From Erysipelotrichia bacterium (GTDB lineage Bacteria > Bacillota_I > Bacilli_A > Erysipelotrichales > Erysipelotrichaceae): a DNA stretch of 45,317 nucleotides. Shown here one piece after another: positions 1 through 45,317 of the stretch. The DNA lies in assembly GCA_012799935.1 (NCBI GenBank), contig JAAZKG010000089.1:1-45317 (forward strand). The letters run 5' to 3'. How positions within the stretch are numbered: position 1 is the stretch's first letter; the number at the start of each line of letters is the position of its first letter. The notes beneath the pieces were generated by a model. That model was not told the origin of the DNA and made no database searches. It saw only the letters and a list, made by a program, of their open reading frames with translations. The position numbers and the translations under genes were made by a program.

Positions 1-260
1 CCTTCATCACTGACTTTAAACATATCGGTAATCATTTGAAAATGAACTTTGCCACGTACAAAAGTATCACGATATTCTTTGTTTTGATTAAATTGAAAAC
101 CAAAAATAAAATATTCGCCCCAGTTATAACCTTCTTTATAACAATTATATAGGTCAATTATTAAATCTAAATAAGATCTTTTTGATTGTTTGTGCCCTTG
201 TTTTATCAAGGGCCAAGCTTCTTTCCAATTCATTCTCAATGCTTTTTTAATAATATTCAT
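1..260 (-). CDS. Partial hypothetical protein, possibly N-terminus of a sugar-transfer-associated ATP-grasp protein
   Basis: The reading frame runs from an ATG at 258-260 to the left edge of the window without a stop. The gene is therefore cut and only about 86 N-terminal residues are visible. A strong ribosome binding site (TGGAGG) lies just upstream. The visible part starts MNIIKKALRMNWKEAW and contains the stretch YNWGEYFIFGF, followed by RDTFV. This layout of a basic start, a W/Y-x-EYF motif and then a short R-x-TFV element resembles the N-terminal region of the ATP-grasp family linked to capsule or teichoic sugar transfer. The ATP-grasp core itself lies outside the window, so this is a weak family guess. 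No signal peptide is apparent. Confidence 0.45.
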   Translation of the reverse strand, partial: MNIIKKALRMNWKEAWPLIKQGHKQSKRSYLDLIIDLYNCYKEGYNWGEYFIFGFQFNQNKEYRDTFVRGKVHFQMITDMFKVSDE

Positions 261-414
261 AATTCCTCCAGTGAAAACGCAACTATATAATATCACCATT
301 ACCCTGATATTCATAGTTTTTAATAATTAACAATAATCAGTATTTACCATTAATTATGATTCAAAAGAATTTGCTCAAAAAATGCTGTAAAACTTTCTAC
401 GACAAGAAAAATAT

Positions 415-864
415 TTAGATTGTAACTTGTAAGTAATACATGAAATCAGAAAGTCGATTAATAAAAGGCAGATAGAACACTTCCGTATCATTTATGGCTA
501 CTAGAGCTCTTTCTAAAGCTCGCACTTTAACTCTAGCAGTGCTTAAAGCAATCTTTTCTTTTTGTTTGTAAGGGTAATTAAATTTAAAATTACTAGGACA
601 ATTTTCAATATCCTTTTCTATCTTAGTTAATAAAACTGATATATCAAAGGCTTCCTGGTAGCCAGAAACATACCCAGCAATAGCACTTAGAGTATTAACA
701 ATTTCTTCTACATAAGGAATATCAACACAGCTATCTGCTTCAATAATACTGATAATAGTTTCATCAACTAAACCAAGAGCTTCAATTATCTTGTCATTTT
801 TTCTAACTCTTTTGTTTTTAATGTCGGTAAATAAGTAATCTCCTTTTTTCGTTGAAATCTTCAT
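415..864 (-). CDS. Degenerate PduO-type cob(I)alamin adenosyltransferase homologue
   Basis: The 149-residue product has the PduO/MMAB layout: an N-terminal MKISTKKGD (usual TKxGDxGxT), then NDKIIEALGLVDE (usual ND.R..A.G.VDEL), ARVKVRALER (usual ARTxxRRAER) and INRLSDF near the end. Family members transfer adenosyl from ATP to cob(I)alamin. Here the glycine after GDx is lost, and the FxLPGG loop over the corrinoid is missing. The protein is also shorter than the usual 180-190 residues and lacks the normal C-terminal tail. It may be inactive or repurposed. A GTG at 871-873 could extend the frame, but it falls inside the ribosome binding site AGAGGTG, so the ATG at 862-864 is preferred. No other cobalamin gene is nearby. 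Confidence 0.6.
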   Translation of the reverse strand: MKISTKKGDYLFTDIKNKRVRKNDKIIEALGLVDETIISIIEADSCVDIPYVEEIVNTLSAIAGYVSGYQEAFDISVLLTKIEKDIENCPSNFKFNYPYKQKEKIALSTARVKVRALERALVAINDTEVFYLPFINRLSDFMYYLQVTI

Positions 865-879
865 ATTAAACACCTCTTT

Positions 880-907
880 ATTATAGTATAAACAATAATT
901 GAAACAA
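880..907 (-). promoter_or_regulatory. Promoter for the PduO-like gene
   Basis: On the minus strand a TTGTTT -35 (902-907) and a perfect TATAAT -10 (880-885) are separated by 16 bases. They lie just upstream of the ribosome binding site of the 415-864 gene. Confidence 0.5.
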
Positions 908-910
908 TAT

Positions 911-939
911 GTGATATAAGTTTTTTATTGTGTTAAAAT
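911..939 (+). promoter_or_regulatory. Extended -10 promoter for ispD
   Basis: TG at 931-932, one base, then TAAAAT at 934-939 forms an extended -10. GTGATA at 911-916 is a possible -35 with 17-base spacing. The ispD start codon is 30 bases downstream. Confidence 0.5.
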
Positions 940-968
940 TAATTAAACAATAGATAGTAGGAGTACTT

Positions 969-1610
969 ATGAAATATACAGCGGTTATTGTTGCAGCAGG
1001 AAAATCTGAAAGATTTGGTTCAGCAGTTAACAAATTATTATATAAGTTGTCTGATGGCTCACTTGTTATTGATAAGGCATTAGAGCCTTTTAGAGAAGAT
1101 AAGGATTGTACTCAGATAGTTTTAGTCACCAACCCAGAAACAATTGACTATTTGGCGAAAAACAGAGCAACAGGTAAAGAGATGTATTGTCTTGGAGGGA
1201 AAACAAGAAGCGACTCGGTTTTTAATGGCTTAAAAGCAGTGAAGGAAAAGATAGTTTTAGTTCATGATGGAGCAAGATGTTATTTAAAGAATGAAGATTT
1301 AAACAATTTAAAAAAAGCAATGAAAACTGAAAGAGCAGCAATTTTAACTAAACCAATTGTTGATACTATTAAAGTAGTAAGTGAAGGTTACATTGTTAAA
1401 ACAATTGATCGAAATATGTTAAATGGCGCTCAAACACCACAAGCTTTCTATGCTGATGAACTTATGGATTGTTATAAAAAGGCCAGAAAAGAAGGATTTA
1501 TACCAACCGATGAAGCATCGGTTATTGAAAAATATAGCGATATTAAAATACGATGTGTTATTTCTAAAAATTATAATGAGAAAATTACCACAATTGATGA
1601 TATAAAGTAG
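969..1610 (+). CDS. ispD: 2-C-methyl-D-erythritol 4-phosphate cytidylyltransferase IspD
   Basis: This enzyme joins CTP and 2-C-methyl-D-erythritol 4-phosphate in the non-mevalonate route to isopentenyl diphosphate, in the cytoplasm. The 213-residue length fits the family (about 220-235). Visible family motifs are the nucleotide-binding VAAGKSERFG near the start with the following NK lysine, GGKTRSDSVFNGL, the metal-binding VHDGAR, GAQTPQAF, TDEASVIEKY and NEKITTIDDI at the end. The start ATG has a TAGGAG ribosome binding site. Only 12 bases separate it from the downstream aminopeptidase, so the two are probably co-transcribed. The gene implies that the organism uses the MEP isoprenoid pathway, though no other MEP gene lies in this window. 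Confidence 0.93.
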   Translation: MKYTAVIVAAGKSERFGSAVNKLLYKLSDGSLVIDKALEPFREDKDCTQIVLVTNPETIDYLAKNRATGKEMYCLGGKTRSDSVFNGLKAVKEKIVLVHDGARCYLKNEDLNNLKKAMKTERAAILTKPIVDTIKVVSEGYIVKTIDRNMLNGAQTPQAFYADELMDCYKKARKEGFIPTDEASVIEKYSDIKIRCVISKNYNEKITTIDDIK

Positions 1611-1622
1611 GGAGGTTAGTTT

Positions 1623-2861
1623 ATGTACAAAAAAAGAAGAGAACAATTATTAACAATGTTAGACCAGTATTCAATTACTGTACTGATGGCTGGAAAGGCT
1701 CCTTATAGCATTGGAGATGCTAAATATCCATTTGAGGTAAATAGGTCTTTCTATTACTATACAGGGTTGGATAAAGAAAATTTAGTGTTGGTATTAGTTA
1801 AGTTAGATGAAAATACAACTAAAGAAATTTTATTTATTGAGCCATATGATGAAGTGCTGGCTAAATGGGTTGGTGGAAGAATTAGATCAAAACAAGCCAA
1901 AGAAATTAGTGGTATTGAAGATGTTAGATACCTTGATACCCTGCTACAGTCAATAGGAACTTACCTGAATTATCATGGTAAGGCGATAGATTTTATTTTG
2001 TGTGGTGATTTAACTAAACAAGAATTAGATCAACCTAATGCGACAGTAGATTTATTTAACAAGATTAAAAAGCTTCAGCCTCAAGTGGAGTGTACTAATA
2101 TTTATGACAAAATATGTTCAATGAGAGTAATTAAAGATGAACACGAAATTGAACTAATTAAAAAAGCCATAGATGTAACTCAAGAGGGAATTGAAACAAT
2201 GATGAGATACTCACATAGTAATGTTTGGGAAAATGAGTTGGAAGCATATTTTGATTTTGTCTTAAAATGTAAAAAGTGTAAAAATGCTTTTGCTACAATT
2301 TGTGCTACAGGTAAAAATGCGACCATTTTACATTATGTCGATAACAATGATTATGCTAAAACGGATGATTTAGTATTATGTGATTTAGGGGCTTCATATC
2401 AATATTACAACGCTGATATCACCAGAACTTTTCCTGTCAATGGTAAGTTTACTAGTCGTCAAAAAGAAATTTATGATATTGTCTTAAGAGCTAATAAACT
2501 TGTAGAAGCTCTGGCTAAACCAGGAGTTACTACTAAAGGATTAAATGAAGAAGTTATTAAGTTTTATGAAGTTGAACTAGCAGCTATTGGATTATTAGAG
2601 GATGGTAAAACGGTAAAGGATTATTATTATCATGGTGTTTCTCATATGTTGGGATTGGAAACTCATGATGTAGCTTTAGTAGATATGCCATTAAAACCAG
2701 GCTGTGTAATCACTAATGAGCCAGGTTTATACTTAGAGGATGAAGATATCGGTATTAGAATTGAAGATGATTTATTAATTACTGAAGATGGATGCATTAA
2801 TTTAAGTAAAAATATTATTAAGGAAATTGAGGATATTGAAACATTCATGACTAAAAATTAG
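1623..2861 (+). CDS. pepP: M24B family Xaa-Pro aminopeptidase
   Basis: The product (412 residues) is a cytoplasmic metallo-aminopeptidase that would release N-terminal residues preceding proline. Its N-terminal half is the creatinase-like accessory domain, and its C-terminal half from about residue 175 is the pita-bread catalytic fold. The five expected metal ligands can be picked out in order: Asp in LVLCDLGA, Asp in NADITRTFP, His in GVSHMLGLETHD, Glu in TNEPGLYLE and Glu in GIRIEDDLL. The start ATG has a GGGAGG ribosome binding site. The gene follows ispD by 12 bases and is followed by 150 bases holding the promoter and leader of rpsF. Exact substrate (Xaa-Pro aminopeptidase or proline dipeptidase) cannot be settled from sequence alone. 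Confidence 0.9.
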   Translation: MYKKRREQLLTMLDQYSITVLMAGKAPYSIGDAKYPFEVNRSFYYYTGLDKENLVLVLVKLDENTTKEILFIEPYDEVLAKWVGGRIRSKQAKEISGIEDVRYLDTLLQSIGTYLNYHGKAIDFILCGDLTKQELDQPNATVDLFNKIKKLQPQVECTNIYDKICSMRVIKDEHEIELIKKAIDVTQEGIETMMRYSHSNVWENELEAYFDFVLKCKKCKNAFATICATGKNATILHYVDNNDYAKTDDLVLCDLGASYQYYNADITRTFPVNGKFTSRQKEIYDIVLRANKLVEALAKPGVTTKGLNEEVIKFYEVELAAIGLLEDGKTVKDYYYHGVSHMLGLETHDVALVDMPLKPGCVITNEPGLYLEDEDIGIRIEDDLLITEDGCINLSKNIIKEIEDIETFMTKN

Positions 2862-2908
2862 GAGTTGTAAAAAAATAAAAATATTATTTATAGAAAGGGA
2901 ATTTTGAC

Positions 2909-2937
2909 TTTACAATAAGGGGAAAATTTGCTAAAAT
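2909..2937 (+). promoter_or_regulatory. Promoter of the rpsF-ssb-rpsR operon
   Basis: TTTACA (2909-2914) and TAAAAT (2932-2937) are spaced by exactly 17 bases. The predicted transcript starts near 2944, leaving an approximately 70-base leader before rpsF. Confidence 0.7.
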
Positions 2938-2943
2938 GTAACA

Positions 2944-2998
2944 GCGTTCGGGTAAATTAATTATTTACTTCTTGCTTATTAATAAGCCGCTTAGACCA
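2944..2998 (+). promoter_or_regulatory. Probable S6:S18 ribosomal protein leader
   Basis: The rpsF leader holds two adjacent hairpins. One is GTAAAT-TAATT-ATTTAC at 2952-2968. The other is the self-complementary GCTTATTAATAAGC at 2974-2987. The second ends directly in an unpaired CCGC, and GGT (2951-2953) can pair with ACC (2995-2997) to close the whole element. A CCG-containing bulge next to a hairpin is the recognised binding signature of the S6:S18 complex, which represses its own operon in many bacteria. The structure is drawn by eye, so the assignment is an inference. Confidence 0.4.
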
Positions 2999-3012
2999 AA
3001 AGGAGGAAAAAC

Positions 3013-3300
3013 ATGAGAAAATATGAAATTATGTATATCCTTAACGCTTCAACTGAGGAAGCAGTTCGTACAGAAACCATTGAAACTCTACATAAAATCA
3101 TCACAGATGCTGATGGAACTATTGAAAAAGTAGATGAATGGGGAATGAGAGAATTCGCTTATCCAATTGAAGACATGACAAAAGGATATTATGTAGTAAT
3201 CACTATTAATGCTAATAATGATGCTATCGTAGAATTTGACCGTATCAGTCGTATCAATGCAAATGTTGTTCGCCATATGATTGTCAAAATTGATAAATAG
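3013..3300 (+). CDS. rpsF: 30S ribosomal protein S6
   Basis: This small-subunit protein (95 residues) pairs with S18 on the 16S rRNA central domain. It begins with the typical MRKYEIMYIL and has the S6 central segment EWGMREFAYPIEDMTKGYYVV. The later FDRISRINANVVRHMIVK is also characteristic. The ribosome binding site is a strong AAGGAGG. The gene leads the conserved rpsF-ssb-rpsR operon, with 10 bases to ssb. Its product, together with S18, is expected to act back on the upstream leader. Confidence 0.97.
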   Translation: MRKYEIMYILNASTEEAVRTETIETLHKIITDADGTIEKVDEWGMREFAYPIEDMTKGYYVVITINANNDAIVEFDRISRINANVVRHMIVKIDK

Positions 3301-3310
3301 GTGAAGGAAT

Positions 3311-3754
3311 ATGATTAATCGAGTTATTTTAATTGGTCGCTTGACCAAAGATCCAGTTTTGCGTAAAACACCAAATGGTGCATCAGTTTGTAATTTCTTT
3401 TTAGCAGTGAATAGAAGAAAAAGCAAAACAGATACAACTACACCAGATGCAGATTTTGTCCCATGTGTTGCATGGAATCAAACTGCCGAGTTAATTACTA
3501 CATATTTACGCAAAGGTTCTCAACTTGGAGTTGAAGGAAAGATTCAAACAAGAAATTATGAAGATCCTAATACTCCAGGCAAAAGAGTTTATGTTGTCGA
3601 AGTTTTAGTAGACAGTATTATGTTTTTAGATAGTAAGAGTGCTTCAGCGGATAGTTCAGTATCATATACAACTGATTATTATCCAGATGAAAGTTATACA
3701 GATATGGCAGATAGTCCTAAATTGGATATTTCAAGTGATGATTTGCCATTCTAG
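3311..3754 (+). CDS. ssb: Single-stranded DNA-binding protein
   Basis: The 147-residue protein has an N-terminal OB fold starting [18 protein letters not shown]. Further family segments are [22 protein letters not shown] and [17 protein letters not shown]. The central part of the tail, from about residue 112, is low-complexity and acidic. It ends DISSDDLPF, the conserved C-terminal tip that docks replication and repair partners. It coats single-stranded DNA during replication, recombination and repair. Its place between rpsF and rpsR is the usual one in Bacilli. The ribosome binding site is GAAGG. Confidence 0.97.
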
Positions 3755-3768
3755 AAAGGAAATTTAAA

Positions 3769-3999
3769 ATGGCATTTAGAAGAAATAGACCTGGTCGTAG
3801 AAAAGTATGTTATTTTACTAAAAATAACATTACCTATATTGACTACAAAGATACTGAATTGTTAAAGAAATTTGTCTCACCTAATGGAAAAATTATTCCA
3901 AGAAGAGTAGCAGGGACAAGTGCTAAGTATCAACGTATGTTAGCTGTAGCTATCAAACGTGCTCGTCAAATGGCTTTATTACCATACGTTGTTGATTAA
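3769..3999 (+). CDS. rpsR: 30S ribosomal protein S18
   Basis: The 76-residue product starts [16 protein letters not shown] and contains the S18 core [31 protein letters not shown] and the closing [11 protein letters not shown]. It binds S6 and 16S rRNA. One cysteine remains in the N-terminal segment (KVCYF), so the full zinc-binding set seen in some S18 paralogues is absent. It is the last gene of the operon and is followed by a clear intrinsic terminator. The ribosome binding site is AAAGGAA. Confidence 0.97.
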
Positions 4000-4035
4000 T
4001 TAAAAAGTAAATTTTATTATAAGAGAATATTATGC

Positions 4036-4065
4036 AAAAAAGGTGATTTAAAAATCACTTTTTTT
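4036..4065 (+). terminator. Intrinsic terminator after rpsR
   Basis: A stem GTGATTT / AAATCAC, flanked by an A run and a run of seven T, closes the rpsF-ssb-rpsR operon. Confidence 0.8.
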
Positions 4066-4139
4066 GATTCATCTATTGTTATTGCCAAAAACATTATCAT
4101 ATATTAATCACATATTATTTTATCGAAAAAATAAATATC

Positions 4140-4168
4140 TTGACTATATATAAACATATAGATATAAT
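4140..4168 (+). promoter_or_regulatory. Consensus-like promoter upstream of the six-TM protein gene
   Basis: TTGACT (4140-4145) and a perfect TATAAT (4163-4168) are separated by 17 bases. This is one of the strongest-looking promoters in the window. The leader to the start at 4288 is about 110 bases and holds no evident structure. Confidence 0.7.
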
Positions 4169-4287
4169 CAAATTAATTAAGGAAAAATGTGAAAAAAATA
4201 GAAAATAATCATATTAGTTTTTTTGTTTTTAGTTAAATAGGTGTTGTTTTAATCCAGTTATTAAATTAATTTTAAGGAGGAATGGAC

Positions 4288-4893
4288 ATGACAATTAAAA
4301 AAACTTCAGATTTATATGCATTAATTGGTGCAATAGCATTTACTATTCATGGATTATACATACTGTATGATATATTTTATTTCATGAATTTTGGTCTAAG
4401 CATTTGGTCTTTTCGTTCGTTACATTTTGTTATATGTATTGGTTTTGCCCTTTTATTATTTATTAAAAAGAAGAATATTGCTTTTGTTGTTGTTTCGGGA
4501 TTAGATGTTCTTTATAGAGCATATGTAATCATTAATTCTTTTAATTATTTTGGTTTTGCTTCTTTTTTAGAACTTTTAGCTTCAATAAGTATGTTTATTA
4601 TTATTGTATATAATTGCTCTAAAACTAGAAATGATAAATCAGAGATAATGAAAAAAGTATGGTTTATTCCAAGTCTGTTGATTGTTCTCAGATTTTTGTA
4701 TTTGCTTATTTTTCATCGAATAGGGAACTATATATTATATTTATCTGAGTACGAAAATGGAATGTTATTAAATTACATATTAAGTCAATTGCTAGTATTA
4801 TTCATTGATTTTATCTATTTTTTATCTTATACAATGCTAGCCCTATGGTTTAAAGAGAAAGCTAAAGAAGATTCTAATGTTTCAGTTGTCTAA
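4288..4893 (+). CDS. Six-TM hypothetical membrane protein
   Basis: I do not recognise the family. The 201-residue product is strongly hydrophobic with about six membrane segments, beginning LYALIGAIAFTIHGLYILYD and ending in a short charged tail (WFKEKAKEDSN). A basic patch follows segments 2 and 4. Two ATGs lie six bases apart. The first is only one base from AAGGAGG, so the second (4288) is preferred, with seven bases of spacing. The gene stands alone, with its own strong promoter and its own terminator, between the S18 operon and the DUF2232-gdpP operon. It could be a small regulatory or stress-related membrane protein, but nothing in the sequence decides this. Confidence 0.75.
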   Translation: MTIKKTSDLYALIGAIAFTIHGLYILYDIFYFMNFGLSIWSFRSLHFVICIGFALLLFIKKKNIAFVVVSGLDVLYRAYVIINSFNYFGFASFLELLASISMFIIIVYNCSKTRNDKSEIMKKVWFIPSLLIVLRFLYLLIFHRIGNYILYLSEYENGMLLNYILSQLLVLFIDFIYFLSYTMLALWFKEKAKEDSNVSVV

Positions 4894-4973
4894 CATAATA
4901 ATTTTGCTGAAAAAGAGCAAAACATAGATAGATATCATTGGAAATTTTCAAGTTAAAAACACTACTAAATAAC

Positions 4974-5000
4974 ATAGGCATATTGTTATGCCTATTTTTA
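4974..5000 (+). terminator. Intrinsic terminator
   Basis: A perfect 9-bp stem ATAGGCATA / TATGCCTAT with TTGT loop is followed by TTTTTA. It lies 80 bases after the six-TM gene. Confidence 0.75.
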
Positions 5001-5038
5001 GTGTTGACTTAAAACTTTTTAAAGTTGGTCTTCAGAGT

Positions 5039-5067
5039 TTTACAACATTTCAATAATGTTTTATAAT
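5039..5067 (+). promoter_or_regulatory. Promoter of the DUF2232-gdpP-rplI-dnaB unit
   Basis: TTTACA (5039-5044) and TATAAT (5062-5067) have 17-base spacing. The first gene of the unit starts about 50 bases downstream. Confidence 0.7.
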
Positions 5068-5119
5068 TACTATGTATCTTTGTATGTAAAAGATGTTTTT
5101 GTTGTAGGAGAAATTGAAA

Positions 5120-6103
5120 ATGCGTAAATCAAGAGTAAATAGTATAACTTATGGGGCATTGTTTTGTGCTTTAACAGGAGTACTAGTTTATATAAATCGT
5201 CTATTAGCTAATGGTTTAGAATTATATTTTTTTTGGATTATTCCAATTCCAGTAATCATCTATATCATTAAGTTTGATGTTAAGCAAGCTATTGTTATGA
5301 ATACTGCAATGGTACTTATGACAATGATTATTGCTGGTCCAATTTCAACAAGCACTTTTTATGTTTTAGGTTCAGTAGTTGCTGGCACTGTTTATGGAGC
5401 AGGCCTTATAAAACAAAAAAGTGCAGGTTATTTAATTACTTCAGTAGTTGTAGTTTCAATGGTGATGATGTTTATTTCATATTTTGTCTTTGCTAAATTT
5501 TTTGGCTATGACTTAATGGCAGAAATGGATTTTATGAAAAATACCATGGCTACTTTGGTTGAGAAGATGGCAAAAGGAGATGCCAGCGTTTATTCAACAC
5601 TTATGTCTATTTTTGACAATAATGCGATATTTTCAATTATTATTATCTCATCAGTATTAAGTTCGCTTTTAGAAGGGTTTTTAGTTCACAGTATTGCTTT
5701 TTTAGTTTTAAAAAGACTTAAGATGGTTACTCCGCCAATGAAATCAGTAAGCGAACTTTATGCTCCGTTATGGTTAAAACTAATAGTTATTGCTGGACTA
5801 GCTGGAAACATCTTAATGACTCAGTTTTCAGCTGTTGCCCAATATAAAAATATAATTTTTCCTATAACAGTTATCGCATATATTGTGTGTTTTATGTTTG
5901 GTTATATTTTGATTTCAACTCTTATTGCGATTAGAATACCAAATAATAGAACTAGAGCCAGTATTTCAGTTATCGTGTTGTTATTAGCATTATTTTTGTC
6001 AGCTGCAGTTATTGGAGTTGGAATTTTTGATATCTTTACTTCATTTAGAAAAACATTAATAGAGGAGATGAAAAATTATGTTAAACAAAATGGACAAGCT
6101 TAA
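5120..6103 (+). CDS. DUF2232 (YybS-like) membrane protein
   Basis: The 327-residue product is polytopic, with roughly eight membrane segments. It has the organisation of the YybS/DUF2232 family, which almost always sits upstream of gdpP in Bacilli. Examples of its hydrophobic segments are VNSITYGALFCALTGVLVY, AIVMNTAMVLMTMIIAG and SISVIVLLLALFLSAAVIG. The biochemical role is unknown. The fold resembles small-molecule transporter S components, but that is only family knowledge. A TTG at 5114 lies too close to the AGGAG site, so the ATG at 5120 is preferred. The 3' end overlaps gdpP by 26 bases, which suggests coupled translation. Confidence 0.8.
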   Translation: MRKSRVNSITYGALFCALTGVLVYINRLLANGLELYFFWIIPIPVIIYIIKFDVKQAIVMNTAMVLMTMIIAGPISTSTFYVLGSVVAGTVYGAGLIKQKSAGYLITSVVVVSMVMMFISYFVFAKFFGYDLMAEMDFMKNTMATLVEKMAKGDASVYSTLMSIFDNNAIFSIIIISSVLSSLLEGFLVHSIAFLVLKRLKMVTPPMKSVSELYAPLWLKLIVIAGLAGNILMTQFSAVAQYKNIIFPITVIAYIVCFMFGYILISTLIAIRIPNNRTRASISVIVLLLALFLSAAVIGVGIFDIFTSFRKTLIEEMKNYVKQNGQA

Positions 6104-8066
6104 ACTTGTTGCCTTAATTCTTGTTTTAATTGAAACTGTTTTAGCATTATTTTTTGAATTTATTTTAAAAATTAAATATAGTTTCTTAGTATATGTTTTC
6201 ATTGTGGCAAATTTTGTTTTGTTAATTTATATTTTCCTAGTAGTAGAGTTAGATAAGAGAAAACGTACAGTTGATATAAACAGAGTGTTGGGAACAGAAG
6301 CGAAAGAAGCTTTAGAATATGCTAAGGTAGGAATTATTATTTATGATGATAACCATATTGCTACTTGGGCTTCAGATTTCTTTGAAAATCGTGAAATAAA
6401 GATAATTGGTGAAAAAATTACCAAAATATTTCCTGAAATGGGTGTTTTGTTTTCCGGAGATAATCATCGTGTAGTGATTATTAATGAAGATGGTACAAAA
6501 TATGAATGTATCAAAGAAGAAAGTTCGCAAGTAGTATTTGTCAAAGATATTACTGAAATGTATGATCTCAAAAAAGCTTATCAAGATGAAAAAATTGTCT
6601 TAGGTTTAATTAGTTTAGATAATTATGAAGAGACAATTCGCAATGAAGATGAACAAAAAATTGCTCAAATCAACACTAATATTCGTCAAAAAATAGTATC
6701 ATGGGCAATAGGCCATGGAGCAGTCATCAGACGAATTAGAAGTGATAGATTCTTTGCGGTAATAAATCACAAAAATTTCCAAGAAATGGTTAGCAGTAAA
6801 TTTGCGATTTTAAATGAAATAAAAGAAGCCGCTAGAACTCTTGATGTTTCAATAACATCTTCAATGGCATATAGTTATGGCGACAGCAGTATAGATGAAT
6901 TAGATAACACTTTAAACAGTATGTTAGAATTAGTACTATCTAGAGGAGGAGACCAAGTTGCGGTAAAACAACATGGTAGAGAAGTTGAATTCTTTGGTCA
7001 ATCCTCAGAAGCCAGCGAAAAAACTTCTAAAGTTAGGGCTAGAGTTATGGCACAGAGTTTAGAAAAAATATTTGATGAAAGTTCAAGTGTCTTTGTTATA
7101 CCACATAATGATGCTGATTTAGATAGTTTTGGCGCTTGTCTGGGTGTTAGTAGAATGGTTTTCTCTTTAGAGAAAAAAGCATATATTGTGTTTAATGATA
7201 TAAATATTGAGCCAGTTACAGAAGCAATATATGAAGAAAATATTATGAATTTAATTGAAAACCATATCTTTGTCAGCGAAGAAGAGGCTTTATCTTTTAT
7301 GGATGAAGATTCACTGGTAGTAGCAGTGGATCATCATAGTTTAGATTTAACCAGTACACCAAAATTAGTAGAAAAAGCTCAAAAGATTGTTATCATTGAC
7401 CATCATCGTAGAAAAAGTGAAACAAATATTAGTGCCATGTTAATATATAATGAACCAAGTGCTTCTTCAACAGTTGAATTAGTAACAGAGTTGATGCAAT
7501 ATTCACATAATAATATTGAATTAACAGAATTAGAAGCAACCATTATGTATGCTGGAATTTTAGTAGATACTGATGAATTAAAATCTAGAACATCTGCTAG
7601 AACATTTGAAGCGTGTGCAACACTTAAAAAAAGTGGAAGTAATACTTCTTTAGCTTATTATTGGCTAAAAGAAGGAATACAGGATTTTGTAGATAAAACA
7701 ACAATTTCTAAACATATGGAAATTGTAAAAGATAATATCGCCATCAGTGCGGTAACTAAAGAGGGAAAGTATTTATCAAGGACAACTTTAGCTAAGGGAG
7801 CTAATCATCTGTGTTCAATTAAAGGAATTGAAGCAGCGTTTGTTATTGCTCAAATAGACAGCAGTACTTTTGCCATTTCAGCTAGAAGTAATAATGATGT
7901 TAATGTCCAAATTATTATGGAAAAAATGGGGGGTGGAGGTCACTTTAATGCTGCAGGTTTGCAAAGAACAAATACCAGTTTAAAAGCATTAAAAGATGAG
8001 CTGATTTTGGTAATTGAAGAATATCAACAAGGAGGTAGTAATAATGAAAGTGATCCTATTGACTGA
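6078..8066 (+). CDS. gdpP: Cyclic-di-AMP phosphodiesterase GdpP
   Basis: This membrane enzyme hydrolyses c-di-AMP to pApA and so affects osmotic balance and envelope homeostasis. Its 662 residues match the usual length. The order is two N-terminal membrane helices (about 1-60), a degenerate PAS domain (about 75-150), a degenerate GGDEF domain (about 170-300), the DHH domain with [10 protein letters not shown] (about 342), VDHHSLD and DHHRR (about 441), and DHHA1 ending in [10 protein letters not shown] (about 618). All expected DHH metal-binding motifs are present, so it should be active. It overlaps DUF2232 upstream and rplI downstream, the typical Bacilli arrangement. Confidence 0.93.
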
Positions 8067-8490
8067 TGTTAAAAACGTTGGAAAGAAAAATGAAATTAAA
8101 GAAGTAGCAGCAGGTTATGCTCGCAATTATTTAATTAAAAATGGTTTTGCAGTTGAAGCTACTAAAAGAGCTTTAGAAATATTACAAAATCAAAAAAATG
8201 AAGCAGCTGCTGATTTAAAGGCTAAAAAGCAGGAAGCCTTAGATTTAAAAGAAAAATTGGAAAAGTTAATTTTAACATTTAAAGTTAAAAGTGGAACTGA
8301 TGGTAAATTATTTGGTAGTATTAATTCTGGCAAGATAGCTGATGAATTGGCAAAACAACATAAGATTACGGTGGACAGACGTAAATTTGTTGATTTTGAA
8401 AATATTACTAAATTAGGTGATTATGAAGTGCAAGTTGAATTATTTAAAGAAGTAATTGCAAAATTTAAAATAGAAGTTATAGGTTTATAG
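8044..8490 (+). CDS. rplI: 50S ribosomal protein L9
   Basis: The 148-residue product is the standard size. It begins [20 protein letters not shown] and has the L9 segment [20 protein letters not shown], then a long charged linker helix and a C-terminal RNA-binding domain with [14 protein letters not shown]. It binds 23S rRNA at the base of the L1 stalk. The frame is open further upstream, but the ATG at 8044 has AAGGAGG in front and matches the family start exactly. It overlaps the end of gdpP by 23 bases and precedes dnaB by 10 bases. Confidence 0.96.
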
Positions 8491-8500
8491 GAGGGTATTT

Positions 8501-9850
8501 ATGACTTTACAAGTACCAGCAAGTATTGATGCTGAACAGGCTTTATTAGGCTCATTATTTTTATACCCAGAGACATTTAGATTTACCTTTGAAGAAAATT
8601 TACTGCCAGAGGACTTTTTTGTGGTAGCAAATAGAAAAATCTATCAAGCAATGTTAGATTTAAATCAAGAAGATAAACCTACTGATGTCGCAACAGTTAT
8701 TACTAGACTGCAAGATATTCAAGAGTTGAATAGTGTTGGTGGAGTAGACTACATCATGCATTTAACTGATCTGGCAATCAGCAGTGCAAACTCTGTTCAC
8801 TATATAACATTGCTAAAAGAAAAAGCATTGTTAAGAAGATTGATTGAAGTTTCAGAAAAAATCAAAAAGAGAAGTTATGAAGGGCAATATGAACCTCTGG
8901 ATGTTTTAAATGAAGCTGAAAGTTTAATTTTAAAGGTCAGCAGAGATAGAAAAGTTTCAGAATTTAAAAATAGCAAAGAAACATTTGATGAATTAATTGA
9001 AAGAATACACACTTTGAGGGAAAAAGGTGGAATGACTGGCGTTCCTTCAGGTTATAAATATCTGGATAATATAACTAATGGTTTTCAAAATGGCGATTTA
9101 ATTATCGTAGCAGCTAGACCTTCGGTAGGAAAAACAGCTTTTGCCTTAAATATTGCCAGTAATGCTGCGATTAGATATCAAAAAAATGTGGCTGTATTCT
9201 CACTTGAGATGCCAGCTATTCACTTGGCAATGAGAATGTTGTCCGCAAAAAGTACTGTCGAATCAGAAAAAATTAGAACAGGTAGAAACTTAACTAATGA
9301 AGATTGGGCTAAAATAGATCAAGCTAAAAGCCAATTGGAAAAAGCTGGTATCTTTATTGATGATTCACCAATTATTAAAGTTAATGATATTTTTGCTAAA
9401 TGTCGTAAATTACAAGCTGACCATGGTTTAGATATGATTATTGTTGACTATTTACAATTAATTGCTCCTTCAGTTTCTAAAGGAGATAACAGGCAATTGG
9501 AAGTAAGTGAAATTTCTCGTTCTTTAAAACAGATGGCTAGGGAATTAAATGTTCCAGTTGTAGCTTTATCGCAATTGTCGAGAAATGTTGAAGGAAGAGA
9601 TAGAAATCCAATTCTATCTGATTTAAGAGAATCTGGAGCTATTGAACAAGATGCTGATGTGGTTATGTTTTTACATCGTCCAAAAAATAAAACTGAAGAT
9701 GTTGATGAATCTTTACCAAAAGATGATTTGCAGGATATCTTGTTAATTATTGCTAAACACAGAAATGGGGCAATTGGTGAATTATTATTGGCCTTTAAGT
9801 CTTCAATAAATGCTTTCTATACCAAAGAAACTAGATATAATGAGGGATAG
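8501..9850 (+). CDS. dnaB: Replicative DNA helicase DnaB (DnaC in Bacillus naming)
   Basis: The 449-residue hexameric helicase unwinds DNA at the replication fork. The N-terminal domain starts PASIDAEQALLGSLF. The RecA-like motor has Walker A ARPSVGKTAFAL (about residue 205), VFSLEMPA, Walker B MIIVDYLQLI, VVALSQLSRNVEGR and SDLRESGAIEQDADVV. The C-terminus has IIAKHRNGAIG. No intein or insertion interrupts the motor domain. The ribosome binding site is AGGAGGG. It follows rplI by 10 bases, as in many Firmicutes, and is followed directly by a peptidase gene. Confidence 0.97.
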   Translation: MTLQVPASIDAEQALLGSLFLYPETFRFTFEENLLPEDFFVVANRKIYQAMLDLNQEDKPTDVATVITRLQDIQELNSVGGVDYIMHLTDLAISSANSVHYITLLKEKALLRRLIEVSEKIKKRSYEGQYEPLDVLNEAESLILKVSRDRKVSEFKNSKETFDELIERIHTLREKGGMTGVPSGYKYLDNITNGFQNGDLIIVAARPSVGKTAFALNIASNAAIRYQKNVAVFSLEMPAIHLAMRMLSAKSTVESEKIRTGRNLTNEDWAKIDQAKSQLEKAGIFIDDSPIIKVNDIFAKCRKLQADHGLDMIIVDYLQLIAPSVSKGDNRQLEVSEISRSLKQMARELNVPVVALSQLSRNVEGRDRNPILSDLRESGAIEQDADVVMFLHRPKNKTEDVDESLPKDDLQDILLIIAKHRNGAIGELLLAFKSSINAFYTKETRYNEG

Positions 9851-9851
9851 T

Positions 9852-11375
9852 ATGAAAAGAAAAAAAGAATTAATTGCAATATTTATAAGCCTTATTTTAT
9901 CTATTTTGATTGTTATGTTTTTTCCTTCAAACATTGGAAAACAAGCACTCATCTCTAATATCAACTTGAGTGAAGAAAAATCACACATTGCTCAAAAAAT
10001 TGAATATGTATCATTGGAGCCTATTGATGTAATAAAGGTTTATCATAAGGGTAATTTGATAGGTATTATCTATGATAGTGAACTCATTCAAAATGCTATT
10101 GACATGGAAGAGGCAAAATTAGCTGGAACAAAGTTTGAAGGCTATGAGATTGATATTAGTAGTGAACTATATATTTTAAAAGAGAAATCTTTCTGGAAAT
10201 ACGAAAATAAAGATCAAGAAATATTATCGTATATTATTGATAACAACCTTTTAGTTGTTCAGGCAGTTAGGATAGATATTGTTAAGGAAAATGATATAGT
10301 CGATACGATATATGTAAAGTCTATCGAAGAGTTTTCTAATGCTTTAAGAAGATTTGCTTTATGTTTTATTGATGAAAAGACTTATGTTGCTTTAGAAAAT
10401 CATGAAAAGATTCTGGATTTAACCACTTATGGAAGTCAGGATAAAAATATTTACATTGAAGAAACTATTAAAGCAACTCCTACTGGAGCTAGCACTAAAG
10501 AACTTTTTGCTGATGAAGAGGCAATCTTTATGTACTTATGTTATGGGCGAGATTATCAATTGGAATACTATACAGTTGTTGAATATGATACTATCAGTGG
10601 TGTTGCTTCAAAAACAGGTTTATTAGCTAAACAGCTTTTGGCAATAAATGATGATATTGATAATATAAACCAAGCTTTGATAGTAGGCCAACAATTAATT
10701 GTTACTTATTTTACTCCACCAATAACAGTAGTTGTGGAGCAACAACGTTTAGTGCAAGAAGTAACATATCCAACAGAAAGTACATATACTTTTGATATGA
10801 CATTAAAAAGAGGAGAGGTAGTTGAAGATGTTGCTCCTGCAACAGGATATAACGATGCTACTTACACGGATATTTACGTAAATGGCATCCTTACAAGTTA
10901 TCGTCAAGATAGCGTGGTGGTAAGGGTTGAACCAACAGTTGGCCAATATAGATATAATATGCAAGATTATAGTGATCGAGGAGTATTTTTCTCATTACCT
11001 GTAAGAAACCCGGTTATTACCTGTGACTTTTATTGTTATGCCAATCATCATGGTTGTGACTTTATTGATAGATATAATCGTTATGGTGATGTTTTAGCTG
11101 TTGCTGATGGCACAGTTATTAGAAAAGGTTATAACTCAACTATGGGATACTATTATTACATCAATCATAGTAATGGTATTATAGCTAGGTATTTACATAT
11201 GAAGACACCAGGATATAAAGAAATTGGAGATATTGTTTTAAGAGGAGAAGTAATTGGACAAATTGGAAATACTGGGCGCAGTACTGGACCGCACTTAGAT
11301 ATTGGTATTTATATTGATGGAAAACTTATTGATCCATGTTGGGTTTTGCCTTGTGAACAGGCCTCTTATTGGTAA
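9852..11375 (+). CDS. Membrane-anchored LysM / G5-like / M23 peptidase-fold protein
   Basis: The 507-residue protein has an N-terminal signal anchor (MKRKKELIAIFISLILSILI). A long unassigned region follows, then a LysM-like segment (YTVVEYDTISGVASKTGLLA), a G5-like module (about residues 295-365) and a C-terminal LytM/M23 domain. In the M23 domain the first zinc-ligand motif is intact (HHGCD) and the YLHM histidine is present. The usual HxH motif reads PHLDIGI, so the last zinc ligand is Asp483 instead of His. The domain may bind metal differently or be inactive. Upstream start codons exist in the frame, but this ATG falls one base after the dnaB stop with GAGGG in front. The end overlaps walJ by one base (TAATG). 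Confidence 0.8.
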   Translation: MKRKKELIAIFISLILSILIVMFFPSNIGKQALISNINLSEEKSHIAQKIEYVSLEPIDVIKVYHKGNLIGIIYDSELIQNAIDMEEAKLAGTKFEGYEIDISSELYILKEKSFWKYENKDQEILSYIIDNNLLVVQAVRIDIVKENDIVDTIYVKSIEEFSNALRRFALCFIDEKTYVALENHEKILDLTTYGSQDKNIYIEETIKATPTGASTKELFADEEAIFMYLCYGRDYQLEYYTVVEYDTISGVASKTGLLAKQLLAINDDIDNINQALIVGQQLIVTYFTPPITVVVEQQRLVQEVTYPTESTYTFDMTLKRGEVVEDVAPATGYNDATYTDIYVNGILTSYRQDSVVVRVEPTVGQYRYNMQDYSDRGVFFSLPVRNPVITCDFYCYANHHGCDFIDRYNRYGDVLAVADGTVIRKGYNSTMGYYYYINHSNGIIARYLHMKTPGYKEIGDIVLRGEVIGQIGNTGRSTGPHLDIGIYIDGKLIDPCWVLPCEQASYW

Positions 11376-12118
11376 TGAAATATTATATTTTAGCTAGCGG
11401 TTCAAAAGGTAATTGTACAGTTGTAACAAGTAAAAATACTTCCATCATGATTGATTGTGGGATAACACAGAAATATTTAAAAGAGTCATTTGGTAAAATA
11501 GGACTAAAATATCAAGATTTGGATGGAGTGTTAATTACTCATAGTCATAGTGACCATTTAAATAATACTAAGATCATTAAAGACTTAAATGTTTATTCTC
11601 CTTTTAAAATTAGTGGTTTAAATAAAAATCATCTCATTAAACCAATAGAAGTATTTACGATAAAAGATTTAGATATTTTGGCAATACCGCTTTCTCATGA
11701 TACTGATATTACGGTGGGCTATGTTATCTTTGATGGGCAGGAAACTTTAGTAATGGTAACAGATACAGGTTATTTATCTGATAAAAATATAAAGATTATT
11801 AAAAATGCTAATTACTATATAATTGAAAGTAATCATGATACAGAAATGTTACTGAATACAATGAGACCAAAATATGTTAAAAACTGCATTATATCTGATT
11901 ATGGTCATTTGTCCAATGAAGACTGTGGATATGTTTTAGCTCAGTGCATTAATGAGGACACAAAGGAAATTGTCTTGGCTCATATTTCTCAAGAAGCAAA
12001 TAATACAAAGCTAGCTTATGATACAGTAATTGATATACTTGATAAAAAAGAAATTGATTATCAGAATATTAAAATTATAGCAGCAAAACAATTTGAAATA
12101 ATTGAAGGTGGATCTTAA
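11375..12118 (+). CDS. walJ: WalJ/YycJ-like metallo-beta-lactamase fold hydrolase
   Basis: The 247-residue product has the metallo-beta-lactamase metal motif THSHSDHLNN near residue 60. Further family residues are the His in LSHDTDITVG, the Asp in VTDTGYLS and SNHDTEML, and the late His in VLAHISQEANN. It begins MKYYILASGSKGNCTVV, typical of YycJ. In Bacilli the gene usually travels with the WalRK cell-wall regulator and is linked to DNA end processing and fork events. Here it is coupled to the M23-fold gene by a TAATG overlap. No walR or walK is visible in this window. A TTG six bases upstream is a less likely start. The stop codon lies inside a terminator hairpin. Confidence 0.88.
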   Translation: MKYYILASGSKGNCTVVTSKNTSIMIDCGITQKYLKESFGKIGLKYQDLDGVLITHSHSDHLNNTKIIKDLNVYSPFKISGLNKNHLIKPIEVFTIKDLDILAIPLSHDTDITVGYVIFDGQETLVMVTDTGYLSDKNIKIIKNANYYIIESNHDTEMLLNTMRPKYVKNCIISDYGHLSNEDCGYVLAQCINEDTKEIVLAHISQEANNTKLAYDTVIDILDKKEIDYQNIKIIAAKQFEIIEGGS

Positions 12119-12131
12119 GATTCACTTTTTT
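12105..12131 (+). terminator. Intrinsic terminator overlapping the end of walJ
   Basis: A 10-bp stem (12105-12114 with 12119-12128, two G-T pairs) with loop TTAA leads into a T run. The loop is the walJ stop codon region, so the terminator is embedded in the coding end. Confidence 0.7.
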
Positions 12132-12150
12132 AATTGCACTGTTTTTAATA

Positions 12151-12159
12151 TGATATACT
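12151..12159 (+). promoter_or_regulatory. Extended -10 promoter for mnmG
   Basis: TG, one base, then TATACT at 12154-12159 forms an extended -10 without a good -35. The expected transcript start is only about 17 bases from the mnmG ATG, giving a very short leader. Confidence 0.45.
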
Positions 12160-12165
12160 TATTGA

Positions 12166-12172
12166 GTAGGAG
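12166..12172 (+). promoter_or_regulatory. Ribosome binding site that decides the mnmG start
   Basis: GTAGGAG lies 10-11 bases before the ATG at 12183. It selects this start over the in-frame upstream extension that would run through the walJ terminator. Confidence 0.6.
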
Positions 12173-12182
12173 ATTAATAAGT

Positions 12183-14039
12183 ATGGTAGATGTAATTGTA
12201 GTAGGAGCAGGACATGCAGGGTGTGAAGCAGCACTAGCCACCAGCAGGCTAGGTTTTAATACTGTTTTATGCACTATAGATAAAAACTTTACTGCTTCTT
12301 TACCATGCAATCCTTCTATAGGTGGACCAGCAAAAGGAGTAGTTGTTAGAGAAATTGATGCTTTGGGTGGTCAAATGGCAAAAATAGCTGATGAGACAGC
12401 TTTACAACTTAAAATGTTAAATACTACAAAGGGACCAGGAGTAAGAAGTTTAAGAATTCAAGCGGATAAGATTTTATATAAAAAAAGGATGTTGGAAGTT
12501 TTAGAAAAACAGAAAAACTTAACACTTAAAGAGTGTATGGTTGAAGATATTATTGTTAAAGATAATACCGTTAAGGGAGTATCAACAGAGACAGGAGAGG
12601 TAATAGAAAGCAAGATTGTAATATTGACTACGGGAACTTTTATGAATTCCAAGATTATGGTTTCTAATCATATAACTTTTCAAGGTCCAGACAATCTAAG
12701 GACATCAAAAAATCTTTCTCAAAAATTGAAAGATTTAGGTTTTAGAATTTTTAGATTAAAAACAGGTACTCCAGCTAGAATAAAAACAGATTCTATCGAT
12801 TTTTCATGTGCGACACTTGAACCAGGAAATACCGAAACTGAAGCATTTTCTTTTGAAACAGAAAAAGTACTGCCATTAAAAGAGCAGGTACCTTGTTATT
12901 TGATATACACTCAACCTGAAACTCATCAAATAATACAAGAAAACTTACATAAATCAAGTATGTATTCAGGGGTTGTCGAGGGAATAGGAACTAGATATTG
13001 CCCTTCCGTGGAAGATAAAATAGTTAGGTTTGCTGATAAGGAAAGACATCAGATTTTCCTAGAACCAGAATCGTTGTCATTAGATACAACCTATGTCCAA
13101 GGGTTTTCAACTAGTATGCCCTATGATGTTCAAGACAGAATGCTTTATTCTTTACCTGGTTTTAAAAATCATGTCGTTGATAAATATGCCTATGCTATTG
13201 AGTATGATGCAATTGACCCATTACAGTTAAAGCCATCTTTAGAAACAAAAGTTGTTGAAAATTTATTTTGTGCTGGTCAAATTAATGGCACTTCAGGTTA
13301 TGAAGAAGCAGCTGGTCAAGGATTGATGGCGGGTATTAATGCTATTAATAAATTAAAAGGTAAACAACCGTTGATTTTAAGAAGAGATGAAGCCTATATT
13401 GGAGTTATGATTGATGATTTAGTTACCAAAGGAACTAAAGAACCATATCGCTTATTAACCAGTAGAGCAGAATATCGTTTATTGTTGAGACATGATAATG
13501 CTGATCAAAGATTGACAAATTATGGTTATGAAGCAGGTTTGATTAGTGAGGAAAGATATCAAAAGTTTGTTTCAAAAGTAAAACAATTAGAATACTATAA
13601 ACAATTGTTAAAAGAAACAAAGGTTAATAATAGTCCACAGTTATTAGATTATTTAATTAAAAAAGGTTATGAAGATAATAAAAACCAAGGTAATTGCCTT
13701 GATCTAATTAAAAGACCTAATGTGGAAACAAAAACAATTTGTCAGCTACACGATATTGAAATAGATGAAAAGCTGGCTAATCAGTTAGATATAGAAATTA
13801 AATTTGAGGGTTATATTTCTAAAACTAGAAGAGAAGCGGCTAATTTAATCAGATTAGAGAAACAACCACTACCATATGATTTGGATTATGATAAGATAGT
13901 CAATTTATCAATTGAAGCAAAAGAAAAGCTTTTGAAAGTAAGACCGCTAACTATTGGTCAAGCTTCAAGAATTTCTGGAGTAAATCCAGCTGATATTATT
14001 ACTATCCAAATCTATTTAAAACAATCTAAAACAGTTTAA
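12183..14039 (+). CDS. mnmG: tRNA uridine-5-carboxymethylaminomethyl modification enzyme MnmG
   Basis: This FAD enzyme works with MnmE to make cmnm5U34 in the wobble position of certain tRNAs. The 618-residue product starts with the FAD-binding VDVIVVGAGHAGCEAAL. It contains PCNPSIGGPAKG, LNTTKGPGVRSLR, the family signature GPRYCPS-like block (here GTRYCPSVEDK) and AGQINGTSGYEEAAGQG. The C-terminal tRNA/MnmE-binding helices follow, including the conserved LTSRAEYRLLLRHDNAD. The reading frame is open further upstream, but the ATG at 12183 has TAGGAG before it and gives the normal N-terminus. It has its own promoter and terminator. No mnmE or rsmG is next to it here. Confidence 0.95.
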   Translation: MVDVIVVGAGHAGCEAALATSRLGFNTVLCTIDKNFTASLPCNPSIGGPAKGVVVREIDALGGQMAKIADETALQLKMLNTTKGPGVRSLRIQADKILYKKRMLEVLEKQKNLTLKECMVEDIIVKDNTVKGVSTETGEVIESKIVILTTGTFMNSKIMVSNHITFQGPDNLRTSKNLSQKLKDLGFRIFRLKTGTPARIKTDSIDFSCATLEPGNTETEAFSFETEKVLPLKEQVPCYLIYTQPETHQIIQENLHKSSMYSGVVEGIGTRYCPSVEDKIVRFADKERHQIFLEPESLSLDTTYVQGFSTSMPYDVQDRMLYSLPGFKNHVVDKYAYAIEYDAIDPLQLKPSLETKVVENLFCAGQINGTSGYEEAAGQGLMAGINAINKLKGKQPLILRRDEAYIGVMIDDLVTKGTKEPYRLLTSRAEYRLLLRHDNADQRLTNYGYEAGLISEERYQKFVSKVKQLEYYKQLLKETKVNNSPQLLDYLIKKGYEDNKNQGNCLDLIKRPNVETKTICQLHDIEIDEKLANQLDIEIKFEGYISKTRREAANLIRLEKQPLPYDLDYDKIVNLSIEAKEKLLKVRPLTIGQASRISGVNPADIITIQIYLKQSKTV

Positions 14040-14051
14040 TAGAATAAATAA

Positions 14052-14084
14052 AAGGAATTGGTCTTAACCTAATTCCTTATTTTT
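14052..14084 (+). terminator. Intrinsic terminator after mnmG
   Basis: A 10-bp stem AAGGAATTGG paired with CTAATTCCTT, followed by ATTTTT. It lies 12 bases after the mnmG stop. Confidence 0.75.
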
Positions 14085-14149
14085 CTGACAACTCTTATTA
14101 CGATAGAAAATCATATTACATGTGGGGAATAAAACATTAAATTTATATT

Positions 14150-15334
14150 TTAAATGCGATAAAGTTTTTTTATTTGGGTTATGTCATCTAGCACAGCAAT
14201 AATTTCGCTAGATTGATAAAACATCCCTTTTTTTTGGTTTCCAAATTTAGTTAAAATCCCATATCCAATAGCTCTATCAATAAGTTTATTTGCTCCTCTT
14301 AAAGTTAAATGAAGTTTTTCCTTTATTAAATTTGTATTTATGACTGGTTGTTCTATGAGCAAGTATATTAATTTCCAAATAGTTGAAGTTTTTCTTTCAT
14401 TTATGATATTTTCCCAATTTTGAATAATTGAAGAAATTTTTGCAGAAACATTTTCGCCAATTGCTAAGGATAATTCAATGGCTTTAAAAACTTGTTCAAT
14501 AATTGGAAGTGGATTTCCTTCTTGATACGCCTTTAATGAATTTAAATAACTATCAAGATTATTTAAAAGTCCAGCGGATATTGGCAGTGCAATTGTATGT
14601 AGTACTCCATCATCTTTCAAAGATTTATGGATAAGTGTTCTTCCAGTACGACCATTTCCATCAACGAAAGGATGAATTGTTTCAAATTGAGCATGTAGAA
14701 TTGCTGCCTTAACAATAGGATTTACATCTATTCTTTTTGAGTAAATAACCAAATCATTCATATAATATTCCAATTTAGAATGATGCACAGGAACAAATGT
14801 AGCTTGGTGAGGCGAATAGCTTGTGCCACCAATCCAAACTGGTTCATTTCTATATTCGCCAGCTAAATTTCCTAGGGAAGATTCCATAAGGGTTTTGTGG
14901 ATGTGTAGAATTGTTTCATTTGATATTTTTTCAGAAATATTCAATGCTTTTTTCATTGCGAAAACATTACCTGCAATTAATAAGGCATTAGTGGGACCTT
15001 TATTAGTCAATTCTGCTAAAGCAATATTTCGAATGCTAGATGTCAAATTTTCAATTTGTGAGCTAGCTGCTGATTCACTTCTCAGTAAAACACTTGGAAA
15101 AGAATACCCTTTTTGAGTTTGAAGCAAGTCAAATCTGCCAATATTAATCATTAAATCAGAAATTGCTACATCAAGATCTGCGGGAAGGATAATATTTTTT
15201 TCAGCAATAGTATTGGGTATAGAAGACTGATAAGTAGGAAGAATTTTGCTTTTAGAACTTCTTGATAAACCTTCAAGTTCAACACTACTTTTCCAAGGAA
15301 TGGTTTCGTATTTTAATGGATTCCAATTAGTCAT
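14150..15334 (-). CDS. Fic family protein with built-in inhibitory motif
   Basis: Fic proteins usually transfer AMP from ATP to hydroxyl groups of target proteins. The 394-residue product has the full active-site motif HPFVDGNGRTGR at residues 221-232. An N-terminal inhibitory helix contains SSQIEN (91-96), matching the class II [S/T]xxxE[G/N] rule, so the enzyme is probably auto-inhibited until relieved. The N-terminus (about 10-110) matches the Fic_N domain, and the C-terminal part (about 315-394) looks like a winged helix. It is monocistronic with a strong promoter and no separate antitoxin gene. Such genes are often acquired horizontally and are scattered among strains. The ribosome binding site is AAGGAG. 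Confidence 0.9.
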   Translation of the reverse strand: MTNWNPLKYETIPWKSSVELEGLSRSSKSKILPTYQSSIPNTIAEKNIILPADLDVAISDLMINIGRFDLLQTQKGYSFPSVLLRSESAASSQIENLTSSIRNIALAELTNKGPTNALLIAGNVFAMKKALNISEKISNETILHIHKTLMESSLGNLAGEYRNEPVWIGGTSYSPHQATFVPVHHSKLEYYMNDLVIYSKRIDVNPIVKAAILHAQFETIHPFVDGNGRTGRTLIHKSLKDDGVLHTIALPISAGLLNNLDSYLNSLKAYQEGNPLPIIEQVFKAIELSLAIGENVSAKISSIIQNWENIINERKTSTIWKLIYLLIEQPVINTNLIKEKLHLTLRGANKLIDRAIGYGILTKFGNQKKGMFYQSSEIIAVLDDITQIKKLYRI

Positions 15335-15400
15335 TTCTGCTTTCTCTCCTTTCCAAAAAAACTGAAAGATGGTTATAGTTCTTTTTGTCTCTTTGAGAGA

Positions 15401-15428
15401 ATTATAACATTTTTTCTTTTGAAGTCAA
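15401..15428 (-). promoter_or_regulatory. Strong promoter of the Fic gene
   Basis: On the minus strand TTGACT (15423-15428), 16 bases, then TATAAT (15401-15406), which is also an extended -10 (TGT before it). The leader is about 60 bases. Confidence 0.75.
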
Positions 15429-15432
15429 TATA

Positions 15433-15464
15433 AAAAGGAACTGAAATTAGTTTCAGTTCCTTTT
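15433..15464 (-). terminator. Terminator of the fhs-fchA-folD-folT operon
   Basis: A perfect 14-bp stem AAAAGGAACTGAAA / TTTCAGTTCCTTTT with a 4-base loop, followed on the minus strand by T residues. It ends the folate operon just upstream of the Fic promoter. Its symmetry would let it act in both directions. Confidence 0.8.
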
Positions 15465-15503
15465 AACTGCAGAAAAGAGTTATGACTAGTTTTATTATCT
15501 AAC

Positions 15504-16025
15504 TTATTTAATTGTTTTTTTAATAAGAGCTATTGTTTTTGGTAGCGCCAGAGCATAAATGATAGCTAATAATATTCCAGCAGCAATCTTTAAGGGAATA
15601 GAGCCAAAAACTAAAACAGTAGAATAATAACCATATATTTTAGCATCGATAAATAAAGCTAAGGTATTTAAGGTTGTTACTAAAAGGGCTGAGAAAATAG
15701 CAATCATAGAAATTGTTTTGAAATCTAACTGTTCTTTTCTTTTATCAGCAATAAAACCTACTGTCAGCCCACTAAGAGCATGTGGCAAAACCCACAACAG
15801 AGTAGTAGCAGTAAAACCATATCCTGAAAATAGTATTTGATATAAAAAACTTCCAATAAAACCGACCATAAAGCCTTCAAGTTTACCAAGTAGTAACCCA
15901 GCAACTAAAACAGGAAAAGCTTCAAAAGTAAATTTGAAGTTTAATAGTTTTACAGGAGTTAATATTGATAAAATAACTTTCATCGCTATTAACATTGACA
16001 TGGTAGTTAATCGTTTAGTTGTCAT
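15504..16025 (-). CDS. folT: ECF transporter S component, probably folate-specific (FolT)
   Basis: The 173-residue protein has about six membrane helices and the energy-coupling-factor S-component layout: MTTKRLTTMSMLIAMKVILS, then the loop FEAFPVLVAGLLLGKLEGF and PHALSGLTVGFIADK. It would bind a vitamin and use a shared EcfAA'T motor for uptake; no motor genes are in this window. The assignment to folate rests mainly on its place as the last gene after fhs, fchA and folD. An ATG at 16052 gives a longer reading frame but has no ribosome binding site. The ATG at 16025 has TAAGGAA eight bases upstream and is preferred. Confidence 0.78.
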   Translation of the reverse strand: MTTKRLTTMSMLIAMKVILSILTPVKLLNFKFTFEAFPVLVAGLLLGKLEGFMVGFIGSFLYQILFSGYGFTATTLLWVLPHALSGLTVGFIADKRKEQLDFKTISMIAIFSALLVTTLNTLALFIDAKIYGYYSTVLVFGSIPLKIAAGILLAIIYALALPKTIALIKKTIK

Positions 16026-16053
16026 AATTAGTTCCTTACAAGTAAATATCATA

Positions 16054-16905
16054 TCATAACTTTCTCTTGGCTGAAATGGCTAAATTATTTAATAATACCG
16101 CAATAGTTACAGAACCTACCCCTTTTGGTACTGGAGAAATATTTTCAACAATATTTATCACTTCATCAAATAATACATCACCACATAATTTACCCTTTTT
16201 GTGATTATAATTAATTCCTACATCTATAACTGTTTGATTACTGCTAAAGTAGTCTTTATTTAATGTTTCCATTTGTCCACTACAAGCAATGATAATGTCA
16301 GCTTGTTTTGTTAAAGCAGGAATATTTTCGCTTTTTGAATGACAGATAGTAACTGTACAGTTTTCATTTAAAAGCAAGATACTAACAGGTTTACCAACTA
16401 TTAAGCTTCTACCAATAACCACCGCTTTTTTGCCAACTAAAGGAATGTTGTAGTACTTTAGTATTTCAATGACTGCTTGAGCGGTACAAGGAGCAAAGTA
16501 TTTGTTGGTATTGCTAAAAAGTGAAGATAAGGAGATATCACTACTGCCATCAATATCTTTAGTTGGGTTTAGATAGTTTCTAGCTTTTTCATTATCCAAA
16601 TGTTTTGGTAAAGGTCGAAGTATTAAAATACCATCAATATCATTGTCATTATTTAACGAATCTAAAATGTGATAAAACTTTTCATATTCAATATCTTTAT
16701 CTAAGATAATTGATTTGACATTAATTTCTAGTTGTTGGCAGCGTTTAGTTGCTGCTTTTTCATAAGAGATATCATCAGCATTTTCGCCAACTCTTACTAT
16801 AGCTAAAGTAGCTTTTTTCCCATGTATTTTAAGTATTTTAACTGTTTTTCTAGTTTGTTCACTAATATGATCACTTACTGCTTTACCATATAAAATGTTA
16901 GCCAT
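16054..16905 (-). CDS. folD: Methylene-THF dehydrogenase FolD, cyclohydrolase residues substituted
   Basis: FolD oxidises 5,10-methylene-THF to methenyl-THF and normally also hydrolyses that to 10-formyl-THF. The 283-residue product has the family blocks YEKAATKRCQQL (Tyr48), RPLPKHLD, NPTKDIDG, AVVIGRSLIVGKP and the C-terminal PVPKGVGSVT. The lysine that acts in the cyclohydrolase step (Lys54 of E. coli) aligns with Ala52 here. The catalytic Gln98 of the usual QLPLP motif aligns with Leu in ILILRPLP. The dehydrogenase part, including the Rossmann segment, looks intact. It overlaps fchA by one base (TAATG), and fchA could supply the missing cyclohydrolase step. Confidence 0.9.
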   Translation of the reverse strand: MANILYGKAVSDHISEQTRKTVKILKIHGKKATLAIVRVGENADDISYEKAATKRCQQLEINVKSIILDKDIEYEKFYHILDSLNNDNDIDGILILRPLPKHLDNEKARNYLNPTKDIDGSSDISLSSLFSNTNKYFAPCTAQAVIEILKYYNIPLVGKKAVVIGRSLIVGKPVSILLLNENCTVTICHSKSENIPALTKQADIIIACSGQMETLNKDYFSSNQTVIDVGINYNHKKGKLCGDVLFDEVINIVENISPVPKGVGSVTIAVLLNNLAISAKRKL

Positions 16906-17516
16906 TATATCATCTCCTTATTGATATTTTCGAAAATAGTTTTAGCCAATTTCCCATATTTTTCTACCAACTTATCAACTTGATTGTTTCTTTCTTGGGC
17001 AAATTCTTTATTTTTCATTAACTTAGTATTAACTTTAACATTAATACTACAACCATATAAAGCCCCGTAAGCTAGCATTGCTGCAGTAGCAATATCAGAG
17101 ATAGCTAATTTGGCTCCGATTTGTCCATATCGTTGTAATAATTCTATTACTTGACAGATATCTTTTAAGATAATTAGTGGACCACTACTAGCATCAACTA
17201 AGCACTTTTCTAGAATTTGCTCTCTGTTAGGATCTTTCTTATCTAATGAGTAAGCTTTTGATAGTGGCAAAAAACTTTCAGCATCAAAATTAATATCTTC
17301 TAAAAGTTTAATTCGTAGATTTTCTGATTTGATATTTAGTTGTTTAATCTCTTCTTCAACATCATTATATCTTTTTTTACCAATAGTTAAAGAAGCTACC
17401 ATACTACCAAGTGATGAAGATAGAGCTCCAACAAGAGCACATACTCCTCCACCTCCTGGAATTGGTGCATTACTAGATAAGTCAATTGTAAATTGTTCAA
17501 TAGTTTGTTTATACAT
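16905..17516 (-). CDS. fchA: Cyclodeaminase/cyclohydrolase family protein FchA
   Basis: The 203-residue helical protein has the hallmark glycine-rich motif PIPGGGGVCALVGALSSSL near residue 20, followed by GSMVASLTIGKKRY. The family includes formiminotetrahydrofolate cyclodeaminase and methenyl-tetrahydrofolate cyclohydrolase. With fhs and folD on either side and no histidine or purine degradation genes nearby, the cyclohydrolase role is more likely. Two ATGs are nine bases apart. The upstream one abuts its own AAAGGA, so the downstream one (17514-17516) is preferred. The start lies 12 bases after the fhs stop. The stop overlaps the folD start. Confidence 0.85.
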   Translation of the reverse strand: MYKQTIEQFTIDLSSNAPIPGGGGVCALVGALSSSLGSMVASLTIGKKRYNDVEEEIKQLNIKSENLRIKLLEDINFDAESFLPLSKAYSLDKKDPNREQILEKCLVDASSGPLIILKDICQVIELLQRYGQIGAKLAISDIATAAMLAYGALYGCSINVKVNTKLMKNKEFAQERNNQVDKLVEKYGKLAKTIFENINKEMI

Positions 17517-17528
17517 GTTTTTCATCCT

Positions 17529-19199
17529 TTAAAATAGCCCAGTAATTATACCACGCTCATCAACATCGATATTTTCAGCTGCCGGAACTTTTGGTAGCCC
17601 TGGCATGGTCATAATATCTCCAGTTAAAGCAACAATGAAACCAGCTCCTGATGATACTTTTAACTCTCTTATAGTAATAGTAAAGTCTTTTGGTGCTGCC
17701 AGTTTTTTGGGATCATCAGAAAATGAATATTGGGTTTTGGCCATACAAATAGGAAGATTAGAAAATCCTAATTCTTCAAGTTGTTGCAGTTGTTTTAAAG
17801 CGTTTGAGGTAAGTTCTATTTTTTCAGCATGATAAATTTTAGTAGCTATGCTATTTAATTTATTGTAAATTGAATCATCTAAATCATAAGCAAACTTAAA
17901 TTGATTTGATTTTTCAGCAAGTTTTATTACCTCATTAGCTAGTTTAATACCGCCATCGGAACCTTTTGAAAACACTTCACTTAAAGCAACATTAACATTT
18001 AGCTCTTTACATTTTTCTTCAATTAGTTTTAATTCTGCTTCACTATCATTAGGGAATTTATTAATAGCGACAACCACAGGAAGCTTAAAGACATTTTTAA
18101 TGTTATCGATATGTTGTAAAAGGTTTGGCAAACCCTTTTCTAAAGCTTTTAAATTTTCTTGATTTAAATCTTTTTTATCCATCCCACCATGATTTTTTAG
18201 GGCTCGACAAGTAGCAACAATTACTATTGCAGCAGGTTTTAAATCAGCAATACGACATTTGATATCTAAGAATTTTTCTGCTCCTAAGTCAGCCCCAAAC
18301 CCAGCTTCTGTGACAGTGTAATCAGCAAGTTTTAAAGCTAATTTTGTTGCAATTAAACTATTACAACCATGAGCAATATTGGCAAATGGGCCACCATGGA
18401 CAAAGGCTGGTGTCGTTTCTAAAGTTTGAACTAAGTTAGGTTTTAAAGCATCTTTTAATAAAGTGGCCATTGCACCATGGGCTTTAAGTTTTTCAGCTTT
18501 GATGGGATTGCCATCATAAGTGTAACCAATTGTAATATTACCAAGTCTTTGTTTTAAGTCGGTAATATTATTGCTTAAACATAAAATTGCCATCACTTCA
18601 CTGGCAACCGTAATATCAAAGCCATCTTCTCTTGGTGTGCCATCACTTCTACTACCTAAACCACAGATAATATTTCTTAATTGGCGATCATTTATATCAA
18701 TAGCTCTTTTCCAGCTGATTCTTCTAGGATCAATGTTTAAACTATTTCCTTGTTGAATATGATTATCAATCATGGCAGCTAGCAAATTGTTTGCAGCGGA
18801 TACAGCATGGAAATCACCAGTAAAATGTAGGTTGATATCTTCCATTGGAACTACCTGAGCATAACCTCCTCCAGCTGCTCCTCCTTTTATACCAAAAACT
18901 GGTCCCAATGATGGTTCCCTTAAAGTTAACATGGTTTTTTTACCTAGTTTGGTTAAAGCATCAGCTAAACCAACGGTAGTGGTAGTTTTTCCTTCACCAG
19001 CTGAAGTAGGGTTAATAGCAGTAACTAAAATAAGTTTACCATTTTCTTTATCTTTTAAATCTTCCAGCAAATGATAGTCAATTTTGGCTTTGAAGTTGCC
19101 ATATTGTTCGATATATTTTTTATCAATATTTACTTTTTTCGCAATTTCTAAAATATGTTTTTTCTGGCAATTTTGAGCTATTTGAATATCGGTTAGCAT
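17529..19199 (-). CDS. fhs: Formate-tetrahydrofolate ligase
   Basis: The enzyme joins formate to THF using ATP, giving 10-formyl-THF for purines and fMet, or running in reverse to recover ATP. The 556-residue length is normal. It has the P-loop-like [19 protein letters not shown] (about residues 66-84), [43 protein letters not shown] and [14 protein letters not shown]. The C-terminus has [19 protein letters not shown]. It heads the folate operon with a GGGAGG ribosome binding site. The complete set of motifs suggests an active enzyme. Confidence 0.97.
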
Positions 19200-19237
19200 T
19201 ATTAATTCCCTCCCTTATTTAGTTAGGCCTTTTATTT

Positions 19238-19243
19238 ATTATA
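19238..19243 (-). promoter_or_regulatory. -10 box for the fhs operon
   Basis: A perfect TATAAT on the minus strand 38 bases before the fhs start. The -35 region is weak (TTTTCA at 17-base spacing). Confidence 0.45.
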
Positions 19244-19259
19244 ATGTTTTTTCATGTAT

Positions 19260-19287
19260 TTGAAAATAACAAGAAAGATAGTAATAT
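19260..19287 (+). promoter_or_regulatory. Possible promoter of the threonine aldolase gene
   Basis: TTGAAA (19260-19265) and TAATAT (19282-19287) with 16-base spacing. The match is fair only, but the position is right for the gene starting at 19314. Confidence 0.35.
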
Positions 19288-19313
19288 AGATATTAATTAA
19301 AGAGGTATAGGTT

Positions 19314-20339
19314 ATGTTGTATTTTTCTAATGATTATAGTCAAGGTGCTCATCCAGAAGTGCTAAAGCATTTGGTTGAAACAAATATGGTTTCTGTTAAT
19401 GGTTATGGAGAAGATATTTTTTGTGCTAGAGCTAAAGAAAAAATAAAAGAGGCTATTGCTTCTCCAAAAGCAGAAGTTTTCTTTTTAGTTAGCGGGACTC
19501 AAACCAACCAGGTAGTTATTAACAGTATGTTACAGAAACATCAAGGTGTAATTTCAGCTGATACTGGTCATATTGCCACTCATGAAGCTGGAGCAATTGA
19601 ATTTACTGGCAATAAAGTTCTAGCAATCAAACATACAGATGGGAAAATCAATAGTGATGATTTGAAAGAATATTTGAAGAATTTTTATAGTGATGAAAAT
19701 CATGAACATATGGTCTATCCAGGAATGGTTTATATTTCATTTTCAACTGAGTATGGAACTATTTATTATAAAGATGAATTGGTTTCTTTACATAATGTTT
19801 GCCAAGAGTATCAAATTCCTTTGTATATCGATGGTGCAAGATTGGGATATGGTATTATGGCAGAAGATAGTGATGTGACTTTAAAAGATATTGCGGAAAA
19901 TTGTGATGTTTTTTACATTGGTGGTACCAAAGTAGGGGCTTTATGTGGTGAAGCAGTAGTATTTACTAAAAACAATGTTCCTGTCTGTTTTACAACTTTA
20001 ATAAAAAAACATGGGGCTTTACTGTCAAAGGGTAGGCTTTTAGGGGTTCAGTTTGAGACATTATTTACTGATAACTTATATTTAAAAATAAGTAAACATG
20101 CAGTTGAGATGGCTACTTATTTAAGAAAAGGACTAGAAGAAAAAGGTTATAAGTTTTTTATTGAAAATAAAACAAACCAAACTTTCATTATTTTAGAAAA
20201 TGAGAAATTAAAGAAATTACAAGAAAAGGTAGTTGTCTCTTTTTGGGAAAAATATGATGAAAATCAGACTGTAATTCGTCTGGCAACTTGCTGGGCAACT
20301 CAAAAAGAAGATGTTGTAAAGCTATTAAAGATTATGTAA
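19314..20339 (+). CDS. ltaE: Low-specificity L-threonine aldolase
   Basis: This PLP enzyme cleaves threonine or allo-threonine to glycine and acetaldehyde. The 341-residue product has the aldolase fold I pattern: FSNDYSQGAHPEVL at the start, VSGTQTNQVV, the HIATHEAGAIE block and YIDGARLGYG. The PLP lysine is in YIGGTKVGALCGEAV (about residue 203). It lies divergent from the fhs operon, and glycine production would feed one-carbon metabolism, so the two may be linked functionally. It precedes pgk by about 75 bases, which contain a separate promoter. The ribosome binding site is AGAGGT. Confidence 0.9.
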   Translation: MLYFSNDYSQGAHPEVLKHLVETNMVSVNGYGEDIFCARAKEKIKEAIASPKAEVFFLVSGTQTNQVVINSMLQKHQGVISADTGHIATHEAGAIEFTGNKVLAIKHTDGKINSDDLKEYLKNFYSDENHEHMVYPGMVYISFSTEYGTIYYKDELVSLHNVCQEYQIPLYIDGARLGYGIMAEDSDVTLKDIAENCDVFYIGGTKVGALCGEAVVFTKNNVPVCFTTLIKKHGALLSKGRLLGVQFETLFTDNLYLKISKHAVEMATYLRKGLEEKGYKFFIENKTNQTFIILENEKLKKLQEKVVVSFWEKYDENQTVIRLATCWATQKEDVVKLLKIM

Positions 20340-20376
20340 ATTGTTTCACAAACTGTTTTTAAATAGTATTGAAAAG

Positions 20377-20385
20377 TGTTATAAT
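20377..20385 (+). promoter_or_regulatory. Extended -10 promoter for pgk-tpiA
   Basis: TG, one base, then TATAAT at 20380-20385 forms a perfect extended -10. No good -35 is seen. The pgk start is 28 bases downstream, behind AAGGAGG. Confidence 0.55.
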
Positions 20386-20413
20386 TTTATTGTATCTAAA
20401 AGGAGGTTTTGTT

Positions 20414-21631
20414 ATGTCTAAACGTACAGTTAGAGATTTAGATGTTAAAGGTAAAAAGGTCTTAGTCAGAGTTGACTTTAACGTTCCTCAATCAGCAGGA
20501 GTTATCACAGATGACAATCGTATTGTGGCTGCTTTACCAACAATTAATTATTTATTAGAAAAAGGTGCTAAGGTTATTTTATTCTCACACTTGGGAAAAG
20601 TTGATCATAAAGATCCAGAAAAAACAGCTAGTGACAAGGCTAAAAACAATATGTCTATCGTCGCAATTAAATTACAGGAATATTTGCCAAATGCTAAGGT
20701 TACATTTGTTGATGCAACTAGAGGCGAAAAACTCGAGGTAGCGATTAATGAATTAACTGAAGGCAATATAGTACTTATGCAAAATACACGTTATGAAGCA
20801 GGTGAAAGCAAAAATGATCCTGAACTGTCAGCTTATTGGGCATCACTGGCTGATTTATATGTTTCTGATGCTTTTGGTTCAGTACATAGAGCACATGCAT
20901 CAACAGTTGGTGTGGCTAGTTTACTTCCAAATGCGGTAGGTTTTTTAATTGAAAAAGAATTAGAATTTTTAGGAAATGCAGTTGAGCATCCAGTTAGACC
21001 ATTTGTTGCTATTTTAGGTGGTGCTAAAGTTGCTGATAAACTAAAAGTTATCGATAATTTATTGGAAAAATGTGACACCTTAATTATCGGTGGTGGTATG
21101 GCTTACACTTTTTTAAAAGCTCAAGGCTTGGAAGTTGGAGAGTCATTAGTTGACTTAGAACAGGTTGAATACTGTGGTGAAATGATTAAAAAGGCTGAAA
21201 AGTTAAAAAAGAAATTATTACTTCCTGTTGATACTGTTGTTGCTGATAGTTTCCCTAATCCTATTGATGGGGAAATTGAAATTAAAACAGTTGATTCAGA
21301 TGCTATTCCAACTGATATGCAAGGCTTAGACATTGGTGAAAAAACTGCTGATTTATTTGCTGCAGAAGTTAAAAAGGCAAAGACTGTTGTTTGGAATGGA
21401 CCAATGGGTGTTTTTGAAAATCCACTGTTAGCTAAAGGTACAAATGCTATTGCTCAGGCTTTAACTGAAACAGATGGAACAACAATTATTGGTGGTGGTG
21501 ATAGCGCTGCTGCTATTAAACAGTTAGGTTACGCTGATAAGGTTAGTCATGTTTCTACTGGTGGAGGAGCTTCACTAGAATTTTTAGAAGGTAATGGTTT
21601 ACCAGGCGTAGATGTTATAAATGAAATTTAA
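20414..21631 (+). CDS. pgk: Phosphoglycerate kinase
   Basis: This glycolytic enzyme transfers phosphate from 1,3-bisphosphoglycerate to ADP. The 405-residue product has the signature [10 protein letters not shown] and the substrate-binding LFSHLGK and QNTRYEAGE. The nucleotide-binding parts are [22 protein letters not shown] and [13 protein letters not shown]. It ends [13 protein letters not shown] with the usual tail. A longer reading frame begins upstream, but this ATG has a full AAGGAGG and gives the normal [14 protein letters not shown] start. It is followed after 15 bases by tpiA, forming a two-gene glycolytic unit. Confidence 0.97.
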
Positions 21632-21646
21632 GAAGAGGGGGATAAA

Positions 21647-22396
21647 ATGAGAAAACCTATTATCGTTGGTAACTGGAAGATGAACAAAACTATTGCTGAA
21701 GCTGTGGATTTCATTTCAGCAGTTGATCCTTATCTTGATGGTGTTAATACTGCAGATTTTGGGGTAGCAACATCATATCTTGCTTTAGAAAGTTCAATTA
21801 AAAATGCTAAAAACTTAATCATAGCAGCTGAAAATTGTCATTTTGAAAATAGTGGTGCTTATACAGGTGAAGTATCTGTGCCAATGCTAGAAGAAATTGG
21901 TTTAAAATGGTGTATTGTTGGGCACTCTGAAAGAAGAGAGATGTTTGGTGATACTGATGAAACCGTTAATAAAAAAGTTAAAAAATTAATTGAAGCTGGT
22001 ATGACTCCAATTATGTGTTGTGGTGAATCACTAGAAACATTTGAAGCTGGTGACACCGAAAGTTGGGTTAGAGGACAAATTGAAGCTGGCTTAGCTGGTG
22101 TTTGTGGTAAAGATGTAGCGAAGATGGTTATTGCTTATGAACCAATCTGGGCTATTGGAACTGGAAAAAGCGCTACTAAAGAAATTGCTCAGGATACTTG
22201 TGCAATTGTCAGGGACCAAGTTAAAAAGATGTATGGACAAGAAGTAGCCGAAAGTGTCAGAATTCAATATGGCGGAAGTGTTAAACCAGATAATATTGCT
22301 GCCTATATGGCAGAAAAAGACATCGATGGTGCCTTAATTGGTGGTGCTTCTTTAAAAGTTGATTCATTTAAAGAAATTATCGATGCTGTAAAATAA
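21647..22396 (+). CDS. tpiA: Triosephosphate isomerase
   Basis: The enzyme interconverts dihydroxyacetone phosphate and glyceraldehyde 3-phosphate. At 249 residues it is of standard size. The N-terminal VGNWKMNKT carries Asn and the catalytic Lys, CIVGHSERRE carries the catalytic His, and AYEPIWAIGTGKSAT carries the catalytic Glu and loop 6. The phosphate-binding RIQYGGSVKPDN and GALIGGASLK follow. It is co-transcribed with pgk and ends at a strong terminator shared with the convergent icd operon. The ribosome binding site is AAGAGGGGG. Confidence 0.97.
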   Translation: MRKPIIVGNWKMNKTIAEAVDFISAVDPYLDGVNTADFGVATSYLALESSIKNAKNLIIAAENCHFENSGAYTGEVSVPMLEEIGLKWCIVGHSERREMFGDTDETVNKKVKKLIEAGMTPIMCCGESLETFEAGDTESWVRGQIEAGLAGVCGKDVAKMVIAYEPIWAIGTGKSATKEIAQDTCAIVRDQVKKMYGQEVAESVRIQYGGSVKPDNIAAYMAEKDIDGALIGGASLKVDSFKEIIDAVK

Positions 22397-22419
22397 GGTA
22401 TATTATTTTAGAAACAGAT

Positions 22420-22458
22420 AAAAAAGAAGCGAAAAATTCAAATCAAGCTTCTTTTTTT
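22420..22458 (+). terminator. Intrinsic terminator between tpiA and icd
   Basis: A stem AAAAAGAAGC / GCTTCTTTTT with a 16-base loop, followed by T residues. Its A-rich and T-rich sides allow it to work for both convergent units. Confidence 0.65.
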
Positions 22459-22491
22459 ATGTTGGTAATTCTTAAATGTTTTCAATAACTG

Positions 22492-23496
22492 CTATTGTTT
22501 TCCAATATTATTAATAATGTTTTGTGTATATTGAGTTGTTGATGCTTTACCACCTAAGTCCACTGTACAATTTTCTAAGTCATTAAAGGTATGGTTGATT
22601 GCATTTCTAATTAATACTGCTTCTTTTTCAAAACCTAGGTGTTCTAACATCATACAAGCGCTTAGAATAAATGCAGTAGGATTGGCAATATTTTTATTGG
22701 CGATATCTAAAGCTGAACCATGCACAGCTTCAAAGATTGCATATTCTTCATTCATGTTTACACTTGGCAACAAACCTAAGCCACCAATTAAACCACTTGT
22801 GAGATCAGATATGATATCTCCATATAAATTAGGCATAACAAGTACATCGTAGTTTTCAGGTTTCATAACTAATTGCATACATGCATTATCGACAATTAAG
22901 TCATTTGAAATAATGGAAGGGTAATCTTCTTTTATTTTATTAAATTCCTCTAAAAATAATCCATCAGTCATTTTTAAGATATTTGCCTTATGAACACAGG
23001 TAACTTTTCTTCTGTTGTTTTTTATTGCGTATTCAAAAGCTAGTTTAATGATCTTTCTTGAAGCTTTTCTTGTAATTTTTTTAATGGCAATAAATTCATC
23101 ATCATTTATCTTTTTCTCTTCACCGATATATAAATCTTCAGTATTTTCTCTAAATACTACTAAATCAATATCACTGTATCTTGATTTAATCTGTTTGTAT
23201 GATTTTGCTGGTCTTATATTTGCATAAAGATCAAACATAATTCTTAATTGAACATTTATACTCCTAAAACCTTTGCCTATTGGTGTAGAAATAGGAGCTT
23301 TTAAGGCTATTTTATTTTTTTTAAGTGAATCGATTGATTCTTGTGATATTAATATTCCATCTTTCTCGTATAAGATTTGTCCAATGTCATATTTTTCAAA
23401 TATTATTGGTATATTTAAATGATTAAAAATTTGAATAACACTATTAGTTATTTCAGGGCCTATTCCATCCCCTTCAAATAATGTTACATATTTCAT
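22492..23496 (-). CDS. icd: NAD-dependent isocitrate dehydrogenase (short, tetrameric-type family)
   Basis: The 334-residue enzyme belongs to the isocitrate/isopropylmalate dehydrogenase family. It has [11 protein letters not shown] at the start, the substrate-phosphate region FRSINVQLR and [17 protein letters not shown]. The catalytic Lys lies in [11 protein letters not shown], and metal-binding Asp residues in [11 protein letters not shown]. The cofactor loop reads [18 protein letters not shown], with Asp where NADP enzymes have Lys-Tyr, so NAD is the likely cofactor. Its ATG overlaps the citrate synthase TGA (ATGA), which implies tight coupling. A 3-isopropylmalate role is unlikely, as no leucine genes are nearby. 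Confidence 0.88.
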
Positions 23497-24809
23497 TCTA
23501 CTATTTCTCCCACATATTGACCTGCAGGTCTAATAATTCTTCCGCTGTTTATTTTTTCTTCTATATTATGAGCCAGCCAACCAACAGCTCTGCTGGCAAC
23601 AAAAAGAGGACTGAATAAATCTTCTGGAATCTTTAACATATCGTATATAAGTCCGCTATAGAAATCAACATTAGCACAGATATTAATTCCTTTTACCTCT
23701 TTTATATAATTACATGCGATATCTTCAAATCTTTTATAAAATTCAAAACAATCAATTTTATCTGACATTTCAGCAACTTCAGTGGCCTGCTTTTTAAGTA
23801 AGACACACCTAGGGTCTGATATTGTGTATACTGCATGCCCTAGACCATATACCAGACCTTTTTTATCAAAGAAATCTTTATTGAGTATTCTCTTGATAAT
23901 ATTTAAAATTTCTTCATCACTTGCATTTAGTCCAACTTCTTTAATTACTTCATCCATCATACGTTTACAAGTAGTATTAGCTCCACCATGTTTTGGCCCC
24001 TTTAAAGATCCTACAGCAGCAGCAAAAGATGAATAAATGTCTGTATCAGTAGAAGACACTACAAGACTTGCAAAGGTGGAGTTATTTCCAGCTCCGTGAT
24101 CGGCATGTACTACCATCAACAAATCTAGAATTTTAACTTCTTCTTCATTATAATTATTTTCTCCCCTAAGCAGGTATAAAATACTTTCAGCGATACATAA
24201 ATCATGTCTTATAGGATGAATTAACAGGCTCTGATTATTGATTAGATGTTTTTTAGCAGCATAAGAATAAACTATTATTGCAGGTAGTTTTGCGACTATT
24301 GATAATCCCTGTTTAAGCATACTTTCAACACTACAATCATCAGGATTGTCATCATATGAATACAGCAATAGTAAGGCACCTTGAATCTTATTCATAATAT
24401 CAATAGAAGGCGCTTTGAGTATGTTGGTAGCTAAATAGCCTTCAGGAAGATCATATTTACTTCTTAGTTCTTTTTTAAAGATTGTCAGCTCTTTTTTATT
24501 TGGTAGGTATCCAAAAAGTAATAAAAAACAAATTTCTTCATAACCAGTTTGATTACTTGATGAAACCTTTTCATAAAGTGTCTTTAACGGTATACCTCGA
24601 TAGTATAATTCTCCAGGTATATCTACTTTATTTCCTTTTTTATCTCTAGCATATCCAACAACATCTGCTATTCTTGTCAGACCAATTAAAACACCAGTGC
24701 CATCTTCATTTCTCAATCCTTTTTTTACATTATATTTTTTGTATAACTCATTTGGGATTTTGTTTTCCCTAATATACTTTTCGAAAATAGTTAATATTGT
24801 CTTATTCAT
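23493..24809 (-). CDS. gltA: Citrate synthase (citrate/2-methylcitrate synthase family)
   Basis: The enzyme condenses oxaloacetate and acetyl-CoA. The 438-residue product has the three catalytic residues: His in GPKHGGANTTC, His in GLGHAVYTISDPR and Asp in CANVDFYSGLIY. The N-terminal extension with GLRNEDGTGVLIGLTRIADV and the following PGELYYRGIPL places it in the larger citrate synthase group common in anaerobic Firmicutes. HADHGAGNNSTFAS is also typical. It heads the gltA-icd pair and is divergent from aconitase, sharing a 110-base control region. The ribosome binding site is TGAGGT. A methylcitrate role is possible but the neighbours favour citrate. Confidence 0.92.
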   Translation of the reverse strand: MNKTILTIFEKYIRENKIPNELYKKYNVKKGLRNEDGTGVLIGLTRIADVVGYARDKKGNKVDIPGELYYRGIPLKTLYEKVSSSNQTGYEEICFLLLFGYLPNKKELTIFKKELRSKYDLPEGYLATNILKAPSIDIMNKIQGALLLLYSYDDNPDDCSVESMLKQGLSIVAKLPAIIVYSYAAKKHLINNQSLLIHPIRHDLCIAESILYLLRGENNYNEEEVKILDLLMVVHADHGAGNNSTFASLVVSSTDTDIYSSFAAAVGSLKGPKHGGANTTCKRMMDEVIKEVGLNASDEEILNIIKRILNKDFFDKKGLVYGLGHAVYTISDPRCVLLKKQATEVAEMSDKIDCFEFYKRFEDIACNYIKEVKGINICANVDFYSGLIYDMLKIPEDLFSPLFVASRAVGWLAHNIEEKINSGRIIRPAGQYVGEIVE

Positions 24810-24827
24810 AGCAAGTACCTCATTGAA

Positions 24828-24856
24828 AGTTTAACCCAAGTTATTTTTTTACGCAA
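24828..24856 (-). promoter_or_regulatory. Promoter of gltA-icd
   Basis: On the minus strand TTGCGT (24851-24856), exactly 17 bases, then TAAACT (24828-24833). It is about 20 bases before the gltA start and back-to-back with the aconitase promoter. Confidence 0.55.
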
Positions 24857-24865
24857 TACTTTGAG

Positions 24866-24894
24866 TTTAAAAGACCTCTTTAATATGCTATAAT
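24866..24894 (+). promoter_or_regulatory. Extended -10 promoter of the aconitase gene
   Basis: TGC followed by TATAAT (24889-24894) makes an extended -10, with TTTAAA (24866-24871) as a weak -35 at 17 bases. The aconitase ATG is 25 bases downstream. Confidence 0.55.
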
Positions 24895-24919
24895 CTTTTA
24901 CATTAAAGGGGAGATTACT

Positions 24920-26827
24920 ATGAAAAGCTTAGCTTATAAAATTATTGAAAGTCATCTTAGTGAACCTGTGGAATTGAAGCCAGGTAATATTGTAAAAATC
25001 CAGATTGATAATACACTTACTCAGGATGCTACAGGCACGATGACATATTTGCAACTTGAAGCAATGGGTATTGATAAAGTTACTACTAAGTCATTAAGTT
25101 ATGTTGATCATAATACATTACAGGATGGTTTTATGAATGCTGATGATCATAAATATTTACAGACCGTCGCAAATAGATATGGGGTGTACTTTTCTAAAGC
25201 AGGAAATGGAATATGTCATCAGGTACAGCTTGAAAGATTTGATGTTCCAGGAGAGACATTAATTGGTGCTGATTCACATACTCCAACTGCTGGAGGTATG
25301 GGAACTCTTGCTTTTGGTGCTGGAGGATTGGATGTTGCCTGTGCTATGGCAAAAATTCCCTATACAATAAAATTGCCAGAAGTTGTTAATGTAAAGCTAA
25401 CTGGCAAACTAAGAAATGGAGTTAGTGCCAAAGATATAATTTTGAAGCTTTTAGAAATCAAAACCGTTAAAGGGGGATTAGGAAAAATATTTGAATATAG
25501 TGGAGAAGGAATAAAGACTTTAAGTGTTCCTGAAAGAAGCACTATTACCAATATGGGTGCAGAACTAGGAGCAACTACTTCTATTTTTCCTTCTGATGAA
25601 AATACTAAAGAATTTTTAGAAAAACAAGGAAGAGGGCATGATTATGTTGCTCTTAGTGCGGATGAAAATGCCTTGTATGATGAAGTAATTGAAATTAATT
25701 TAGATAAACTTGTTCCATTATGTGCCGCTCCTCATTCTCCAGATAATATTATGGTCGTTAAAGATTTAAATCATGTAAAGATAGATCAAGTATGCATAGG
25801 TTCATGTACCAATAGCAGTTTTATGGATTTATGTAATGTTGCTAGTATATTAAAAGGTAAAAAGGTGCATCCTGATGTGTCTTTAACGATTTCATTTGGT
25901 TCCAAACAGGTTTTAACGATGCTAAGTGAAACTGGAGCCTTAACTGATTTAATTGCCTGTGGAGCCAGAATATTGGAAGCGACATGTGGTCCTTGTATTG
26001 GTATGGGACAATCTCCAAGAAGCAAGGGAGTGTCCTTAAGAACATTTAATAGAAATTTTTGTGGCAGAAGCGGAACAATGGATGCAGATGTTTATCTGGT
26101 TTCTCCTGAAACGGCAGCGATTTCAGCGATTAATGGTTATATCAGTGATGCTACGGATGTGAAATATGAAAAAACTCCGCTACCTGAAAAGTTTACTATT
26201 GATGATTCAATGATTTTAGTTCCCGATTGTGATAAGAATAAACCAGTTATTAAAGGACCTAATATCAAAGATGTACCTATAGGAAAACCATTAAGTGATA
26301 TCAGGGAAAAAGTAATGATTAAAGTTAAAGATAATATTACCACTGATCATATAAGTCCAGCAGGAGGTAAGGTATTGCCGTATAGAAGCAATATTGAAAA
26401 AATATCTGAGTTTACTTTTTCTCAATTAGATAAAGACTTTTATGATAGATGCAAGAAATATAATGGTGGAATTATTATTGCTGGAGACAACTATGGGCAA
26501 GGTTCTTCAAGAGAAGTTGCAGCTTTGGCACCGCTTTATTTAGGAATTAAAGCAGTTATTGCCAAATCTTTTGCCCGTATTCATGAGCAAAATTTAGTTA
26601 ATAATGCCATATTGCCTTTAAAATTTATTAATGAAAAAGATTATCAATTAATTGAGTTGTTAGATGAATTAGTTATCAATGACTTAATTAAATTAAATGA
26701 TAAAATTGAAGTTTTCAATAAAACAAAAAATATAAAAATATATGTTACTCATAACTTAAGTGAAGAACAAAAAGAAATAATTAGACAAGGCGGATTATTA
26801 AACAGTATTAAAAACAGGAAAATATAA
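24920..26827 (+). CDS. acnA: Aconitate hydratase
   Basis: This [4Fe-4S] enzyme isomerises citrate and isocitrate. At 635 residues it belongs to the shorter aconitase group, without the large linker of bacterial AcnA types of about 900 residues. Cluster-binding cysteines are in CIGSCTNSS and TCGPCIGMGQ. Other blocks are GADSHTPTAGGMGTLAFGAG, RNFCGRSG and SPETAA. The swivel domain contains TTDHISPAG and GDNYGQGSSREVAALAP. The cluster would be oxygen-sensitive. It stands opposite gltA-icd, so the three genes provide citrate to 2-oxoglutarate. The ribosome binding site is GGGGAG. The gene name is a choice by function, since family labels differ. Confidence 0.92.
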   Translation: MKSLAYKIIESHLSEPVELKPGNIVKIQIDNTLTQDATGTMTYLQLEAMGIDKVTTKSLSYVDHNTLQDGFMNADDHKYLQTVANRYGVYFSKAGNGICHQVQLERFDVPGETLIGADSHTPTAGGMGTLAFGAGGLDVACAMAKIPYTIKLPEVVNVKLTGKLRNGVSAKDIILKLLEIKTVKGGLGKIFEYSGEGIKTLSVPERSTITNMGAELGATTSIFPSDENTKEFLEKQGRGHDYVALSADENALYDEVIEINLDKLVPLCAAPHSPDNIMVVKDLNHVKIDQVCIGSCTNSSFMDLCNVASILKGKKVHPDVSLTISFGSKQVLTMLSETGALTDLIACGARILEATCGPCIGMGQSPRSKGVSLRTFNRNFCGRSGTMDADVYLVSPETAAISAINGYISDATDVKYEKTPLPEKFTIDDSMILVPDCDKNKPVIKGPNIKDVPIGKPLSDIREKVMIKVKDNITTDHISPAGGKVLPYRSNIEKISEFTFSQLDKDFYDRCKKYNGGIIIAGDNYGQGSSREVAALAPLYLGIKAVIAKSFARIHEQNLVNNAILPLKFINEKDYQLIELLDELVINDLIKLNDKIEVFNKTKNIKIYVTHNLSEEQKEIIRQGGLLNSIKNRKI

Positions 26828-26932
26828 ACACAGTTTAAAGATTTATATTGATTACTTATTAATTAAAAACTAAAAGTAAGCATTATAAATAATGGGACAT
26901 ATCACAAAAGTTTTTTAAGAAATCAAAAACGA

Positions 26933-26983
26933 CAATAATAATTGATAGGAAATTATCCTTTGGTGTTTTTGCAGTTATTATTG
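26933..26983. repeat. Imperfect inverted repeat with inner hairpin
   Basis: CAATAATAATTG (26933-26944) can pair over 12 positions (one G-T) with CAGTTATTATTG (26972-26983). The loop contains a smaller AGGA/TCCT hairpin. A short T run follows at 26991-26995. It may help end the aconitase transcript or may be a structured 3' element. Confidence 0.45.
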
Positions 26984-27035
26984 CTGATCTATTTTTGAAG
27001 ATTTCAAAATTAACCCTAAAACAGTTCAATCACCC

Positions 27036-27070
27036 AAAAGAAAAGATGGCTTTTTCAGCCATTTTCTTTT
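27036..27070 (-). terminator. Bidirectional terminator between aconitase and yigZ
   Basis: AAAAGAAAAGATGGCT pairs with AGCCATTTTCTTTT around a short T-rich loop, with one unpaired base. It is 8 bases past the yigZ stop and also lies downstream of aconitase. Confidence 0.7.
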
Positions 27071-27077
27071 AAAAATA

Positions 27078-27668
27078 TTATTTTTGAATTATTTCTTCAC
27101 TTATGAATTCTGCCTGATATTGTCCACTGGTAATTTCTTCAATTTCTAAAGAAAGATCTTCTTCAGTTTGGAAATAGTAAGTTACTTGTTCACAATAAGC
27201 ACGATTAGTGATTGTAGCTTTGGTACTTAAAAGATATTCTAAACTGTTGATTAAACTATAGTCAGCAGTAATTTTATAATTATAAACAGTTGTTGGTATG
27301 GTTAGGGTTGCTAGTTTAATTGCTTCAGCAGTTGCTTGACTATAAGCTCTTATAAGTCCAGCAGTACCTAGTAAAGTGCCTCCAAAATATCTAACAACTA
27401 CCGCCAAAACGTTATCAAGATTATGGTTCAATAATGTTTCCAGTATTGGCCTGCCAGCAGTAGAAGCAGGTTCACCATCATCATTACTTCTGGTAATATC
27501 ACCAATCACTGCTCCGTAACAATAATGTCTGGCAGCTGGGTATTCTTTTTTGATTTCAACTAATTCATCTTTAATTTTATTATCATCATTAATAGGTAAA
27601 AGAATGCAATAAAACTTGGATTTTTTAACTTCTATTAAACTGACAACTTTTTCTTTTACATTAAACAT
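27078..27668 (-). CDS. YigZ/IMPACT family protein
   Basis: The 196-residue product has the N-terminal IMPACT (UPF0029) domain and a C-terminal ferredoxin-like domain of the YigZ family. The IMPACT domain shows KKSKFYCILLP, PAARHYCYGAVIG, SNDDGEPASTAGRPIL and VVVRYFGGTLLGTAGLIRAY. The family is widespread and has been linked to translation factors, but its role is unsettled. The open frame extends 10 codons further upstream. The ATG at 27666-27668 has GGGGTGA in front and matches the usual family start (MFNVKEKVVS). It is monocistronic and divergent from the LCP gene. Confidence 0.85.
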   Translation of the reverse strand: MFNVKEKVVSLIEVKKSKFYCILLPINDDNKIKDELVEIKKEYPAARHYCYGAVIGDITRSNDDGEPASTAGRPILETLLNHNLDNVLAVVVRYFGGTLLGTAGLIRAYSQATAEAIKLATLTIPTTVYNYKITADYSLINSLEYLLSTKATITNRAYCEQVTYYFQTEEDLSLEIEEITSGQYQAEFISEEIIQK

Positions 27669-27714
27669 CTTGACTTTCACCCCAATGTAATTATACATTA
27701 AATAGGTGTCCTTA

Positions 27715-27723
27715 TGATATAAT
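27715..27723 (+). promoter_or_regulatory. Extended -10 promoter of the LCP-family gene
   Basis: TGA followed by TATAAT at 27718-27723. The LCP start is 20 bases downstream, so the leader would be very short. Confidence 0.5.
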
Positions 27724-27743
27724 AAGCACGAAGAGGAAAAACT

Positions 27744-29345
27744 ATGACAGGAAAAAGACAGTTATCTCCAAAGAAGAGAGCTCAACTTATTAAAAGAAGA
27801 AAAGAAAGAAGACTGATAAAAAAGGTATCGTTATATACATTTCTGATTAACCTTATAAGTGCAGTCGTTTTATTTGTGATGATTGCCAGTTATAAATTTT
27901 TACCATCAAAGTATTTAATTTTGTTAGGTGTTATTTTTGTAATAACAATATCAATTTTTGCGATAGCAGCTTTAATTCCTAACATTAAAAGTGGAATCAA
28001 GATTTTTCAAAGTGTTATCTCTGGTATTCTGGCTATTTTTATGATTGTTGGCTGCTTAATCTTGCCTGTTTATCTTGGCAAATTAGAAAGAATCTTTGTT
28101 TCAGTGCCAACTGAAGGAAGTTTGAATATTAATGTTTATGTTTTAAATGACACAGGGTTTAATGAAATTGAAGATTTAGCTGGGAAAACAGTAGGAATTC
28201 AAAAAGATTTAGACTTGGATTATCAAAACTATGCTATAAAAATAGTAAATAAAGAAATTGTTGGGCAAGATATTGAAGTTGTTGAACTAGAAAATATTTA
28301 TTCGGCTGTAGAAAAACTTTACGCCAGAGAAGTCGACGCAATAATGTTAAATCAGGATTATGTAGACATCATTAAAGACAATAAAGATTTCTCTGATTTT
28401 GCCAGTAAGGTAAAACTTTTATATCAATGTACTCAAAAAATAAAAATAGTCACTGATACAGCTGCTATCAGTAATATTACTAAAGAACCATTTATCATTG
28501 CTTTAACAGGAGTGGATCAATGGAATTATTCTACTATTTCTGCTTCAGTTAGAGTTAGAAGTGATGTCAATATAGTGCTAGCTGTTAATCCAATTAATAA
28601 ACAAATATTGATGGTTACTTTGCCAAGAGATAGTTATGTGCCTTTAAATGGTAATTATAACAAGATGGATAAACTAACGCATGCAACAACCTTATCAGAT
28701 GGTATTAATAGTTGGATAAACACTTTAAATGAAGTGCTGGATATTGATGTCAACTATTATTTAAGGGTTAATTTTTCTTCTCTAGTAGATATAATTAATG
28801 CTATAGATGGAATAGATGTTAACAACCCTTATTACTTTGAAACAAACTTTGTTATCTATGATTATGACGCAAATGACAATGATGGAGTTACTGGAGAGCA
28901 CAAAGCTTTTGAAAAAGGAATTATTCACTTAAATGGCGAAGAAGCCCTAGCTTATTGTCGTGAAAGATATTATGTCAAAGCAGATGGTCATATGATAGGT
29001 GATTTAGGTAGAAATAAACATCAAGCTTTAGTTTTAAAAGCAACTATTGATAAGGTAAGTTCGGTCGCCATTATTACCAAGATTGGAAAGCTATTAGAGT
29101 CTTTAGATGGAAAATTTACCAGCAATATTGAAACTAAAGATATCTATGCCTTAGCTCAAATGCAGCTAGATGACATGGCAGATTGGACCATTCTCACTTA
29201 TGCCGTGACTGGATATGGTGATTATTTAGATAGTTATGTTATGGGAATTAAACTAAGTATGGTAGTTTTAAATAAAAACGAATTATCCCAAGCCAAACAG
29301 TATATTAATCAAATATTAAACAATCAGATAGTAGAAATAGATTAG
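27744..29345 (+). CDS. LytR-CpsA-Psr family protein with an extra binding-protein-like domain
   Basis: LCP proteins attach teichoic acids or other glycopolymers to the cell envelope from lipid-linked precursors. The 533-residue product has a very basic N-terminus, then three membrane helices (about 28-125). Next comes a domain (about 130-245) with GFNEIEDLAGKTVGIQKD and AVEKLYAREVDAIMLNQDY, which looks like half of a family-3 solute-binding fold. The LCP domain follows, with VTLPRDSYVPL, DKLTHA, INAIDGIDVNNP and YCRERYYVK. The conserved Asp and Arg residues for pyrophosphate and lipid binding seem present. A terminator follows at once. The ribosome binding site is GAGGA. Confidence 0.88.
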   Translation: MTGKRQLSPKKRAQLIKRRKERRLIKKVSLYTFLINLISAVVLFVMIASYKFLPSKYLILLGVIFVITISIFAIAALIPNIKSGIKIFQSVISGILAIFMIVGCLILPVYLGKLERIFVSVPTEGSLNINVYVLNDTGFNEIEDLAGKTVGIQKDLDLDYQNYAIKIVNKEIVGQDIEVVELENIYSAVEKLYAREVDAIMLNQDYVDIIKDNKDFSDFASKVKLLYQCTQKIKIVTDTAAISNITKEPFIIALTGVDQWNYSTISASVRVRSDVNIVLAVNPINKQILMVTLPRDSYVPLNGNYNKMDKLTHATTLSDGINSWINTLNEVLDIDVNYYLRVNFSSLVDIINAIDGIDVNNPYYFETNFVIYDYDANDNDGVTGEHKAFEKGIIHLNGEEALAYCRERYYVKADGHMIGDLGRNKHQALVLKATIDKVSSVAIITKIGKLLESLDGKFTSNIETKDIYALAQMQLDDMADWTILTYAVTGYGDYLDSYVMGIKLSMVVLNKNELSQAKQYINQILNNQIVEID

Positions 29346-29369
29346 GATGAGTTGAACTCGTCCTTTTTT
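29344..29369 (+). terminator. Intrinsic terminator after the LCP gene
   Basis: A stem GGATGAGT / ACTCGTCC (one G-T pair) with loop TGA and a run of T. It begins at the stop codon of the LCP gene. Confidence 0.75.
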
Positions 29370-29404
29370 AGGATAAAAATATAAAACGGACAATAATTAT
29401 TTGA

Positions 29405-29563
29405 GGTGATAAACAATGCAGTAGATGTAATAACAATCTTCCTCAGCATTTTTACTCTGGTAGCAAAGGTCTATATTGTCGTAAATGCATCAAGTTTGTT
29501 AGTGGACAGGAAATAGAAAATCAGTTAAAGGAAGTTGATAGTGAATATTTTCTTTCTTTCAAC
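29405..29563 (+). other. Start-less upstream extension of comFA encoding its zinc finger
   Basis: Reading in the comFA frame, this stretch is open from the stop at 29402-29404 up to the TTG at 29564. It encodes CSRCNNNLP, then LYCRKCIKF, a four-cysteine zinc finger like that at the N-terminus of ComFA proteins. No ATG, GTG or TTG occurs in this frame. A ribosome binding site-like GAGGTGAT (29403-29410) and an ATG (29416-29418) are suitably placed, but that ATG runs out of frame into a stop after two codons. Insertion of two bases after this ATG would restore a normal ComFA start. The region therefore looks like the true 5' end of comFA with a lost start. Confidence 0.65.
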
Positions 29564-30538
29564 TTGAGCGATAAGCAAAAAGAAGTATCTAAAAAATTAG
29601 CTAAGCTAGTTAGTCAAGGTAAATCAGTTCTACTTGAAGCAGTTTGTGGAGCAGGTAAAACAGAAATCGTTTATGAAACAATTGCTCAAGCCCTAAAACA
29701 AAATAAAAAAGTTGGTTTTGCCATTAGCAGAAGGCAAGTAGTTTTAGAAATTACAGAAAGACTTCAAGAAGTTTTTAAAAATTTAGAAGTGATTGCTGTA
29801 TGTCAGGGGTATACTATTAAAGTTGTTGGTGACCTTGTTGTTTGTACCACTCACCAACTTTATCGTTATCATAATTATTTTGATTTATTGATAATTGATG
29901 AACCTGATGGTTTCCCTTATAAGGGCAACAAGGTTTTACAAGGAATTGCCAGAAATAGTTATAAACAAGCAGTGATTTATTTGACTGCTACTCCTGATGA
30001 AAAGTTGATGCAAAGAGTAATGAATAAAGAGCTTAGTTATTTAAAACTTTCCAAAAGACCGTTGGGAAATGATTTGATAATACCTAAAACGATTTATAGT
30101 TTTAAATGGCTATTATATTTAATCTTAATAATTAAAATAAATAATTTAGTAAAGTTAAATAAAAAGCTTTTAGTTTTTGTGCCAACAATTAAGATGAGTA
30201 GATTTATCTATTTTTTATTAAGAAAGTATTATCGCTGTTGTTATATGAATTCAAAATCGACTAATAAAGAAGAAATAATTGAAGAATTTAAAACTGGTAA
30301 ATATGAGATGTGCATTTGTACTACGGTATTAGAAAGAGGAATAACGATAAAAGGTGTAAATGTCATTGTAATGTTTGCTCAGCATACTGTCTTTGATGAG
30401 GCATCTCTAGTTCAAATATCAGGCAGAGTAGGCAGAGATGTTAATAATCCTTTTGGTTTGTGTTATTTTTTAGCAACCAAAAAAACAGAAGAAATTGATA
30501 AATGTATAAAGAGATTGGAAAGGGCAAATAATGATTGA
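29564..30538 (+). CDS. comFA: ComFA-like DNA helicase (competence), start uncertain
   Basis: ComFA is a superfamily 2 helicase-like ATPase that helps pull transforming DNA into the cell. The open frame from TTG gives 324 residues, and about 52 more lie upstream without a start codon. Motor motifs are Walker A EAVCGAGKTEIVY, the DEAD-like box LLIIDEPDGFPY (usually DEVDAFPY), LTATPDEKLM, FVPTIKMS and the arginine motif QISGRVGRD. Full ComFA proteins are about 430-460 residues, so even with the extension this is short. It overlaps comFC by 8 bases. If the TTG is really used, the zinc finger is absent from the protein. Confidence 0.82.
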   Translation: MSDKQKEVSKKLAKLVSQGKSVLLEAVCGAGKTEIVYETIAQALKQNKKVGFAISRRQVVLEITERLQEVFKNLEVIAVCQGYTIKVVGDLVVCTTHQLYRYHNYFDLLIIDEPDGFPYKGNKVLQGIARNSYKQAVIYLTATPDEKLMQRVMNKELSYLKLSKRPLGNDLIIPKTIYSFKWLLYLILIIKINNLVKLNKKLLVFVPTIKMSRFIYFLLRKYYRCCYMNSKSTNKEEIIEEFKTGKYEMCICTTVLERGITIKGVNVIVMFAQHTVFDEASLVQISGRVGRDVNNPFGLCYFLATKKTEEIDKCIKRLERANND

Positions 30539-31187
30539 TTGTTATTGCTTGGTTTGCCATAAAGGCATTAGAGAAAACGGAAGTATTAGACAACTATTTT
30601 ATGTTAATGATATTTTATGTAGCAGTTGTCGCAGTGACCTTTTCGATTATAAATATCTTTTTAGATTAGATGAAATTACTATTGAGGGGTTATATGTTTA
30701 TACAGGCAAAGTTCGTGAATTATTAATACAATATAAGGAATATAATGATGAAGCATTATTTCCATTATTTTTATATCCTTATAAAAAATATCTAAGAAAA
30801 AAATATAAGGATTATTCTTTAGTTGTGATGTGTAGCAGTAAGGAAAGTATTTTAAAAAGAGGCTTCAATCATATGGAAAATATGGTTGATATTTTAAATA
30901 TGGATGTAATTGATGTTTTATATAAAAGTAAAGATATTAGCCAAAAACACTTGGATTTTAAAGAAAGAGAACAGATTAGAAAATTTATTCATTTAAAAAA
31001 TAAAGAATTATTAAAAGGAAAAAAGATACTATTAGTTGATGATGTAATTACTACAGGATCAAGTATAAAGGCTGCTTATAAATTACTAAAACCACATTGT
31101 TTAGATGTAAAGGTTTTATGTGTCTGCTATAGCAGTGCTTTTGTTTCCAATAAAAGATTAAAGATTATAAAATTATTGGGTAAATAA
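30531..31187 (+). CDS. comFC: ComFC-like phosphoribosyltransferase-fold competence protein
   Basis: The 218-residue product has an N-terminal zinc finger (YCLVCHKGI and LCSSCRSDL). A phosphoribosyltransferase domain follows with the signature ILLVDDVITTGSSIKAAYK near residue 170, and KRGFNHMENM before it. The protein works with ComFA in DNA uptake, though its enzyme substrate is not established. Its ATG overlaps the end of comFA by 8 bases, so translation is coupled. No late-competence pilus genes are in the window. No terminator was found after the stop. Confidence 0.88.
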   Translation: MIDCYCLVCHKGIRENGSIRQLFYVNDILCSSCRSDLFDYKYLFRLDEITIEGLYVYTGKVRELLIQYKEYNDEALFPLFLYPYKKYLRKKYKDYSLVVMCSSKESILKRGFNHMENMVDILNMDVIDVLYKSKDISQKHLDFKEREQIRKFIHLKNKELLKGKKILLVDDVITTGSSIKAAYKLLKPHCLDVKVLCVCYSSAFVSNKRLKIIKLLGK

Positions 31188-31221
31188 AGAAAATTTAAGA
31201 TAAAGTGTATTTATTTTATAA

Positions 31222-31249
31222 TTTACTGCGTTAAGATATATGATACAAT
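31222..31249 (+). promoter_or_regulatory. Promoter of secA-prfB
   Basis: TTTACT (31222-31227), 16 bases, then TACAAT (31244-31249), with TGA before the -10 making it extended. The secA start is 23 bases downstream. Confidence 0.6.
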
Positions 31250-31272
31250 TAATAAGGTAGGAGGTATGTTGA

Positions 31273-33624
31273 ATGTCAAATTTTATCAGCAGACTATTTA
31301 ATCTTAGCAAGAGAGCTACAGCTGCGTTAGAAAAGAAAGTAGAGCCAATTGAAGAGTTATCAGACTATATGGCATCACTATCTGATGAACAGCTGAAAGA
31401 AAATACCATAAAATTTAAAGAAAGATTGGCTAATGGAGAAACATTAGATGATATTTTACCTGAAGCTTATGCCACAGTTAGAGAAGCAGCTAAAAGAGTA
31501 ATTGGAGAATATGCTTATAGGGTTCAGTTAATGGGTGGTGTTGTTTTACATCAGGGTGACATTGCTGAAATGAAAACTGGTGAAGGTAAAACTTTGACTA
31601 GTATTTTTCCAGTTTATTTAAATGCGCTAACTGGTGAAGGTGTTCATGTTGTTACAGTCAACGAGTACTTAGCGGAAAGAGACTCACAATGGATGGGACA
31701 AATTCATCGATTTTTAGGTTTAACAGTAGGTTTAAATAGACACGGATTAAATCAATCGCAAAAAAAGGCAGCTTATAGTTGTGATATAACCTATACTACA
31801 AATAGTGAATTAGGTTTTGACTATTTAAGAGATAATATGGTTACTAAAGTTGAAGATCGAGTTTTAAGAGGGCTTAATATGGCTTTGGTGGATGAAGTTG
31901 ACTCAATTTTAGTAGATGAGTCAAGAACGCCATTAATTATTTCGGGCGGTAAAAAAGATACTGCTAACTTATACATTCAGGCTGACAAGTTTGTTAAAAG
32001 ATTAACTGAGGAAGAAGATTATACTATTGATGTACAATCAAAGAGTATTATGTTAACTGAAGAGGGTGTAGAAAGAGCAGAAAGTTATTTTAGAGTTGAA
32101 AATTTATATCAACCTGAACATACCGCACTTGTTCACCATATTAACCAAGCTTTAAAAGCTAACTATACAATGAGTAATGAAGTTGAATATTTAGTTAGAG
32201 ACAGACAAGTTCACATAGTAGATGAATTTACTGGTCGTATTATGGAAGGTCGAGTTTTCTCTGATGGATTACATCAAGCTATTGAAGCTAAAGAAAATGT
32301 TCCAATTAAAAGAGAAACTTCAACTTTAGCTACGATAACTTATCAGAACTTCTTTAGATTGTACAATAAACTATGTGGTATGACCGGTACTGCAAAAACA
32401 GAAGAAGAAGAGTTCTTGTCAATTTATAATATGAGAGTTTTTGAAATTCCAACAAATAGAGACATTATCAGAGAAGACTACCCAGATGCGGTATATGGAA
32501 CAAAAAAAGCTAAATATGAAGCATTGACAAAAGAGGTCATTGAAAGAAATTCCAAAGGTCAGCCAGTACTAGTTGGTACAATTTCAGTTGATGTTTCTGA
32601 GTTTTTAAGTAAGATGTTTTCACAAAGAAGAATTAGACATGAAGTCTTAAATGCTAAAAACCATAAAAGAGAAGCAGATATTATTGCTAAAGCAGGTTTA
32701 AAAGGTTCAGTTACAATTGCTACTAACATGGCAGGACGTGGAACAGACATTAAGTTAGGTCCTGGAGTTATAGAACTAGGTGGGTTAGCAGTTTTAGGTT
32801 CGGAAAGACATGAATCAAGACGTATTGATAATCAGTTGCGTGGACGTAGTGGTAGACAGGGAGACCCTGGATGTTCTAAATTCTTCGTTTCACTAGAAGA
32901 TGAATTGATGGTTCGTTTCGGCAGTGATAGAATCAGTGGAATGTTTGACCAGTTAGGAGATATACCTATTGAATCAAAAGTAGTCACCAAAGCTATTGAA
33001 TCAGCTCAAAAGAGAGTTGAGGGTATGAACTTTGATATTCGTAAAACGTTACTTGAATATGACGATGTCTTAAGACAACAAAGAGAAACTATGTACACTC
33101 AAAGAGATGAAATTTTAGAAAACGATGATGTGCATTCAATTATTGAAGCTATGTTTGAAAGATTTGCTGATGATTTAGTAGATTCATATACCGACTTTAC
33201 TCAAAGAACACCAGTAGTAAATAAGGAAGCTTTGGCAGTAGCTATTGATAAGATGAGTGGAGTAAAAACTAATGTTAATGATGTTTTTGTTTCATTAAAT
33301 GATGCTGATGATATCAAGAAGGCTTCATTTGATGCTTTATGGGAAAGTTATGAAAATAAAATTGAAGAAATAAGAGATGAAATGATTAAACTGGAAAAAG
33401 TAATTGTTTTAAAAATTATTGATGCTAAATGGATTGATCATATTGACTTAATGAGTAAGTTAAGAGATGGCATTCATTTACGTTCTTATGCTCAGGATAA
33501 TCCGTTAAAAGCCTATACTCAAGAAGGATATGAGATGTTTGAAACGATGATGAATAACATTTCTAAAGAAGTTGTTAATTTCTGTTCCAGCTGTCGTATT
33601 GAATATGGTAGGAGACAAAGATAA
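31273..33624 (+). CDS. secA: Preprotein translocase ATPase SecA
   Basis: SecA drives secretion of unfolded proteins through SecYEG. The 783-residue product has Walker A EMKTGEGKTLTSIFP (about 98), VTVNEYLAERD, VDEVDSILVDESRTPLIISG, GRIMEGRVFSDGLHQAIEAKE and NMAGRGTDIKLG. The arginine motif RGRSGRQGDPG and the helical scaffold IDAKWIDHIDLMSKLRDGI follow. The C-terminus is short, keeping only two cysteines (FCSSC) and no full zinc-binding tail. An out-of-frame ATG lies at 31266, but the start at 31273 has GGAGG at good spacing. Only two bases separate it from prfB. Confidence 0.97.
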   Translation: MSNFISRLFNLSKRATAALEKKVEPIEELSDYMASLSDEQLKENTIKFKERLANGETLDDILPEAYATVREAAKRVIGEYAYRVQLMGGVVLHQGDIAEMKTGEGKTLTSIFPVYLNALTGEGVHVVTVNEYLAERDSQWMGQIHRFLGLTVGLNRHGLNQSQKKAAYSCDITYTTNSELGFDYLRDNMVTKVEDRVLRGLNMALVDEVDSILVDESRTPLIISGGKKDTANLYIQADKFVKRLTEEEDYTIDVQSKSIMLTEEGVERAESYFRVENLYQPEHTALVHHINQALKANYTMSNEVEYLVRDRQVHIVDEFTGRIMEGRVFSDGLHQAIEAKENVPIKRETSTLATITYQNFFRLYNKLCGMTGTAKTEEEEFLSIYNMRVFEIPTNRDIIREDYPDAVYGTKKAKYEALTKEVIERNSKGQPVLVGTISVDVSEFLSKMFSQRRIRHEVLNAKNHKREADIIAKAGLKGSVTIATNMAGRGTDIKLGPGVIELGGLAVLGSERHESRRIDNQLRGRSGRQGDPGCSKFFVSLEDELMVRFGSDRISGMFDQLGDIPIESKVVTKAIESAQKRVEGMNFDIRKTLLEYDDVLRQQRETMYTQRDEILENDDVHSIIEAMFERFADDLVDSYTDFTQRTPVVNKEALAVAIDKMSGVKTNVNDVFVSLNDADDIKKASFDALWESYENKIEEIRDEMIKLEKVIVLKIIDAKWIDHIDLMSKLRDGIHLRSYAQDNPLKAYTQEGYEMFETMMNNISKEVVNFCSSCRIEYGRRQR

Positions 33625-33626
33625 TT

Positions 33627-34728
33627 ATGGAACTATATGAAATTAAACAACAATTACCTATCATTTCAAGCAATGTAGAAGCCTTAAAGGAGTCTCTTTG
33701 ACTGGGAAACAAAACAGCAAAGAATTGATGAAATAGATAAATTAATGCTTGATGAAAACTTTTGGTCTGATAGAAAAAAGGCCCAAAGTTTAATTGATGA
33801 AGCTAATTCTTTAAGAGATATATTAGAAAATATGCAGATTTTATCATCTTCGATTGAAGAGATTGAAGATTTGTTAAATTCTTTAAAAGATGATGAAGAT
33901 GAAGAAATTCAAATATTGATACAGCAAGAATTTGAAGAAATAATTGAAAGATATCAACAATTTGAAATAAGTATTTTATTATCAGAACCTTATGATCGAC
34001 ATAATGCGATTATCGAACTTCATCCAGGAGCTGGAGGAACTGAATCTCAAGATTGGGCTCAAATGCTATATCGCATGTATACTAGATACTGCACTTTAAA
34101 AGAGTTTAAGGTAACAATTTTAGATTATTTAGATGGAGATGAAGCAGGGTTAAAATCTTGTAGTATGCTAGTTGAAGGACCTTTAGCCTATGGCTATTTA
34201 AAAGGCGAAAAAGGAGTACATCGTTTGGTTAGGATTTCTCCTTTTGATTCAGGAGGTAGAAGACATACTTCTTTTGCTAGTGTTGATGTTATGCCTGAAT
34301 TTGAAGATGATATTGTTATTGATATTAAACCTGAAGATTTAGAAATTGATACTCATCGTGCTTCAGGAGCGGGTGGACAGCATGTAAATAAAACTGATTC
34401 AGCAGTTAGAGTTACCCATAAACCTACTGGCATTGTAACTACTTGTCAATCAGAAAGAAGTCAACTTCAAAATAGAGAAAGAGCTATCAATATGTTAAAA
34501 AGCAAACTTTATCAAAGACATATTGAACAGCAACAAGAAAAACTGGCAGCCATTAAAGGTGAGCAAAAGCTTATTGAATGGGGTTCACAAATTAGAAGTT
34601 ATATCTTTTGCCCGTACACTTTAGTTAAAGACCATCGTACCAACTATGAAGAAACAAATGTTGAAAGAGTTATGGATGGTCAAATAGATGAATTTATTTA
34701 CTCTTACTTAAAGAGTCAAATTGATTAA
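33627..34728 (+). CDS. prfB: Peptide chain release factor 2 with programmed +1 frameshift
   Basis: RF2 ends translation at UGA and UAA. The first frame encodes 24 residues from ATG at 33627 and stops at TGA 33699-33701. Skipping T33699 continues as [10 protein letters not shown] and then the main body, for 366 residues in total. The slippery site CTT-TGA-C preceded by AAAGGAG is the classical autoregulatory signal: low RF2 favours slipping. The SPF anticodon-like motif in [11 protein letters not shown] and the catalytic [13 protein letters not shown] (GGQ about 249) are present. It follows secA by two bases, the usual Firmicutes order. The coding sequence should be read as 33627-33698 joined to 33700-34728. 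Confidence 0.96.
33687..33702 (+). promoter_or_regulatory. prfB +1 programmed frameshift site
   Basis: An internal Shine-Dalgarno-like AAAGGAG precedes TCT CTT TGA C. It lies a few bases before the CTT-TGA slip point, as in other RF2 genes. Confidence 0.95.
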
Positions 34729-34749
34729 TTGGTATAATTAATTTATAAT
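34721..34749 (+). promoter_or_regulatory. Promoter of the bactofilin pair
   Basis: TTGATT (34721-34726), exactly 17 bases, then TATAAT (34744-34749). It overlaps the prfB stop codon. A second TATAAT at 34733 is nearby. Confidence 0.6.
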
Positions 34750-34776
34750 TAATACAGTAAATAGGAGATTTGTTAT

Positions 34777-35373
34777 ATGAGTGAAAATAATAGAAATGCC
34801 CAAGATTTAGATGAAATCTTAGAAAAAATTGAAAATATCGATGAAGTAAAAGAGGTAGAAGTGCCTTTGTTTGAAAACATTAAGTTTGAAAGTCCGTTTA
34901 AAAACGATGATAAAAGCGTTTCTTATTTTGCTACTCCAACTACAATTGAAGAAAGTGATGGAGAATATACCGTTATTGGTTCTTCAACAGTGATTGATTC
35001 TAATATTAAATGTGGCGGAAATATCAAAGTAAAAGGTCAAGTTAAAGGAAGTGTTTCAGTAAATGGTAGCGCTGATATTTTCGGAACAATTGAAGGTGAT
35101 ATTCAAGCTAATGAAGTGACATTAGAACATGGTGCTAAAGTATTAGGCAATATTATCTGTAAAGCAGATGTTAATGCTTTAGATGATAGTAAGATTGTTG
35201 GAAACATTGTTGCGAAAAATGCATATATTAATTCACATGTTGAAGGTGATTTAGAAATCTTAAATGAAGTAAAAATAACTTCAACTGGATCAATCACTGG
35301 TAAAATAGTAACTGGTAGTATTTCTGTTGCAAGTGGTGCAGTATTGAATGCCATAATTTCAATCAGACGCTAA
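34777..35373 (+). CDS. Bactofilin-family polymer-forming cytoskeletal protein (first copy)
   Basis: The 198-residue product has an acidic, unstructured N-terminal tail (about 1-60) with FENIKFESPFKNDD. The bactofilin domain from about residue 64 is a right-handed beta-helix with repeats such as VIGSSTVIDSNIKCGGNIKV, GQVKGSVSVNGSADIFGTIEG and GAKVLGNIICKADV. Bactofilins self-assemble into filaments near the membrane and help shape the cell or place envelope enzymes. It is followed after 18 bases by a paralogue. No M23 peptidase, a frequent bactofilin partner, is adjacent. Confidence 0.88.
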   Translation: MSENNRNAQDLDEILEKIENIDEVKEVEVPLFENIKFESPFKNDDKSVSYFATPTTIEESDGEYTVIGSSTVIDSNIKCGGNIKVKGQVKGSVSVNGSADIFGTIEGDIQANEVTLEHGAKVLGNIICKADVNALDDSKIVGNIVAKNAYINSHVEGDLEILNEVKITSTGSITGKIVTGSISVASGAVLNAIISIRR

Positions 35374-35391
35374 TTTTAAGGAGTTGTAATT

Positions 35392-35895
35392 ATGAATGAA
35401 AAAGAATTATTCCAATCAGTAAACTTTGAATCACCATTTCAAAGTGATAATAGAAATAAAGCAAATAATGATGATGAACTAACCATTATTGGTTCTTCTA
35501 CCGTAATTGAAGGAAAACAAGATAGTAAGATTATTTGTGGTGGCAATATTGAAATTATGGGACAGGTAAAAGGTTTGGTTGATGTTGCTGGCAGTGCTGA
35601 AATTTATGGTACGATTGATGGTCTTGTAAATGCTGAACAATTAACAGTTGAAGAAGGGTCAAAAATTAATGGAGATATTAATTGTCGAACAACCTTATCA
35701 ATCAATGGTGCTGATATTGTTGGTAATATCAAAGCTAAAAATGCTTATATCAATGCCAGTATTAAAGGTAATATTGAAGCAACAAATGACCTTAAGATAG
35801 CTAATAGCAGTGTTATTGAAGGAAACATTGCTACAGGTTCAATAAGCATTGAATCTGGGGCAGTACTTGCTGGAAATCTATTGGTCAAAAAATAA
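35392..35895 (+). CDS. Bactofilin-family polymer-forming cytoskeletal protein (second copy)
   Basis: This 167-residue paralogue of the upstream gene shares the motif NFESPFQSDN in a shorter N-terminal tail. The beta-helix core has IIGSSTVIEGKQDSKIICGG, IMGQVKGLVDVAGSAEIYGT and GNIKAKNAYINASIKGNIEA. The repeat pattern is the same, which points to tandem duplication followed by divergence. Two bactofilins may co-polymerise or form separate filaments. The gene ends at a strong bidirectional terminator. The ribosome binding site is AAGGAG. Confidence 0.88.
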   Translation: MNEKELFQSVNFESPFQSDNRNKANNDDELTIIGSSTVIEGKQDSKIICGGNIEIMGQVKGLVDVAGSAEIYGTIDGLVNAEQLTVEEGSKINGDINCRTTLSINGADIVGNIKAKNAYINASIKGNIEATNDLKIANSSVIEGNIATGSISIESGAVLAGNLLVKK

Positions 35896-35910
35896 GAATT
35901 GATAGTAATA

Positions 35911-35940
35911 AAAAACTCGAGTTTGATTACTCGAGTTTTT
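35911..35940. terminator. Bidirectional terminator
   Basis: A perfect 12-bp stem AAAAACTCGAGT / ACTCGAGTTTTT with a 6-base loop. It separates the bactofilin operon from the convergent TelA operon. Confidence 0.85.
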
Positions 35941-35966
35941 ATATGTGTCTGAAATAGAACCGTATT

Positions 35967-36239
35967 TTACTTTTGTATTTTCTCATTTTCAGTGTTAATA
36001 GATGTTTCTTTTATTTTTGGGTTTTCCATCGTTACACTATAAGGTTTTCTTCCTAAAATCCCATTACCTGGTCTTTTTTGGTGTCTATTATTAGGGCTGA
36101 AAGGTCGGCGTTTGTGATATTTTTTATATACATCACCATCATAAGTTTGACTTAAATGATTAATTGATTTATTTCTACGATACCTAACATAGAGATAAAC
36201 GGCTGTTATTGAACCAAATGCCACCAGAATAGGGGTCAT
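35967..36239 (-). CDS. Small basic single-TM hypothetical protein
   Basis: I do not recognise the family. The 90-residue product has one N-terminal membrane segment (MTPILVAFGSITAVYLYVRY), then a highly basic middle (RRNKSINH, KKYHKRRPFSPNNRHQKRP) and a polar tail. It starts 3 bases after the TelA-like gene, with AAAGGAA before the ATG, so it is co-transcribed with it. A short membrane-anchored basic protein might tether or recruit the TelA protein, but this is inference from position only. Confidence 0.7.
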   Translation of the reverse strand: MTPILVAFGSITAVYLYVRYRRNKSINHLSQTYDGDVYKKYHKRRPFSPNNRHQKRPGNGILGRKPYSVTMENPKIKETSINTENEKIQK

Positions 36240-36242
36240 CTT

Positions 36243-37385
36243 TTAGTTTTCCTTTCTGATTTCTAATAATTTGTTTTTTAATTCGTTTTCTAATTTTCTC
36301 AATTCAATTTCAGCAGCATTTCTTCTGATTCTACCATCAGATTGAATTCTTAATACTTCATCCAAAGTTTCAATTAGAGATCTATTAGTATATTGTAATG
36401 TTTCAATTTCAACAATACTTCTTTCACTTGCTTGTGCTGTCTCAATTGTACCTTGCTTTAATGACTCAGCATTTTTCTTCAATAATTCATTGGTCATCTT
36501 ATCAACAGCAGCTTCTGCATCAATAGCTTCTTTTGCATGAGATAAACCAAGAGCAATAACCATTTGTGATCTCCATAAAGGAATAGTATTGACTAAGGTA
36601 GATTGAATTTTTTCTGCCATTAAAGTGTCATTGTTTTGAATTAATCTAATTTGAGGTGACATTTGAACAGCAATCATTCTAGTCATTTCCAAATCATGAA
36701 TTTTCTTTTCAAAACGATTGATAAGTTGCGCATAATCATTTGCTTTTTGAGCATCTTCAACCAAACCTGTTTCTTGGGCAATAGCTTTTAATTTAGGAAG
36801 TTCCAAATTAACTGCTTGTTCCAATTTCTTTTGCCCAGCAACGATATACATTGTAAGTTCTTTTTTGTTTATTTCGTTTTTATCGTAAAGTTCATCTAAA
36901 ATAGCGATATCTTTTAAGAGTGTAATTTGATGTTCTTCTAATAAAGTGCAAATCTTATTAACATTAATATCGACTTTATCATAATTAGCTTTTAAAGCTG
37001 CTATTTTATTTTTCCCTTTTCGAAAAAAACCTTTTAATCCTTTTGATTCTCCTTCTGCATCAAAATCTTTTAATTCGACAACCAAATCAGAAATCATACC
37101 GCCAATTTGACCTAAGTCTTTAGTTCTAATATTTTCTAAAGTAGTTGTTGAGAAATTAGAGATTTTCTTTTGTGAATTAGCTCCATAGCTCATAATAACA
37201 TCAGTATCTGTAATATCGATTTTTTCTGCAAATTCATCAACCATTTTAATTTCTTCTTCAGATAAAGTTGATAAATCTAGTTTTGCTGGAACAATTTTTT
37301 CTGTTTCAATGGTTTCAGTTACTACTTGTTGTTGAGCCTGTTCATTTTTTGGGTCTAAAGTTAAGACAATTTTTTCTTGATCCAT
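36243..37385 (-). CDS. TelA/YaaN family (toxic anion resistance) protein
   Basis: The 380-residue, largely helical cytoplasmic protein has the TelA family core. Its signature is RMIAVQMSPQIRLIQNNDTL, followed by LVNTIPLWRSQMVIALGLSH. An earlier conserved block is FRKGKNKIAALKANYDKV. Family members (TelA, YaaN, YceH) were linked to tellurite or antibiotic stress, but their molecular action is unknown. In Bacillus subtilis yaaN is next to xpaC. Here the two are about 4 kb apart on the same strand. The N-terminal 40 residues are charged and probably disordered. The ribosome binding site is GGAGG. Confidence 0.88.
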   Translation of the reverse strand: MDQEKIVLTLDPKNEQAQQQVVTETIETEKIVPAKLDLSTLSEEEIKMVDEFAEKIDITDTDVIMSYGANSQKKISNFSTTTLENIRTKDLGQIGGMISDLVVELKDFDAEGESKGLKGFFRKGKNKIAALKANYDKVDINVNKICTLLEEHQITLLKDIAILDELYDKNEINKKELTMYIVAGQKKLEQAVNLELPKLKAIAQETGLVEDAQKANDYAQLINRFEKKIHDLEMTRMIAVQMSPQIRLIQNNDTLMAEKIQSTLVNTIPLWRSQMVIALGLSHAKEAIDAEAAVDKMTNELLKKNAESLKQGTIETAQASERSIVEIETLQYTNRSLIETLDEVLRIQSDGRIRRNAAEIELRKLENELKNKLLEIRKEN

Positions 37386-37421
37386 ATTTTAATCCTCCAT
37401 TTTTCATAAATCACTAAATTT

Positions 37422-37430
37422 ATTATATCA
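37422..37430 (-). promoter_or_regulatory. Extended -10 promoter of the TelA-like gene
   Basis: On the minus strand TGA precedes TATAAT (37422-37427), with no good -35. It is about 40 bases before the TelA start. Confidence 0.55.
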
Positions 37431-37569
37431 TAACTAATTAAATAGTATCATCCCTTAAATGATAAGTAAGTTTAACTTTTGGTAAAAAATAGATAAATTT
37501 TCTGTAAAGATAATTAAATCTTTTTACACAATACGAATTGTAATAAAACTAACTAATTTAAAACATAAA

Positions 37570-37578
37570 TGATATAAT
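37570..37578 (+). promoter_or_regulatory. Extended -10 promoter of the lipoprotein gene
   Basis: TGA followed by TATAAT (37573-37578), with a weak -35. The lipoprotein gene begins about 90 bases downstream, so its leader is longer than most in this window. Confidence 0.5.
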
Positions 37579-37670
37579 AAGTGCATAAATAAATATTAAT
37601 AATAAAAAGAGCTAAACATTTAAATGATGTTGTTTTTTTAAAAGTATTTTAAGAAAGGGAAAGATAAGAA

Positions 37671-38525
37671 ATGAAAAAAACACTAATTTTAATTTTTACT
37701 TTATTACTGATGATTGCAATTACTGCATGTAAAAAAGATGTTAAACCAGATAACAATAACGATAATGAAATTGTTTTTTCTGAATTTGTTGCTATAGAAA
37801 ATGAAAACTGTTCTATCAAAATTCAAGAAATTAATCTTGATGATCCATTAACATTTATATTCAAAGCAGAATTTGAAAACAAATCTGCTGATAAAACTTA
37901 TGTTTTTTATACAGAAAGTGTATCTATTAATGGTGTTCAATGTGATCCTTATTTTTCAGTTGAAGTAAAAGCAGGAGAAAAAGCTAGTTATAGCATTGAT
38001 TTACTTGCAGAAGAACTTGTCAATAATGGTATTGGTGATTTCACTGATATTAAAATTACCTTCCGTGTTTATGATAACGATGATTGGCATTCAGATCCTG
38101 TTGTATATGAAACAATTCATATCTATCCTTATGGGGAGGATAAAGCTGTTACCTTCATTAGAAAATCTCAGCCAAAGGACAATGTAATAATAGATAATGA
38201 ATATGCTAAGGTGATTGTAACAGGTTATGATCCTAAAGGAGTGCATGGTTATACCATCAATCTGTTTTTGATTAATAAAACCAATAATTTAGTGATGTTT
38301 TCTATTGAAGAACTATATGTTAATGGATATCAGATTGATTACTATTACTCTTTATCAGTTTCTGGTGAAAACAGTTCATTTAGCTACATATTTTTTCCTA
38401 AAGAAGTATTAGAAGAAAAGAGTATTGATAAAATCAAAACAATAGAAATGATTTTTAAAGCATACAATATTAACAATCTTACAAGCATTCTTTATGTAAA
38501 TGAAACAATTTATTTAAAACCATAA
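37671..38525 (+). CDS. Lipoprotein with two repeated domains
   Basis: The 284-residue product has a lipoprotein signal peptide with lipobox ITAC and lipidated Cys20, then a short Asn/Asp-rich linker. Two domains of about 110 residues follow (about 45-155 and 165-284). They share a common plan: a short strand (NCSIKIQEI / EYAKVIVTGY), a longer strand pair ending in a SVSING / ELYVNG turn, a SYSIDLL / SFSYIFF strand, and a final DIKITFRVYD / TIEMIFKAYN followed by ETIHIYP / ETIYLKP. They look like duplicated immunoglobulin-like domains. No enzyme motif was seen. It sits opposite the flanking minus-strand genes, with its own promoter and terminator, between TelA and the AAA+ gene. Confidence 0.82.
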   Translation: MKKTLILIFTLLLMIAITACKKDVKPDNNNDNEIVFSEFVAIENENCSIKIQEINLDDPLTFIFKAEFENKSADKTYVFYTESVSINGVQCDPYFSVEVKAGEKASYSIDLLAEELVNNGIGDFTDIKITFRVYDNDDWHSDPVVYETIHIYPYGEDKAVTFIRKSQPKDNVIIDNEYAKVIVTGYDPKGVHGYTINLFLINKTNNLVMFSIEELYVNGYQIDYYYSLSVSGENSSFSYIFFPKEVLEEKSIDKIKTIEMIFKAYNINNLTSILYVNETIYLKP

Positions 38526-38620
38526 AAGTAACAATCCAATAACTGATATTTTAAAGTTAATGATAAATGATAATGTAATAATATATAAAAAGAAAATATT
38601 TGTACTGATTAAGATATAAA

Positions 38621-38652
38621 AAAAGGTGATTAATCTTTGCAAATCACCTTTT
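38621..38652. terminator. Bidirectional terminator
   Basis: An 11-bp stem AAAAGGTGATT / AATCACCTTTT with a 10-base loop lies between the convergent lipoprotein and AAA+ genes. Confidence 0.75.
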
Positions 38653-38700
38653 AACTTATTTGTTTAAAATATAAAGTTTTTTAATGCTTATAAAAGTAGT

Positions 38701-40749
38701 TTAATTTAGAATTTCTTTTTCAATTATTTTGTCAAAATCTTCTAGAGTTAATAGATCAATTTGTGCATTATCATCGTTTAGAATTCTAGTTGACTGATAT
38801 CTAATTGCTTCTTCGATAACATTTCTAGATAGACGTCCATTACCGCTTCTTACTGAATCATTTTCTTGAACTTTAGTAAAATAATCAGTTAATGGCAGTT
38901 TGACTTCATCAGCAACTTTATAACCTTTGCTTTTGGCATTAATCATCGCAATATCATATAATTCTTGCCCGGTATAATCAGGGAATTCAATTTGATTAGG
39001 GAATCTTGATTTTAATCCTGAGTTAGATTCTAAGAAATCTTGCATTTCTCTAGTATAGCCAGCCAAGATAACGATAAGATCTTCTCTATTATCTTCCATC
39101 GCTTTTACTAAGGTATCGATACATTCTAAGCCAAAAGAGTCGTTAGTACCACGATATAATGAGTAAGCTTCATCGATAAATAGGATACCACCCATGGCAG
39201 ATTTGATTACCTGCATGGTTAGTGGAGCAGTATGACCAACATATTTACCTACTAAATCGCTTCTGCTTACTTCAATTAATTGTCCATTACTTAAAACACC
39301 AATCGCTTTTAAGTATTTGGCTAAAAGTCTGGCGATAGTTGTTTTCCCAGTTCCTGGATTACCAGTAAAAATCATATGCTTACTTACTTCAGTAGTTGAC
39401 AAGCCTTCTTTTTGTCTAAGTTTTTGTGCTGCATAGAAGTCTTGTAAAGATAAAATATATTCTTTGATAGTTGTTAAACCAACAATATTATCAAGTTCTT
39501 TTTGGACTTCCTCCATCGCATTATCAATTACTTTTGGCAGATACTGTTGAAGTTGTTTATCATTGATAAATAACTCGTTTTCCTGATAATGTAAATTAAT
39601 ATCGACAGTTTCAGTTATCTTTTCTGATAATTTGTATTCTGATAAACCACCATAGATTTTATCAAACAGATTGATTAAAAATTCAACATTTTCTGAGCGA
39701 TATTGATTTTTAATATAATCAACTAAATTATCATCACAATTAATATTGATATTTAAATTAGTTAAACATCTTAGTTTGAAACCTTCTAATTTAGAAGGGT
39801 AGATTTCAACGATGTCATCTTTAGATAGTTTATTGGTGTATAAAGAATCTGAGATAGTATTGATAAATCTAGATCCAACGACATTCAATAGTTTATTTGT
39901 TCTTAGGGTTGTAATAAAGATTAAATATTTACCTTTGAAGTTTAACTCTGAAACAGTATTTTTAACTAGTGAAGTAGTTGCTTCAACCAATTGCTTGTTA
40001 TTTAAAATATAACGTTTATTTAGTGAAAGTTTGCCCTCGACAAGAATTTCTTCAATATAACCCAAATATGAAGGACTAACAGAATCAATATTATCAAATA
40101 CAATGATTTGACTATTATTAATTGCTCCATATAGGTCAATGATGAAGTTGTTTTCATCTTCTTTACCGGCATATTTTAATAAATCAATTAAAAATACCCT
40201 GCTATTAGATAGAATGTTTGTTTCCAGTAGCAGTTTGCCCATTTGTTCGATAGAACTGTGTCTGCCAGTAAAGTTTTCTCCAGTAATTAGAATGCCAGCA
40301 TTTAAACCACTTAATTGTTGACCCATAATAAAAGGACGTTTAAAAGCACGACATAATGAAGAAATATAATTTTCTTGTTTTTTTACTAACGAATTTAACT
40401 TGCCTTCAATATATTCAAATTTCGAATTTAATTCTGCTTGATTTTCTACGATGTTAATAGTACTGACTTGTTCAATAGGAAATTCAGTTCCAAAATCATC
40501 TTTAATCGATTGTTTTAAAGAACCCATATCCAAATCAACACTATAGATTTGATCCATTAATGTTTCTGTTTGTTGTTTGATTTTGTCACTATTTTCCTTT
40601 AATCTTTGTAACTCTTCGCTTAATGGTTCATTAGTAAAAGGGTTGTTTTTTAATATTGCGATATCAGATTCTGTCAATGTTCTTTTAGGAGCATCTTTAC
40701 CTAAAATCTGTTCATAAAGCAATTCTCGTTCTGTTTTCTTTTTTGACAT
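38701..40749 (-). CDS. Tandem AAA+ ATPase (CbbX/SpoVK-like) with a degenerate first module
   Basis: The 682-residue protein has a helical N-terminus (about 1-135). A first AAA-like module follows (about 140-310), with GENFTGRHS (157-165) in place of Walker A and VFDN at Walker B, so it probably does not hydrolyse ATP. The second module (about 415-675) is a CbbX/SpoVK-type AAA+ with GNPGTGKTTIAR (463-474), GILFIDEAYSL (521-531), the LAGYTREM sensor region and arginine finger Arg582 in SRFPNQIEF. CbbX-type ATPases remodel protein substrates. Its start is 2 bases after the stop of the 176-residue gene, so the two are translated together with the XpaC gene. The substrate is unknown. No Rubisco or sporulation gene is nearby. 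Confidence 0.88.
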   Translation of the reverse strand: MSKKKTERELLYEQILGKDAPKRTLTESDIAILKNNPFTNEPLSEELQRLKENSDKIKQQTETLMDQIYSVDLDMGSLKQSIKDDFGTEFPIEQVSTINIVENQAELNSKFEYIEGKLNSLVKKQENYISSLCRAFKRPFIMGQQLSGLNAGILITGENFTGRHSSIEQMGKLLLETNILSNSRVFLIDLLKYAGKEDENNFIIDLYGAINNSQIIVFDNIDSVSPSYLGYIEEILVEGKLSLNKRYILNNKQLVEATTSLVKNTVSELNFKGKYLIFITTLRTNKLLNVVGSRFINTISDSLYTNKLSKDDIVEIYPSKLEGFKLRCLTNLNININCDDNLVDYIKNQYRSENVEFLINLFDKIYGGLSEYKLSEKITETVDINLHYQENELFINDKQLQQYLPKVIDNAMEEVQKELDNIVGLTTIKEYILSLQDFYAAQKLRQKEGLSTTEVSKHMIFTGNPGTGKTTIARLLAKYLKAIGVLSNGQLIEVSRSDLVGKYVGHTAPLTMQVIKSAMGGILFIDEAYSLYRGTNDSFGLECIDTLVKAMEDNREDLIVILAGYTREMQDFLESNSGLKSRFPNQIEFPDYTGQELYDIAMINAKSKGYKVADEVKLPLTDYFTKVQENDSVRSGNGRLSRNVIEEAIRYQSTRILNDDNAQIDLLTLEDFDKIIEKEILN

Positions 40750-40751
40750 AA

Positions 40752-41282
40752 TTATTTACCAACCTTATTAGCTAATTCTGCCAGTTTTGCCAGTTTTGAA
40801 TTGTTTAAAATCTTTTTCATCATTAACAAAGCATCGTAATAACCTCTTAAATAATCATCAGTGTTAGATGTTCTGACTTTATTTTTATAGGTAGCCATAT
40901 CAACACTGACTTGTTGGTCAAAGGCTTTTAAAGAATTTTGATGTTTTTTAATTTCTTCTAAGTAATAAGTAATAGCTTTTTGATAGCCTTCTTTTTTGCT
41001 TTCAGGATATTTATCATAAACAATATTTTCTAGGCAATTAACAATATGCAGGTATCTAGAACTGTACTTAGCATTTTCAACAGTTCTGCTAATATGTGGC
41101 ACAACAGTTTTATAGTTTGTTGTCGAATAGACATTACCTCGTTTAGTTGTTTTCTTTTGAGTGCCTAATACACTGTCATTAATTGTTTTTTCAAATTCAT
41201 AAAGACTTTGATCAACAAAATCACCATTATTTAATTTGGCTAACATTTCATCCAGTGATTCACTCCAAGGTTTTTCACTCAT
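40752..41282 (-). CDS. Hypothetical protein between XpaC and AAA+ genes
   Basis: I do not recognise this 176-residue family. It is soluble, mostly helical and charged, with no signal peptide or membrane segment. Notable parts are the central VVPHISRTVENAKYSSRYLH, a helix YYLEEIKKHQNSLKAFDQQ and a C-terminal YLRGYYDALLMMKKILNNS. It lies between an XpaC-like membrane protein (3 bases upstream) and the tandem AAA+ ATPase (2 bases downstream), so a role as an adaptor between the two is possible but only inferred. The ribosome binding site AGGAGGG is inside the end of the XpaC gene. Confidence 0.75.
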   Translation of the reverse strand: MSEKPWSESLDEMLAKLNNGDFVDQSLYEFEKTINDSVLGTQKKTTKRGNVYSTTNYKTVVPHISRTVENAKYSSRYLHIVNCLENIVYDKYPESKKEGYQKAITYYLEEIKKHQNSLKAFDQQVSVDMATYKNKVRTSNTDDYLRGYYDALLMMKKILNNSKLAKLAELANKVGK

Positions 41283-41285
41283 AGT

Positions 41286-42278
41286 TTATCCCTCCTGATT
41301 CTGTAATTCATCTACTAGACCATCTTTTTTCAAGATTGATTCTAGTGTACGCATATCAACATTTAACTCAGTATAGTAATCTTCAACTAAAGAACTAGAG
41401 ATTGTATTCAAAGCTCCATTAATTAAAACGGTAGTTTTTAATAAACGGTCTTCACTGTTTTTAAAATCAGCAGTATTATTCACGTTAATTGATAAGCGTT
41501 TATAGTTGCTGACAATATCAGTTAACATTGGTAAATAGTATTGATATAATTTAATAGTTTTATTTTTACTGTCAGTAAATTCATCTTCAATTTTCTTAAT
41601 AGATTGTAAATGATGAATTGTTTCTTCCAAACCTTTAGTAACTTGTTGGTTTTCAATACCATCTTTAAGTTGTGATAATTCTTTAATATAGAAAGCACAG
41701 TCTTTGTCAAATGTTTTAACAATTTCTTTTTGAATTTCTTCAACAACTTGAGTTTCAGATAAGTTTTTGTTATTTAGGTATTTATTAATTAGATTTGATA
41801 AGGAATTGAAAGAATTAGGGTAAGCATTAAAATAATCCTTTAATGAACCAATATATTCTTCACGCATATAAATGTCGATGGTATCTAATGAGATATCATT
41901 TTTATCTGTTATAACTAAATAGGTTTCATCATCAATGTTGAGTTGTTGATTCTTTTCAAAGAATTTTTCAATTTTTCTTAATAGTTTTTTATGTGAGATA
42001 GTAGGAGTGGCTGTGCTAGCAACAGTATTTGAAGTACTTTTGCCTTTTCTTTTTTTGATTGCATCGACAATAAGTTTGATGCCTATCGCAATAAAGATAA
42101 ATGGCGCAATTAAAAACCCACCTATCAGTAGTAATGGAAAGATAATTTCAAAGAAAATACCAATCAATCCAAAAGCACCTCCAAAAACCAATTCAGCAAG
42201 ACCTGAAAAAACACTTATAAATAAAATGAATGCAATCAGTGCGCCAGGTCCACTATCACGTCTTCTATTTCTAGCCAT
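41286..42278 (-). CDS. XpaC-like membrane protein (5-bromo-4-chloroindolyl phosphate hydrolysis family)
   Basis: The 330-residue product begins with a basic segment and two close membrane helices (about 12-70). A Ser/Thr-rich linker follows, then a long helical cytoplasmic region. The C-terminal 120 residues match the XpaC family: KTIKLYQYYLPMLTDIVSNY, then ALNTISSSLVEDYYTELNVD and LESILKKDGL. XpaC was named for a phosphatase phenotype in Bacillus subtilis, but its function is unknown; there xpaC is next to the TelA-family gene yaaN. The gene heads the three-gene operon with the 176-residue protein and the AAA+ ATPase. The ribosome binding site is GGGAGG. Confidence 0.82.
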   Translation of the reverse strand: MARNRRRDSGPGALIAFILFISVFSGLAELVFGGAFGLIGIFFEIIFPLLLIGGFLIAPFIFIAIGIKLIVDAIKKRKGKSTSNTVASTATPTISHKKLLRKIEKFFEKNQQLNIDDETYLVITDKNDISLDTIDIYMREEYIGSLKDYFNAYPNSFNSLSNLINKYLNNKNLSETQVVEEIQKEIVKTFDKDCAFYIKELSQLKDGIENQQVTKGLEETIHHLQSIKKIEDEFTDSKNKTIKLYQYYLPMLTDIVSNYKRLSINVNNTADFKNSEDRLLKTTVLINGALNTISSSLVEDYYTELNVDMRTLESILKKDGLVDELQNQEG

Positions 42279-42299
42279 GGTATACCTCCCATTTAGAAT

Positions 42300-42308
42300 A
42301 TTATAACA
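42300..42308 (-). promoter_or_regulatory. Extended -10 promoter of the XpaC-AAA+ operon
   Basis: On the minus strand TGT precedes TATAAT (42300-42305). It is about 20 bases before the XpaC start and back-to-back with the uvrA promoter. Confidence 0.55.
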
Positions 42309-42344
42309 TTTTTACTGTATACATTATATATTATTTTCAGTTTA

Positions 42345-42353
42345 TGATAAAAT
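42345..42353 (+). promoter_or_regulatory. Extended -10 promoter of uvrA
   Basis: TGA followed by TAAAAT (42348-42353). The uvrA start is 23 bases downstream. No LexA-like CGAACNNNNGTTCG box was seen in this gap. Confidence 0.5.
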
Positions 42354-42376
42354 AGAAAGGTGTGAAAGAGGTTATT

Positions 42377-45199
42377 ATGAAAAATAAGATTTCAATTGTT
42401 TCAGCTAAAGAAAATAATCTTAAAGGAGTAACCCTTGATATCCCAAGGGATAAGTTTATTGTTATGACAGGTTTATCAGGTTCAGGGAAAACATCTTTAG
42501 CTTTTGATACAATTTATGCTGAAGGGCAAAGAAGATATATTGAATCATTATCTACCTATGCTAGGCAGTTTTTAGGCGGAGTAGATAAACCAAATGTTGA
42601 ATCAATTGAAGGTTTATCGCCAGCAATTGCTATTGACCAAAAATCAACCAGCAATAATCCTAGAAGTACTGTAGGTACTACTACTGAGATTTATGATTTT
42701 TTGCGTCTTTTATTTGCTAGAATTGGTGTTCCTTATTGCCCAGTACACAATGAGCCAATTACTTCACAAACAATCAATGAAATGCTAAATTCGGTGATGA
42801 CTTTAGAGGATGGAGCAAGAATTACCATTATGGCTCCAGTTGTAAAACAAAAAAAAGGAACTCATAAGGATTTATTAGCTAAGTTATTAAAAGAGGGTTT
42901 TATCAGAGTGGAAGTTAATGGAGAAATAAAACTTTTAGAAGAAGAAATTATTTTGGATAAAAATTTTAAACATGATATCAACGTTATAATTGATAGAATG
43001 GTTAAAAAAGAAGAAAACAAATCAAGAATTTTTGACTCAATTGAGACTGCATTAACTATTTCTGATGGCTTAGTTTTAGTTAAAAGTGGAGAACAAGAGT
43101 TTTTGTTTTCTAATCATTATGCTTGTAAGTATTGCGGTTTTAGTGTTCCTAAACTAGAACCTCGACTATTTTCTTTTAACTCACCTTTAGGTGCTTGTCA
43201 TGACTGTAATGGTTTAGGATTTAAACAAAAAGTTGATATAGACATTATGATTCCAGATTATAATTTGAGTATTAATCAAGGAGGAATTAGATATTATAGA
43301 AGGATAGTCAATAGTGAAAATTTAGAGTGGAAAAACTTTAAGGTTTTATTGGACCATTATAAAATTGATCAAGATAAACCACTAAAAGATTTTACCAAAA
43401 AAGAAATGGATATCATTTTATATGGATCAAAAGAGCCAATAAATTATTCTGTTACTTCTAGAGGTGGAATAACAAAAACAGCAACAGAATATGTAGAAGG
43501 TGTAATAAGTTTAATTGAAAGAAGATTTGTGGAAACTACCAGTTCTTTTGCCAAAGATATTTATGGTTCCTATATGTCTGAACTACAATGTTCAACTTGT
43601 AGTGGTAAAAGATTAAATGAAATTGCCCTGTCAGTTAAAGTAGGTAATAAGAATATTATTGAATGGACTGAAATGAGCATTAAGCAGTTAATTGAATTTA
43701 TTAGTAATTTAAAGTTGACGGAAACTCAAAAGACTATCGCTGAAAATGTTTTAAAGGAAATTTATAATCGTTTGAGTTTTTTGAAAGATGTAGGTTTAGA
43801 ATATTTGACTTTAGATCGAATGGCTGGAACGCTTTCAGGAGGAGAAGCTCAAAGAATTCGTTTAGCCACCCAAATTGGTTCTAGATTAACTGGTGTTTTA
43901 TATGTTTTAGATGAACCATCTATTGGTTTACATCAAAAAGACAACGCCAAGCTAATTCAGACTCTAAAGAATATGAGAGATTTGGGAAATACATTAATCG
44001 TTGTTGAACATGATGAAGAAACAATGAGAGAGTGTGATTGGATTGTTGATGTGGGTCCTTTAGCAGGAGTTCATGGCGGGGAAATCGTTTATAATGGACC
44101 AGCTAATGAAATAGTAAATTGTAAGGAAAGTATTACTGGTCAATATTTAGCTAGAAAAAGAAAAATAGAAATGCCAGAAAAAACTAGGACAGGTAATGGA
44201 ACTTTTCTAACAATAGAAAAAGCAGCAGAAAATAACTTAAAAGAAATCAATGTAAAAATTCCTTTGGGTACTTTCATTTGTGTTACTGGGGTTTCAGGTT
44301 CAGGAAAAAGCACATTAGTTAATGAAGTTGTTGGTAAAAGTGTTAGACAACATTTGGGAAATGCGAGAATAAAACCAGGTAAAGTAGAAAAGGTTCTTGG
44401 TTTAGAAAATATCGATAAGATTATTGAAATAGATCAAAATCCTATCGGCAGAACACCAAGAAGTAATCCAGCAACTTATACCAGTGTTTTTGATAATATT
44501 AGAGATTTATTTGCTCTTACTCCTGAGGCAAAACTGAGAGGATACACCAAATCGAGATTTTCATTTAATGTTCCTGGAGGCAGATGTGATGCTTGCTGGG
44601 GTGATGGGGTGAAAAGAATCAGTATGAACTTTTTGCCAGATGTTTATGTTGTCTGTGATGTTTGTGGTGGTAAAAGATATAATGATGAAACACTGCAGGT
44701 TTATTACAAAGGAAAAAACATTTATGATGTTTTAGAAATGACCGTTGAAGAGGCTCTAGAGTTTTTTGGTGCTATCTATAAAATCAAAAATAAACTGCAA
44801 GCTTTATATGATGTAGGACTTGGATATATAAAACTTGGCCAATCAGCGACAACCATTTCTGGTGGTGAAGCTCAAAGAGTCAAGTTAGCCAGTGAACTTC
44901 AGAAAAAGGCAACTGGAAAAACTTTATTTATTTTAGATGAGCCAACTACTGGACTGCATAGTTATGATGTCGATAAATTATTAAAGGTTCTTCAGAGGAT
45001 TGTTGATAATGGTGATACAGTTATAGTTATTGAGCATAATTTGGATGTGATAAAGAATGCTGATTATATAATAGATTTAGGTCCCGATGGTGGTGACTTT
45101 GGCGGAAATGTGGTTGCTTATGGAACAGTCAAACAGGTTTCTGAAGTTAAAGAGAGTTATACCGGACAGTATTTAAAGAGAATTTTGGAGACTATATAA
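42377..45199 (+). CDS. uvrA: Excinuclease ABC subunit UvrA
   Basis: UvrA recognises DNA damage with UvrB in nucleotide excision repair. The 940-residue product has two ABC modules. The first has Walker A GLSGSGKTSLAF (about 32) and a signature/Walker B with LSGGEAQRIRLATQIGS and VLDEPSIGLH. The second has GVSGSGKSTLVNEV (about 638), ISGGEAQRVKLASEL and FILDEPTTGLH. Zinc-binding pairs are CKYCG, CHDCNG, CSTCSG, CDACWG and CDVCGG. A GTG at 42362 extends the frame, but the ATG at 42377 has AGAGGT in front and the normal family start. No uvrB is adjacent, and no SOS box was seen. Confidence 0.97.
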   Translation: MKNKISIVSAKENNLKGVTLDIPRDKFIVMTGLSGSGKTSLAFDTIYAEGQRRYIESLSTYARQFLGGVDKPNVESIEGLSPAIAIDQKSTSNNPRSTVGTTTEIYDFLRLLFARIGVPYCPVHNEPITSQTINEMLNSVMTLEDGARITIMAPVVKQKKGTHKDLLAKLLKEGFIRVEVNGEIKLLEEEIILDKNFKHDINVIIDRMVKKEENKSRIFDSIETALTISDGLVLVKSGEQEFLFSNHYACKYCGFSVPKLEPRLFSFNSPLGACHDCNGLGFKQKVDIDIMIPDYNLSINQGGIRYYRRIVNSENLEWKNFKVLLDHYKIDQDKPLKDFTKKEMDIILYGSKEPINYSVTSRGGITKTATEYVEGVISLIERRFVETTSSFAKDIYGSYMSELQCSTCSGKRLNEIALSVKVGNKNIIEWTEMSIKQLIEFISNLKLTETQKTIAENVLKEIYNRLSFLKDVGLEYLTLDRMAGTLSGGEAQRIRLATQIGSRLTGVLYVLDEPSIGLHQKDNAKLIQTLKNMRDLGNTLIVVEHDEETMRECDWIVDVGPLAGVHGGEIVYNGPANEIVNCKESITGQYLARKRKIEMPEKTRTGNGTFLTIEKAAENNLKEINVKIPLGTFICVTGVSGSGKSTLVNEVVGKSVRQHLGNARIKPGKVEKVLGLENIDKIIEIDQNPIGRTPRSNPATYTSVFDNIRDLFALTPEAKLRGYTKSRFSFNVPGGRCDACWGDGVKRISMNFLPDVYVVCDVCGGKRYNDETLQVYYKGKNIYDVLEMTVEEALEFFGAIYKIKNKLQALYDVGLGYIKLGQSATTISGGEAQRVKLASELQKKATGKTLFILDEPTTGLHSYDVDKLLKVLQRIVDNGDTVIVIEHNLDVIKNADYIIDLGPDGGDFGGNVVAYGTVKQVSEVKESYTGQYLKRILETI

Positions 45200-45206
45200 A
45201 AGTCAA

Positions 45207-45230
45207 GATTAATTAACCTAGATTAATTAA
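45207..45230 (+). repeat. Short direct repeat after uvrA
   Basis: GATTAATTAA occurs twice, four bases apart, and each copy contains the palindrome TTAATTAA. It is a minor feature of the uvrA 3' flank, and no convincing terminator was seen in the last 118 bases. Confidence 0.35.
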
Positions 45231-45317
45231 ATAAGAAAAATTAATAGTTTGTTGATAAAAAGGTCTTTGAAAAGTGAATATGTATAAAAAAAGCCATAAT
45301 AAAAACAACTTTTTAAA

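Follow-up and report, generated by a model that had tools for sequence, protein, structure and literature searches.

Which protein carries out the cyclohydrolase step of folate metabolism in a bacterium whose FolD lacks the residues for it? The question arises from a group of folate genes in an Erysipelotrichia bacterium (assembly GCA_012799935.1, contig JAAZKG010000089.1), of which the stretch analysed here, the window, covers 45,317 nucleotides. The host is a gut-type bacterium with a genome of 1.54 Mb (83.76% complete). An original prediction, made from the sequence, regarded FolD and its neighbour FchA as a split bifunctional enzyme, in which FchA has taken over the missing step.

The separation of dehydrogenase and cyclohydrolase is itself not new, as it is known from C. 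perfringens, C. formicoaceticum, A. woodii and P. productus (the last presumably now placed in Blautia), and the window operon is a further, ordinary member of this known kind, whose evolutionary pattern can be put to the test. Aluri and co-workers reportedly found the C. perfringens FolD to be monofunctional, both FolD and FchA being needed to replace the FolD of E. coli. A passage of PMC7219735 credits the separate FchA to Aluri et al. (2016; Microbiology 162:145), and it is by the title of that paper, not by sequence, that FolD, FchA and Fhs of C. perfringens are likened to the same three activities in the window. According to excerpts of the respective papers, the two activities reside in one bifunctional protein in M. 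thermoacetica and in monofunctional proteins in C. formicoaceticum and A. woodii (PMC9124964), P. productus has a monofunctional NADP enzyme (PMC6443876), and fhs1, fchA and folD of A. woodii lie in one cluster (PMC3315566). C. formicoaceticum, A. woodii and P. productus thus have separate proteins for the two steps, as is proposed here for the window.

Residues and pocket of the window FolD

The called ORFs form a compact minus-strand set in the order fhs-fchA-folD-folT (Table 1), with 3 bases between fhs and fchA and 1 base between folD and the folT-like gene. The folD ATG is preceded by AAGGAG. For fchA the called start is at 17525; the second ATG, at 17516, was the start in the original prediction and, being preceded by AAAGGA, may in our judgement be better placed. 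The one-base overlap of fchA and folD that had been described is present, as the junction TAATG. It had also been read as a sign that the step moved to FchA; such a shift is supported, but the overlap alone is weak evidence for it, and the argument is drawn instead from the conserved fchA-folD linkage and the genome-wide co-occurrence described below.

Table 1. Features of the folate gene set (window positions; activities are predicted)
Feature	Position	Strand	Assignment	Basis
folT-like	15504..16052	-	folate-family ECF transporter S component	TIGR04518 71.3 bits, cut-off 60
folD	16054..16905	-	methylenetetrahydrofolate dehydrogenase, Lys54/Gln98-less type, 283 aa	PF00763 + PF02882, residues vs E. 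coli, fold model
Arg97 codon of folD	16615..16617	-	E. coli Leu99 position	alignment, codon counted from sequence
Leu96 codon of folD	16618..16620	-	E. coli Gln98 position	alignment, codon counted from sequence
Ala52 codon of folD	16750..16752	-	E. coli Lys54 position	alignment, codon counted from sequence
fchA	16905..17525	-	predicted methenyltetrahydrofolate cyclohydrolase, FTCD_C family, 206 aa	PF04961, NF045657, 7vg4, TAATG junction
fhs	17529..19199	-	formate--tetrahydrofolate ligase, 556 aa	PF01268 901.3 bits; NF010030 over cut-off

The product of folD belongs to the FolD family, both of its domains scoring over the cut-off (PF00763 96.3 bits, PF02882 187.3 bits). Aligned with the FolD of E. 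coli MG1655, it has Tyr48 for Tyr50, Ala52 for Lys54, Leu96 for Gln98, Arg97 for Leu99 and Asp119 for Asp121. The residues that mark a bifunctional FolD, Lys54 in the YxxxK motif and Gln98, are replaced exactly as had been predicted, and the dehydrogenase portion is indeed intact: Tyr48 and Asp119 are kept, and the NAD(P) half retains the dinucleotide motif GRSxIVGKP and the PVPxGVG loop. The alignment register is not in doubt, because E. coli residues 30-125 are aligned with a single one-residue gap that lies ahead of the motifs. Misalignment as the cause of the differences was ruled out, the motif blocks being free of gaps.

An AlphaFold model (43 sequences; pLDDT 96.6) matched FolD structures over its whole length, the best PDB match being C. 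jejuni FolD (TM 0.96). The window protein shares with the bifunctional FolDs of E. coli, C. jejuni and human (MTHFD1/2) the fold (TM about 0.9-0.96, among the matches listed), Tyr50, Asp121 and the NAD(P)-binding motif, but it lacks Lys54 and Gln98 and is changed at 38, 40, 47, 51, 99, 225 and 265 (E. coli numbers). PDB entry 1edz, which we take to be yeast MTD1, a monofunctional NAD dehydrogenase of the FolD family that carries out the dehydrogenase step only, is remote from it in sequence (E 2.5e-9). The two lost residues matter in E. coli: in the mutant data excerpted from PMC5688156, K54N left cyclohydrolase undetectable with about 19% of the dehydrogenase activity, and Q98H left about 1% and about 8%, respectively. 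With a Lys54-less FolD encoded beside fchA, the pair has the form of a monofunctional FolD-type dehydrogenase with an FchA partner. Very probably the window FolD acts solely as an NAD(P)-dependent methylene-THF dehydrogenase and the neighbouring FchA performs the cyclohydrolase step. The enzyme would not be split in the sense first proposed, as FolD is not cut in two; FchA is of a different family (PF04961), replacing the activity.

The pocket around the lost residues has changed as a whole. Between 135 FolD rows without Lys54 and Gln98 and 105 Lys-bearing rows there are near-complete switches: Leu40 gives way to Arg, Ser47 to Asp and Val51 to Glu (99% each) and Leu99 to Arg (96%; 129/135 rows), and positions 38, 225 and 265 are also switched. 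Part of PMC5688156 describes a Q98H structure in which V38, L40, L96 and H98 surround a swung-out Tyr50. Since Arg, Glu and Arg at 40, 51 and 99 are conserved in 96-99% of the rows without Lys54 and Gln98, the pocket looks rebuilt for one job rather than decayed. Families f13 (Arg, 8/8) and f27 (Arg, 1/1) and genus g50 (Arg or Lys, 2/2), where Gln98 is lost as well, likewise have a basic residue at 99. Where Lys54 alone is lost (13 rows), Gln is retained at 98 and followed by Leu, Met, Val or Ile, and two Lys-bearing rows with Glu98 retain Leu99. The co-conserved set Arg40, Asp47, Glu51 and Arg99 is possibly a new observation.

The same conservation could be taken to mean that FolD is still bifunctional, Arg38, Glu49 and Arg97 (window numbers) having replaced Lys54 and Gln98, with FchA adding capacity or serving another reaction. 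This is improbable given the tight co-occurrence of lysine loss with FchA and the C. perfringens enzyme, which is said to be monofunctional. The K54N result in the excerpted text of PMC5688156, where substitution of the lysine abolished cyclohydrolase activity, likewise speaks against it.

The FchA protein and its family

The fchA product matches PF04961 with 169.6 bits; its sole NCBIfam match, NF045657, scores 155.3 bits, under the curated 275. The best PDB match is a methenyl-THF cyclohydrolase, 7vg4 (E 2.9e-32), presumably the FchA of Methylobacterium. Methylotrophs had been named as the precedent for FchA, but nearest to the window pair are the cases known from clostridia and acetogens; in methylotrophs, the dehydrogenase partner of FchA is MtdA, not a FolD.

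PF04961 also contains the formimino-THF cyclodeaminases, and two structures named as such, 1o5h and 1tt9, match the window FchA, so its product could instead serve histidine or purine breakdown, the place beside folD being incidental. The fchA-folD pairing is conserved, which argues against such an accident, and the FTCD_C domain stands alone in its own genome, where no FTCD_N was found (83.76% complete). Moreover, three residues in the numbering of the window FchA, 27 (Gly/Ser), 138 (Ser/Asn; the window has Ala) and 167 (Thr/Leu), set 115 linked FchAs apart from 10 homologues found in Lys-keeping genomes, and in the tree the two sets are mostly separate, with weak deep support. A cyclodeaminase in the window is thus very improbable, and a stand-alone cyclohydrolase is the preferred reading.

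Loss of Lys54 and presence of FchA across genomes

The order survey covered 244 genomes, with PF00763 in 237 and PF04961 in 66. Neither residue is present in any of the 50 FolD ORFs adjacent to fchA (47 genomes, the window's among them), and all 30 non-adjacent FolDs compared alongside (30 genomes) keep both, as does E. coli; residue loss beside fchA is not chance. The state of Lys54 is known for 177 genomes, a set made up of order genomes, the weakest-scoring FolDs, unlinked cases and a class-level sample. Among the FchA-bearing ones 72 lost the lysine and 22 kept it, against 1 and 82 of those without FchA; in the order alone (141 genomes) the counts are 61 and 4 against 1 and 75. The Fisher p of 2e-28 for this association ignores kinship and is not to be taken at face value. 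FolD was read in 65 of the 66 FchA-bearing order genomes (G135 has a fragment without the motif) and in 76 of the 178 without FchA, a non-random choice of top-scoring, weakest-scoring and some intermediate ones. The class sample has gaps at G270, G352 and G371 (no FolD row) and G432 (a fragment without residue 54), and the named genomes G546, G555 and G556, all with PF04961, lie outside the genome list and the count.

A co-occurrence survey of this kind had been proposed with the original prediction, and in it the Lys54-less FolD tracks FchA, in 72/73 genomes with known state and in 79/80 named relatives. Together with the linkage, this supports the proposal that FchA probably takes the missing step. 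The same FolD residues in genomes without fchA, which would count against that proposal, were looked for and met twice, both times in drafts: G224 (89% complete, 430 contigs), whose congeners G101 and G111 have FchA, and the genome of locus L158 (Coriobacteriales, 1.4 Mb), where a whole-genome search found no PF04961. These two cases would fit the idea that spontaneous hydrolysis of methenyl-THF suffices, FchA is not needed and Lys54 is lost by drift under weak selection. According to part of PMC5688156, the hydrolysis can indeed be spontaneous and E. coli K54N survives, but it grows very slowly. As 82 of the 83 genomes without FchA kept the lysine, Lys54 appears to be under selection when FchA is missing, and drift is the least probable of the explanations considered.

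The named relatives are the best 80 of 565 loci; the peptide patterns used to find them had been modelled on Lys-less FolDs, so that their being 80/80 Lys-less and Gln-less does not describe a random sample. An fchA ORF lies directly upstream of folD in 69 of them, a frame-shifted one in L134, and the remaining 10 genomes, searched whole, have PF04961 elsewhere in 9. In several of these 9, the PF04961 protein groups with homologues of formiminotransferase-bearing genomes and not with linked FchA, hence the partner of FolD is uncertain there. The 519-aa ORF of L134 was considered as an FchA-FolD fusion and rejected, as the FchA match covers only residues 9-152 of a relative and then leaves the frame; either fchA is frame-shifted here or the assembly is at fault. 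The Blautia loci L141, L144, L183 and L185 are Lys-less with fchA.

A few other loci depart from the common form. At L236 (G543, family f27, 0.9 Mb) fchA and folD form a pair that looks independent, the FolD being strongly divergent (YRDD); Fhs was not found. At L264 (G176:C4:230000-232700) the FolD match falls into two pieces (profile 2-73 and 70-283) and the ORF search gave no FolD; it is an interrupted gene or an assembly fault. L275 and L276 (G358 and G292, family f10; genomes of about 0.9-1.0 Mb) keep the YKQD pocket but no longer the GRS dinucleotide motif (GNGITSNQ), possibly a mirror case of cyclohydrolase without dehydrogenase.

The 22 genomes that have an FchA homologue and keep Lys54 might seem to contradict the pattern. 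The search for FTCD_N and Fhs covered 80 out of 100 intended genomes (left out were 17 FchA-bearing order genomes, G356, G433 and G506), and all 19 keepers tested have a formiminotransferase, which dissolves the contradiction; as it accompanies them, their FchA homologues probably serve histidine breakdown. Formiminotransferase is absent from 44 tested FchA-bearing genomes, and in all 43 of known state Lys54 is lost, from which it follows that where FchA stands alone, FolD is expected to be Lys-less. Twelve genomes with FTCD_N also lost Lys54. Six of them have a second FchA (G101, G110, G111, G158, G190, G221) and six have one PF04961 protein (G056, G095, G097, G222, G396, G408). In G056, G095 and G222 the sole PF04961 protein found sits near the formiminotransferase, so that the step must there fall to a protein of the cyclodeaminase type, to spontaneous hydrolysis or to activity remaining in FolD. 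In family f22 (L237, L239 and L240, in G396, G408 and G432), FchA and Fhs adjoin with a formiminotransferase gene nearby, and the Lys-less FolD lies elsewhere; its motif in G396 and G408 is YILD.

A tree of 196 FolDs, with the motif columns excluded and 18 of the 80 named loci included, requires no fewer than 5 changes in the Lys state; this minimum is blind to gain versus loss. Loss is clearly nested among Lys-bearing relatives twice, in G142/G237 (YRQD) and in the g24/g20 group (YLQD/YFQD). The former sit among FchA-less members of genus g7, which also has Lys-less, fchA-bearing species. As their FchA groups within the linked FchAs (SH-aLRT 84), gain of fchA probably preceded loss of the lysine. 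The Lys54 position is Arg in both, a mild change that may have kept some activity.

Four independent pairs on supported branches had FchA differing in the same way as the Lys state in 3.5 on average and in the opposite way in 0; the pairs are too few for significance on their own. Taking instead the pairs with a difference in FchA, 6 in number, the Lys state differed the same way in 2.6 and not at all in 3.4 (averages), and never the opposite way. Because of these 3.4 pairs and the 22 FchA-bearing keepers, FchA presence alone does not predict loss of the lysine.

The repeated loss of Lys54 tied to an FchA-family protein is possibly new: among papers in PubMed Central, a search outside which most subscription journals lie, none was recognised as treating the FolD/FchA split as an evolutionary series. 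It would be a clean case of a bifunctional enzyme shedding one of its activities where a second protein is able to provide it, and whether Lys54 is kept or lost offers a simple sequence rule for predicting the need for FchA. Such a rule is of use, as annotation can readily credit the cyclohydrolase reaction to the wrong gene: all 25 NCBIfam matches listed for the window FolD are named bifunctional, each below its cut-off, and a passage of PMC10103890 states that most acetogens have both fchA and folD, the one found beside the other, folD still being called bifunctional. As carolacton binding to FolD needs Lys54 (from part of PMC5688156), Lys-less FolDs are predicted to be unresponsive to inhibitors of this type. 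We give even chances to a joint proposal, by which FolD lost the lysine in parallel several times in lineages of Bacilli that have an FchA-family protein, a lone cyclodeaminase-type protein (e.g., in G056, G095 and G222) took over the cyclohydrolase step, loss of Lys and Gln goes with the new pocket Arg40/Asp47/Glu51/Arg99, a basic residue at 99 recurring in f13, f27 and g50, and such FolDs are insensitive to carolacton.

Likely use of the operon and neighbouring genes

From the observed residues, gene order and co-occurrence we infer the activities of FolD, FchA and Fhs and the direction of flow. Fhs would join formate and THF to 10-formyl-THF, FchA would interconvert 10-formyl-THF and methenyl-THF, in the operon towards the latter, and FolD would reduce methenyl-THF to methylene-THF with NAD(P), by which the operon would link formate to methylene-THF. 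The FolT-like protein is expected to import folate. SHMT is present in the window's genome, and MetF (PF02219) was found in 0/6 genomes of its genus, with the control positive in 11/14. The operon is thus likely to supply one-carbon units for serine/glycine, purines and thymidylate, not for acetogenesis, given that the genus has SHMT and no detected MetF. To judge by the drafts, it would, unlike its counterparts in the acetogens, not belong to a complete Wood-Ljungdahl methyl branch.

A sigma-70-like site with 10/12 matches lies upstream of fhs (19266-19238), such sites being about as common as in shuffles (24 vs 19.0, sd 4.9). Riboswitches were sought, with no Rfam match at the gathering threshold in 10000-25000 and none at E<=1 in 19150-19400; no tRNAs were found in the window.

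Downstream of the folT-like gene, by about 170 bases and on the same strand, lies a gene for a Fic/DOC-family protein (PF02661; 14150-15334, minus strand), and a TelA-family (toxic anion resistance) protein is encoded at 36243-37385 on the minus strand. Divergent from fhs is a gene for a beta-eliminating lyase family protein (PF01212; 19314-20339, plus strand), which we take to be threonine-aldolase-like and which could be a supplier of glycine. At 22492-26827, genes for an isocitrate/isopropylmalate dehydrogenase family protein and citrate synthase overlap by four bases and are divergent from an aconitase gene; together they make up a short oxidative branch of the TCA cycle, in a genome that is small.

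Follow-up and report, generated by a model that had tools for sequence, protein, structure and literature searches.

A conserved xpaC1-orf176-AAA gene module of Erysipelotrichaceae that occurs with TelA and may encode a dedicated AAA+ chaperone

Genes and layout of the locus

We analyzed a window of 45,317 nucleotides from an Erysipelotrichia bacterium (contig JAAZKG010000089.1, positions 1 to 45,317). The original prediction, made from the sequence alone, had singled out five genes as a candidate envelope or stress machine, and all five minus-strand open reading frames, with the gaps between them, were present as it described. From upstream to downstream, they are xpaC1, which encodes an XpaC-like membrane protein of 330 amino acids (positions 41286-42278); orf176, encoding a helical protein of 176 amino acids that belongs to no known family (40752-41282); AAA, encoding a two-module AAA+ protein of 682 amino acids (38701-40749); telA, encoding a TelA/YaaN family protein of 380 amino acids (36243-37385); and small90, encoding a small basic protein of 90 amino acids (35967-36239). 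Gaps of 3 bases separate xpaC1 from orf176 and telA from small90, while orf176 and AAA are 2 bases apart. A further gene, missed earlier, lies on the plus strand between AAA and telA (37671-38525) and encodes a lipoprotein with the lipobox ITAC. Because this gene sits between them, the window holds two transcription units here, xpaC1-orf176-AAA and telA-small90, and the proposal that the five genes form one unit had to be given up.

Comparison with sister genomes revealed that telA directly follows AAA in four of them, with ~160 bp (G001 and G005) or ~40 bp (G003 and G004) between the two genes. The lipoprotein gene was seen at this site only in the window genome and in G002, and G006 carries a different ORF, of 606 amino acids, at the same insertion site. 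The split arrangement of AAA, lipoprotein gene and telA in the window genome looks derived, and the lipoprotein gene is not part of the system.

The intergenic region between xpaC1 and the uvrA gene upstream (42279-42361, minus strand) was inspected for promoters. Scanning gave matches that were no commoner than in shuffled sequence, and no promoter of a stress type could be recognized ahead of xpaC1. Reading by eye revealed a sigma-A-like extended -10 element (TGTTATAAT) and a GGGAGG ribosome site.

The XpaC label of the first protein is backed at the level of its family, although the window copy itself matches no Pfam profile, including PF10112 (the Halogen_Hydrol profile). PF10112 is matched by 38 of 42 XpaC1 family members (best 9.9e-11), and a profile of the family matches the true XpaC of sister operons with 98.2% probability (E 2.9e-14). 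On these comparisons, we consider XpaC1 to be a divergent XpaC subfamily whose homology lies in the C-terminal part. Hydropathy and a structure model both indicate the XpaC-type arrangement, in which a membrane hairpin at the N terminus precedes a helical bundle. The predicted hairpin spans residues 11-78 (42045-42248, minus strand) and the bundle residues 194-325 (41304-41699, minus strand). Between them lies an alpha/beta domain of ~75 amino acids (residues 94-169; 41772-41999, minus strand) that the XpaC proteins of the sister operons do not have. A search of solved structures in the PDB with XpaC1 gave nothing significant by sequence or by fold.

The 176-residue protein had been described as an orphan, and we agree: family profile searches matched it to no known family, and among solved structures it has no significant relative by sequence or fold. 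Its predicted structure is helical, with a mean pLDDT of 84. We considered whether orf176 could be a diverged XpaC and rejected this, as profile comparisons gave a probability of 0.1%. The locus adds a family of ~176 amino acids without known relative. For TelA, the earlier family assignment was confirmed with ease, as the window protein matches PF05816 with 376.6 bits against a cut-off of 30, over profile positions 1-331 of 332 (E 1.4e-112).

Two unlike modules in the AAA protein

The AAA protein had been predicted to be a tandem AAA+ ATPase. Two AAA+ modules are indeed present, but they are not two equal remodelling modules, because the first is predicted to be inactive. Module 1 (residues 1-405; 39535-40749, minus strand) aligns by profile with the Clp/Hsp104 D2 AAA core and its D2-small domain (best E 2e-18), and PF10431 is found in 7 of 28 members of the protein family. 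In this respect it resembles the D2 modules of ClpB and ClpC. Unlike them, it has lost the P-loop Lys and the Walker B Glu and lies N-terminal to another motor. In the window protein, the degenerate P-loop reads GENFTGRH (40258-40281, minus strand), with the Walker Lys replaced by Arg and the Thr/Ser by His. Of 55 family proteins, 49 have Arg in place of the P-loop Lys, 54 have His, Tyr or Arg at the position after it, and none has Glu at the aligned second acidic Walker B position. Module 1 therefore does not carry the Walker A and Walker B motifs of a functional Clp/Hsp104 ATPase, and we predict that it derives from the Clp/Hsp104 fold without being an active member. When 392 genomes of the phylum were scanned, matches to module 1 with E 1e-25 or better were confined to Erysipelotrichaceae and to one genome (G044) that belongs to a different family of the order.

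Module 2 (residues 406-682; 38701-39534, minus strand) is near CbbX (1.4e-61) and EccA1 (1.1e-51). Its Walker A is intact (GNPGTGKT; 39340-39363, minus strand), and Walker A, Walker B, the pore-loop Tyr, the arginine finger and sensor 2 are invariant in all 55 proteins, as are Y565, N576, R582 and R639. The features given for the SpoVK/CbbX/EccA clade in the part of PMC10659427 drawn on here are a sensor-1 GY, a conserved Asn before the arginine finger and a second arginine finger. All are found in module 2, where the Asn precedes the first arginine finger and sensor 2 supplies the second. Judged by its motifs, module 2 is an intact motor, which would give each protein one motor module. The fusion to a Clp/Hsp104 D2-type module sets the protein apart from the clade, as it is absent from the N-terminal domains that the same part of the source names (PMC10659427). 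A Clp-D2-type module predicted to be dead, fused to a CbbX-type motor, is an unusual AAA+ architecture.

Conservation of the trio and its occurrence with TelA

To the window we added 76 loci from GTDB species genomes scanned with the XpaC1 alignment, giving a sample of 77. Wherever the name goes below the phylum, the locus belongs to Erysipelotrichaceae or Erysipelotrichia, and among these are Holdemania, Dielma, Traorella, Solobacterium and Lactimicrobium; for a few loci the name is just Firmicutes bacterium or Bacillota bacterium. The order xpaC1-orf176-AAA occurs in 66 of the 77 loci. In all 75 loci that have both genes, xpaC1 and orf176 lie on the same strand, and their frames overlap by a median of 4 bases; the median gap between orf176 and AAA is 1 base. 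Nine loci are without AAA, two of which stop at a contig end, and two are without orf176, one of which stops at a contig end. Lactimicrobium has xpaC1-AAA without orf176, making one lineage that is without this gene (L126). The genes that flank the trio fall into 23 unrelated clusters upstream and 24 downstream. Since the order of the trio is kept while its flanks vary, xpaC1, orf176 and AAA stay together as their surroundings change. They form a real conserved module.

A separate survey of relatives detected orf176 in 14 of 60 genomes, each time directly after xpaC1. AAA comes next in 12 of these 14; of the two exceptions, one is a contig end, and in Dielma another gene follows orf176. A 149-amino-acid gene that occupies the orf176 slot in L182 was not accepted as a homologue, as it scored only 8 bits.

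In several genera the trio begins a fuller operon, xpaC1-orf176-AAA-XpaC-TelA-LemA-like-TPM, which sometimes continues with TM2 and DUF2752 proteins. The Pfam assignments of XpaC (PF10112) and TPM (PF04536) are firm; the LemA-like call is weak (E 0.0016 and 0.009). XpaC and TelA share an operon in many relatives, whereas the inserted lipoprotein gene puts telA of the window into another unit. G044 has AAA-XpaC-TelA-LemA-like-TPM without xpaC1 or orf176. An economical reading of these gene orders would be that AAA-XpaC-TelA is the older core, to which xpaC1-orf176 was added in Erysipelotrichaceae.

The original prediction had made co-occurrence of the AAA and 176-residue genes with xpaC and telA its test. 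Among 146 genomes of this family of gut bacteria, 53 carried orf176, 62 AAA module 1 and 80 TelA. TelA was present in all 53 orf176 genomes and all 62 AAA genomes, so that within the family sampled the motor was never found without TelA. AAA was undetected in five orf176 genomes of this set, and 66 of the 146 genomes are without orf176, AAA and TelA. Fisher tests of TelA with orf176 and with AAA gave 7e-20 and 3e-25, respectively, and counting by genus gave about 7e-8 and 6e-9, all four values being uncorrected for shared ancestry. As a control we used TPM, a common protein domain; it shows an association with TelA without being nested in it (61 of 80). In 36 genomes of 11 genera, no more than 8 kb separates AAA from TelA, with both on one strand each time; another 26 genomes have the two genes on separate contigs, and close linkage is absent in 10 of the 21 genera with AAA. 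The original prediction thus came through its own test strongly, and the linkage with XpaC and TelA that had been called non-random is upheld both by synteny and by co-occurrence beyond chance. Because the trio was seen in TelA genomes and in no others, the motor has the look of a helper that TelA was missing.

A possible chaperone for TelA, and alternatives

Homologues of XpaC and TelA take part in envelope-stress responses. In Bacillus subtilis, xpaC-yaaN belongs to the core sigma-W regulon (PMC3498285), and in Lactococcus lactis the XpaC-like gene llmg_1115 and telA1 are linked to CesSR stress (PMC3139573). Expression of xpaC is up 7-fold in a liaR mutant of E. faecium (PMC10269926), and Listeria telA is involved in nisin tolerance (PMC11765107). 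As in the B. subtilis and L. lactis units, the XpaC and TelA/YaaN genes are adjacent in many of the relatives we examined. Those two units are not listed with AAA, orf176 or a second XpaC, and the present system differs from them by the addition of an XpaC1 with an extra domain and of a dedicated motor. The B. subtilis operon yceCDEFGH is also an envelope-stress operon (PMC3498285). No TerC or TerD homologue was identified in the window system, unlike in that Ter-type operon, and Ter domains did not occur with TelA among the scanned neighbours. The two are alike in having a TelA-family protein, which in the B. subtilis operon we take to be YceH. The open-access literature searched here yielded no description of an xpaC1-orf176-AAA-TelA gene set, parts of which a survey of the 'Ter-dependent stress response' might mention.

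The motor comes from a clade whose members, in the part of PMC10659427 drawn on here, each serve as dedicated chaperones for a narrow range of targets. MurG is the target of SpoVK, which activates it, and Rubisco that of CbbX; members have also been proposed to adjust the synthesis of the envelope. That part of the source found no association with peptidases. Given this clade of dedicated chaperones and the part that XpaC and TelA homologues play in envelope stress, we favor a model of anchoring, adapting, docking and remodelling. In its general form, the XpaC-TelA envelope-stress pair of Bacillota would have gained a dedicated AAA+ chaperone module, whose client would be TelA or TelA-XpaC. 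We give this reading a probability of about one in two; its envelope-stress role is drawn from homologues in other Bacillota rather than from this system.

In this model, XpaC1 would sit in the membrane by its hairpin with the XpaC bundle facing the cytoplasm, and would anchor the motor. Orf176, co-translated with XpaC1, could be the adaptor between XpaC1 and AAA. AAA may form a double ring: the inactive Clp-type ring would provide a scaffold or a platform for docking, while ATP hydrolysis and the pulling of a specific client would fall to the CbbX/SpoVK/EccA-type ring. The likeliest client would be TelA or a membrane TelA-XpaC assembly, and under envelope stress the motor might load, activate or reset it. 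The full version, which we hold only tentatively, is a hitherto undescribed double-ring machine anchored in the membrane: XpaC1 and orf176 would recruit a pseudo-ATPase Clp ring together with a CbbX-type motor ring, and the machine would remodel TelA at the membrane. If true, it would give the widespread TelA/YaaN family its first dedicated ATP-driven partner. A motor with an intact active site, together with a candidate anchor and adaptor, makes the action of TelA and XpaC in envelope stress testable, and through these two proteins the system bears on tolerance of nisin and other envelope-acting agents.

A second explanation is that AAA is a SpoVK-like chaperone of an envelope enzyme encoded elsewhere, with XpaC1 and orf176 placing it at the membrane and TelA acting in parallel rather than as client. 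The activation of MurG by SpoVK and the proposed tuning of envelope synthesis by the clade (PMC10659427, in the part drawn on here) fit this idea, as does the frequent position of TelA at a separate locus. We are nonetheless doubtful of it: AAA occurs with TelA in all 62 genomes where it was found and directly adjoins XpaC-TelA in Erysipelotrichaceae and G044, and no wall-synthesis enzyme recurs beside the trio in the flank clusters. We also think it unlikely that these are merely co-regulated stress genes inherited together in one family without forming a common complex. The co-occurrence does come from one family and is phylogenetically non-independent, and TelA is unlinked in many genera; against this, the trio persists with overlapping frames amid shuffled flanks, and the nesting in TelA is perfect whereas that of TPM, an envelope protein, is not.

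Other identities fared worse. A determinant of tellurite or toxic-anion resistance, as the TelA family name would suggest, is very improbable: Listeria telA mutants are slightly more tellurite-sensitive, but nisin affects them more, four-fold versus two-fold (PMC11765107), and the neighbours scanned showed no Ter domain. The idea that AAA is a true SpoVK, CbbX (Rubisco activase) or EccA (type VII secretion) protein can be practically dismissed. It does match the NCBIfam models of all three, but each score falls below the equivalog cut-off (SpoVK TIGR02881, 313.9 bits, or 315.2 in the genome search, against 422.95; CbbX TIGR02880, 243.7 against 459.25; EccA TIGR03922, 242.2 against 466.65), so that orthology to any of them was rejected, and the protein has the extra 405-amino-acid Clp-type module. 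Rubisco activase was also rejected because a search of the window genome, which is 84% complete, detected no Rubisco large subunit (PF00016); nor does any protein in this genome score above the SpoVK cut-off. An anti-phage defence system has next to no probability and was rejected, as PADLOC matched the AAA domain only weakly to IetA and TRIP13, over short shared AAA stretches, and gave the other four proteins no credible defence match.

The core comprises four proteins rather than five. Small90, which had been counted as a core part, was dropped because it is confined to four genomes of the window's genus; it matched no family. Its single transmembrane segment, also part of the original prediction, is borderline by hydropathy in the window copy but clear by eye in the homologue from G006.

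Departures from the xpaC1-orf176-AAA order

Scanning with an XpaC1 alignment recovered loci at which the order of xpaC1 (encoding an XpaC-like membrane protein), orf176 (a helical protein of no known family) and AAA (a two-module AAA+ protein) is altered. In Traorella, xpaC1 is doubled in tandem 5′ of orf176 (L137:7704-9456 and L143:7722-9465, in coordinates local to each locus), with no adjoining AAA. In Lactimicrobium massiliense (L126:7764-10825), AAA immediately follows xpaC1, and orf176 is missing between them. At a further locus, the slot between xpaC1 and AAA holds a gene (L182:10700-11149, minus strand) for an acidic, helical-looking 149-aa protein. With only 8 bits, this protein is not recognised as an orf176 homologue; it could be a strongly diverged version of that partner or a substitute for it.

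XpaC1 also contains a ~75-aa alpha/beta domain (residues 94-169; window 41772-41999, minus strand), which is confident in the predicted model. This domain is missing from the XpaC of sister operons (PF10112), and comparison with PDB folds gave no match.

Surroundings and relatives of telA

The slot between AAA and telA seems prone to insertion, since it contains an orphan lipoprotein gene in the window (37671-38525, plus strand) and, among the relatives compared, in G002 only, while a different ORF (606 aa) occupies it in G006. Next to telA, a tandem pair of bactofilin genes (PF04519 by Pfam match; window 34777-35373 and 35392-35895, both plus strand) is retained in the genus.

A diverged second TelA class (E about 1e-74, versus 1e-113 or better for the main class) was found in G009, G033, G563, G574, G618 and G635, sometimes in more than one copy. 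These genomes lack both AAA and orf176.

Probable frameshifting in prfB

The gene for release factor 2, prfB, was identified by profile match (window 33628-34728, plus strand). Because the match to the annotated ORF begins only at profile position 32, and the window sequence 5′ of this ORF reads ATG GAA CTA ... AGGAGT CTC TTT GAC, prfB likely undergoes the classic programmed +1 frameshift at CTT TGA C.
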